A DNA stretch of 41,818 nucleotides, taken from the NCBI GenBank assembly GCA_002753515.1, contig PEAK01000038.1, positions 1 through 41,818 of the forward strand, read 5' to 3'. A program made the position numbers and the translations under genes. This DNA is from Magnetococcales bacterium. GTDB lineage: Bacteria; Pseudomonadota; Magnetococcia; Magnetococcales; UBA8363. Position 1 is the first letter of the stretch; the number at the start of each line of letters is the position of its first letter. Below are positions 1-41,818 of this stretch, piece by piece. Under the pieces are notes generated by a model, which was not told the origin of the DNA, did not search any database, and saw nothing but the letters and a program-made list of their open reading frames with translations.

Positions 1-121
1 GCCTGCGGCTTCCTTCAGATCCCACCTCACGGTGGACACCCTTGCCGTCCGGCTAACAGTTCCCCTTGCCGGGCCTGTAGGGGACTTTCACCCCCAAGTA
101 AGTGCGCCCTGCCGGGCGCAC
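1..121 (-). mobile_element. 5' end of a class IIC group II intron (continues off the left edge)
   Basis: Read on the minus strand from position 121, the sequence begins GTGCGCCCGGC and continues with GGGGGTGAAAGTCCCC, AACTGTTAGCC, GCAAGGGTGTCC and ATCTGAAGGAAGCCG. From memory, these blocks occur in the same order in domain I of the Oceanobacillus iheyensis class IIC group II intron, and GTGCG fits the group II 5' splice-site consensus (GUGYG). Only the first ~121 nt of the ribozyme are in the window; the reverse transcriptase/maturase and the 3' end must lie to the left. The intron starts directly after the T-tract of the sdh terminator, the usual insertion site of class C introns. Whether it is still mobile cannot be judged. 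Confidence 0.85.
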
Positions 122-151
122 AAAAACGAAAGCCACCCGTCACCGGATGGC
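122..151 (-). terminator. Rho-independent terminator of the sdh operon, interrupted by the intron
   Basis: On the minus strand GCCATCC, a six-base loop and GGGTGGC form a 7-bp stem (one G-U pair) at 151-132. It is followed by TTTCGTTTTT at 131-122. It lies about 80 nt downstream of the sdhE stop codon. The T-tract ends exactly at the 5' splice site of the group II intron, which shows how the intron chose its site. Confidence 0.8.
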
Positions 152-230
152 CTTCGACCAATCACCCCAAACAAATCAACTCACGACACTCAGGAAAAAC
201 ACCAACGCCATTCCCTGATGTCACCCCCCA

Positions 231-1115
231 TTATAGCCCCTTGGAACGCAGGATCGGTCTGGGATCGACGTGCAACCGTTCCAATCCCAACTCGGTCGCA
301 TCAATGCCCATCGAAGCACCCAACAATTGGGCAAAGTTCATCTCCGGCAGGTTGATGGAACGATTCAACACTTTTTCCGCCGGCATTTGATAGGCACTCA
401 TGGACATGTCACACAAGGTACAGGGGCTGATCATGAGTTCCGCACCATTATCCTTGGCGTCGATACAGTTTTTACCCACCATGGAACGCATTTCGGTGGG
501 GTCCGACAACATGACATGGAAGCCACAACATTTACGCGATCCGCTGTAGGAAACCGGGGAACCACCCAACAAGGTGATCAAACGATCCAGATGGTCCGCT
601 TCATCTCCCGCCTTGGATTCGTAAATTTCCGAAGGACGCAGGTTATGGCAACCGTAGAACGGAGCCACTTTCAACCCTTGCAACGGACGGGTGATCTTGC
701 TCTTCAGCAATTTTTGATCCACCTGATCGGTCACCACCCACAGCAAATGTTGCACTTTGATGGTGGCGTTGTAGGGTCGGACGCCCGCTTTTTTCAATAC
801 GCCGTTGATCTTTTCCAAGATGTCCGGCTCATGCTTGAAGCGATAATTGGCGTGACTCAAGGTTTGCAGGCAGGTGTTGCAGATGGTGCAAATGTTACGC
901 CCCGCCGCCTCGGCTTCTGAAAGGATACGCGCCGCCACGGCCAGCGAAAAGGCCAGCTTGGCTTCACGCAGACTGACTGCTCCACAACAGGAGGCCCTGG
1001 GCATGGGATGCAACGTGATACCCAACTCCCGTGCCACGGCTTGCGCCGCACTTTTGGCCTCTTTTTGCACCTGTTTGCCAGCGCAACCAGGATAAAAGGA
1101 AAATTCCAGAGACAT
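231..1115 (-). CDS. sdhE: SdhE-type subunit (CCG-domain, heterodisulfide reductase subunit B-like) of succinate dehydrogenase/fumarate reductase
   Basis: 294-residue protein with two cysteine-rich CCG domains. The first has YPGC near residue 8, SCCGA near 43 and CTICNTC near 77. The second has YGCHN, KCCGFH and PCTLCDMS in the C-terminal half. Such domains bind a special [4Fe-4S] cluster in HdrB and in the SdhE subunit of type E enzymes. There SdhE replaces the haem-bearing SdhC/SdhD anchors and joins the complex to the membrane and quinone pool, perhaps through amphipathic helices. It is the last gene of sdhABE, 25 nt after sdhB, with a good ribosome binding site (GGGAG 8 nt before ATG). The name is sometimes also used for a FAD-assembly factor, which this is not. 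Confidence 0.85.
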
Positions 1116-1140
1116 GTTCTATTCTCCCAGATACCGGCCC

Positions 1141-2127
1141 CTATTCGGGTGCCACCTCTTTGGCCTTGGTCTCAACATCCAAGGGGTTCTCTTCGAGAAT
1201 CCTGAAGATATTGCCCAATTCTTCGACCCCGTCACACTTGTGGGGAAATGGCGAAGGGATTTTACCCTTTTTCATCAAATGCAGCGCCATTCCCAACTCA
1301 CCCAAGGTGCCCACGATGCCGATGGTGCGTTGCATCAGGGTGAATTCGTTGAGATCGCCCGTTTTTTGAATATCGCCGTGGAAGGCCAACGCATGCTTTT
1401 GACCCGGACCATCGACGAAACCTTTTTGCATCCCCCGAGCCCTGAGCTTGACAATGGCCTCCATGGGTTTGACATCCTTGGGGCAGGTCTCGACGCACTG
1501 GGCGCACCGGCAACAACTCCACATTTGATGCATTTCGGAGAGTTCCCGCAGGCGCTCGGTTTTTTTACCTTCACGCGGGTCGGAGACGAAGCGAAACGCC
1601 TTGGCCAACGCCGCCGGGCCGATAAATTTGTCACTCACCTCCGCCATGGTGCAGTCGGAATAACAACTGCCGCACATGATGCATTGGGTGACGTGGTTCA
1701 CCTGATCGTATGAGGACCGACCGACATTTTTATCGGTTTCGGGCCCCTCCTGCAGATAGGGCTTGATCTTTTGCACATGGTTGTAGAACGGACGGATATC
1801 CACCACCATATCCTTGAGGATGGGTTGGTTGGACATGGGGGAGACATGAATCACCCCATTGGCATCCGCCACTTTTTCCACATGGGTTTTACAGGCCAGG
1901 CGCGTGCGTCCGCTGATTTTCATGGCGCACGAACCGCAAATCGCCGAACGACACGACATGCGATAGGTCAGCGTCCCATCCTGCTGCCCCTTGATCCGCT
2001 CCAGGCAGATCAGCACCGTGGTTGTAGGTTCTGCCGACAGCTTGTAATCCTGCCAACGGGATTCCACTTTGCCATCGCCAGTGACCTTGTTGCGCTGAAC
2101 TCGAAACGTATAGGTCTTTTCAGCCAT
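1141..2127 (-). CDS. sdhB: Succinate dehydrogenase/fumarate reductase iron-sulfur subunit
   Basis: Electron-transfer subunit carrying electrons from SdhA flavin to quinone. The N-terminal ferredoxin domain has CRSAICGSCAMKI plus a later Cys (RLACKT) for the [2Fe-2S] cluster. The C-terminal domain has CIMCGSCYSDC and CCRCAQCVETCPKD for the [4Fe-4S] and [3Fe-4S] clusters. I chose the ATG at 2127 (328 residues) because TTTGGAG lies just upstream; an in-frame ATG 12 nt earlier has no such site. The protein is about 90 residues longer than classical SdhB (~240). The added C-terminal tail, after the last cluster motif, is like that of SdhB in SdhABE/MfrABE-type complexes. It lies 76 nt after sdhA and just before sdhE. 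Confidence 0.93.
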   Translation of the reverse strand: MAEKTYTFRVQRNKVTGDGKVESRWQDYKLSAEPTTTVLICLERIKGQQDGTLTYRMSCRSAICGSCAMKISGRTRLACKTHVEKVADANGVIHVSPMSNQPILKDMVVDIRPFYNHVQKIKPYLQEGPETDKNVGRSSYDQVNHVTQCIMCGSCYSDCTMAEVSDKFIGPAALAKAFRFVSDPREGKKTERLRELSEMHQMWSCCRCAQCVETCPKDVKPMEAIVKLRARGMQKGFVDGPGQKHALAFHGDIQKTGDLNEFTLMQRTIGIVGTLGELGMALHLMKKGKIPSPFPHKCDGVEELGNIFRILEENPLDVETKAKEVAPE

Positions 2128-2203
2128 AACCGACTCCAAATGGTCTTACGGAAGGTTGGGCTCCGGTCATCAATCCCTCCGGGCGGCCCATCCCCCTTCC
2201 ATG

Positions 2204-3904
2204 TCAGTAAGTCCGATCCATGGGTTTGTACTTGGGATTACCCACGGTACGAACATCCTCATAACTCAGCACCACCCGCTTTTTGGCGGCATCCCATTTG
2301 CTGATGGTGTGCTTACGCCAATTGGCGTCATCACGTTCCTTGAAATCGGTCCGGGAATGGGCACCCCGGGATTCCGTGCGCGCCACGGCACCGCGAACAA
2401 TACATTCCGCCAGGTCGATCAGGTTGCGCAACTCCCAGGCCCGGAGCAGATCGACGTTAAACACCGTCGATTTATCATCCAGATGGACCTTTTCATAGCC
2501 GTCACGCCATTCAGGAATCATCCCTTCAATGGTTTTCAAAGATTCGGGGGTGCGGAACACGGCGCAATGAAGGTTCATGGCGGTTGCCATTTTTTCATGG
2601 AGCTGCGACGGACGCAGGCCGGAATCTTTACGTTTCTTCAAGGCGTCGATCTCGGCCTTGACCTCTTCCACCGCTTCCATGGGGAAATCGCGATACGGCT
2701 TGCCCTTTTCCTTGGCCATGGCGGCACTGGCATAATGACCGGTGATCTTGCCAAAAACGATGGTATCCAACAAGGAGTTGCCACCCAGGCGGTTGGCCCC
2801 ATGCACCGAAACGCATGCCGCCTCGCCCGCGGAAAACAATCCTTTCACCGGGGCCTCGCCCCATTTGTCGGTACGGATGCCACCCATGGAATAATGCACC
2901 GTCGGGCGAATGGGAATGGGTGCCAGGATGGGGTCAACCCCCTCCAGATCCATCGCCAATTCGCGAATCTGCGGCAGCCGCTCCATGATTTTTTCCGCCC
3001 CGAGATGACGCAGGTCCAACAGGATGGCCCCGTTCACCCCACGCCCTTCCATGATCTCGGTCTGTTCCGCCCGCGCCACAACGTCACGGGAGGCGAGTTC
3101 TTTTTTCTTGGGTGCGTAACGCCCCATGAAACGCTCGCCTTCGGAATTGATGAGGATACCACCCTCACCCCGGGCGCCCTCGGTCACCAACACCCCCGTT
3201 GTCAGGAGGCCGGTGGGATGGAACTGCACAAATTCCATGTCGGCCAGCGGCACGCCCGCACGCATCGCCAAAGCCATACCGTCACCGGTATTGGTTGTTG
3301 CGTTGGTGTTGGAAATATACACCCGGCCATAACCACCCGTCGCCATCAAAAGTCCACGACTGCGCACCGGAAACACTTCACCCGTCTTCATGTCGTAGCA
3401 CACCACGCCGACGATGACCCCTTCCTTGTCGGCCACGACCTTGAAGATACTCACCTCTTCGTACACTTTCACCCGAGCCTTGACCAACTGCTCCCACAGG
3501 GTGTGCAACAACACCTGACCGGTACGGTCGGCGGCGTAACAGGTGCGGTCAAAGCTGGCGCCGCCAAAGGCGCGCTGGGCGATGATGCCACCTTCAAAAC
3601 GGGAAAAGGGGGTCCCCATGGCATCCATTTCCAGAATGCACTCGGGAGCCTCCTGACACATCAGGTCGATCGCATCTTCGTCGCCGATGTAGTCTGCCCC
3701 TTTGACCGTATCGAAGGCATGGGATTCCCGGGAATCCTCGGGATTGATGGCGGCGTTGATCCCCCCCTGAGCAGCGCAGGAATGGCTGCGCAAAGGGTGA
3801 ATTTTGGTGATGATCGCCACATCGATACCCGCTTTGGCCCCTTCCAGGGCGGCACGCATGCCCGACAATCCGGCCCCAACAATGACCAGGTCATGGCTAT
3901 TCAT
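2204..3904 (-). CDS. sdhA: Succinate dehydrogenase/fumarate reductase flavoprotein subunit
   Basis: Catalytic subunit that interconverts succinate and fumarate in the TCA cycle or anaerobic respiration. The N-terminal dinucleotide fold is [16 protein letters not shown]. The motif [14 protein letters not shown] supplies the His that usually carries covalent FAD. Active-site blocks include [20 protein letters not shown] and [10 protein letters not shown] chose ATG 3904 (566 residues) because GGGAGGAAAT is directly upstream; an in-frame ATG 15 nt earlier lies before that site. There is no twin-arginine signal, so the enzyme faces the cytoplasm, unlike the periplasmic MfrA of Campylobacter/Wolinella. 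No SdhC or SdhD gene is nearby; SdhE takes that place. First gene of the operon. Confidence 0.95.
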
Positions 3905-4371
3905 ATTTCCTCCCAACATTGCGTCCCCCGGAAGAAAAAAGCATCTTTTTCCCTTTGGGAGACCGACCTAACCTTGGATTCACCTCTGAACCCAATGAAC
4001 ATACAATTAGACTGACGGTCCGAGCCATGACCCGGACTTCTCAAAGCCACCCCCGCAGCACCCATCGACCCTCTGAATCGGCTCCACCCCACACCGATTT
4101 CCCATCAATAAAATCAATTCCAATGACACAGTAATGAAATTCCGTTATAGCGCTATCGAGGGGACTATAGCAACCCATCCCCCCCTTGTCAAAACACTCT
4201 TTCACCCCGACGCATATTTTATGACACAATCTGACAAAGCATCACCGGATTTGCCCGAGGGATCTTCCTTATGTTAATAAAGATTATGGACGCCGTTTTC
4301 CCCAGCAACCCCGTCAAAAAAAAGCCGTCACCCCGGGATCATCCAACCTTTCAACCCCCTTCAGGTCAATC
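3905..4371. other. Divergent intergenic region between sdhA and leuS
   Basis: 467 nt with no convincing gene. It holds the sdh promoter (4164-4192) and a transcript leader of about 250 nt before the sdhA start codon, which is long enough to host regulation, but I see no known riboswitch. The leuS side (4200-4371) has no clear promoter and only a weak CAGG before the ATG. Short open frames here have no recognisable protein features. Confidence 0.6.
4164..4192 (-). promoter_or_regulatory. Sigma70-type promoter of the sdhABE operon, with palindrome at the start site
   Basis: On the minus strand a perfect TTGACA (4192-4187), a 17-nt spacer and TATAGT (4169-4164) make a near-consensus promoter. 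Transcription should start near 4157. The perfect palindrome ATAGCGCTAT at 4147-4156 covers about +1 to +10, where a repressor could bind. Confidence 0.75.
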
Positions 4372-6975
4372 ATGAGCGCATCGGAAAACCAGGAAATTCG
4401 TTACAATCCCCAGGTCGTCGAGGCCAAATGGCAGCAAATCTGGGAAACCAACAAAACCTTTCGCGCCCTGGAGGACAATAATCGGGAAAAATTTTATTGC
4501 CTGGTGATGTTCCCCTATCCCTCCGGACGCATCCACATGGGCCATGTACGCAATTACGCCATCGGCGATGTCATTGCCCGTCACCAGCGCATGCTTGGAA
4601 AAAACGTCCTGAACCCAATGGGTTGGGACGCCTTCGGCATGCCGGCTGAAAACGCCGCAAGGCAACAAAATTCCCATCCCGCCACATGGACCTACGCCAA
4701 CATCGCGTTCATGCGCCAGGAATTGAAATCCATGGGACTGGCTTACGATTGGGATCGGGAACTGGCCACCTGCGATGCCGACTACGCCCATTGGGAGCAG
4801 ATGCTCTTTTTAAAACTGTATGCCCGTGGATTGGTGTACCGTAAAAATTCCCTGGTCAACTGGGATCCGGTGGACCAAACCGTCCTCGCCAACGAACAGG
4901 TAATTGATGGTCGGGGGTGGCGCAGTGGTGCCCTGGTGGAGCGGCGGGAATTGTCACAATGGTTTTTGCGCATCACCGCCTACGCCGACGAATTGTTGGC
5001 TGGTTTGGAGCAACTCCCCGATTGGCCGCAAACCGTCCGCACCATGCAGGCCAACTGGATCGGCAAAAGCCACGGCTTGGAATTCGCCTTCGCCATCGAC
5101 GGCCTCACGGAAACCTTGCCGGTCTACACCACCCGCCCCGACACCATCATGGGCGTAACATTCTGCTCGGTCGCGGCGGAACACCCTTTGGCCCAACGTG
5201 TCGCCGCCACCGATCCCAAAGCTACCGCCTTCATCCAGGAGTGCCAACAAACAGGTACCAGCGAAGAAGCCCTGGAACGCCTGGAAAAAAAAGGGTACGA
5301 CACCGGCTTCAAAGCCATTCACCCCCTGACCGGGGCCAAAGTTCCCATCTTTATCGCCAATTTCGTCCTCATGAGCTACGGCACCGGGGCCGTCATGGCA
5401 GTCCCCGCCCACGATCAACGCGATTTTGAATTCGCCCGAGCCCATGATCTGCCCATCCACGTCGTCATCCAACCTCCCGGTGCGCCCCTCGATGGTGCCA
5501 CCCTGAAAGAAGCCTGGACCGGGCCGGGAACCATGGTCAACTCCGGCCCCTTCGACGGACTGGACAACGAAACCGGAAAAATCAAGGTGATGGAAACCTT
5601 TGTGGAACGGCACCTGGGCCAACAACGAACCCATTACCGTCTGCGGGATTGGGGCATTTCCCGGCAACGCTATTGGGGTAATCCCATTCCCATGATTCAT
5701 TGCCCGCAATGTGGCGTCGTCCCCGTCCCGGAAACGGAATTACCCATCAAACTGCCCGAACAAGTCGATTTTAATGTCCAGGGCAATCCGCTGGATCACC
5801 TGCCCTCCTTCACCCGCGTTTCCTGCCCGCAATGCCATGCCCCAGCCCGCCGCGAAACCGATACCATGGATACTTTCATGGAATCCTCCTGGTATTTTTT
5901 GCGCTATTGCTGCCGCGATTGCCAGGACGCCCCCCTGGACAAAAACCGGGTCGATCATTGGATGCCGGTGGATCAATACATCGGCGGCATCGAACATGCC
6001 GTCCTGCACCTGCTGTACGCCCGTTTTTTCCACAAAGCATTGCGCGACGAGGGGTTGGTGACCACCGACGAACCATTCCGGCGTTTGCTGACCCAGGGGA
6101 TGGTGCGCAAAGATACCCTGTCCTGTCCCAACCATGGCTGGCGCTACCCCAAAGAGGTACAGACAAGCGCGGGGGGAGAACTGGTGTGTTGCGAATGCCA
6201 GCAACCCGTCGTGGTCGGACGTAATGAAAAAATGTCTAAAAGCAAACACAATGTCGTCGATCCGGCGGAATTGATCCAAAGCTATGGTGCCGACACCGCA
6301 CGATTGTTCATGTTATTCGCCGCCCCGCCGCAGCAAGACCTGGAATGGAGCGATACCGGGGTCGATGGTGCCTGGCGCTTTCTCAACCGCTTGTGGCGCA
6401 TGGTCCGGGAAACAGCACCCTGGGTTGCGGATATCCCCCCCGCTACCACGACCCCCGAAAACGCCGAACTGAAAACAGTGCGCACCAAAACCCATGAAAC
6501 CATCGATCGGGTCAGTCGCGATCTGGAACGCTTTCAATTCAACACCGCCATCGCCGCCGTCATGGAATTGGTCAACGCCGGAACCCGTTGGTTGGCGGAT
6601 CACCCTTTGCAGGAGGCCGACCCGGTCGCCAAATCCATCCTGCGCGAATTGGCGGAAACAACCGTCCAGCTCCTCAATCCCCTGGTCCCCCACATCACCG
6701 AAGAGTTGTGGCAAACCCTGGGACACCCCCGGGGCCTCGACCAACACCCCTGGCCTCAAGCCGATCCCAATGCCCTGGTTCGCGAACAAATGACGATCAT
6801 CCTCCAGGTCAATGGCAAATTGCGTTCCCGTCTCCAGGTCGCAACCGATATCGATGAGGAAACGCTGAAATCCCAGGCATTGAACGATTCCGCCTTGGCC
6901 CCACACCTCCAGGGAAAAACCATTGTCAAAATCATCGTTGTCCCGGGAAGGTTGGTCAATATCGTCGTTCGATAA
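4372..6975 (+). CDS. leuS: Leucine--tRNA ligase
   Basis: Class Ia aminoacyl-tRNA synthetase charging tRNA-Leu in the cytoplasm. It is 867 residues long, close to the E. coli enzyme (860). The HIGH-type signature is [15 protein letters not shown] near residue 53. The CP1 editing domain includes TTRPDTIMG and [18 protein letters not shown], with the conserved Thr-rich stretch and Asp needed to hydrolyse mischarged tRNA. The KMSKS loop is [14 protein letters not shown] near residue 620. The C-terminal anticodon-binding and leucine-specific regions are intact. Zinc-type Cys pairs (CPQC, CPNHG..CCEC) are present. It appears to be monocistronic, divergent from sdhABE and followed by an AT-richer nuclease gene. 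Confidence 0.97.
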
Positions 6976-7056
6976 GCCGATCCCAGTTCAAAGCCCCACG
7001 GTTTTGCAGTTGTTTTTTTTCTCTCTAATGGGGCATCATGTCCCTGGTACGCTATT

Positions 7057-8019
7057 ATGAGCAAGATTGCCCACCCGCATGACCGTTTCCTGAAGATCCT
7101 GCTCTCAGATCCAGAAAGAGCGGCATACCTGCTTCGTGAACGGCTTCCGGTCGAAATATCGGAGTTGCTGTCCGATGAACTCCCGGAGTTGGTTTCCGGC
7201 TCCTTCGTTGATCTGGAACTCCAAGAGTATCTGACAGACCGACTTTTTCGGGTAAAGACCGTTCATGGACATGAAGCTTTCTTGTATACCTTGATTGACC
7301 ATAAGAGCTATCCAGATCGATTTGTAGCGTGGCAATTATTGAGGTATATGGTCAGAACACTTGAGCAATGGGAACGAGAAAATCCAGAATGGAAACGACT
7401 ACCAGCTATTGTTCCATTGGTCGTATACCACGGAGCGGACAAATGGCGCATTCCAAATAATTTCCTGGCGTTGGTAGATGCACCAACGGGGTGGCGGCCA
7501 TACCTTCTGGATTTCAAGTTTTCCCTTTTCGATTTGGGCCATGTTGAGGATCAGAAGCTTTCTAAACAGCCATACCTGAGGGCTTGGTTGTTGGCCGCAA
7601 AGTATGCAACGAGGGATGGGAAGCAACTTGAGATCAAGGATTTTCTCGTTGAAGTTTTGACAGATGTTCCATCCGATGACTTCATGATCATCATGCGGTA
7701 TGTGGTGGAAACGTACAGGCGTTACGATGAAAAGGATGTCCGGGAAATTATTCGGCGGGTGCGTCCAGGGGAGGAAGAGAAAATGATGTCACAATTTGCG
7801 CAAAGTGTTATTGAGAACACGAATCCAAAATGGGTTCTGATGGTTCAGCAAAAAGAGGCTGCATCCATGTTGATGCGCCTATTGCAACGCCGCTTTGGCT
7901 CCATACCCGACTGGGCCAGCGAAAAGATCGCCAAAGCCGAGCTATCCTCCCTGGAGGAATGGAGCCTCCGATTTGTGGATGCCCAGTCCCTGGACGATGT
8001 TTTCTCGGACAAGGTGTGA
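7057..8019 (+). CDS. Rpn family PD-(D/E)XK nuclease / putative transposase with DUF4351-like tail
   Basis: 320-residue protein of the YhgA/Rpn family (Transposase_31). Some members are recombination-promoting DNA endonucleases. The N-terminus (HPHDRFLKILLSDPERAAYL) is the family's opening signature. The core has an acidic residue in LTDRLFRV and then FLYTLIDHKSYPDR, with an Asp where many members have Glu before the HK pair. So the catalytic site is plausible but slightly altered. Residues ~270-315 (LLQRRFGSIPDW..EEWSLRFVDAQSL) form a DUF4351-like tail, nearly repeated at the right edge of the window (41338-41500). The body is more AT-rich by eye than leuS and rhlE, a sign of transfer. No transposon ends flank it directly. 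The ribosome binding site is weak. Confidence 0.85.
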   Translation: MSKIAHPHDRFLKILLSDPERAAYLLRERLPVEISELLSDELPELVSGSFVDLELQEYLTDRLFRVKTVHGHEAFLYTLIDHKSYPDRFVAWQLLRYMVRTLEQWERENPEWKRLPAIVPLVVYHGADKWRIPNNFLALVDAPTGWRPYLLDFKFSLFDLGHVEDQKLSKQPYLRAWLLAAKYATRDGKQLEIKDFLVEVLTDVPSDDFMIIMRYVVETYRRYDEKDVREIIRRVRPGEEEKMMSQFAQSVIENTNPKWVLMVQQKEAASMLMRLLQRRFGSIPDWASEKIAKAELSSLEEWSLRFVDAQSLDDVFSDKV

Positions 8020-8113
8020 CGCCTTTTTCCGAGAAAGTTGGCAATTTAGCTTAACCAACTGTCACATCTTGGGGTCCACCATAGGAATACAACCACCGAT
8101 TCCACCGCGCTTA

Positions 8114-8232
8114 TAGCGAAGAAGGTTGACATCCCGCCGCCCATGAACTAGCGTGGCCTCATGGGCGGCTGATTATTCTGCGGTGGGGTTGGACGTTCCA
8201 GATCATCCAATGGCACCCACCCTTCTTCGCTA
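8114..8232. repeat. TA-flanked inverted-repeat element (MITE-like) or structured rhlE leader
   Basis: GCGAAGAAGG at 8116-8125 is perfectly inverted at 8221-8230 (CCTTCTTCGC), and each outer end is flanked by TA (8114-8115 and 8231-8232). TA duplication plus short terminal repeats is the footprint of IS630/Tc1-mariner-type miniature elements. Inside is a perfect 10-bp hairpin: CCGCCCATGA at 8137-8146 and TCATGGGCGG at 8159-8168. The right repeat ends next to the AGGA ribosome binding site of rhlE (8232-8235), so folding could also hide the translation start. CCACCGC at 8102-8108 and GCGGTGG at 8180-8186 offer a competing pairing. A perfect TTGACA at 8126-8131 lacks a good -10. No transposase of this type is in the window. 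Confidence 0.5.
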
Positions 8233-8240
8233 GGAATCAT

Positions 8241-9521
8241 GTGTCCCCATTCGCTCCGCTGAATCTATCCGCGACCATTCAATCCACTCTGGCCAAGATC
8301 GGCTACCTGGAACCCACGCCCATCCAAATTCAAGCCATACCCCCGGTACTTTCGGGGCGCGACCTGTTGGGTATCGCCCAGACCGGAACCGGCAAAACCG
8401 CCGCCTTTGCCTTGCCCATTCTCGACCTGCTGGCGAAAAAAAAATCCCTTGCCCAAAACCGCCCCATCCGCTGTCTCATACTCACCCCAACCAGGGAACT
8501 CGCAGCCCAGGTCGGTGAAAGCATTCGCGAATTCGGCAAAAATCTTCGCTTGGTCCATACCGTCATCTTTGGCGGCGTTGGGCAAAATCCCCAGGTCAGG
8601 GCACTCCAGCGCGGGGTGGATATCCTCGTCGCCACCCCGGGTCGTCTCCTGGACCTGAAAAATCAAGGTCACGTCCGACTGGGACACACGGAAATTTTCG
8701 TCCTCGATGAAGCGGACCGCATGTTGGACATGGGATTCATCCATGACATCCGCAAAGTGTCCGCCGCACTGCCCAAAAAACGGCAAACACTTCTTTTTTC
8801 GGCCACCATGCCGACTGAAATCGCCAGCTTGGCCACCAGTCTGCTGCACGATCCCCTGGAAGTGGCGGTGACCGCCCGTGCAACCCTGGTGGAAGGAATC
8901 AACCAAAAAGTGTTGCTGGTGGAAAAAGCCCACAAACCGCAACTCTTGAAACATTGTCTGGAGCAAGAAAATATTGAACGTGCGTTGGTGTTCACCAGAA
9001 CAAAGCACGGAGCGGACCGCTTGGCCAAGGGATTGACGAAACAGTCAGTACAAGTGGAAGCCATTCATGGCAACAAATCCCAAAATGCCCGAACGGAAGC
9101 CTTGCGTAAATTCAAAGCGGGCCAGATCCGGGTCCTGGTGGCCACGGATATCGCCGCACGGGGTATCGATATCCGTGAAGTCAGTCATGTCATCAACTTT
9201 GACATGCCGCTGGAACCTGAAAATTACATCCATCGGGTTGGCCGAACGGCGCGAGCTGGTCGCACGGGCGTTGCCATATCCTTCTGCGACACCTCGGAAC
9301 GCAAATACCTCACCGCCATCGAGCGCATTCTGCGTAGCAAGGTGCCATTGGATCTGAACCATCCCTTCCACTGCGCCCAGGAAGCTCCCACGCCATCAGT
9401 CCCCCCCAGCCCGCAAAAAAAGAAATTCGCCACCCATGCCAAACGAAGGCGGCGCAGTCCCAATCGAACCGAATCGGGCCGCCCGACGTCGGGTAAATCA
9501 TTGCCAATCGTCCAAGGTTGA
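8241..9521 (+). CDS. rhlE: DEAD-box ATP-dependent RNA helicase, RhlE-like
   Basis: Unwinds RNA duplexes in ribosome assembly or RNA decay. All helicase motifs are visible in order: Q motif (EPTPIQIQAIP), AQTGTGKT, PTRELA, VLDEADRML, LFSATMP, VFTRTKHGAD, VLVATDIAARGIDI and HRVGRTARAG. The start is GTG 8241, which gives the usual opening FAPLNLSATIQSTLAKIGYLEPTPIQ in pieces, with AGGA 5 nt upstream. The overlapping ATG at 8239 is out of frame. The last ~50 residues are basic (KKKFATHAKRRRRSP), as in many RhlE tails that hold RNA. The leader is rich in inverted repeats, which could make expression structure- or temperature-dependent. Its 3' end overlaps the convergent AbrB-type gene by 24 nt. 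Confidence 0.93.
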   Translation: MSPFAPLNLSATIQSTLAKIGYLEPTPIQIQAIPPVLSGRDLLGIAQTGTGKTAAFALPILDLLAKKKSLAQNRPIRCLILTPTRELAAQVGESIREFGKNLRLVHTVIFGGVGQNPQVRALQRGVDILVATPGRLLDLKNQGHVRLGHTEIFVLDEADRMLDMGFIHDIRKVSAALPKKRQTLLFSATMPTEIASLATSLLHDPLEVAVTARATLVEGINQKVLLVEKAHKPQLLKHCLEQENIERALVFTRTKHGADRLAKGLTKQSVQVEAIHGNKSQNARTEALRKFKAGQIRVLVATDIAARGIDIREVSHVINFDMPLEPENYIHRVGRTARAGRTGVAISFCDTSERKYLTAIERILRSKVPLDLNHPFHCAQEAPTPSVPPSPQKKKFATHAKRRRRSPNRTESGRPTSGKSLPIVQG

Positions 9522-9776
9522 CACAGCGGACCAGGAGGTATGCCGCAGGGGCATCTCATCTGCCAAACGGCTGGCAATGGCCTGATCGATTTCGGCCAAG
9601 GTGCGGACCGGGTGGATTTCTGCGGATTCGTCTTGACGAGGTAGGCATTGTACAAGCAATCCCCCCTCCACCGACACGGAAAACGCCAAGCGATCCCCTG
9701 GCCGAAGGTTCAACTGATCACGAATCTCCTGGGGAATCGTCACTCCACCGTGACAATCCAAAATAGCAATATTCAT
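9498..9776 (-). CDS. AbrB/MazE/SpoVT-type DNA-binding protein, orphan antitoxin-like
   Basis: 92 residues. The first ~50 form a swapped-hairpin AbrB fold: ILDCHGGVTIPQEIRDQLNLRPGDRLAF matches the family pattern of G-x-VTIP-x-E-IR-x-L-x-L-x-PGD (quoted in part). The C-terminal ~40 residues (AEIDQAIASRLADEM) would be the toxin-binding arm of VapB/MazE-like antitoxins. No PIN or MazF toxin gene follows. Downstream is the convergent rhlE, whose last 24 nt overlap this gene, and upstream is a non-coding gap. It is either a transcription regulator in its own right or what remains of a toxin-antitoxin pair. Confidence 0.8.
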   Translation of the reverse strand: MNIAILDCHGGVTIPQEIRDQLNLRPGDRLAFSVSVEGGLLVQCLPRQDESAEIHPVRTLAEIDQAIASRLADEMPLRHTSWSAVSTLDDWQ

Positions 9777-9955
9777 AGCACCTGAGAATCCATACCCGTT
9801 TCCATATGTCTAATCCACCGGCATAGTGGGTGGATAGCTATTAGAGTTTAGATTAGTATTTTATTAAAACCAAGAAGACGATTACTTTATTGAATATTCT
9901 GTAGAACCATCCTGCATTGAATGCTAGTATCATTTGCTAAAAACCATTTGAAATC

Positions 9956-10840
9956 TTAAAGTCCTGCGGCTATCAGGTTGAGTCTCCCATGCGCATCGAC
10001 GGGGGGACACCAATAATGACCACCCGTGACAGGGCGGGTGAATTGAAACAGGGCATCAACAATCCCATCCTCTTGACCAGTCATGCGTTTCAACATGGCA
10101 TCGAAAGCATTCAAAGATCGACTGAACGCTATGAACAATAGGCCTTCGCCGCTGGTATCGATCCAGGGCATGGAGCGACGGACCAGAAAGGCTGGTGGAT
10201 TATAGCTTTCTTGGGCAGTCCGTTTGACGTGGGCGGAATGGGGGGCATCCTCAATTTCCCCGTTGTCGCTTTTTCGGCGACCGATGATATCATCTTGTGC
10301 CTTCTGGTGCATTCCATGGAAATGAGTGAGATCATGCAGCCACTGTTGTACGGAGACGAAACTGGATCCGTGTAATCCCTTCTCCTGATTTTGTACGATG
10401 GCCGCGGCCAAGGCTTCTTCGCCCACCGGGTTCTCGGTGCCGTCCTCGTAACCCGTGAGATCCAATCCTGCGGCGTATTTGAAGCAGTCCAGGCGCCGTA
10501 TACAAACAAATGCCCCGGCCAGCATGGTTTCCAAGGCGCGTCCCTGGCGGGTAATGGTCCCTTGGTCGGTATTGCGGATGAGGATCCATAAATCGGCCTG
10601 GGTGGACACCACGTTGCAACCGGGACCGCTCATTGAGGGAAACGCATGGAGTCCAGGGACTGGTTGACCCATGAATAGCAGCAGGGCTGGTCCGAGACCG
10701 ACGATCGTGTCCATTCCCGGGAACTCCTGGGAAAGGCGTGACAGGGTGGTTCTCGGATCTTTGCCCGGTTTCATGACGAACTCCAGGCTACGTGCATGCG
10801 TGGGAAGGTTGTCCAAGATGCCGGATTGGTTCATAACCAT
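9956..10840 (-). CDS. Dyp-type peroxidase (YfeX-like)
   Basis: Haem peroxidase that uses H2O2 to oxidise dyes and other donors; the YfeX-like class is cytoplasmic. The hallmark GXXDG motif is GYEDGTENP, giving the distal catalytic Asp. HVKRTAQESYNPP provides the likely proximal haem-ligand His, and the C-terminal GLLFIAFSRSLNAFDAML is typical. The open frame runs to 10900, but I prefer ATG 10840 (294 residues, MVMNQSGILDN), which fits family N-termini (NQSGILDNLPTHARSLEF) and has GGGA upstream; ATG 10834 is also possible. It lies 66 nt after the MBL-fold gene on the same strand, so the two are probably cotranscribed. No encapsulin gene and no C-terminal encapsulin tag are seen. Confidence 0.92.
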   Translation of the reverse strand: MVMNQSGILDNLPTHARSLEFVMKPGKDPRTTLSRLSQEFPGMDTIVGLGPALLLFMGQPVPGLHAFPSMSGPGCNVVSTQADLWILIRNTDQGTITRQGRALETMLAGAFVCIRRLDCFKYAAGLDLTGYEDGTENPVGEEALAAAIVQNQEKGLHGSSFVSVQQWLHDLTHFHGMHQKAQDDIIGRRKSDNGEIEDAPHSAHVKRTAQESYNPPAFLVRRSMPWIDTSGEGLLFIAFSRSLNAFDAMLKRMTGQEDGIVDALFQFTRPVTGGHYWCPPVDAHGRLNLIAAGL

Positions 10841-10906
10841 TTTTATTTCCCAGTTGTTTATGAATTTCATATTTTGGTTGTTAAGAATAAAGGCTTTCAC
10901 CTCTAC

Positions 10907-11878
10907 TCAAGCCGATGCGGCGAGGGATTGTTCCAAGCGATTGAGCCAATGGTTCAATCCTTGGACATTGATGCCCCAGTCCATGGACAACAGTTCCGTT
11001 GATTGAATTTTGTCCAACGGGGAGCCGATGGCTTGCAACCGTTGCCAACTGAGTTCTTTGATGCCATCCAGGAGACGATCATCTTTGTCAGGCAGGGTGT
11101 CGGCGCGGATTCCCCAGGCCAGTTCGGAATAGGCTTCCAATTGTTGTTTGAGATCCACCATCAGGTTACTATCGAAAGGGATGGAATCAAAGTGGGTCAG
11201 ATGGAGTCGTTCGGGTTTGAGGGCCAGCAACCGGTCAACACTTTCCAGGCTGTTTTTCGGGTCGAACTGGACCGGTGTGGTGGCCGGGAACAAGAATCGA
11301 CCTTTGGGGCCATCGCATTCCCGATAGGAGATGCCCAGGGCATCGCCGGAAAAGATACCGCGGCTTGTGCGGTCCCAAACCACTTGGTGGTGGATGGCGT
11401 GACCGGGGGTGTGGAGGAATTGGAACTGGCGTCCCATGAGCAGAAAGGTGTCTTCATCCTTGGGGGTGACGACCCGATTGGCCGGGATGGGCGTCAGGCC
11501 GCCCAATGTGTGTAAAAAGCGCTCTTCGCCGTAGACCGTGATGGCACTGGCCTTTAATTTGGCGGGATCAATCAGGTGCTTGGCCCCTTTGGGGTGGACG
11601 TAAAGTTGGGCATTGGGCAGATGCTGGAGCAACAAACCCGCTCCCCCGGCATGGTCCAGATGGACGTGGGTGACCAGGACCGCTTCGACGTTTTCCCGGG
11701 CAATATTTTTTTGCTCCAATACTTTGAGCAAACGAGGCACGGCCAGTTGTGGTCCGGTTTCAATCAACACGGCCCGACCCTGTTCCACAACCAAGTAACA
11801 GCAGGCCAGTCCCGGGCGGATATAGTGGACATCGATACGGGTGATGCCGTGGCCACAATCCCGTGGATCATTGAACAT
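10907..11878 (-). CDS. MBL-fold metallo-hydrolase
   Basis: 323 residues with a complete metallo-beta-lactamase-type zinc site: THVHLDHAGG, the later His in HTPGHAIHH, the Asp in FSGDALG and the final His in LTHFDSIPF. This architecture is that of glyoxalase II-like hydrolases; the substrate cannot be told. The C-terminal ~90 residues are helical and unassigned. Start ATG 11878 has GGGAG 7 nt upstream (MFNDPRDCGHGITRIDVHYI); the longer frame to 11971 adds an unconvincing basic leader. The gene stands upstream of the Dyp peroxidase and probably shares its transcript, suggesting peroxide or lipid-product detoxification, which is inference. Confidence 0.85.
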   Translation of the reverse strand: MFNDPRDCGHGITRIDVHYIRPGLACCYLVVEQGRAVLIETGPQLAVPRLLKVLEQKNIARENVEAVLVTHVHLDHAGGAGLLLQHLPNAQLYVHPKGAKHLIDPAKLKASAITVYGEERFLHTLGGLTPIPANRVVTPKDEDTFLLMGRQFQFLHTPGHAIHHQVVWDRTSRGIFSGDALGISYRECDGPKGRFLFPATTPVQFDPKNSLESVDRLLALKPERLHLTHFDSIPFDSNLMVDLKQQLEAYSELAWGIRADTLPDKDDRLLDGIKELSWQRLQAIGSPLDKIQSTELLSMDWGINVQGLNHWLNRLEQSLAASA

Positions 11879-12120
11879 GAGGTGTCTCCCTTGCGTTCTT
11901 CTGGTTTGGCTGATCGGGACCCTTGAGAATCGTAATGGCAGTTGGATTGTGCATTTCCCCTTATCCTCCAAGCCGATTGCAATGGCCGTTTCTTTTTTGG
12001 CGTAAGCTCTGTTAGTATGGTGGCAGGTGGGGCATCCGGGGTCAAGGTTGCCTGCCCGTTTGCCGATACGTGACGTTATGGCGTCTGCATTTGATTCCTT
12101 CCCCGGGAGTGTTCCACCTG

Positions 12121-12681
12121 ATGGTTGCCATTTCCTTGAATAAAATGAACAGTGTCCGGCAGGAGGTGCTGGACCGGGGACGCACCATGTTGCAGACGGT
12201 GGGCGAACGGGTGGCCACGTTCAGCCGACCTTGGGTCACGTTGTCGGGTCAGGTGTTCTCCAAGGACAACTGGTCACGGATTGCCCGGCAGGCGGGATCG
12301 CTGTGGCAGGAGTGGACAGCCGATCCGGGCGGGAATGCGCTAACTGTAGCGCCCCGGGATCCGATGGAACTGTACTCGCCGCAGGGGGTCAAGCGACAAC
12401 TCAACAGTCCGAACCGTGGCTTGAGCCCTGATATGGATTCGTCCCGGTTTCGTTCCTCCTGGCCACGCAACGCCTATGAAGTGGATGTTTCCGAGGCGGC
12501 CAGACTGGCCCATGGCATTGTCACACATATGGCGGCACCTCCAGATCAGCGGGATGATTTCATCCGTCATGTGCAATCGGTTCGCAAGCAGGGTGGCTAT
12601 GATCCCCAGGTGTTTGCCGAGGCGCGGCACTTGTTGAACCAATTTCCCCAATCCGTCCCCACCTACCTTCGCGATGGTTGA
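12121..12681 (+). CDS. Hypothetical protein upstream of lolA
   Basis: 187 residues from ATG 12121; GGGAG lies 11 nt before it, and in-frame starts at 12070, 12109 (GTG) and 12145 are possible. I do not recognise the family. The middle is basic and low in hydrophobics, with no signal peptide or membrane helix. The C-terminal ~65 residues (DVSEAARLAHGIV...DPQVFAEARHLL) have the spacing of a FlgM-like anti-sigma helix pair, but the match is faint and no flagellar genes are near. Its stop overlaps the first possible lolA start by 8 nt, so it is probably translated together with lolA. Confidence 0.6.
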   Translation: MVAISLNKMNSVRQEVLDRGRTMLQTVGERVATFSRPWVTLSGQVFSKDNWSRIARQAGSLWQEWTADPGGNALTVAPRDPMELYSPQGVKRQLNSPNRGLSPDMDSSRFRSSWPRNAYEVDVSEAARLAHGIVTHMAAPPDQRDDFIRHVQSVRKQGGYDPQVFAEARHLLNQFPQSVPTYLRDG

Positions 12682-13489
12682 TTCCATGCCCAAAGTTTCT
12701 TTGACGTTTTTTTCCCTGATTTCGGACCGTGCCCCAACCAGAATGGGGCTATTATCGCTCTTGGTGGTCTTGCTGATTTCGTTGCCGTTCGCTGCGCAAT
12801 CCGAGGAGCCGGGCAAGGGGGTGAAGACGGATAGACCCGGGGTGAGGACGGATAGACCCGTGCAAAATCAGATTGTTGACAAAAAGGGACCCCCGATAAC
12901 CTCCGTCGATGCCAATGCGGTTTTCACCCGTTTGCAAACGTTTTTGGCCAGCATGCACACCATGGAGGCGGAGTTCATGCAACGGGTGGTCAATCCCGCC
13001 CAGGGGACGCCGGCGGAAAGCAAAGGGGTGTTTTACGCCTCGCGGCCAGGTAAATTTCGTTGGGACTATCAGTATCCCTTTGTGCAAAACATTGTTTCCG
13101 ATGGCAAGGATATTTTCTTTTATGAGCCGGACTTGAAACAGGTCTCGGTCGCCCAGTGGACAAGCCTGAACAACTCCCCGGCATCGTTTTTTGTCAGCAA
13201 TGAACCCCTGGAGTCGGTTTTTACCTGGGCTGTGAGTCCGGATCCGGTATTTCAATATCCGCAAATTCGTCTGACTCCCAAGAAGCCCGGGGATGTGCAA
13301 TACATCGATGTCCTCCTGGGACCCAACAACGATAAGTTGATGAAACTCTCCATTCTCGACTCCATGGGTAACTTATCACATTTTCATTTTTACAAGGGGG
13401 TTTACAACCATACGATTCCCAACGAACGCTTTGAGTTCAAGGTTCCCCCTGGTGTGGATGTCATCAAAACCGAGTCCATCAAACACTAG
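12674..13489 (+). CDS. lolA: Outer-membrane lipoprotein carrier protein LolA
   Basis: Periplasmic chaperone that takes lipoproteins from LolCDE and delivers them to LolB or the outer membrane. A hydrophobic stretch, GLLSLLVVLLISLPFAA, is the signal peptide core. The mature part shows the LolA pattern: LQTFLASMHTMEAEFMQRV, KGVFYASRPGKFRWDY, IVSDGKDIFFYEPDLKQVSV and the final FEFKVPPGVDVI. The start is uncertain: ATG 12674, 12686 and 12743 all lack a clear ribosome binding site, and translation may be coupled to the preceding gene. Between signal and domain is a linker with a duplicated seven-residue unit. No lolB is in view. Confidence 0.93.
   Translation: MVDSMPKVSLTFFSLISDRAPTRMGLLSLLVVLLISLPFAAQSEEPGKGVKTDRPGVRTDRPVQNQIVDKKGPPITSVDANAVFTRLQTFLASMHTMEAEFMQRVVNPAQGTPAESKGVFYASRPGKFRWDYQYPFVQNIVSDGKDIFFYEPDLKQVSVAQWTSLNNSPASFFVSNEPLESVFTWAVSPDPVFQYPQIRLTPKKPGDVQYIDVLLGPNNDKLMKLSILDSMGNLSHFHFYKGVYNHTIPNERFEFKVPPGVDVIKTESIKH
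12821..12862 (+). repeat. Two tandem 21-nt units inside lolA
   Basis: Units at 12821-12841 and 12842-12862 differ at only a few bases and encode VKTDRPG and VRTDRPV in the linker after the signal peptide. This is an in-frame duplication that probably varies in copy number among relatives. Confidence 0.8.
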
Positions 13490-13513
13490 ATCCAAGCGTC
13501 AACGGAGCGTGTC

Positions 13514-13999
13514 ATGCCGTCTTTCGATATTGTCTCGGAGGTCAATCTTCAAGAAGTGGCTAATGCTGTCAACCAAGTGGCCAAGGAGATTGGCACCCGT
13601 TATGATTTCAAGGGGTCCAAATCCAAGGTGGAACATGACGGGGCGATCATTACCCTTTTGGCCGATGACGATTACAAATTGGATCAGGTGGTGGAGGTGT
13701 TGAAGGAAAAAATGGTCCGGCGCAAAATTGAACCCGGGAGCCTGGACTTTGCCAAGGTGGAAGCGGCCTCGGGTGACATGGTGCGGCAGATTGTCACCGT
13801 CAAGCAGGGGGTGGACACGGAACTGGCCAAAAAAATTTGCAAGATGATCAAAGGGTCCAAATTGAAGGTTCAGGCGGCCATTCAGGGAGATGCGGTCCGG
13901 GTGACCGGGAAAAAACGCGATGATTTACAGGATGCTATCGCCAAGGTTAAGGAAGCGGGTTACGAACTTCCCCTGCAATTCATCAACTTTCGCGATTGA
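13514..13999 (+). CDS. yajQ: YajQ family nucleotide-binding protein
   Basis: 161 residues, the full family length. It opens MPSFDIVSEV, as YajQ proteins do, followed by RYDFKGSKS and later KKICKMIKGSKLKVQAAIQG and VRVTGKKRDDLQ, all family blocks. YajQ homologues bind cyclic di-GMP and affect virulence in Xanthomonas and Pseudomonas; others bind nucleic acid or GTP. The role here is unknown. ATG 13514 has GGAG 7 nt upstream. It follows lolA by 24 nt and precedes rimO by 13 nt, so it sits inside a long plus-strand run. Confidence 0.95.
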   Translation: MPSFDIVSEVNLQEVANAVNQVAKEIGTRYDFKGSKSKVEHDGAIITLLADDDYKLDQVVEVLKEKMVRRKIEPGSLDFAKVEAASGDMVRQIVTVKQGVDTELAKKICKMIKGSKLKVQAAIQGDAVRVTGKKRDDLQDAIAKVKEAGYELPLQFINFRD

Positions 14000-14012
14000 C
14001 CGTTTTTAAGCC

Positions 14013-15353
14013 ATGAAACACAAACGGGATGTGGTCAAGGTTGGTGTCATCTCCCTGGGCTGTCCCAAAAATTTGGTGGATACGGAAAAAATGCTCGGTC
14101 GTTATGTGCAGGCCGGGCATGCCTTGACCCCCGATCCCGAGGAGGCGGATCTGTTGGTGGTCAATACCTGCGGGTTCATCGCCTCGGCGGAAGAGGAGTC
14201 GCGCCAAGCCATCCTGGATATGGCAGCCATCAAGGCGCGGCGTCCCGGGGTTCGTTTGGCGGTGACGGGATGCTTGGCGCAACGCCATGGGCGTCTCCTC
14301 AAGGAACAGATTCCCGCCATCGACCTTATCGTGGGAACACACGACACCCCTGACCAGCCCCGGCATGTGGTGGAACCACCGGGTTATCAAACCCAACTGA
14401 TGTTCGCCCCGCTGAAAAAAACAGGGGAGGGGGCTCCCCGGGTACTGACCACGGCCAAACATACCAGTTACCTGAAGATTGCCGAAGGGTGTAACAATCC
14501 GTGTTCATTCTGCATCATTCCACAGTTGCGTGGCCCGTTTCGCTCCCGGACACCGGAAGAACTCATGACGGAGGCGCGTGCCCTGGTTCGCGGCGGCGTG
14601 CGGGAATTGAACCTGGTTTCTCAGGATACGTCCTTGTATGGGCGCGATCTCAGTCCTCGAACCTCGTTGCGTCATTTGTTGACAGAATTGGAAACTTTGT
14701 CCGAATTGCAGTGGATTCGCCTGTTGTACCTCTATCCCACCCTGATCCACGATGATTTATTGGATCATGTCAACCAATCGGCCAAGGTGGTGCCCTACTG
14801 GGATATTCCGTTGCAACACAGCCATTCGGCGGTTTTAACCCGGATGAAGCGGGCCGAGAGTGGCGAGACGGTGCGCCGTTTGGTGTCGCGGATTCGCGAG
14901 CGGGTTCCGGATGCGGCGATTCGTTCGACGTTCATTGTCGGGTTCCCGGGTGAGAGTGACGACGAATTCAATGATTTGTACCAATTCGTTGCAGAATTCA
15001 AGCTTGACCATGTGGGGGTTTTCACCTATTCCGATGAAGTGGGATCGGCCGCATGGCATTTGCCCGATAAAATTCCCGCCCAACTGGCCGAAGAGCGTCG
15101 GCACCGGATCTATGCGTTGCAACAACAGATCAGTCGGGAAAAAATGCTGGCGCGGGTCGGCTCGACATGCGAAGTTTTGGTGGAGCAGGGGATTCAGGAG
15201 GATCCCTGGGTCTATCGGGGACGTACCCAATGGCAGGCTCCCGAAGTGGATGGGCACGTCAAGCTCAAGGGGGGACATCTGGTCCCCGGGACGATGGTGT
15301 CGGCCAAGGTTTTGGACGCGACCGCCTACGACTTGATGGCTGAGGTGGTTTGA
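14013..15353 (+). CDS. rimO: Ribosomal protein S12 methylthiotransferase RimO
   Basis: Radical-SAM enzyme that adds a methylthio group to an Asp of ribosomal protein S12. The N-terminal MTTase domain has VGVISLGCPKNLVDTEKMLG and further Cys in NTCGF and GCLAQ for the auxiliary cluster. The radical-SAM motif is CNNPCSFCIIPQLRGPFRSR (CxxxCxxC). The C-terminal TRAM domain (VDGHVKLKGGHLVPGTMVSAKV in pieces) is complete. RimO rather than MiaB is indicated by the GCPKNLVD opening and the QLRGPFRSR context. 446 residues, full length. The ribosome binding site is poor, and the start lies 13 nt after yajQ. Confidence 0.95.
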   Translation: MKHKRDVVKVGVISLGCPKNLVDTEKMLGRYVQAGHALTPDPEEADLLVVNTCGFIASAEEESRQAILDMAAIKARRPGVRLAVTGCLAQRHGRLLKEQIPAIDLIVGTHDTPDQPRHVVEPPGYQTQLMFAPLKKTGEGAPRVLTTAKHTSYLKIAEGCNNPCSFCIIPQLRGPFRSRTPEELMTEARALVRGGVRELNLVSQDTSLYGRDLSPRTSLRHLLTELETLSELQWIRLLYLYPTLIHDDLLDHVNQSAKVVPYWDIPLQHSHSAVLTRMKRAESGETVRRLVSRIRERVPDAAIRSTFIVGFPGESDDEFNDLYQFVAEFKLDHVGVFTYSDEVGSAAWHLPDKIPAQLAEERRHRIYALQQQISREKMLARVGSTCEVLVEQGIQEDPWVYRGRTQWQAPEVDGHVKLKGGHLVPGTMVSAKVLDATAYDLMAEVV

Positions 15354-15410
15354 TCCCCTTGATTCCTTATGATTATCGGGGCCTGCGCAGGGATTGACCG
15401 AGGTTTTCAC

Positions 15411-16730
15411 ATGGATGCATTGTTACCTCCGTTGGCCGACCGCATGCGTCCTTGTACCCTGGCCCAGGTGCGGGGGCAGGAGCATGTGACAGCCCCGGGA
15501 CGCCTGCTGCATCATGCTGTCTCCAGCCAACGTCTGCCGTCGCTCATCTTTTGGGGGCCTCCGGGATGTGGCAAGACGACTCTGGCGCGCATCATCGCCG
15601 CGCATACCGAACATAAGTTTATTGCCATGTCGGCGGTGATGGCGGGAGTGCGCGAGGTGCGGCAGGTCGTGGATCAAGCGCGTGAGGAAAAGCGGTACTC
15701 CAATCGGGCGACCATCCTGTTCATGGATGAAATTCATCGTTTCAACAAGGGGCAACAGGATGCTTTCCTTCCGGTGGTTGAGGATGGCACGATCATATTG
15801 TTGGGGGCGACCACGGAAAATCCTTCATTTGAACTCAATGGGGCCTTGTTATCGCGCACCAAGGTGGTGACCCTGCAAGCGTTAAACCGCGATGTGTTGC
15901 TGCAAATTATTGCCGATGCCTTGGCGGACGAGGAGCGTGGCTTGGGTGGTGGCATTGTATTGGCGGAAGGGGTTGCCGAGGCGTTGGCTGACCGGGCGGA
16001 TGGTGATGCCCGTCTGGCGCTGAACATGTTGGAAACGGTCGTCGGTATGACGACGGCGGGTGCGGATGGACAACTGCGGGTGGGAATGGAAACGATGCAG
16101 GCGGCTTTGTTGTCCACCACACTCAAGCATGACAAGCAGGGTGAGGCGCATTACAACCTGATTTCGGCGTTACACAAATCGTTACGCAGTTCCGATGTGG
16201 ATGCTGCGCTTTATTGGTTGGCGCGCATGTTGGTGGCGGGGGAGGATGGTTTGTATGTGGCACGCCGATTGATTCGTTTTGCCAGTGAAGATATTGGTAA
16301 TGCCGATCCTCAGGCATTGCAGATCGCCTTGGCGGCCAAGGAGAGTTATCATTTTTTGGGTCGACCGGAGGGGGAACTGGCGTTGGCCCAGGCGGTGATT
16401 TACCTGGCGACATCCCCGAAGAGCAACAGTGTGTACGTTGCCTACGAATTGGCGAAGGAGACGGCGCGACACTTTGGCTCGTTGCCGCCGCCACTGCACT
16501 TGCGTAATGCCCCGACCCGCCTGATGAAAGAATTGGGGTATGGACGGGGTTATCAGTACGCCCATGATTATGAACACGCCTTGGTGATTCAGGAGCATAT
16601 GCCTGAGGGATTGCAGGATCGGCATTTTTACACGCCGGTGGATCGGGGCCATGAGCGGGAGATTGCCAAGCGCCTGGAGTATTGGAAACGATTGAAACGC
16701 AAACGTGCTGAAAACCCGGAGCTGACGTAA
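15411..16730 (+). CDS. rarA: Replication-associated recombination protein A (RarA/MgsA AAA+ ATPase)
   Basis: Clamp-loader-like ATPase that works at stalled replication forks. Walker A is GPPGCGKTTLARIIA, Walker B with sensor is ILFMDEIHRFNKGQQDAFLP, and sensor 1 is LLGATTENPSFELNGALLSR. The C-terminal tetramerisation region (RRLIRFASEDIGNADP..YLATSPKSNSVY) is typical. I chose ATG 15411 (439 residues) because GAGG lies 7 nt upstream and MDALLPPLADRMRP fits family N-termini; an in-frame ATG at 15369 adds 14 residues without support. Its stop codon touches the start of the sulP gene with no gap. Confidence 0.95.
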   Translation: MDALLPPLADRMRPCTLAQVRGQEHVTAPGRLLHHAVSSQRLPSLIFWGPPGCGKTTLARIIAAHTEHKFIAMSAVMAGVREVRQVVDQAREEKRYSNRATILFMDEIHRFNKGQQDAFLPVVEDGTIILLGATTENPSFELNGALLSRTKVVTLQALNRDVLLQIIADALADEERGLGGGIVLAEGVAEALADRADGDARLALNMLETVVGMTTAGADGQLRVGMETMQAALLSTTLKHDKQGEAHYNLISALHKSLRSSDVDAALYWLARMLVAGEDGLYVARRLIRFASEDIGNADPQALQIALAAKESYHFLGRPEGELALAQAVIYLATSPKSNSVYVAYELAKETARHFGSLPPPLHLRNAPTRLMKELGYGRGYQYAHDYEHALVIQEHMPEGLQDRHFYTPVDRGHEREIAKRLEYWKRLKRKRAENPELT

Positions 16731-18953
16731 ATGGTGGGTATGCAGAAGAAAGCGGCTTGGATCGGTGATGCCTGGGGTGGTCTGGCGGCGATGTTGGTAG
16801 CGCTGCCATCGGCGATTGCCTATGGTGTGGCCGCCATGGCGCCACTGGGGGCTTCCAGTCTACCCCTGGGGGCGATGGCGGGGGTGATGGGGGTTATCGC
16901 TCTGGGTTTGACAACCCCGGGGTTGGGTGGTGCCGCACGCCTGATTACCGCCCCGTGTGCCCCTGCCGCAGCGGTTTTATCGGCTCTGGCCACGGAACGC
17001 ATCGCCAGCGGTGCCCAATCGCCCGGAGAAATCCTCATTTTTCTCACCATGGTGGCCCTGATCGCATCGCTTTTGCAAATACTCTACGGTGCCCTTGGCG
17101 GGGGCCGGATCATTAAATTCATCCCGTATCCGGTCGTCGCCGGATATCTGAGCGCTGTTGGTTTGCTCATTTTTCTCAGCCAGGTTCCGAAATGGTTGGG
17201 ATTGCCGCAGAATGTCAGCCTCGCCCAAGGCTTGACCCACCCGGAACTGTGGCAAGGCACCGGAATCCTGACCGGCTTGGTAACCATCCTCGGCATGATC
17301 GCGGCTCCTCGGATCATCCGGGGTCTGCCCGCTCCCGTCTTTGGTTTGCTCCTGGGAATGGGGTGTTATTTCCTCTCCGGTTTCAAGCATCCGGAATTGC
17401 TGCGCTTGACCGACAATCCCTTGCTGGTTGGTGCCATTCAGGTCGATTTATCCACACTGAGTCATGGATTTGCAGGGCGGTGGCAGGCATTGGGACAGTT
17501 GCGTTTGCAGGATTTGTTCTCTCTGTTGGTTCCGGCCCTGACTTTGTCGGCCCTTTTGTCGGTGGATACCTTGAAAACTTGTGTTGTCGTTGATGCCATG
17601 ACCCGATCCCGACACAATTCAAACCGGGAACTCATGGCCCAGGGGGTGGGCAATTTGGTGTCCTCCCTGGTGGGGGGAATGCCCGGTGCTGGCACCATGG
17701 GTGCGACACTGGTGAGCATCAACAGCGGCGGTCACAGCCGGTTGGCGGGGATTCTGGAAGGTTTTTTTTCCCTGTTGGTCCTGCTTTTTTTCAGTTCTCT
17801 TCTGGGTTGGGTGCCGATTTCTGCACTGGCGGGAATCCTGATCGTTGTTGCGTGGCGCATGGTCGATTGGCACACGTTCACGTTGCTGCGGCGCAACGAA
17901 ACCTTTCTGGATTTTTTTGTCGTGGCCACGGTGGTGGTGGTGGCCGTTGTGTTCAACCTGATTGTCGCTGCCGGTGCCGGAATGGCTTTGGCGGTTGTTT
18001 TGTTTTTGCGTGATCAGGTCAAGACTTCGGTGATTCGCCGCAAACTGTATGGTGGTCAGTATTCCTCCAAGCACCAACGTTTTCCCGAAGAGCGCAAAAT
18101 TCTTGAGGAAAACCAGCATTTGGTTGTCATTTGCGAGTTGCAGGGCAATCTGTTTTTCGGCACCACCGACCAGTTGTTCAGCCGTCTGGAGTCGGAACTC
18201 AGGGTGTGTCGTTTTTTGATTCTCGACATGAGTCGGGTTCAGACCGTTGACTTTACTGCCATGCACATGCTGGGTCAGATGGATGCCATGCTTTCCGAGA
18301 AGGGTGCCCATCTTATTTTGACCGAACCGTCCCGGGTTTTGTCTGGCAGTCGTAAACCGATTGTTCCTTTGGAACAGCTCGTGTTGCGCCCGACGCAACA
18401 TCTTCAGACCTTTTCCACGCTGGATGAGGCCATCGAATGGGTGGAGGATCGGATCCTTGCAGGAGATGCCTTGGAACGTGCTGCCGAGGAATGGCCATTG
18501 CCGATCCATGAATTTCCGTTGTTTCTCGGCCTGGAGGAGGAGGGGAAGGAGGGGGTATTGGCTCTATTGGGCAAGGTTGTGGAGGAGCGTTCGTTCAAAG
18601 CGGGGGAAACCTTGTTCAAACGGGGTGATCCGGGGGATGAGATGGTTTTCATCCGCAAGGGGGGGATTCGCATTGTTTTACCGATTCACGGTGGCAACAA
18701 GGAGCATACGTTGGCCATTTTTGGTCGGGGTGGTTTTCTTGGGGACATGGCGTTTATTGATCAGGCTCCCCGGTCTTCCAATGCGGTCGCGATCATGGAT
18801 ACGGATGTTTTCATTTTGTCGCGGCGAATTTTTGATCAGGTCAGCGCCGATGATCCCGAAATGGCCAAAAATATTTTCATCCGATTGTGCAAGGTATTGA
18901 CGTTGCGGCTGCGTTTCGCCGATGCCGAGATCATCGCGCTCAAAGAAGCGTGA
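16731..18953 (+). CDS. SulP family anion transporter with STAS and cyclic-nucleotide-binding domains
   Basis: 740-residue inner-membrane protein. Residues ~10-425 are a SulP/SLC26 transport core with repeated hydrophobic segments, including PSAIAYGVAAMAPLG and PYPVVAGYLSAVGLLIF. Residues ~455-570 are a STAS domain (VVICELQGNLFFGTTDQL, FLILDMSRVQTVDFTAMHML). Residues ~610-735 are a CRP-like cyclic-nucleotide-binding fold with GFLGDMAFIDQAPRSS as phosphate cassette; the usual Glu is Asp, and the Arg is kept. The substrate may be sulfate, bicarbonate or another anion. ATG follows the rarA stop directly, suggesting coupled translation. It converges with an MscS gene that has the same sensor domain, with no bases between the stop codons. 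Confidence 0.92.
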   Translation: MVGMQKKAAWIGDAWGGLAAMLVALPSAIAYGVAAMAPLGASSLPLGAMAGVMGVIALGLTTPGLGGAARLITAPCAPAAAVLSALATERIASGAQSPGEILIFLTMVALIASLLQILYGALGGGRIIKFIPYPVVAGYLSAVGLLIFLSQVPKWLGLPQNVSLAQGLTHPELWQGTGILTGLVTILGMIAAPRIIRGLPAPVFGLLLGMGCYFLSGFKHPELLRLTDNPLLVGAIQVDLSTLSHGFAGRWQALGQLRLQDLFSLLVPALTLSALLSVDTLKTCVVVDAMTRSRHNSNRELMAQGVGNLVSSLVGGMPGAGTMGATLVSINSGGHSRLAGILEGFFSLLVLLFFSSLLGWVPISALAGILIVVAWRMVDWHTFTLLRRNETFLDFFVVATVVVVAVVFNLIVAAGAGMALAVVLFLRDQVKTSVIRRKLYGGQYSSKHQRFPEERKILEENQHLVVICELQGNLFFGTTDQLFSRLESELRVCRFLILDMSRVQTVDFTAMHMLGQMDAMLSEKGAHLILTEPSRVLSGSRKPIVPLEQLVLRPTQHLQTFSTLDEAIEWVEDRILAGDALERAAEEWPLPIHEFPLFLGLEEEGKEGVLALLGKVVEERSFKAGETLFKRGDPGDEMVFIRKGGIRIVLPIHGGNKEHTLAIFGRGGFLGDMAFIDQAPRSSNAVAIMDTDVFILSRRIFDQVSADDPEMAKNIFIRLCKVLTLRLRFADAEIIALKEA

Positions 18954-20579
18954 TTATTTTTCCCGAAACAAATGGATCGCCAATCCCAGTTTGTAGAACA
19001 AGGAATTGGGTTTCAAGTGGTGTTCCATGGACAGGCTTTGCCCGGGTTCCAGGTGTTGCAATTGTTCAAACAGTTGCTTGGAGCGCCGTGCCGCCAGATT
19101 CGCCAATGCCTGTTGTACTGCCGGAGAGATGGCCAGCAAGGCATCGAAGGCCGGGGCGGAGACTTCCAGGAGTTCCACCTCTTCGGCTTCCGCCTTGATT
19201 GAGGCAGTACGGGGCAGTTCTGTCAACAAGGCCATTTCGCCCACGAGTTCCCCTGTTTCCACACGAAATTCCTGGGTTGCTTCCAAACCTTCATAAAATA
19301 CCTTCCCGTGCAGGTGTCCCCGGGCGACGATGAAGCAGCAGCGTCCCACGTCACCCTGATGGAACAAGTGTTCATTGGGACCATAAACCCGGTGTTCCAG
19401 AAGTGCGGCGAAGGTTAAAAGTTGTTCCGGGCCGGGGAGGGCTTCCCGGGGCATGTCGGCTAAGAGACGGTTGAAAAAGCCGCATTGATGCAAAAGGTGG
19501 ATATAATCCCCGGGTTGTTTCTTGACCCGTGGAATCAGGGTGGGGGCCACCGAGTAGACCGAACCGCCATCTGGAAACGGGATAGAGAGTCCGTGACGCC
19601 GCAAGCGATACCAGACCCGTTCCCGGACCATTCCTTCGAGTTTGGAACGGTCGAAGTAGGTTCTGCTCCAAAAGCGGACCAGGTAGACCACCCCATAATC
19701 CCGAAATTCGTGAATAAAGGCATCAACCGATTTGCTTTGTTCCACCTCTTCCACGCTCCTGGCGGCATCCTGGAGAAGCGTTTTTACAGTTTGCGGGAAA
19801 TCACCGAAGGAGAGGGTGAACAGCAATTGATGGCGTCGCAGCGGGCTGTTCCAGGTCATATTGTTGATGACGCTGGCGGCAAGGGTGTTGTTGGGGATGA
19901 TGTAAATGTGACCGCTGGTGCTGCGCAAGCGGGTTTCCCGCCAGTTGCGATGGATGATTTCCCCTTCTTTGTCAGCGACGGCAATCCATTGCGACGGCTC
20001 CACGGTACCGACCAGGTTCATGGACAGCCCGGCTAAAAAGTTGCTTAACACTTCGCGCAGGGCAATACCAACAACGGCTGCTACGACGGCGGTCGAAGTG
20101 AGGAGTTGGGAGGTATCGAAATCCAGGACAAAGTGAAAAATGGCAAAGGATGTTGCGCCGATGAGCAGCAGACGCAGCAGGAACAACATGACCGAAGGGA
20201 TGGGGAAGCGTCGTCGGTGGACAAAGTAGAACAGGCGGCCAATGGCTTCGTTGACGTTGAAAAACAGCAGAATCACCCAAAACAAATACCAGGCTTTGAT
20301 ATAGCGTTCATCGATGCGGGCGTGTCCCAACCATTCGGGATGGTTGGTGAGTATTTTCAGCAGGCACCAGGTCAAGGCCAGGATCAGCACGGGACGCAAG
20401 ACCGCTCCCAACAGGAGCGTCATCCAGGATTCCCCCTGGGACGACGGAGTTTCCTTTTGTACCTCGATGGCTGCCGACTCCGATTTTCGCAGACGCAAGG
20501 GGAGCGTCAGCAGCGTTGCCACGGTAAAAATTGCCAGAAAGCCACCCAATGTCAGTGAGATCAGGGATAAACTGTCCAA
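18954..20579 (-). CDS. MscS-type mechanosensitive channel with C-terminal cyclic-nucleotide-binding domain
   Basis: 541 residues. The N-terminal ~150 contain about four membrane segments. The MscS pore helix and beta domain are TAVVAAVVGIALREVLSN, LAGLSMNLVGTVEPSQWIAV and HIYIIPNNTLAASVINNM. After the MscS cage comes a CRP-like domain (~residues 385-505) with a canonical phosphate cassette, GELVGEMALLTELPRTAS, so cyclic AMP or GMP binding is likely. Such fusions form cyclic-nucleotide-gated MscS relatives (bCNG type). The start appears to be TTG 20579, with AGGA 12 nt upstream; no ATG lies near. It is 79 nt downstream of the HAMP receptor gene on the same strand. Confidence 0.9.
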   Translation of the reverse strand: MDSLSLISLTLGGFLAIFTVATLLTLPLRLRKSESAAIEVQKETPSSQGESWMTLLLGAVLRPVLILALTWCLLKILTNHPEWLGHARIDERYIKAWYLFWVILLFFNVNEAIGRLFYFVHRRRFPIPSVMLFLLRLLLIGATSFAIFHFVLDFDTSQLLTSTAVVAAVVGIALREVLSNFLAGLSMNLVGTVEPSQWIAVADKEGEIIHRNWRETRLRSTSGHIYIIPNNTLAASVINNMTWNSPLRRHQLLFTLSFGDFPQTVKTLLQDAARSVEEVEQSKSVDAFIHEFRDYGVVYLVRFWSRTYFDRSKLEGMVRERVWYRLRRHGLSIPFPDGGSVYSVAPTLIPRVKKQPGDYIHLLHQCGFFNRLLADMPREALPGPEQLLTFAALLEHRVYGPNEHLFHQGDVGRCCFIVARGHLHGKVFYEGLEATQEFRVETGELVGEMALLTELPRTASIKAEAEEVELLEVSAPAFDALLAISPAVQQALANLAARRSKQLFEQLQHLEPGQSLSMEHHLKPNSLFYKLGLAIHLFREK

Positions 20580-20658
20580 AACGGTTACGATCCTGGGGGT
20601 AGGTCATCGCACTGGAAGTTAGTTACCGGTGCGATGTGTGATGAATGATATCGATGCG

Positions 20659-22050
20659 CTATGCCTGGCGTCCACTCAGTTGGTCGATAATGATATTGAT
20701 GGCATCGACCATGCGTTTGAAATCCCCCTGAAACTGCCCGTCCAATTTTCCGGGGACTTCGCCACGACTGATTCGATCCACATGGTCGGCAATCAATCGT
20801 AATTCCTGCAAACGCTGGATCATGTCATTCAAGGCGCCGCACATTTTTTGAAAATCACCCTGAAACTTGGCATCCAGGGGATCGGGAATCGCGCCGCGTG
20901 CCGCCAAGGTCATGATCATCACCATGCGATCCGCGATCAGGCGCATGGCACGCATGCGGTTGACCATCTCCCGCATGACAACCGCCAATTGGCCGATTTC
21001 ATCCCGAGAGTCCAATGTGGTTTTGGCTTCCAGATTGCCCCCAGCCACCTCATGGGAGAAATGCCACAGATTGGCAATGGCGCTTATGATTGAGCGGACT
21101 ATCAGGTAGGTCAACCATCCACAAATGACGATGGCACCCAGGCTCACGAAAAAAATGAGCCGGGCACGTTCTTCGGCGACCCGGCGGGTTTCCGTGGCCG
21201 CAGCCGCAGCCAGTTCATCGGCGATGGTACTGATCTTCGCGACCAACGGTTCGGTTTGATGGACCTCGGTGCGCATCAATGCGATGGTTTGTTGTATATG
21301 ATCATCGGTCGTGGCAATGGTTTTCATGGTTTCGAGGTAAGTTGCCAATAGGCCATACAAATGTTCCTTCAGGGCTTCCGACACCGTTGATTGTTGGGTC
21401 AGAACACGCAAACGCTGCACTTCTTCATAGAGGGTGGGAAGATAACTTTCATCCTGACGCAGCAGGTAGTCTTTTTCCAAGCGGCGCAGGGTCAAATAGA
21501 CCATCTGTGCCCCGGGAATGGTTTCGCGGCTGACATCGTTCGGTTTGCCATCGGTATCCATGCTACGAAATGCCTGTTCCAGGGCATGGGCGGCATCGCG
21601 TAATGTTTTTTGCTGTCCATGTTCATGATCCAATCCCCGCGTCTCCCAGGCGGCGACGAGGGTTTGGAACAGGTGTTCATAACGCTCCAGATGATCCGTC
21701 AGGAGTAATTGTTTCTTGATTTCCATACCACGATCCGTCTGTGGTATCAGGGGTTCCACGGCTTTGGCTTCCCGGATGGCGAGTCGCACATTTTCTACCG
21801 TGCCCTGGGCATGGGCGGGATCTTTGCGGGTCAAAAAGTCCTTCTCATCCTTTCTCGCTCGGAGAACGAATTGCGTAATCCGACCCGCATGCTGGCGGAT
21901 GGCGATTTCATGGTCGAGGAGATGTTCGTAACCGGTGATGGTTTCACGCAATGTCAAGGTATATAACAGAACAGCCGTGCAAAATAATAGAAAGCAAAAT
22001 CCGGTCGTGTACATTAATTTTTGTTTTATTGGAATATCCGAGAGGCGCAT
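20659..22050 (-). CDS. Membrane receptor-like protein with tandem HAMP units and no output domain
   Basis: 463 residues built like the front half of a chemoreceptor. TM1 is ~12-33 (FCFLLFCTAVLLYTL), then a ~255-residue helical periplasmic region resembling HBM-type bimodular sensors (RLEKDYLLRQDESYL). TM2 is ~293-315 (LIFFVSLGAIVICGWLTYLIV in part). A canonical HAMP follows (GNLEAKTTLDSRDEIGQL). Then come two repeats, RLIADRMVMI...KFQGDFQKM and RLIADHVDRI...QFQGDFKRM, which look like divergent HAMP units. The protein ends there: no methylation helices, kinase, GGDEF or phosphatase part. Ribosome binding site GGGA precedes ATG 22050. It probably shares a transcript with the MscS gene. Confidence 0.85.
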   Translation of the reverse strand: MRLSDIPIKQKLMYTTGFCFLLFCTAVLLYTLTLRETITGYEHLLDHEIAIRQHAGRITQFVLRARKDEKDFLTRKDPAHAQGTVENVRLAIREAKAVEPLIPQTDRGMEIKKQLLLTDHLERYEHLFQTLVAAWETRGLDHEHGQQKTLRDAAHALEQAFRSMDTDGKPNDVSRETIPGAQMVYLTLRRLEKDYLLRQDESYLPTLYEEVQRLRVLTQQSTVSEALKEHLYGLLATYLETMKTIATTDDHIQQTIALMRTEVHQTEPLVAKISTIADELAAAAATETRRVAEERARLIFFVSLGAIVICGWLTYLIVRSIISAIANLWHFSHEVAGGNLEAKTTLDSRDEIGQLAVVMREMVNRMRAMRLIADRMVMIMTLAARGAIPDPLDAKFQGDFQKMCGALNDMIQRLQELRLIADHVDRISRGEVPGKLDGQFQGDFKRMVDAINIIIDQLSGRQA

Positions 22051-22188
22051 TTGTTTTTCCCATGGAGGTGGAACTTACGAACTCAAGACACGGGTTAAAG
22101 GAATGTTGTGTGCGTGCTGACATGCCGAAGCAAACGGGGTAACGATGCACAAAATGGAGCATGGTGTCAAATACGGTTTTGTCATACA

Positions 22189-22203
22189 TTTCCTGTCAGG
22201 AAA
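22189..22203. promoter_or_regulatory. Operator-like inverted repeat
   Basis: TTTCCTG-T-CAGGAAA is a perfect 7-1-7 inverted repeat between two divergent transcription units. The size and symmetry fit a dimeric repressor or activator site; with stems of 7 bp and a loop of one base it is not a workable terminator. No binding protein can be named. Confidence 0.4.
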
Positions 22204-22306
22204 AAAGGTCCATGGAACCCGGACCATTGTAGCAGTCAAGGCATGGAAAAGCTGCGTCCGGGATATGTGGTTTCCGAGACGGGCTGATCCGTAGCCGATA
22301 GCGATC

Positions 22307-22335
22307 TTGCAGTTTTTTGATGGGTGGCCTACTAT
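22307..22335 (+). promoter_or_regulatory. Candidate promoter of the FkbH operon
   Basis: TTGCAG, a 17-nt spacer and TACTAT form a fair sigma70-like pair about 180 nt before the FkbH start codon. The -35 matches at only three of six positions, so this is a suggestion. Confidence 0.3.
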
Positions 22336-22517
22336 GCCGGAAATACGATTGTGACTGTTGATGAGCTTCTTGCTTGAAGCACGGATGCTTGTTGCCAGTT
22401 CTGATCCGCAGGCATTATTCCCGGAAGGTGACGTTTCAGACCCGGTCTTCATCTGTGGGGGAGGACTGCTTTCCGACTCCTGTTCGGGTGGGTCTACCGT
22501 GATTTTGAGATGATGGG

Positions 22518-24383
22518 ATGGGATATTCCTACGATACAATCAAATCGCTTCTCATTTCCAAAAGGCCTGAATTTTGGCAAGCCCTCAAGCAGGCGAGTCA
22601 GGATGCGGTCAGTCTTGAAGAGATTCTTTTTTTAGCCACTCTTAGGAAACGCGCAGATGCCAGCAAGGATATCCCACCTGTCGATGGGGTTACGTCACTG
22701 CGTATCGCTATTTTGGGTGGCTATAGCCTTTATCCCCTGCGCGAACTGATTGAACAGTCACTTTTTGCGGTCGGTTATGTATCGCACTGTTATTTGGGGG
22801 CCTACGATAATTACACATCGGAAATACTTGACGATACCAGCGATATGGTTGCCTTCAAGCCGGAAGTCGTCATTTTGCTCCCTTCGCAGAGGCGTCATTC
22901 TTACCAGGGCGCTTTGACGGATGATCGCCAAGTGATTGAGGGGCATCTCAAAAAGGAATGTCAGCAGTTGCTCGCGCTGACGCATACCTTACATGAAAAG
23001 ACCAAGGCGGATATTTTGTTATACAATTTTATCCCGCCCCCGGGGCATGATCTTGGAACCTACCGTAATAAAACATTGGCTTCGCCATGGAGTTATACAG
23101 CACTGCTCAATCTTGAACTCGGGCTGAATGCGCCCTCGTATGTGCAAATTTGCGATGTTCATTTCATGGCGGCACGTATGGGATTGCTGGTTGCGCAGGA
23201 CCGGCGCGGTTGGTTTGAATCCAAACAATTGGGTTCCCCGGCATTATTGGTTGCCATGGCCCGGGAATCGGCACGCATTATTGCAGCATTGCGCCAACCC
23301 ATGAAAAAAGTCCTGGTGCTCGACCTGGACAATACGATATGGGGTGGCGTTATTGGTGACGCCGGGCTTGAGGGTATTGAACTGGGCGATACTTCGCCAC
23401 GTGGTGAGGCTTTCAAATATTTCCAAAAATATGTGCTTTCCCTGACCGAACGGGGAATACTCCTGGCGGTGTGCAGTAAAAATGATCACGACAAGGCCAT
23501 GGAGCCATTTGAAAAACATCCGGAGATGGTGCTGCGCAGCCAACATATCGTGTGTTTCAAGGCCAACTGGCAGCCCAAATCGGACAATATTCGCGCCATC
23601 GCTCAGGAATTGAATCTTGGGCTGGAGAGCTTTGTATTCGTGGACGACAACCCCGCAGAAATTGAGATTGTGCGCCAATTCTTGCCGCAAGTCAGTACCA
23701 TTTCACTCGCAAGCGATCCATCGGACTACGTGGGCCAATTGGAGGATTCCCACTATTTTGAACCATTGGTGATCACCCGGGAAGATCGCGATCGTTCTTC
23801 GCAATACATGCGCGAGACCCGCTACAAGGAGTTGCAGTCCGTCGCGACCGATATGGACAGTTATCTGAGTTCGTTGGCGATGCAGGCGACTTTTTCCGCA
23901 TTCACCCGTGTGGATGTGCCACGCATTGCGCAACTCATCAACAAAAGCAACCAATTCAACCTGACGACCAAACGCCGCAGTGAATCTGAAGTATTGGCGC
24001 TTTTAGCATCGGATCAGCATGTCACCTGCACCATACGTTTGAGTGACCGCTTTGGCGACCATGGTTTGATATCCGTAGTGATTGGCCAGATCGACGGGGA
24101 TTGTCTGCATGTCGATACGTGGCTCATGAGTTGTCGTGTCCTCAAGCGCCAGGTCGAAGAAGAAGCGCTGAACGAATTGGTACGTCTCGCGGTGCGTTCC
24201 GGGTGCAGTCAGGTGGTCGGTCATTATCTTCCAAGTGCCAAAAATGGCATGGTTAAATCACATTATCAAAATCTGGGTTTCACCACGGTTCGGGAAGATG
24301 ATGATGGTGGGGATTATGTATTACACATTGCGGGATATCGCCCCAAACAAACAAACATATCCATCGTGCGGAGTGCCAAGTGA
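22518..24383 (+). CDS. FkbH-like HAD-superfamily acyl-loading enzyme
   Basis: 621 residues. FkbH-type enzymes take 1,3-bisphosphoglycerate, remove a phosphate and load D-glycerate onto an acyl carrier protein. The HAD core begins VLVLDLDNTIWGGVIGDAG, with the two catalytic Asp at ~269 and 271. It continues with LLAVCSKNDHDKAMEPF and FVFVDDNPAEIEIVRQFLP. The N-terminal ~190 residues are the SGNH-like region usual in long FkbH proteins. The C-terminal ~200 (INKSNQFNLTTKRR, VVGHYLPSAKNGMVKSHY) resemble the acyltransferase-like part. Start ATG 22518; the ribosome binding site is weak. The stop overlaps the ACP start (GTGA). The next gene being an ACP supports the loading role; the exact acyl group is inferred. 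Confidence 0.88.
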   Translation: MGYSYDTIKSLLISKRPEFWQALKQASQDAVSLEEILFLATLRKRADASKDIPPVDGVTSLRIAILGGYSLYPLRELIEQSLFAVGYVSHCYLGAYDNYTSEILDDTSDMVAFKPEVVILLPSQRRHSYQGALTDDRQVIEGHLKKECQQLLALTHTLHEKTKADILLYNFIPPPGHDLGTYRNKTLASPWSYTALLNLELGLNAPSYVQICDVHFMAARMGLLVAQDRRGWFESKQLGSPALLVAMARESARIIAALRQPMKKVLVLDLDNTIWGGVIGDAGLEGIELGDTSPRGEAFKYFQKYVLSLTERGILLAVCSKNDHDKAMEPFEKHPEMVLRSQHIVCFKANWQPKSDNIRAIAQELNLGLESFVFVDDNPAEIEIVRQFLPQVSTISLASDPSDYVGQLEDSHYFEPLVITREDRDRSSQYMRETRYKELQSVATDMDSYLSSLAMQATFSAFTRVDVPRIAQLINKSNQFNLTTKRRSESEVLALLASDQHVTCTIRLSDRFGDHGLISVVIGQIDGDCLHVDTWLMSCRVLKRQVEEEALNELVRLAVRSGCSQVVGHYLPSAKNGMVKSHYQNLGFTTVREDDDGGDYVLHIAGYRPKQTNISIVRSAK

Positions 24384-24631
24384 ATCAGTCCCAAATCATC
24401 GAGAAGATGCAGACCATTTTTGATAAATTATTTCTGGAACCCGTCGTGTTGACGCCGGAATTGAGCGCAAAAGGGGTTGAGGAGTGGGATTCACTGATGC
24501 AAATCAGCATTGTGGTCGCCGTTGAAAGCCTTTTCAACATTCGTTTTAAAATGGGTGAAGTGGAAGCGACACAAAATGTCGGCCAGTTCGCGGACCTGAT
24601 TGCTCGTTGCCTGGCCAGCAAGGCATCGTGA
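24380..24631 (+). CDS. Acyl carrier protein
   Basis: 83 residues from a GTG start that overlaps the FkbH stop by four bases. The phosphopantetheine attachment motif is EEWDSLMQI, with Ser38 as the modified residue. The helical pattern IIEKMQTIFDKLF..LTPELS..VVAVESLFNIRF is typical of discrete ACPs. It probably carries the acyl group loaded by FkbH and perhaps changed by the MaoC and SDR enzymes, and presents it to the MBOAT protein at the membrane, as DltC does. No phosphopantetheinyl transferase is in the window. Its stop overlaps the GTG of the next microprotein. Confidence 0.9.
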   Translation: MNQSQIIEKMQTIFDKLFLEPVVLTPELSAKGVEEWDSLMQISIVVAVESLFNIRFKMGEVEATQNVGQFADLIARCLASKAS

Positions 24632-24753
24632 ACTCTCCGGCGGCTCGTTTCCTCCTCATTGTTGCGCTTGGGTTGGGTCTCGCTGGCATCCTGCTGGTGA
24701 TGACCGTTCCCGACATTGCGCTCAATCTGAGCCTTGTCTATCGAGAATTTTAA
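24628..24753 (+). CDS. DltX-like 41-residue membrane microprotein
   Basis: Too short for usual gene calls. GTG 24628 overlaps the ACP stop (GTGA), and the TAA at 24751-24753 overlaps the ATG of the MBOAT gene (TAATG), so the frame exactly fills the gap between two genes. The product starts MNSPAARFLLIVALGLG, has one membrane helix (~8-27) and ends LNLSLVYREF. DltX of Gram-positive dlt operons is a single-helix protein of about 50 residues ending in FIYNEF, and its terminal Tyr has been proposed as an acyl relay in the DltB channel. The C-terminal Y-x-E-F and the place beside an MBOAT gene make this a DltX analogue. Function is inferred from this motif and position. Confidence 0.75.
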   Translation: MNSPAARFLLIVALGLGLAGILLVMTVPDIALNLSLVYREF

Positions 24754-26078
24754 TGAGGAAAGACCTTGTTCAAAACCTGGTTGAACTTGTTGCCCTGCTG
24801 ATTGGATGTCTTGTTGGTTATCTGCTCTACACACGCATGTCTTGGCGTGTCGTGGACACCCATTTTCAAAACAGTCCCTTTCATATCGTGCCCCTGCTGC
24901 TGGCATACCTGGTTCTGGCGCGCATGGCCATCCGTTCGCGGACAAGGCTGGGAATGGCTTCGTTCGCCGTGCTGAACCTCGTTGGTTTCCTGAAATTGTC
25001 CACGCAATTGACAGGGGCACCGCAAATCGCCATGGTGACGCAGCAGATTCTATATATCGTTATTGTTTGTTGTCATTATTTTCTGGTGCGCCGCTATGCG
25101 GGTTCTCTTGGAAAGATTGCTCTCATCCCCATCATCATGCCGGTCATTGTTCTGATTGTTATCAAGTTGCTCTCCTTACTCACATGGCCCCGAACATCAT
25201 TGGCCGGTGCCATAATCAATATGACGTTCATGTCTTATCTCGCCTTTCGCCTGTCATACCTGGCCCTTGAAGTGCGCAATCGCATCATTCCCATGCCGAT
25301 ATTTGCGGAGCATTTCAGTTATGCCTTTTTCTTTCCCATCATGCCGGTTGGGCCCATCAGTCGCTACAGCCTGTTTCACCGCTCTTTAAAAAATCCGCAA
25401 TCCGTGCCCCTGGCCACCTGCGCAACGCGTATCCTGGTTGGCCTGACCAAATATTTCTTTTTGAGTAATATAATCAACAGTGTGTCTTTTGATGGCCTGT
25501 TATTTGACGGTCATCCGCATGGTATCTTTGATTTATTCATTTCCAGCATAGCCTATTACCTGTATTTGTATCTTAATTTTTCGGGATTTTGCGATATTGT
25601 GATCGGCCTTTCCGGGATTCTCGGCATTGCGATAGAAGAAAATTTTGACCGACCCTTCCATGCACGGTGTGTGAAAGATTTTTGGAATCATTGGCACATC
25701 ACCCTCTCGACGTATTTGCGCGATATTTTGTTTGCACCGCTTTCCAAATGGTTGGCGGGCGGGCTCGGCCCTGGCCAAGTGCAGCATGCGGTGGGCATCA
25801 CCCTGTTCGTCGTATTCCTGGTCATCGGCATGTGGCATGGATTGAGTATGAATTTCATACTATTCGGGGTGATGCACGGCGGTGCCGTCGCATGCAATCA
25901 CTATTATAACCTGATGCTCAAGAAATATCTGGGCCTGGAACATTACAAGGCTTACATGCGCAACAGGATCATCCAGGCCGTGGCCACCACTCTGACGTTC
26001 CTTTATGTTTCCATCAGCTTTCTGTTTTTTGCCAACAGCATGGAAAAGATCATGACCTTGGTGGAAGTGATACGATGA
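24753..26078 (+). CDS. MBOAT family membrane-bound O-acyltransferase (DltB/AlgI-like)
   Basis: 441 residues from ATG 24753; a longer upstream frame only reads across the ACP and microprotein genes. About ten hydrophobic segments. Family signatures: FSYAFFFPIMPVGPISRY, YLYLYLNFSGFCDIVIGL, FDRPFHARCVKDFWNHWHIT, LSTYLRDILFAPL and VIGMWHGLSMNFILFGVMHG. The His in GMWHGLS (~residue 362) is the invariant catalytic one. Its partner in DltB/AlgI systems moves an acyl group from a cytoplasmic carrier across the membrane to an SGNH protein. Here the carrier would be the ACP of this operon and the acceptor the SGNH-like protein six genes on from FkbH. Stop overlaps the next start (ATGA). Confidence 0.92.
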   Translation: MRKDLVQNLVELVALLIGCLVGYLLYTRMSWRVVDTHFQNSPFHIVPLLLAYLVLARMAIRSRTRLGMASFAVLNLVGFLKLSTQLTGAPQIAMVTQQILYIVIVCCHYFLVRRYAGSLGKIALIPIIMPVIVLIVIKLLSLLTWPRTSLAGAIINMTFMSYLAFRLSYLALEVRNRIIPMPIFAEHFSYAFFFPIMPVGPISRYSLFHRSLKNPQSVPLATCATRILVGLTKYFFLSNIINSVSFDGLLFDGHPHGIFDLFISSIAYYLYLYLNFSGFCDIVIGLSGILGIAIEENFDRPFHARCVKDFWNHWHITLSTYLRDILFAPLSKWLAGGLGPGQVQHAVGITLFVVFLVIGMWHGLSMNFILFGVMHGGAVACNHYYNLMLKKYLGLEHYKAYMRNRIIQAVATTLTFLYVSISFLFFANSMEKIMTLVEVIR

Positions 26079-26500
26079 GTGCGAATACGTTGACGTTTGC
26101 CGATATGATTCCAGGCTTGCATCAAGAGCGGGAGTACACGATATCCAAAGCTGTCCACCAGGCATTTTTGGAGGTCTCTCAAGATCGGAGCCCCATTCAT
26201 GTCGATAAAGTCGCCGCCATGGAGCGGGGATTTGCAGGTCGTGTGATGCATGGTGCCATCCTGAACGCTTTCCTCTCCCATTTCATTGGCATGGTTTTCC
26301 CGGGAAGGAATGCCTTACTGCTGAGTGTCGAACTCCGCTATGCCAATCCTTCCTATTTGGACGATACGTTGCTGTTAAGCGCCCGGGTCATGCATCGCAG
26401 TGACAGTCACTCCGTTGTCGAGCTGAAAATTATTTTTGAGAATCGTACACGAGGCGTGCGTGCGGCGAGTGGCAAAGCGTTGGTGAAAGTGGTGGCATGA
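26075..26500 (+). CDS. MaoC-like (R)-hydratase/dehydratase
   Basis: 141 residues, a single hot-dog domain. The hydratase-2 motif is clear: SQDRSPIHVDKVAAMERGF followed by VMHGAILNAF, with the catalytic Asp and His both kept. Such enzymes add water to, or remove it from, enoyl/3-hydroxyacyl thioesters on CoA or ACP. In this operon it may modify an acyl chain on the ACP, for example together with the SDR next door. Starts ATG 26075 and overlaps both neighbours by four bases (ATGA at each end). Confidence 0.88.
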   Translation: MSANTLTFADMIPGLHQEREYTISKAVHQAFLEVSQDRSPIHVDKVAAMERGFAGRVMHGAILNAFLSHFIGMVFPGRNALLLSVELRYANPSYLDDTLLLSARVMHRSDSHSVVELKIIFENRTRGVRAASGKALVKVVA

Positions 26501-27186
26501 GCAAATATTTACTCATCAGTGGCGGCACCAAAGGCTTGGGACGGGCTATTTCCAACCGTTTCGCACGTGAGGACTATTGGGTGACGGCGCTTTACCACGC
26601 AGATGAGCGGGCGGCTGCGGCATTGCGCAGTGACAGGATTGATTGCGTATGTTGCGATATCGCCCGGGCACCCTTTGCCCTTCCGTCCTTGGCCCGGGAC
26701 GACGAGCTGATGATTATTCACAATGCAGCCTATGGATTTACCCCACAACCCATGCATCTAAGCGATTGGGCGCACTATCGCAACCATTGGGAGGTGGCGG
26801 TTGGTGGTGCGCACCATTTGATCTATCCCAATTTACGGCAGATGTTGCAGCTTTCCCGTAGTACCGTCATCGCTGTTTTAAGTTCGGTGGTTGCGGGGAT
26901 GCCTCCCAAGGGGTTCGCCGCGTATGCCAGTGCCAAATTGGCGTTGAAAGGGTTTATGGAGTCCTTCGCAGTGGAATTTTCCGGGCGTGGCATTCGCTGC
27001 CTCTGCGTCAGCCCGGGTTTTATGGATACGGCATTGACGCAAGGGTGGGATGCGCGCTTCCGACAGGCCGCCGGGGCGGACTTCGCCCCTTCGACGGAAC
27101 AGGTGGCCGATGAAATCTTTCACCTCGCCCATGCGTCTACGATGGATGCGGCAGGCGAAAATCACCTGCTCGGAGTAAGAACATGA
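26497..27186 (+). CDS. Short-chain dehydrogenase/reductase (FabG-like)
   Basis: 229 residues. NAD(P)-binding SGGTKGLGRAI at the N-terminus, NAAYG for the NAG motif, catalytic Ser in VLSSVVAG, YASAK for Tyr-x3-Lys, and SPGFMDT after it. The fold is complete although slightly short. The substrate may be a 3-oxoacyl or hydroxyacyl group on the operon's ACP, as FabG and MaoC enzymes often act in sequence; that is inference. It overlaps maoC and the SGNH-like gene by four bases each. Confidence 0.9.
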   Translation: MSKYLLISGGTKGLGRAISNRFAREDYWVTALYHADERAAAALRSDRIDCVCCDIARAPFALPSLARDDELMIIHNAAYGFTPQPMHLSDWAHYRNHWEVAVGGAHHLIYPNLRQMLQLSRSTVIAVLSSVVAGMPPKGFAAYASAKLALKGFMESFAVEFSGRGIRCLCVSPGFMDTALTQGWDARFRQAAGADFAPSTEQVADEIFHLAHASTMDAAGENHLLGVRT

Positions 27187-28316
27187 CGATGCGTCCCGCT
27201 TTTCTTTCCAGGACGGCACTGGTTGTTTTTCTTGCATCGATCTCTTTTTTTCTGGTGTTACCCGTGGTTATGTACCATGCGAACTATCCGGCACCAGACG
27301 GCGTGTATAAAATAGTGCCTACCAATTTTGCCCCCTATGATTTTTTTCACAGGGTCATCTTTGAAGAAAAGGGCGATATTGATGTCCTGATCATCGGTCC
27401 TTCGTACTCATGGAATGCCTTGGACGCCGGTATCATTAAACAAGCCCTTTCGGAAAAACTGGGGCGCGAAGCGGTTGTCTACAATTTTGGCAGCAACTGG
27501 CGTGGAGAGAATGTTTATTATTATTTGTTGCGCGATTTGACACGCAATCGCAATGTCAAGCTTTTCTTGTTCAACCCCCCGAAATCGTTCAGCCGTAACG
27601 ATCCCCATCCCAAATCATCGTATTTCATGCTTTATGGCCACGACGAAGTCGTGCAGGAAATGTCTTTTTTTCGCAGGCTGCAAGCCTATGCCTTTGTGAT
27701 GCTCGGAACGCCACGTCATTTGGTAAGCTTGTTACGCGACAATCGGACGACCCCGGCATCCAAGTATGAAACGGACTATGACCGGCTCCATCCCTACAGA
27801 CTGGAAATTCGTGATAAAATAGCACAAAATGTGGAACCCCACTTCGGCACGCAAAAAGTTTATTCGAGTATTGATGGCCCCTTCATCGCGCAGGAAATGA
27901 TCCCACCAGAATTCACTGCGGAGCAATTACTTTACAGTAAAGCAACAGAAGGGAACTATACTTTTTCTGGACGATCGCAAGGTAGATTGTTGGAATATCA
28001 ATCGACTTATATTAAACACATCTTTCGAATCGCACGTAACAGGGGTGTCGCCATTGCTACATTTCATGTGCCGATATACAAGTTTCGCAAAGAAAAGACC
28101 ATGGGCGAGGTCGTCAATTGGGCAACACATTACCCAGAATTCAATCTGGCGATGTTGGGCATTCCAAGCAGTGAACTGTTCAAAGGTCTGAGTGAAGAAC
28201 AATTACGCAATATGTACTATGATAATCATATGAATGTGAACGGTGCCGCTTATTATACCAAGGCCTTATTGCCGGGGATATTGGCACTCTATGACAATGC
28301 AACACACCAGAAATGA
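27183..28316 (+). CDS. Membrane-anchored SGNH-like protein (DltD/AlgJ-like partner of the MBOAT)
   Basis: 377 residues. One N-terminal membrane helix (~10-30, TALVVFLASISFFLVLPVV) would place the rest outside the inner membrane. Block I is VLIIGPSYSWNALDAG, with Ser74 as likely nucleophile, as in DltD (GSS). A C-terminal DNHMNVNGAAYY supplies Asp347 and His349, in the D-x-H arrangement known from AlgJ/AlgX (DTHWT). So a Ser-His-Asp triad is present. In Dlt and alginate systems the SGNH partner takes the acyl group from the MBOAT and puts it on the polymer. Overall similarity to named families is low; I call it from motifs, topology and operon. The last gene of the coupled set. Confidence 0.75.
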   Translation: MTMRPAFLSRTALVVFLASISFFLVLPVVMYHANYPAPDGVYKIVPTNFAPYDFFHRVIFEEKGDIDVLIIGPSYSWNALDAGIIKQALSEKLGREAVVYNFGSNWRGENVYYYLLRDLTRNRNVKLFLFNPPKSFSRNDPHPKSSYFMLYGHDEVVQEMSFFRRLQAYAFVMLGTPRHLVSLLRDNRTTPASKYETDYDRLHPYRLEIRDKIAQNVEPHFGTQKVYSSIDGPFIAQEMIPPEFTAEQLLYSKATEGNYTFSGRSQGRLLEYQSTYIKHIFRIARNRGVAIATFHVPIYKFRKEKTMGEVVNWATHYPEFNLAMLGIPSSELFKGLSEEQLRNMYYDNHMNVNGAAYYTKALLPGILALYDNATHQK

Positions 28317-28461
28317 GTCTGAAAATAAGATTGGCAAATGTTGGGAAAAATGGTTAGAGTGGGGCATGGGTGAATTCGAGCCTTGGTCGGTCTTTGTTGG
28401 TTATGCGTGGGCAGCCATGAACGCGAGCCACTCCTGGTCACTTTGCCAATCGTTAAGCTAA
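28291..28461 (+). CDS. Possible small tryptophan-rich ORF
   Basis: A 56-residue frame (start ATG 28291 or 28297) overlaps the end of the SGNH-like gene and stops on TAA, which is also the first part of the TAAGGAG ribosome binding site of the DUF2934 gene. The product has EKWLEWGMGEFEPWSVFVGY. I do not recognise it and see no good ribosome binding site; it may be chance. Confidence 0.2.
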   Translation: MTMQHTRNESENKIGKCWEKWLEWGMGEFEPWSVFVGYAWAAMNASHSWSLCQSLS

Positions 28462-28475
28462 GGAGAAATAACGTT

Positions 28476-28667
28476 ATGTCCAATCACGATGAAGAGCAGA
28501 TCCGTACCTTGGCGTACACCCTGTGGGAACAGGAGCACCGCCCACATGGCCGCGATTTGGAGTTTTGGTTCGCAGCGGAACAAATGTTGAAGGTTTCCGG
28601 TAACATTGGTCGTGACAGCCATGCCTACGACAAGGTCACCATCGCGCACCACGAGCCCAATAAATAA
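28476..28667 (+). CDS. DUF2934 domain protein
   Basis: 63 residues. EEQIRTLAYTLWEQEHRPHGRDLEFWFAAE (in pieces: AYTLWEQEHRPHGRD, FWFAAEQML) is the DUF2934 pattern: helix, then W-x-x-x-G-x-x-x-x-x-x-W. Function unknown in the family. The start ATG 28476 has AAGGAG 10 nt upstream; upstream extension of the frame is not needed. It sits 14 nt before the MoxR gene and may share its transcript. Confidence 0.85.
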   Translation: MSNHDEEQIRTLAYTLWEQEHRPHGRDLEFWFAAEQMLKVSGNIGRDSHAYDKVTIAHHEPNK

Positions 28668-28681
28668 CCCGTCCTCAAGAT

Positions 28682-29590
28682 ATGGGACACCCCTTGCTGA
28701 CCCGGGTGCTGGATGCGGCGGAAACCGTGATCCTGGGGAAACGGCGCCAGTTGCAAATGGCCCTGTGTTGCCTTTTGGCCCGGGGGCATTTGTTGATCGA
28801 AGATGTACCAGGGGTGGGCAAGACGTTGTTTGCCCACGTCCTGGCGCGGGTTCTGGGACTGAATCTGCAACGCATCCAATTTACCAGTGACCTCCTGCCC
28901 GCCGATATTTTAGGTTATTCCATTCCCGACTTGACCGGCAAATCGTTTCAATTCCGTCCCGGTCCCGTTTTTTCGCAAATGATTTTGGCCGACGAGATCA
29001 ACCGTGCCACTCCCAAAGCCCAGAGTGCCCTGCTGGAAGCCATGGAGGAACGCCAGGTGACGGTGGACGGCGAAACCAGACCCTTGCCGCAGCCTTTCTT
29101 CGTTATCGCTACGCAGAATGCTTCCACTTCGGTTGGTGCATTTCGGTTACCGGAATCGCAGTTGGATCGGTTCTTGATGCGCATGACCATGGGGTATCCC
29201 GATGCGGGTGCGGAACGAACCCTGCTGACGGGTGCGGACCGCCGCATGCTGTTGCAACAGATGGACAGTCCGCTGGATGCGGCCACATTGCACGCGGTGA
29301 TGGCACAAGTCCCCGGGATTCACGTGGCGGACCCCTTGATGGATTATGTCCAGGCCATTCTGGCCCATACCCGCCAACCGCAACGCTTCGTCACCGGGTT
29401 GTCGCCCCGGGCGGGTTTGGCCTTGCTGGCGGCTGCCAAGGCGCATGCCTTGTTACAGGGGCGCCAGGGTGTCACCCCGGAAGATGTACAAGCGGTATTG
29501 CTGCCGGTCACCAGCCATCGCCTGGTTCCTTTGAGTGGTGATAATACAAATCCTGGTACCGCTTTGTTGACCGCAGTGGCGGTGCCCTAG
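28682..29590 (+). CDS. MoxR family AAA+ ATPase
   Basis: 302 residues. Walker A IEDVPGVGKTLFAHVLAR, then the MoxR-specific RIQFTSDLLPADILGYSI, Walker B MILADEINRATPKAQSALLEAMEE and sensor VIATQNASTSVGAFRLPESQLDRF (in pieces). MoxR ATPases act as chaperones for metal insertion or complex assembly and usually stand beside DUF58 and VWA genes. Here DUF58 and transglutaminase genes follow, but no VWA gene. A ribosome binding site is not obvious. Confidence 0.93.
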   Translation: MGHPLLTRVLDAAETVILGKRRQLQMALCCLLARGHLLIEDVPGVGKTLFAHVLARVLGLNLQRIQFTSDLLPADILGYSIPDLTGKSFQFRPGPVFSQMILADEINRATPKAQSALLEAMEERQVTVDGETRPLPQPFFVIATQNASTSVGAFRLPESQLDRFLMRMTMGYPDAGAERTLLTGADRRMLLQQMDSPLDAATLHAVMAQVPGIHVADPLMDYVQAILAHTRQPQRFVTGLSPRAGLALLAAAKAHALLQGRQGVTPEDVQAVLLPVTSHRLVPLSGDNTNPGTALLTAVAVP

Positions 29591-29640
29591 TATCGGTCGA
29601 TGACGCATAACGGCCTTTTCTTGAGTACGATCCTCCCATT

Positions 29641-30594
29641 ATGATCTCTCTCCTGCATCGCTGGCGACTTTCCAAGGCTACCCGGATTCTCGATGCCGAT
29701 ACCCCTATTCTCCTGACTCTGGGCAACCTGTACATTTTTCCCGAATTAAGCGGCTTGGGTTTCGCGGTGACTTCGGTGATCATGATCATCGGTTTTTTAA
29801 ATTTCGCTATCAATCCCGCCATCCTCATGGGTTGCCTGTTGGGATCCTTGCTGTGGGTCGCCTTGATTCATACCCATCGCAATCTGCTTGGACTCAAGGT
29901 GCGTGCGGTGCCTGCGATCCCGGTATTCGCCGGGGATCAGGCACAAATTGGTCTGTGGATCGAGGAAATCGGGCAGCGCCCCCGTTATGATTTGTATCTC
30001 AAAGTGCATGGGGTGACTTCGACCCCCATCGACCTCGCCGTTGGTTCCGGAGGTTTGGTTTCCGTGGCTTTCCCGACATCCAGGCGTGGTTTGCTGCAAC
30101 CGGGGCGGTTGACCTTGGTATCCCGTCATCCCTTGGGTTTGATGAGGGTTTGGACCCATGCCAAACTGGCCCGTCCGATCCTTGTCTATCCCAGACCGGA
30201 AGCGCGTGCGCTGTATCCCCGAACCCGGGAGTGGCATTCCCGACACGGGGAAGTGGGACCGGGAACCCATGGCGATGATTTTACCGGCCTGACCCCCTGG
30301 CAGCCCGGGGATTCTCCAAAAAGCGTCCACTGGAAGGCATCGGTGCAGCAATCGTCTTTGGTTGTCAAACGCTTTGGCGGCAGTGTTCCAGAAAAAAACT
30401 GGCTCCGATGGGAGGATGCCGGATTATCGGAAAGGGAAGCGGTCTTGTCGCGCCTGTGCCGCTGGGTGTTGGATGCCGAGACGGGACATACCCCCTATGG
30501 GTTGGAAATACCCGGGGTGACCATCGTCCCGGGTCATGGCCATGACCATGCCAGGCGCTGCCTGGAGGCTTTGGCATTGTTTACCGGATCATGA
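29641..30594 (+). CDS. DUF58 domain membrane protein
   Basis: 317 residues. Two membrane segments at ~35-80 (FAVTSVIMIIGFLNFAI, LMGCLLGSLLWVALI). The DUF58 signature follows at ~215-245: GDDFTGLTPWQPGDSPKSV and HWKASVQQSSLVVKRF. DUF58 proteins are partners of MoxR ATPases; the molecular job is not settled. It lies 50 nt after moxR and overlaps the transglutaminase gene by four bases (ATGA). No ribosome binding site is seen before ATG 29641. Confidence 0.9.
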   Translation: MISLLHRWRLSKATRILDADTPILLTLGNLYIFPELSGLGFAVTSVIMIIGFLNFAINPAILMGCLLGSLLWVALIHTHRNLLGLKVRAVPAIPVFAGDQAQIGLWIEEIGQRPRYDLYLKVHGVTSTPIDLAVGSGGLVSVAFPTSRRGLLQPGRLTLVSRHPLGLMRVWTHAKLARPILVYPRPEARALYPRTREWHSRHGEVGPGTHGDDFTGLTPWQPGDSPKSVHWKASVQQSSLVVKRFGGSVPEKNWLRWEDAGLSEREAVLSRLCRWVLDAETGHTPYGLEIPGVTIVPGHGHDHARRCLEALALFTGS

Positions 30595-32576
30595 TGGTTC
30601 CAATGGATTTTTCAACGCAACTTCCTCTCCGGATACTGGCCTGGAGTTGGATGGGGGTTCTGGTGACCCTGTTGCCCCATCTGTTCTACATGCCGGTCGT
30701 ATTGTCCGCCGGGTGTGTGGTCGTGATGATGTACGGATTGTGGTCTCTGTTACTGCGGCGGCGGCCTTGGTTTCCCAAGGTGTGGGTCAAAATCATCCTG
30801 ATGATCGTGAGCCTGGTTGTCATCATCAAGTACTCAGGCGCAACGTTTTCCAGCGAACCGGCCACCGCTTTTCTCGTAGTGCTGGCAATACTCAAAGTAT
30901 TGGAAATACGCCGAACCCGTGATGTTCATGTCGTTGTCCTCCTCTGTTTTTTCCTGCTGGCGGCCCAGTTTTTTTACGCCCAATCCTTGCTGTACACCCT
31001 CTATGCCCTCGCGGAACCCCCCTGGTTGGTCGCGGTATTGATGATTTCTTTTCGGCCAACAGGGTCCTGGAAAAGGTATTGGTTTGAGGCTGGTTTGGTG
31101 ATCGGTCAATCGTTGCCATTGGCGATTGTGGCATTTTTATTGATTCCCCGCTTCAGCCACCCTTTGTGGAGCATCCCCAATAAATCGGAGACGGCCACAA
31201 CCGGCCTTGGGCTATCCATGACCCCTGGTTCCATCAGTCGTTTGATTCCTTCGGATCGGGTGGTACTCCGGGCAACATTTCAAACACTGCCCCCCAAACC
31301 GGCGGAAATGTATTGGCGGGGTCCGGTACTATGGCGTTTGACAGGGGAAACCTGGCGTGCCCTGGATGTCCCTTTACCGGGCTCGCCGGCCCCCATTGCC
31401 GTACGCAGCAAGCGCTGGGTGCAGGAGATCACGCTGGAACCGGGTTCTTTGCCCCTTCTGTTCGCCCTCGACTATCCCGATCAAGCTCCCGATGGGGCGC
31501 GGCTCAACCGGGATCGGCAAATCGTCGTGGCCAAGCCGGTTTCGTCGGTTTTGCGATATACGGTGGTATCCCATGCCGCGAGCCTGGATTTCGGAGCGCC
31601 CCTGGAACACGAACAACGACTGGCACTCGCCTTGCCGGCGACGGGCAATCCCAGGGCGAGGCAGCTCGCTGCCGATTGGCGATCCCGGGATTCCCAGCCC
31701 TGGGAGATCGTGCAGTTGGGGCTCGATTATTTCGCCATGGAACCTTTTACCTACACCCTGATGCCCCCATCCTTGGGGACGGATGCCATCGATGGTTTTT
31801 TGTTTGTTACCCGGCGGGGCTTTTGTGAGCATTTCGCCGGGGCCTTTACCTTTTTGATGCGGGCGGCGGGGGTCATGGCCCGCGTTGTCACAGGCTATCA
31901 GGGGGGGACCTTCAATCCTTTGGGAAATCATGTGACGGTCCGGGATGCCGATGCCCATGCCTGGGTCGAGGTTTGGCTGCCGGGGCATGGTTGGGTTCGG
32001 GTGGATCCCACGGCTGTCGTGGCACCCGTTAGGGTGGAACAGGGGATGGAAGCCGTTGCCGCCCGGGAACCGGATGCCTTCCCTGTTTCGGATCACTCCG
32101 GCCTGTTGTGGCGACCGTTGAGACAGTTATGGGATCGGGTGGAGTATGATTGGAACCGTCTGGTGATCGGTTTTGATAGCAGCAAGCAACACAAGTTCTG
32201 GTCGGCATTGGGTTGGCCACACCCCGAATCGTGGGAGTTGATAGTAACCCTGGTGTTGGCAATTGCGCTATTTCCCTTTTTTTGGGCGTTGTTTGCCCGG
32301 ATAATGCCGGCTTTCCGGGTACAGCGGGATCCTTATCAGCACTTATACGGGTGTTTTTGCCGCAAGCTTGCCAAGGCGGGGGTGCCACGGCACCCCTGGG
32401 AGGGACCGTTGCGCTATGGCGAACGCGCGGCGACTTTGTTGCCGGGAGATGCCCGAGATATCGTCTTGATTGCCAGAATCTGTTCCCAGTGGCGTTATGA
32501 ACACCCACTGGCCTCCGATAAACTGGCCCACTTGAAGAGTAAAATCCTGGGATTTAACCCGGGTAACCATGGATGA
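30591..32576 (+). CDS. tgpA: TgpA-like membrane transglutaminase (DUF3488 + transglutaminase core)
   Basis: 661 residues. The N-terminal ~190 hold about six membrane segments (DUF3488). The transglutaminase-like core at ~400-480 has the Cys in RRGFCEHFAGAFTFLMRAAG (~412), the His in VRDADAHAWVEVWLPGHGW (~457) and the Asp in VRVDPTAV (~471): the full triad. A C-terminal membrane segment (WELIVTLVLAIALFPFFWAL) and a DUF4129-like cytoplasmic end follow. P. aeruginosa TgpA is periplasmic in its catalytic part and essential there. ATGA overlaps tie it to DUF58 before and the transporter gene after. Confidence 0.92.
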   Translation: MMVPMDFSTQLPLRILAWSWMGVLVTLLPHLFYMPVVLSAGCVVVMMYGLWSLLLRRRPWFPKVWVKIILMIVSLVVIIKYSGATFSSEPATAFLVVLAILKVLEIRRTRDVHVVVLLCFFLLAAQFFYAQSLLYTLYALAEPPWLVAVLMISFRPTGSWKRYWFEAGLVIGQSLPLAIVAFLLIPRFSHPLWSIPNKSETATTGLGLSMTPGSISRLIPSDRVVLRATFQTLPPKPAEMYWRGPVLWRLTGETWRALDVPLPGSPAPIAVRSKRWVQEITLEPGSLPLLFALDYPDQAPDGARLNRDRQIVVAKPVSSVLRYTVVSHAASLDFGAPLEHEQRLALALPATGNPRARQLAADWRSRDSQPWEIVQLGLDYFAMEPFTYTLMPPSLGTDAIDGFLFVTRRGFCEHFAGAFTFLMRAAGVMARVVTGYQGGTFNPLGNHVTVRDADAHAWVEVWLPGHGWVRVDPTAVVAPVRVEQGMEAVAAREPDAFPVSDHSGLLWRPLRQLWDRVEYDWNRLVIGFDSSKQHKFWSALGWPHPESWELIVTLVLAIALFPFFWALFARIMPAFRVQRDPYQHLYGCFCRKLAKAGVPRHPWEGPLRYGERAATLLPGDARDIVLIARICSQWRYEHPLASDKLAHLKSKILGFNPGNHG

Positions 32577-33481
32577 TTGCAAGCATGCGTGTCGTATTGG
32601 CATTTTTGCTGGCGGTGTTTGTTTCCGGCACCACCCCCCTTGCCATTCAGTGGAGTGAGCATGGTTTGGGATTGTTCTTCACCGTCTCGGTTCGCATGAC
32701 CCTGGGATTGATGATCTGTCTGACATTGATCTGGATCCTGCGCATTCCCATGTTGCGACACGATCAGGCCCTGCGGGCCTATCTTGTCGGCGGGTTGGGT
32801 TTTTTTTGTGGGATTACATGCAGCTATTGGGGCCTGCAACTGATTCCATCGGGCTGGTCCTCGGTACTGTTTGGCTTGAGCCCCATGTTCAACGGTTTTA
32901 TCGCCAGGCGTTTGTTGGCGGAACCATTCGGTTGGAATCGCGTTTGCGGTTCACTGTTGGGATTGGCCGGATTGGGGCTGGTCTTTTTTCAGGGGATACG
33001 GGTCGATTTCGCCAACAACGGCTTGGGAGTGGGGATCATGGTTGTCGCCGTTGTCATTTTTTCGCTTACAACGGTTACCATGAAAAGAATCGGCCATCAG
33101 ATCCACCCCCTGGCCATCACCACCGGCTCTCTCATGGTCATGACCCCCTGTTTTTTCATCAGTTGGTACGGAACGCAAGGGATATTGCCCACTACCATTC
33201 CGCCCAGAACCTTGGGGGCCATTCTCTATCTGGCCTCGTTTTCCACAGTGATCGGCTTCGTCTCGATGTATTATCTGTTGAGCCGGGTTGATGCTTCGGT
33301 AGCGGCACTTCCCAACCTGCTGGCCCCCTTGTTTGGCGTGTGGTTGGGGGTGGTGTTGAACGGAGAACAGGTGCAACCCGTGTTTTTGGCGGGCGCTTTC
33401 CTGGTTTTGCTTGGTTTGAGCATCTTCCAATGGGGCGGGTGTCTGTGGAAGAAACGGGTCGGAGGCGTGGATTCCCGTTAG
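32573..33481 (+). CDS. EamA/DMT superfamily transporter
   Basis: 302 residues with about ten membrane helices and two EamA repeats. It opens RVVLAFLLAVFVSGTTPLAI; the repeat ends show YWGLQLIPSGWSSVLFGLSP and VDASVAALPNLLAPLFGVW, both typical of drug/metabolite exporters. Substrate unknown. ATG 32573 overlaps the tgpA stop by four bases. It ends 7 nt before the convergent rhodanese gene, with no terminator in between. Confidence 0.9.
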   Translation: MIASMRVVLAFLLAVFVSGTTPLAIQWSEHGLGLFFTVSVRMTLGLMICLTLIWILRIPMLRHDQALRAYLVGGLGFFCGITCSYWGLQLIPSGWSSVLFGLSPMFNGFIARRLLAEPFGWNRVCGSLLGLAGLGLVFFQGIRVDFANNGLGVGIMVVAVVIFSLTTVTMKRIGHQIHPLAITTGSLMVMTPCFFISWYGTQGILPTTIPPRTLGAILYLASFSTVIGFVSMYYLLSRVDASVAALPNLLAPLFGVWLGVVLNGEQVQPVFLAGAFLVLLGLSIFQWGGCLWKKRVGGVDSR

Positions 33482-33488
33482 ATCCGGT

Positions 33489-33926
33489 TCACGAAATCAC
33501 CAGGGATTCGTCGGCTGGTGCCAGGGCGAAACCCTGACGCATCCATTCCAGTACGCCACCGATCAATTCGCAGGCGGCGAATCCATGCTCCAGAAAGGCT
33601 TGCAGGGCAATTTCCGTCCTGGGTCCCGAACGACAGATTAAAATATAGCGCAAGTCGGGATTGAACTTTTCCGGATGGAAAAGACGATGAAAACATTGGC
33701 GAAAAATGGAAGTGTCCTTCCTGTCGGCCAGGTTATGATCATTGGGGAAGAGGTAGGAACCCGGGATGATGCCCTCGCGTTGTTCGGAGGCGCACCGTAT
33801 GTCCAGGAGCATGACATTAGACGGATTGCTGGTTACGACCGTATGCAACTGCTCTACCGAGATCATCTCATTAAAAACTGCTTTTTCGATGATTTTTTCC
33901 ACTTCCTGTCCGTGAGGGTTATCCAT
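33489..33926 (-). CDS. Rhodanese-like domain protein
   Basis: 145 residues with one rhodanese domain: VMLLDIRCASEQREGIIPGS, then the active-site loop ICRSGPRTEIAL with Cys98 as sulfur carrier, and a closing ELIGGVLEWMRQGF. It moves sulfane sulfur or detoxifies cyanide; partners unknown. ATG 33926 has CAGG 4 nt upstream. It lies 67 nt downstream of the hemerythrin gene on the same strand and probably shares its promoter. Confidence 0.9.
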   Translation of the reverse strand: MDNPHGQEVEKIIEKAVFNEMISVEQLHTVVTSNPSNVMLLDIRCASEQREGIIPGSYLFPNDHNLADRKDTSIFRQCFHRLFHPEKFNPDLRYILICRSGPRTEIALQAFLEHGFAACELIGGVLEWMRQGFALAPADESLVIS

Positions 33927-33993
33927 AAGCCTGTCTACGGTTGTGTTTGGGGATGGAGGAATGAGCCGATGCCACGCATCATTTGGGATGTTA

Positions 33994-34410
33994 TCACGAA
34001 GGTGTTGATGTCATGAATGGTTTGTACTGGGTATCCACATGGTTGATGTGGTTGGTGACCCACTCCACCAAAAACATTTTGACCGCACCGATTGCTTGAA
34101 ACTCCCGGTTTTTAACCTTGACCTTTAATTCCGCCAACATGTTGACCAGGAGTTGATGTTGTTCCAGGTGCTTGGCCAGAGTGGGATAATCGATATTGGC
34201 CAAGGCCAATTCTTCATCCTTGAAATGGCTGCTGGTGTATTTTTCCAGGCGACTGAAAATGGCATCCACCTGATCCCATTCATCGGGGAACGGGGTGCGT
34301 AGGCGAAAGCGGGAACACAAACGGGTGAATTCCTGCACGTAAAAGAGCAGTCGCTGGTGATCCTTGTTGAATTGTTCGACACCCACATCGGATACCGAAA
34401 GGTTGCCCAT
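33994..34410 (-). CDS. Bacteriohemerythrin
   Basis: 138 residues. All seven di-iron ligands are visible: His18 (NKDHQRL), His62 and Glu66 (HFKDE), His81 and His85 (HLEQH), His121 and Asp126 (HINHVD). The protein should bind O2 reversibly, for transport, storage or sensing in a microaerobe. I chose ATG 34410: AAGGAGAAGGAG lies directly upstream; the frame extends to 34491 without support. The promoter at 34464-34491 gives a leader of about 45 nt. Confidence 0.92.
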   Translation of the reverse strand: MGNLSVSDVGVEQFNKDHQRLLFYVQEFTRLCSRFRLRTPFPDEWDQVDAIFSRLEKYTSSHFKDEELALANIDYPTLAKHLEQHQLLVNMLAELKVKVKNREFQAIGAVKMFLVEWVTNHINHVDTQYKPFMTSTPS

Positions 34411-34463
34411 CTCCTTCTCCTTGATAAAGCCTTCTAACTCCACCCTGGCACTGTCATGTAGAC

Positions 34464-34491
34464 ATTTTACCACACTGTGACGAAAATGCAA
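34464..34491 (-). promoter_or_regulatory. Promoter of the hemerythrin-rhodanese unit
   Basis: On the minus strand TTGCAT (34491-34486), a 16-nt spacer and TAAAAT (34469-34464), preceded by TGG as an extended -10. The start site would be near 34457, about 45 nt before the hemerythrin ATG. Confidence 0.5.
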
Positions 34492-34631
34492 ATTGTTCGA
34501 TCTTTATTTGGCATTTTTTCATTTTTGCCAGGACTGGTCTGGATTTGCCAGCTTGTGGTAACCTTGAGCGCGTGATTGTTTGGGCAATGTGCCGGTTCCA
34601 CCACTTTTTGCGACAGGAAGGGCTCGAAGCA

Positions 34632-36272
34632 ATGGCTTTGGTTAACCGTTACCCTCAATGGAAAGCTCTTGAAACCCACCGGGAACAGAATGCCCGGATG
34701 ACCATGCGTGAACTTTTTGCCAAGGATCCCGGGCGGTTCCAAACTTTTTCCTTGCGTCTGGAGGAGATGCTTTTCGACTATTCAAAAAATTGCGTCACCA
34801 GCGAAACCATGACGTTGCTCATGGATTTGGCTCGGGCTTGTAACGTCGAGAAGTGGCGGGAGCGGATGTTTACCGGAGATAAGATTAATAACACCGAAAA
34901 ACGTGCGGTCGGCCACGTCGCCTTGCGTCGTCAATCGGATGAACCCTTCCTGGTCGATGGCAAAGATGCCATGCCCGAGGTGCGGGCTGTCCTCGATCAC
35001 ATGAAACAGTTTTGCCATGATGTGCATCGGGGGGTGTTCAAGGGGCATACCGGCAAGGCAATGACCGATGTCGTCAACATTGGCATCGGCGGTTCCGACC
35101 TGGGACCGGTGATGGTGTGCGAAGCCCTCAGACCCTATGCTAACAAGAGCATTCAGGTCCACTTCATTTCCAACGTCGATGGCACCCATGTTGCCGAAAC
35201 GTTGCGGCGTCTCAACCCCGAGACCACCCTCTTCATCATCGCCTCGAAAACCTTCACCACCCAGGAAACCATCACCAACGCCCTGTCGGCGCGTTCCTGG
35301 ATCGTGGATCGCTTTGGCGAAGCAGCGGTGGCCAAGCATTTCGTGGCTCTGTCCACCAACGCCCAAGAGGTGGCCAAGTTTGGCATCAATACCGAGAACA
35401 TGTTCGGATTTTGGGATTGGGTGGGGGGGCGCTACAGCTTGTGGTCGGCGATTGGTCTCTCCATCGCATTGGCAGTCGGGTTTGACAATTTCATGGCCCT
35501 GCATGCGGGCGCCTACGCCATGGACCAGCATTTCCGTACCGCTCCTTTGGAAAAAAACATGCCCGTACTCAAGGCCATGTTGGGTATCTGGAACCATAAT
35601 TTTTTGGGTGCGGAAAGTTTTGCCGTCCTGCCTTACGATCAATACCTCCATCGTTTGCCGGCATTTCTGCAACAAGCCGACATGGAATCCAACGGCAAGT
35701 GTGTCGCCCGCGATGGTGAGGCGTTGCAGGTGGCCAGTGGTCCGATCCTGTTCGGCGAGCCGGGGACCAATGGCCAGCATTCGTTCTACCAATTGATGCA
35801 TCAGAGTACCCGTGTGGTCCCTGCCGATTTTCTGGCATCGGCATTGACCCACAATCCCATTGGTGAACACCATCCCATCCTGTTGTCCAATTTCTTTGCC
35901 CAGACCGAGGCATTGATGCGTGGGAAAACATTGGATGAGGCGCGTGCGGAACTGCAAAAACAGGGTGTCGCGGGGGACGAACTGGAATTTTTATCTCAAC
36001 ATAAGGTATTCCCTGGCAATCGTCCGACCAATTCCATCCTGGTCAAACAGTTCGATCCCCGTACTTTGGGGATGATCATTGCCCTGTATGAACATACCAT
36101 CCATGTTCAGGGCATGGTGTGGGGGATCAACTCCTACGACCAGTGGGGTGTGGAGTTGGGCAAACAGTTGGCCAAACAGATTTTACCGGAATTGGTATCC
36201 AAGGAAGCCATTGCCAGTCATGATGCTTCCACCAATGGTTTGATCAACTACTATAAACAGTTGAAAGGGTGA
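34632..36272 (+). CDS. pgi: Glucose-6-phosphate isomerase
   Basis: Interconverts glucose 6-phosphate and fructose 6-phosphate in glycolysis/gluconeogenesis. 546 residues from ATG 34632, close to E. coli Pgi (549); AGGAAGGG lies upstream. A longer frame to 34545 adds a leader without family support. Signatures: [65 protein letters not shown] (with catalytic Glu and His) and the C-terminal Lys in [20 protein letters not shown]. All conserved. It is divergent from the hemerythrin gene and alone. Confidence 0.97.
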
Positions 36273-36280
36273 TTGGCTGT

Positions 36281-36335
36281 TGTTGACCAGACCCTTCATC
36301 GCAAGTTTTTTCTTGGATGAATGGGTCTGGCAACA
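36281..36335 (+). other. Long stem-loop after pgi
   Basis: CCAGACCC at 36287-36294 pairs with GGGTCTGG at 36323-36330. Inward, TTCATC pairs with GATGAA across one bulge; outward, TGTTG pairs with CAACA across another. The stem is about 19 bp. A run of six T lies in the loop, not after the stem, so it is an unusual terminator at best; it could stabilise the pgi transcript end. Confidence 0.55.
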
Positions 36336-36447
36336 GGTATGCCTTATCGTTACCCACAAGTTTCAATCATTGTTATTTCAGTGTTTTGTATTTTGCAAAG
36401 CGCTACCTTCATTGTGGTGTACTGACAGAATGGAAATCTATTGGTAA

Positions 36448-36939
36448 TCATAATATACCGTTCTGCGGTAACCTAATGGGCGTGTAACAGGTTTCACCTT
36501 CAAATGCAGGGTGTTTTTCACACCGGATATCCTCCCATCGATTATATCGTTCTATCGCCTCAGCAGTTATTTTCGCTATAATTTCCATTGACAGTGGCTT
36601 TTTTATACAATCAACTGCGCCAACTGAGAGAACCTCTTTGGCCGATTCCAGACTGTATTTACCTGTTATTACAATAATTTGCGTCATTGGATATTTCTTC
36701 TTCACACGCTGAATGAATTTAATGCCGTTATAATCCTGGAGATGAATGTCCATAAATATTATATTTGGAGTTTCATCATCAATGATTCCGAAAGCCTCGC
36801 TCATTGACATGGCTCTCATAAAGCTCAGATTACAGAAAATCGGCTGAAACCGGAGATACCGTTCGATGCTTTTTATAATCTCCAATTCATCATCTATTAT
36901 CATTAGTTTTAGTTTTTCATCGCTACAGTGAATTCCCAT
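36448..36939 (-). CDS. Stand-alone response regulator receiver protein
   Basis: 163 residues with one receiver domain: acidic pair Asp16-Asp17 (LMIIDDE), phospho-acceptor Asp64 (IIFMDIHL), Thr92 (VITG) and Lys114 (CIKKP). All the switch residues are present. The ~40 C-terminal residues (GETCYTPIRLPQNG) are no known output domain. No histidine kinase is in the window. The gene is AT-rich by eye compared with pgi. ATG 36939 has only a distant G-run upstream. It is divergent from a LuxR-type regulator that may be under common control, which is inference. Confidence 0.88.
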   Translation of the reverse strand: MGIHCSDEKLKLMIIDDELEIIKSIERYLRFQPIFCNLSFMRAMSMSEAFGIIDDETPNIIFMDIHLQDYNGIKFIQRVKKKYPMTQIIVITGKYSLESAKEVLSVGAVDCIKKPLSMEIIAKITAEAIERYNRWEDIRCEKHPAFEGETCYTPIRLPQNGIL

Positions 36940-37309
36940 TGAAAATGATCCCCCCCATGATGTGTTGACTTGGTGATTTCAACATAATCGATCCTAGTAA
37001 AGACTGGCCAACAATTCCTGGGATTCTGCCAAGGACGGAACATCATCCAAACATGCCACGTAACCTGTAAAGAATGACCATGGCAGGGGAATCCGTTACT
37101 CGTTCCCTTAACGGAATCAGGTACTTTGTTGACTTCCGAGAATAATCACGTGCAAATTGGTATACATCACCCATATGGGGTAGAAAAGTACCTTTTTTTA
37201 ATTTTTTTGTCGTGTATGATGTGAATGCGACTCGATAGTAGGAAATATACACAAGAAAAATACAACATATTCATAAAAAAATTAGTATTATTTACGCAAA
37301 GAGATCGAA
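36940..37309. other. Intergenic region between receiver and LuxR-type genes
   Basis: 370 nt, AT-rich. It contains a 6-bp hairpin (CCGTTA...TAACGG, about 37095-37120) and a perfect palindrome CCCATATGGG at 37170-37179. The latter lies about 130 nt before the LuxR-type gene and could be an operator. A 69-residue minus-strand frame (37043-37252) has no recognisable features. No convincing -10/-35 pair was found. Confidence 0.5.
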
Positions 37310-38572
37310 ATGGGCAGAAATATTGATTCTCAAATTCTAACCTGTATTGACGCCTTATATGATGCGGCTGTGGATCATAGAAAGCTTGAACAAACACTGA
37401 GGACCATCAACGTGGCCTTGGATGCGGATGGCTGTCACTTGGCGCACCATGATAGACAAAATCCATTGTTTGACATATCCATACTTTGTAGTGAAGGGCC
37501 AATACTTTGGAACGAGGATCTGGCAAAAAAATTTCAGAACCTGATTTTTGAAGATCCCCGCATCGTATTGGCCAACAATTTCCCTGGAAAGCCAATATCA
37601 TGCCGCACCTACCTGACGGATGAGGAACTTCATGCTTCCCGCGTCTATCAGGAAGTCCTCCGCTTTTCCAGGGCTGAATATACCCTGGGAGTTAATCTTC
37701 CAGGCAGTAACGATGATATTGTAACCGGCTTCGCTCTGTTCCGCGCTCCCGGAAAACAGCCATTTGACCAGAAAAATTGCGATTTCCTTGGAGAATTGGT
37801 TCCACACTTCAAACGACTTTTCATCATTCAAAAGAAGCTGGCAGAACTGGAGCTGGATAGTCGCATGGCCGTGAATACCTTGGACCACATTCCAATAGGG
37901 ATATTCATTGTCAACAGCCAGCTTTTAATTCGTTTCGCCAACGCCAGTGGTAAAGAACTATTGCATGATGCAGAAAGATTTAACGCAGGTTTATGCCGAT
38001 TGATGGTTCATAACCCCCGGGAACATACGGAACTGCAACGTATGGTGGTCAACATGACACAATGGCCACCAGACAAGCCGTCTCCGAGCCCCAATACCAT
38101 CTGTTTGACCGGAAACGGGGTGGATGTCCCATTGACGGCCATGGTTTCTCCTCTTGCATCGGCTAACCTGCCTGTAAAGTCTGATGTATTGGGGCAATCG
38201 CTCGCAGTAATATTTGTCACGGATCCACGAAAACCCCAGGAGGCACCACCGGAGTTATTGCAACGTTTGTTTGGTCTTACACGAAGAGAATCTGAAGTTG
38301 TTGAACAATTGGTCATGGGACGTTCACTCCAAGAAGCTGCGGAGTTCTTGGGCATATCGGATGATACGGCTCGTACCCATATCAAGGCGGTATTTTCAAA
38401 AACCGATACCTCTCGGCAATCCGATGTTGTGCGTCTGGTTCTGTCTTCTCCCGTATGGATTCAGAAAACGGTCTCCCAACAAAAATTGGCAACGCATTCC
38501 AACCAATCCTTGAAATCACATGGGATGCAAAAAATTTTAGGCACACTACCTGTCAATCAAAAGCTTATATAA
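37310..38572 (+). CDS. LuxR-type helix-turn-helix transcription regulator
   Basis: 420 residues. The C-terminal HTH (~320-385) is LFGLTRRESEVVEQLVMG followed by AAEFLGISDDTARTHIKAVF, a clear LuxR/GerE fold. The region before it (~180-290) looks PAS-like (LDHIPIGIFIVNSQLLIRFA), and the N-terminal ~160 residues may be a GAF-like sensor; neither ligand nor target is known. A ~40-residue basic tail follows the HTH. ATG 37310 has a weak AGAGAT upstream. Base composition is richer in AT than the left half of the window. Confidence 0.88.
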   Translation: MGRNIDSQILTCIDALYDAAVDHRKLEQTLRTINVALDADGCHLAHHDRQNPLFDISILCSEGPILWNEDLAKKFQNLIFEDPRIVLANNFPGKPISCRTYLTDEELHASRVYQEVLRFSRAEYTLGVNLPGSNDDIVTGFALFRAPGKQPFDQKNCDFLGELVPHFKRLFIIQKKLAELELDSRMAVNTLDHIPIGIFIVNSQLLIRFANASGKELLHDAERFNAGLCRLMVHNPREHTELQRMVVNMTQWPPDKPSPSPNTICLTGNGVDVPLTAMVSPLASANLPVKSDVLGQSLAVIFVTDPRKPQEAPPELLQRLFGLTRRESEVVEQLVMGRSLQEAAEFLGISDDTARTHIKAVFSKTDTSRQSDVVRLVLSSPVWIQKTVSQQKLATHSNQSLKSHGMQKILGTLPVNQKLI

Positions 38573-38665
38573 AAAACTATCGCGTCATCACATACCCGTA
38601 TAGCGGGTGCCATTTCTTTCCACTTTTGATCTTTCAAGCCGGGTTGTACAGTTGGGTTTGGATAA

Positions 38666-39307
38666 TCAGAGCGGCACCGCGTAGAAGGGCACGCTATCTT
38701 GAGTGTTGAGATCAATGGCTGAACCATCGGCATTGATGCCCCGCATCCTGCCCTGCGAAATATTGCCATCGTCCAGTGTTCGATCCACATCTCTGGCAAT
38801 ATCGAGGGGAAGATCCGCGAATTCGATGATGTGAGTCGGATTCCCCGTCAGGTTGGCTGTGGAAAAGTGCGAATCGGATGTGGCTACCACGCTTACAGTG
38901 CCAAAGCGGGATCTCATGGATGCGGTACCGCCTTTGATGAATCCCGCGCTATACAGGTGATTGGCGACACAGTCAACCTCGGTGGATTTGTTGGTGATTG
39001 CGGCTGTTTCAATTCTTCCATTACCCGCATTCGTATTTTGAGTTGGCGAATAATTACATTCTGATGTTGTGGCTATGGCACCAATGTCATTGTTGGCGTT
39101 AGGCAGATCCCCGGGGAAATAATGGTACCGTTCCTTGAACTGTTTCACCGCAATGTTCAAGTCGGTGGCCATGGCGACAATTTCTTTGGCATGGCCACTG
39201 TCGATCAGGGAGCGGCCCATCAGGATGCCGGACCCGACAATCAGTCCCATGATGACCATGGCGACGGCAACTTCGATCAAGGTAAATCCCGTTTCCTCAT
39301 GATTCAT
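38666..39307 (-). CDS. Type IV pilin-like / pseudopilin protein (shorter)
   Basis: 213 residues. The prepilin signal is short and standard: MNHEETG followed by FTLIEVAVAMVIMGLIVGSG, cleaved before Phe, with Glu5 of the mature protein. The helix continues with AKEIVAMATDLNIAVKQFKE, and the globular part has YHYFPGDLPNANNDIGA, a stretch seen in many environmental prepilin-like proteins. It would be assembled by a type II secretion or type IV pilus machine, which is not in this window. It lies 107 nt after the longer pilin gene on the same strand. Confidence 0.88.
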   Translation of the reverse strand: MNHEETGFTLIEVAVAMVIMGLIVGSGILMGRSLIDSGHAKEIVAMATDLNIAVKQFKERYHYFPGDLPNANNDIGAIATTSECNYSPTQNTNAGNGRIETAAITNKSTEVDCVANHLYSAGFIKGGTASMRSRFGTVSVVATSDSHFSTANLTGNPTHIIEFADLPLDIARDVDRTLDDGNISQGRMRGINADGSAIDLNTQDSVPFYAVPL

Positions 39308-39414
39308 GGCGGTTTGTATCCAGTTATGGAACTTGCACGGGAAATGGTGGAGAAATCACAAGAAAAGGCCGTTGTTGGACTTTGCCAAAGATCGTGTCCT
39401 TTCGTTCCCCATTT

Positions 39415-40893
39415 TCATGGGCAAGCCGATGAGTCCATCTTGACACCAGCGTTGGCAATTGTGGAAACCAAATCACCGACTGTGACATTATAGCAGATAT
39501 CATCACCGCTGCAGATTGCTGACAACCATCCCCCAGTCGTATCCGTATCCAAGGTACCATTGGGACCGAGGCTGATCAATCGGTAGGCAATACCGCTTGT
39601 ACCGGCTGCTCCAAAATATAGACCAGAGTTGTTTAAGGTTTGAGACGTGCTGGCAACGTTCGCATTGACGGAGTAATAGATATTTTTCCCCCAAGGGTCT
39701 GTGATATCTGTGGAGGTGAGTGCCGTCAGAACTGAGTAAGGAAGACCACCTCCTGCATCATAAAGGCCATTTTCCGTTCCAGCCGCAGGGGAATAGGTAG
39801 CCCCGGCGGGCAATCGATGGCGATAATGCTGGGCACAAGTCCAAATCACATTGTGATCTGTAACTTGAGAACCGACTACCGTTGGCCAAGTTGGTTCCGT
39901 GGAAGGATCGGTTTTTCCGTTTCCACTTGGAGTGGCAGTGTAATAATAGCCATTCGGGGTTGTTGGAACGACTTTCTGGTCTTGAGACATGGCCGAATTG
40001 GCAGACCATACCAGGTAACCGGTTGCGGTACTGCAATTCCTATCGACAGTGGCTTGGTCAACTGAGGCGAAATAGAAAAGTGCATTTTTTATTCTCGAAA
40101 CTTGTGTGTCCAGTGTCGTACGATTTGCCGATGAAGATTTAACCGTTCCTTCGCCAATCAATGGTCCAACCAAATCAGCTACAGTCATATACCCGATGAT
40201 ATCGTCAAATGCGCCACCAGTTGCAGCAGAATTATCAGAAAAGGGACGATCAATGTAGAATGAGGAAGAATAAGTGGTATTTGTACTTTCATCAGGGTTA
40301 TTTGTCGCGTCCGGCAGGGTGTTTCTGGTTGCCTTGAGAGAGTAGGCCCCGGCACTATTCGGGCCATGTGACAAAAGTACGACGACAACGTTGGAAGCTG
40401 TGTTGGAGGAGGACGTGGTTGTGCTTTTGATGGTCAGGCTACCGATACTGGATTCGTTCTTGTCGTTATTGACGTACGTACCAACACTGGTCCAAAAAGG
40501 GGTCGTTTTTCCAGGTTGAATCGTTGTGTCAATCCGGTAGGAAAAAAAATTTCCCCATCCATCGATGATCTGCTCCCTGGCTAGCCCAAGTGTCACGTAT
40601 GGAACAATGCCATAAGAACTGTTCGAGCATGTTCCTGACGAACTGACTTCTTTTCCAGTGAAATCTCCGGAGACGATCCAATCCGGGCACGGCAATTTTC
40701 CGTTAACCCGCAGATAGGAGATCATGGTATCCTTGATTATCTGCATCCGTTGTTTGGTCACGGTGTACGATGTTTGGCTCATTTTGGCATTAATGAAAGA
40801 CATGCCCAGGGATGCCAGGATACCGACAAGCAACATCACCATGGCCATTTCCGTCAGGGTGAAGCCTGATTTGTTATGGAAGGATTGTGTCAT
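39415..40893 (-). CDS. Large pilin-like protein with N-terminal methylation motif
   Basis: 492 residues from ATG 40893 (GGGGGAAG directly upstream; an in-frame start at 40926 is less likely). Signal MTQSFHNKSG, then FTLTEMAMVMLLVGILASLG, the class III prepilin helix with Glu5. The mature protein is far larger than a normal pseudopilin (150-250). Its ~450-residue outer part is rich in Ser, Thr, Asn and Gly (SSSNTASNVVVVLLSHGPNS, LISLGPNGTLDTDTTGGW). The latter block occurs twice in spirit (SHGPNSAG, SLGPNGT), so it may be two pilin-like halves. Possibly a minor tip pilin or adhesin. The start lies 23 nt after the Rieske gene. Confidence 0.85.
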   Translation of the reverse strand: MTQSFHNKSGFTLTEMAMVMLLVGILASLGMSFINAKMSQTSYTVTKQRMQIIKDTMISYLRVNGKLPCPDWIVSGDFTGKEVSSSGTCSNSSYGIVPYVTLGLAREQIIDGWGNFFSYRIDTTIQPGKTTPFWTSVGTYVNNDKNESSIGSLTIKSTTTSSSNTASNVVVVLLSHGPNSAGAYSLKATRNTLPDATNNPDESTNTTYSSSFYIDRPFSDNSAATGGAFDDIIGYMTVADLVGPLIGEGTVKSSSANRTTLDTQVSRIKNALFYFASVDQATVDRNCSTATGYLVWSANSAMSQDQKVVPTTPNGYYYTATPSGNGKTDPSTEPTWPTVVGSQVTDHNVIWTCAQHYRHRLPAGATYSPAAGTENGLYDAGGGLPYSVLTALTSTDITDPWGKNIYYSVNANVASTSQTLNNSGLYFGAAGTSGIAYRLISLGPNGTLDTDTTGGWLSAICSGDDICYNVTVGDLVSTIANAGVKMDSSACP

Positions 40894-40916
40894 AGCTTCC
40901 CCCAGTTCGGATGCAC

Positions 40917-41303
40917 TCATGAACAATTGCTGATAACGTATCCATCTCTGACAGTTACCGCAACCCTGTCCAATCCTTTGCCATCACATTCACCCTCGAC
41001 ACAAGCCCCGTTGGCCAACCGATACAAAGCACCGTGAACGCCACAACGAATCAGGTTGGAATTCTTGGGATGCAGGAAATTTCCCACCCCGTTGGGATTC
41101 AACGGCGTTCCAGTAAAATGTTTACATCCATTGACATAGGCCACAACGCCACCCTCATGTCTGAACAAAACAAGGCGTAGCCGACCATTCTCCGTCTCTA
41201 CCATCCGTTCCACGCCCCCAACCGCCGGCAATTCATCCAGGGAACAGATCTGCATCTCCTTTTTGAACACATGAATCGTTTGGGAACAATGCTCCTGTGT
41301 CAT
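40917..41303 (-). CDS. Rieske [2Fe-2S] domain protein
   Basis: 128 residues from ATG 41303; starts at 41372 (23 residues longer) and 41255 are also possible, and none has a strong ribosome binding site. The cluster ligands are Cys and His of NGCKHFTGTPLNP and of LIRCGVHGALYRLANGACVE (C-x-H and C-x2-H). It resembles the small ferredoxin components of ring-hydroxylating or nitrite-reductase systems, but no oxygenase is near. The gene sits between a pilin-like gene and a DUF4351-like fragment, so context does not help. Confidence 0.85.
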   Translation of the reverse strand: MTQEHCSQTIHVFKKEMQICSLDELPAVGGVERMVETENGRLRLVLFRHEGGVVAYVNGCKHFTGTPLNPNGVGNFLHPKNSNLIRCGVHGALYRLANGACVEGECDGKGLDRVAVTVRDGYVISNCS

Positions 41304-41337
41304 GGCTTGGTGCCCGATATTTGCATCAATTTGATCA

Positions 41338-41818
41338 TCATTCGGCAAGTACTTCCTCCAACGATTGGGCATCTACAAATCGCAGACTCCATTCCTCCAG
41401 CAACGCCTGGTCGGCATCAATCATTTTCTTACTAACCCAGTCAGGCACAGTACCAAAGCGGCGCTGCAACTGTCGGGTTAGTATGTGAGCCTCGCCTTCC
41501 TTATGGCCTTCCTTATGGCCTTCCTTGTGGCCTTTTCGCATAATGTCTCGTTCCCACTTTTCAACCTGTCTTGCCAGCATAGGTATCACCTCCTCAAATT
41601 TTTTGGGTATGGGCTGGGTAAAATCTGGTCCTTTAAGTCGTGCAAGACCTGTGACCAACAATTCACGAAACAACCGTTTAACTGGAGGTCCATCGGGATG
41701 CTTAGGCTCGAGGAAAAAATAAACTATCCCAAACCAGTCGATGAGCCAGTCATGGGATAAATGTTTATTGACCACCACTCGAGGCCATTTTTTCGCTCCA
41801 AACGTGCCTCAATGGATT
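41338..41818 (-). pseudogene. Truncated/frameshifted Rpn-like protein with DUF4351-like tail
   Basis: The clear part is 146 residues from a GTG at 41778. It has FEEVIPMLARQVEKWERDI, then (HKEG)3, then the tail RQLQRRFGTVPDW..EEWSLRFVDAQSLEEV, nearly the same as the tail of the Rpn protein at 7057-8019. The nuclease core is not in this frame: an in-frame TGA stands at 41811-41809. Another frame (IEARLERK) enters from the window edge and would join this one at a run of six A (41788-41793). So either a frameshift mutation or a -1 slip (A AAA AAT) separates the halves. Only about ten codons of the other frame are visible, so this is provisional. Confidence 0.5.
41494..41529 (-). repeat. Three tandem 12-nt units encoding HKEG
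   Basis: Three 12-nt units at 41494-41505, 41506-41517 and 41518-41529 (the last with one change) encode HKEG repeats in the linker before the DUF4351-like tail. Such linkers with x-x-E-G repeats are common in Rpn-type proteins. Confidence 0.85.

Follow-up and report, generated by a model that had tools for sequence, protein, structure and literature searches.

An FkbH-associated operon in Magnetococcales with the parts of a proposed Dlt-like transmembrane acylation machine

To date, the bacterial MBOAT–SGNH pairs with acyl-tyrosine shuttles whose function has been characterised have polymers of the envelope as their acceptors, and outside Dlt bacterial MBOAT–SGNH systems are considered to draw on acyl-CoA (PMC12148441). 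The same 2025 study described the acyl-tyrosine mechanism, defined the shuttle hexapeptide as FXYXXF, and stated that MBOAT/SGNH pathways other than Dlt have neither a carrier protein nor a DltX-like microprotein (PMC12148441). DltX of Bacillus thuringiensis, for example, ends in FIYNEF (PMC5541007).

Here we analysed a window, the whole 41,818-nucleotide stretch of Magnetococcales DNA, which carries a seven-gene operon on its forward strand. The original prediction, made from the same DNA, had described it as a Dlt-like machine in a Gram-negative bacterium, fed by FkbH instead of an amino-acid ligase, and as a whole this reading is supported: the operon probably encodes a transmembrane acylation machine that resembles Dlt, is fed by FkbH and uses a glycerate-derived acyl group. 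The FkbH feed is novel; the Gram-negative host is not, as a small number of Gram-negatives have been described with ligase-driven dlt operons that include DltX (PMC5541007). Successive genes overlap by 4, 4, 1, 4, 4 and 4 bases between 22518 and 28316, within the 1–4 bases first described, and the features are as follows.

22518..24383, + strand: FkbH-like protein, 621 aa (TIGR01686 and shared motifs)
24380..24631, + strand: acyl carrier protein (ACP), 83 aa, GTG start (weak PF00550 match, WDS motif)
24628..24753, + strand: DltX-type membrane microprotein, 41 aa, GTG start, one hydrophobic helix (sequence, tail common to the clade)
24733..24750, + strand: hexapeptide L-V-Y-R-E-F, proposed acyl shuttle, with the codon of the proposed acyl-accepting Tyr38 at 24739-24741
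24753..26078, + strand: DltB-like MBOAT, 441 aa, without a fused C-terminal shuttle (PF03062, PDB relatives, model, tree)
26075..26500, + strand: MaoC-type hydratase/dehydratase, 141 aa, active-site DxSPxH (PF01575, 4.7e-11)
26497..27186, + strand: SDR, 229 aa, FabG-like, GGTKGLG and YxxxK (PF00106, 1.2e-22; alignment)
27183..28316, + strand: membrane-anchored SGNH-like protein, putative acyltransferase, 377 aa (alignment, AlphaFold model)

FkbH relatives are known or proposed to load glyceryl groups from 1,3-bisphosphoglycerate. The protein in the operon matched TIGR01686 at 4e-94 (315 bits against a cut-off of 147) and is composed of an N-terminal FkbH_N-like region, a HAD-IIIC domain with its DxDxT motif (DLDNT, D269-T273) and a C-terminal acyltransferase-like part, while alignment showed the motifs DLDNT, CSKND, DDNP, NKSNQFN and MSCRVLKR to be common to its relatives. 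No second FkbH turned up in the genome at E ≤ 1e-30. The match of the ACP to PF00550 was weak (19.0 bits against a cut-off of 20.8), and the previously highlighted Ser38, the serine of the WDS motif and the phosphopantetheine site (codon 24491-24493), was conserved in all 13 ACPs aligned. By analogy, we propose that FkbH may load glycerate onto this ACP. None of the seven proteins gave an AMP-binding match, and FkbH occupies the place of an amino-acid ligase in the operon.

The microprotein matched no family in Pfam or NCBIfam, the DltX family of Pfam included. Its C-terminus, LVYREF, fits the DltX shuttle hexapeptide, with the Tyr and last Phe kept and the first Phe replaced by Leu; this motif is an addition to what had been predicted. 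A microprotein with an exact C-terminal [VI]Yxx[FM] was present in 17/17 testable members of the MBOAT clade described below, whereas of the 6,651 ORFs of 34–60 aa at these loci 60 had such an end, the genuine microproteins among them, and the motif is therefore more than chance. Two loci considered as lacking the microprotein, L133 and L125, were each found to contain one on closer reading, and such genes are easily missed by gene callers.

The MBOAT matched PF03062 above cut-off and the DltB model TIGR04091 at 4e-49, under the equivalog cut-off. We rejected the latter as proof of DltB kinship because AlgI-like MBOATs match this model too (~1e-45), and instead used a tree to place the protein, in which 18 rows were monophyletic (100/99), apart from both the true DltB clade (100/100) and the AlgI-like MBOATs. 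Its only sequence relatives in the PDB are DltB (6bug/8jem, E ~5e-55), which was also the best fold match of the predicted model (TM 0.72–0.78). The key histidine placed near position 362 proved invariant in 12 aligned relatives (His362, 25836-25838), as did His315 (25695-25697). The protein ends in MTLVEVIR with no fused hexapeptide, and FIYFQF is the C-terminus of AlgI-like MBOATs from the same order. Since DltB, DltX and DltD are, part by part, its nearest known counterparts, the locus could be a true dlt operon that has diverged, serves D-alanylation and has its ligase gene at another place; however, FkbH occupies the place of the ligase, neither it nor MaoC or SDR has a role in D-alanylation, and the MBOAT falls outside the DltB clade, which makes this highly improbable. 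With no DltA and with this MBOAT placement, the operon is a variant of MBOAT–SGNH acylation and not a member of Dlt.

The SGNH-like protein has an N-terminal helix (10–32) and no sequence match in Pfam, NCBIfam or the PDB, and in alignment its Ser and H-x-N-x-x-G blocks fit the SGNH superfamily. An AlphaFold model (pLDDT 82.6) returned DltD for all of its best ten PDB fold matches and PatB next, with a TM of only 0.32–0.41 and poor superposition. The proposed catalytic residues Ser74, Asp347 and His349 lie at the positions originally named: of 16 aligned sequences, 13 have Ser at position 74 (codon 27402-27404) and two, L133 and L134, have Cys there, and His349 (codon 28227-28229) is conserved in all full-length aligned sequences. 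The Asp, in contrast, is not strictly conserved, being three residues before the His in most relatives, two in the window and replaced by Asn in three relatives.

A genome scan identified 17 close relatives of the MBOAT in Acidobacteriota, Verrucomicrobiota, Melainabacteria and Magnetococcales. As the predicted co-occurrence would have it, FkbH and ACP accompanied the clade MBOAT in 17/17 testable genomes, at the same locus in 15, where the 17 include one whose operon is truncated at the end of a contig and another with FkbH-ACP elsewhere; the microprotein was likewise present throughout, and an ACP lay beside FkbH in every testable relative. The scan also covered 63 MBOAT loci outside this group, of which one, L138, has FkbH; it too is an FkbH-ACP-MBOAT-SGNH operon, but its tail, FVYQAF, is fused. 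In the FkbH tree 14 of 15 partners were monophyletic (support 99), and together with the support for the MBOAT clade this indicates that the two proteins were inherited together. This bears on the possibility that the MBOAT and SGNH proteins use acetyl-CoA as in PatAB or AlgI, with FkbH, ACP, MaoC and SDR making an unrelated product and sharing only a promoter. Acyl-CoA is the presumed donor of the non-Dlt systems (PMC12148441), and long AlgI-like MBOATs also adjoin FkbH-ACP in other Magnetococcales, but the FkbH and MBOAT partners form one clade each, their genes are kept together over four phyla, and a short MBOAT with a free shuttle and a carrier is the Dlt layout and not the acyl-CoA layout, so that we consider this very unlikely.

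In the scheme that we infer, from substrate and activity through the direction of every chemical step to acyl product and acceptor, FkbH would take glycerate from 1,3-bisphosphoglycerate, a glycolytic acyl-phosphate, and form a glyceryl thioester on the phosphopantetheine of ACP Ser38, in which case an ATP-dependent ligase would be unnecessary. MaoC and SDR could then act on the ACP-bound glyceryl by dehydration and reduction, respectively, the simplest product being lactyl-ACP via enol-pyruvyl/pyruvyl-ACP; with a ketosynthase absent they cannot lengthen it. The DltB-like MBOAT would take the acyl group off the ACP and move it through the membrane to Tyr38 of the LVYREF tail; from the tail it would pass to Ser74 of the membrane-anchored SGNH-like protein, which would place it on a hydroxyl group of a polymer outside the cytoplasm. 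Loading by FkbH, transfer from MBOAT to Tyr38 and SGNH transfer to a polymer are, as a type of mechanism, very probable, and a glycerate-derived acyl group is likely.

The identity of that group is less certain, with the chances of lactyl in particular falling a little short of even. The lactyl step draws on chemistry and on the analogy of polyketide loading modules, and a literature search for FkbH+DH+KR making lactyl found no source. MaoC and SDR both scored above cut-off (PF01575 and PF00106), the active-site D and H of MaoC are kept in aligned relatives, the pair recurs in 5 clade members, and other loci in Magnetococcales, such as L039, have a MaoC-SDR fusion next to FkbH and MBOAT. In most relatives both are missing, with a VOC-family gene or nothing instead, and hence the acyl group cannot be identical across the clade. 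Furthermore, L123, L124 and L126 (Edaphobacter-type, L126 being from Edaphobacter modestus DSM 18101) and L135 (Magnetococcales) have FkbH, ACP, SGNH, microprotein and MBOAT without MaoC/SDR or VOC, which implies that the core alone should move glyceryl. It is thus quite possible, if on balance doubtful, that the same machine with the same mechanism transfers plain glyceryl or another hydroxyacyl group here too, with MaoC and SDR in some other role, and both kinds of group, glyceryl and lactyl, have been found on exopolysaccharides (PMC4432689). Against this, in the window the MaoC and SDR genes belong to the run of overlapping genes, placed between those for MBOAT and SGNH, and their products keep the active-site residues.

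The acceptor would most likely be an exopolysaccharide or other surface glycan, and a polysaccharide of some kind is probable. FkbH with ACP is best known from polyketide pathways, and no polysaccharide genes adjoin the operon among the surrounding window proteins scanned; both would suit a cassette that tailors a secreted metabolite, with a glycolipid, lipid or exported small molecule as acceptor. We regard this as unlikely, given that polysaccharide genes flank L120 and L123 and that characterised acyl-Tyr-shuttle pairs act on envelope polymers (PMC12148441).

The operon may lie on a recent island: its G+C content (0.48–0.53) is lower than that of the flanks (0.52–0.59), and the clade MBOAT is absent from all seven further genomes of this genus, one of which, G004, has the fused form; however, the contig of the nearest relative stops exactly at the insertion point. 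A plasmid collection searched with the MBOAT gave weaker matches only (<60% identity), none reaching 80% query coverage, and promoter and terminator scans gave matches at chance level only.

Tentatively, we suggest a family of envelope-acylation machines in at least four phyla, which would draw their power directly from a glycolytic acyl-phosphate and need neither an ATP ligase nor acyl-CoA. In these, FkbH-made glyceryl-ACP would feed a Dlt-type MBOAT/Tyr-microprotein/SGNH relay, and exchangeable tailoring enzymes would set the 2-hydroxyacyl ester on the polymer: lactyl with MaoC and SDR, and the opposite enantiomer of glyceryl with a methylmalonyl-CoA-epimerase-like VOC. No description of such a system came from literature searches that paired FkbH with MBOAT or with polysaccharide, or that addressed the genes for the glyceryl groups of gellan, a polymer of Sphingomonas elodea in which these groups are L-glyceryl. 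If correct, the acyl-Tyr relay would be a general transporter that accepts different carrier-loading enzymes, a short MBOAT with a 40–49 aa peptide ending in [VI]Yxx[FM] would mark carrier-fed acylation, a testable rule, and there would be a genetic handle on the glyceryl and lactyl esters of exopolysaccharides (PMC4432689).

Compared with known systems, the operon shares with Dlt, which D-alanylates teichoic acids in Gram-positive bacteria and also occurs in some Gram-negatives, a carrier protein, a DltB-type MBOAT without fused shuttle, a one-helix microprotein with a YxxF-type tail and a membrane-anchored SGNH-like protein with a weak fold resemblance to DltD. It differs in having no DltA, with FkbH as the proposed loader of the carrier, in its MaoC/SDR or VOC tailoring genes and in the separate MBOAT clade; D-alanine is not expected as its acyl group, and its ACP is a functional equivalent of DltC through the phosphopantetheine Ser, with no orthology implied. 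PatAB, AlgI/AlgJ/AlgX and WssH/WssI likewise pair MBOAT and SGNH proteins and have an acyl-Tyr shuttle motif, but there two additional helices attach the hexapeptide to the MBOAT and acyl-CoA is the donor, with no carrier protein involved, whereas here shuttle and carrier are separate proteins; contrary to the 2025 statement (PMC12148441), this MBOAT lineage has both carrier and microprotein, with a different loading enzyme. L138 (Brevundimonas lenta DSM 23960) and the same-genus Magnetococcales locus L039 also contain FkbH, ACP, MBOAT and an SGNH-like protein, with a MaoC-SDR fusion in L039, but their shuttles are fused to the C-terminus of an MBOAT of another lineage (FVYQAF and IVYKVF, respectively). 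Finally, the FkbH-ACP modules of tetronate and methoxymalonyl-ACP pathways share FkbH and a stand-alone ACP; there glyceryl-ACP feeds a polyketide, whereas in this operon its proposed role is that of donor in transmembrane acylation.

The operon at 22518-28316 (+) contains, in order, genes for FkbH, an ACP, a 41-aa microprotein, an MBOAT, MaoC, an SDR and an SGNH-like protein, and the original observation of seven genes each overlapping the next by 1-4 bases was borne out, with successive overlaps of 4, 4, 1, 4, 4 and 4 bases. It is flanked on the 5' side by a 0.47-kb gap and a divergent HAMP-domain-like gene, and on the 3' side by a 0.37-kb gap and a MoxR-like gene. In family searches, FkbH, MBOAT, MaoC and SDR exceeded curated cut-offs and the ACP gave a weak match, with the WDS serine present, while the microprotein and SGNH-like protein matched no family. 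The same genome also carries a second MoxR-like copy (L227, G000:C97:1121-2026, -), 88% identical to window 28682-29590 and broken by a stop codon. Elsewhere in the window, a SulP-type transporter with STAS and cyclic-nucleotide-binding domains (16731-18953, +) lies tail to tail with a protein (18954-20579, -) that by eye resembles a mechanosensitive channel and has a cyclic-nucleotide-binding-like C-terminal part. At the window edge, positions 1-36 (-) matched a group II intron fragment (RF02001) barely above gathering score, the match being truncated by the contig end.

The MBOAT has 441 aa, with two His residues invariant in an alignment of 12 relatives. Searching the PDB with the MBOAT family profile gave DltB as the sole match, and the AlphaFold model (pLDDT 84.6) superposed best on DltB (TM 0.72-0.78). 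In the tree, the window protein and 17 relatives formed one clade (support 100/99), with both DltB (100/100) and long AlgI-like MBOATs (100/100) outside it. Unlike AlgI-like MBOATs of the same order, which have FIYFQF at their ends, the operon MBOAT has no fused hexapeptide. The microprotein, MNSPAARFLLIVALGLGLAGILLVMTVPDIALNLSLVYREF, has one hydrophobic helix and ends in LVYREF. In Dlt, DltX has a C-terminal FXYXXF motif whose invariant Tyr accepts D-Ala from DltB and then gives it to DltD, and in PatA a motif of this type is fused to the MBOAT (PMC12148441); DltX of B. thuringiensis ends in FIYNEF (PMC5541007). The window microprotein shares with DltX the Tyr and last Phe at equal spacing, and the same terminal residue.

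The SGNH-like protein was recognised by none of the sequence searches run. The top ten structure matches of its AlphaFold model (pLDDT 82.6) were all DltD, with PatB next, although TM-scores were low (0.32-0.41) and the predicted SGNH fold therefore leans on match rank. Ser74, Asp347 and His349 had been proposed as key residues; in an alignment of relatives Ser74 and His349 (H-x-N-x-x-G) are conserved, with Cys as nucleophile in two Melainabacteria, whereas the acid is not strictly kept: most sequences have Asp at -3, the window protein has it at -2, and three have Asn instead.

We scanned GTDB species genomes using three Magnetococcales MBOATs as queries and obtained at least 17 loci at E<=2e-57, followed, among the matches listed, by a gap and then chiefly authentic DltB of Bacillota.

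Clade MBOAT loci among the matches listed
Acidobacteriota: L120, L123, L124, L126
Verrucomicrobiota: L121, L125, L127-L131; L122 placed here by tree position
Melainabacteria/Obscuribacterales: L132-L134
Magnetococcales: L135, L136

FkbH and ACP adjoin the MBOAT, with an SGNH-like gene, at 15/18 places (window plus the 17 listed). L121 starts at the edge of its contig, and a second contig of that genome carries FkbH-ACP-SGNH up to its own end (L210); the L127 genome has FkbH-ACP elsewhere (L209). As L132, on a 3-kb contig, is not judgeable and is left out, FkbH-ACP is present in 17/17 testable genomes among the matches listed. The microprotein was likewise found at 17/17 testable loci among these matches (leaving out L121, cut off at the contig end), always ending in [VI]Yxx[FM]; it is on the opposite strand at L136 and precedes the SGNH gene at L133. 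FkbH occurred at 1/63 other MBOAT loci listed in the same scan, an FkbH-ACP-MBOAT-SGNH operon of Brevundimonas lenta (L138) with the shuttle fused. In the FkbH tree, 14/15 partners fell in one clade (support 99), the exception being long-branched L136; since these partners, like the MBOATs, form one clade, the phylogenies indicate that the operon parts are inherited together. The clade MBOAT is confined to three of 398 Pseudomonadota genomes, each of them from Magnetococcales, and two further genomes, which carry the fused form, gave weaker matches. In Obscuribacterales, the L133 FkbH reading frame (5664-8465, -) is 933 aa, ~300 residues above others. In many Magnetococcales (L080, L082, L084, L099, L101, L105, L114), long AlgI-like MBOATs, most ending in FIYFQF, adjoin FkbH and ACP and share their strand, and FkbH-ACP may thus feed several MBOAT types.

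MaoC and SDR are present in five clade members (window, L120, L121, L122, L131). A congeneric genome has a MaoC-SDR fusion beside FkbH and MBOAT (L039), and L081, L089 and L090 have SDR-bearing proteins of similar length, which ties these activities to FkbH whatever the MBOAT type. Where MaoC/SDR are absent, a VOC-family gene lies 3' of the MBOAT (L125:4580-4990, L129, L130, L134, others); eight members have this gene, one as a fragment, and it resembles methylmalonyl-CoA epimerase (TIGR03081, below cut-off), while four or five members have neither.

Homology and gene neighbourhood suggest how the operon may function. Because it has no ketosynthase, MaoC and SDR would be able only to modify a C3 unit on the ACP, which would be dehydrated to enol-pyruvyl/pyruvyl and then reduced to lactyl, the acyl product we favour on chemical grounds; some polyketide loading modules make lactyl with FkbH, DH and KR. 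The VOC protein is a possible C2 epimerase of acyl-ACP, and such inversion of the thioester would explain L-glyceryl groups such as that borne by gellan (PMC9737242). The acyl group would pass from ACP to microprotein Tyr38, then to SGNH Ser74 and a putative polymer acceptor. Exopolysaccharide substituents include glyceryl and lactyl (PMC4432689), and the neighbours of L120 and L123 include glycosyltransferase, sugar-transferase and O-antigen-ligase-type genes.

Ligase-driven dlt operons are already known in Gram-negatives (PMC5541007), and by sequence appearance L042, L178 and L179 are ligase-driven look-alikes. L042:7937-11964 (G014, another Magnetococcales genome) has in a row an MBOAT without fused shuttle, a microprotein ending in VFRYAGF, an SGNH-like protein and an AMP-ligase, a ligase-driven Dlt-like operon; farther on, that strand also carries an ornithine/arginine-decarboxylase-like gene. 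L179:4684-8452 (Nitrospinia), with a microprotein ending in LFYGDF, an ACP, a ligase-like protein and an MBOAT, is apparently a ligase-driven Dlt-like layout outside Gram-positives. We found no description of an FkbH-fed, carrier-dependent MBOAT-microprotein-SGNH lineage in the literature searched, which covered few subscription journals, and as far as that literature shows this lineage, spanning four phyla, is new. The operon would work like Dlt, yet it is not a Dlt member, because DltA is absent and its MBOAT lies outside the DltB clade; nor is it PatAB/AlgI-like, because, in contrast to those systems, it has both a carrier protein and a separate shuttle.
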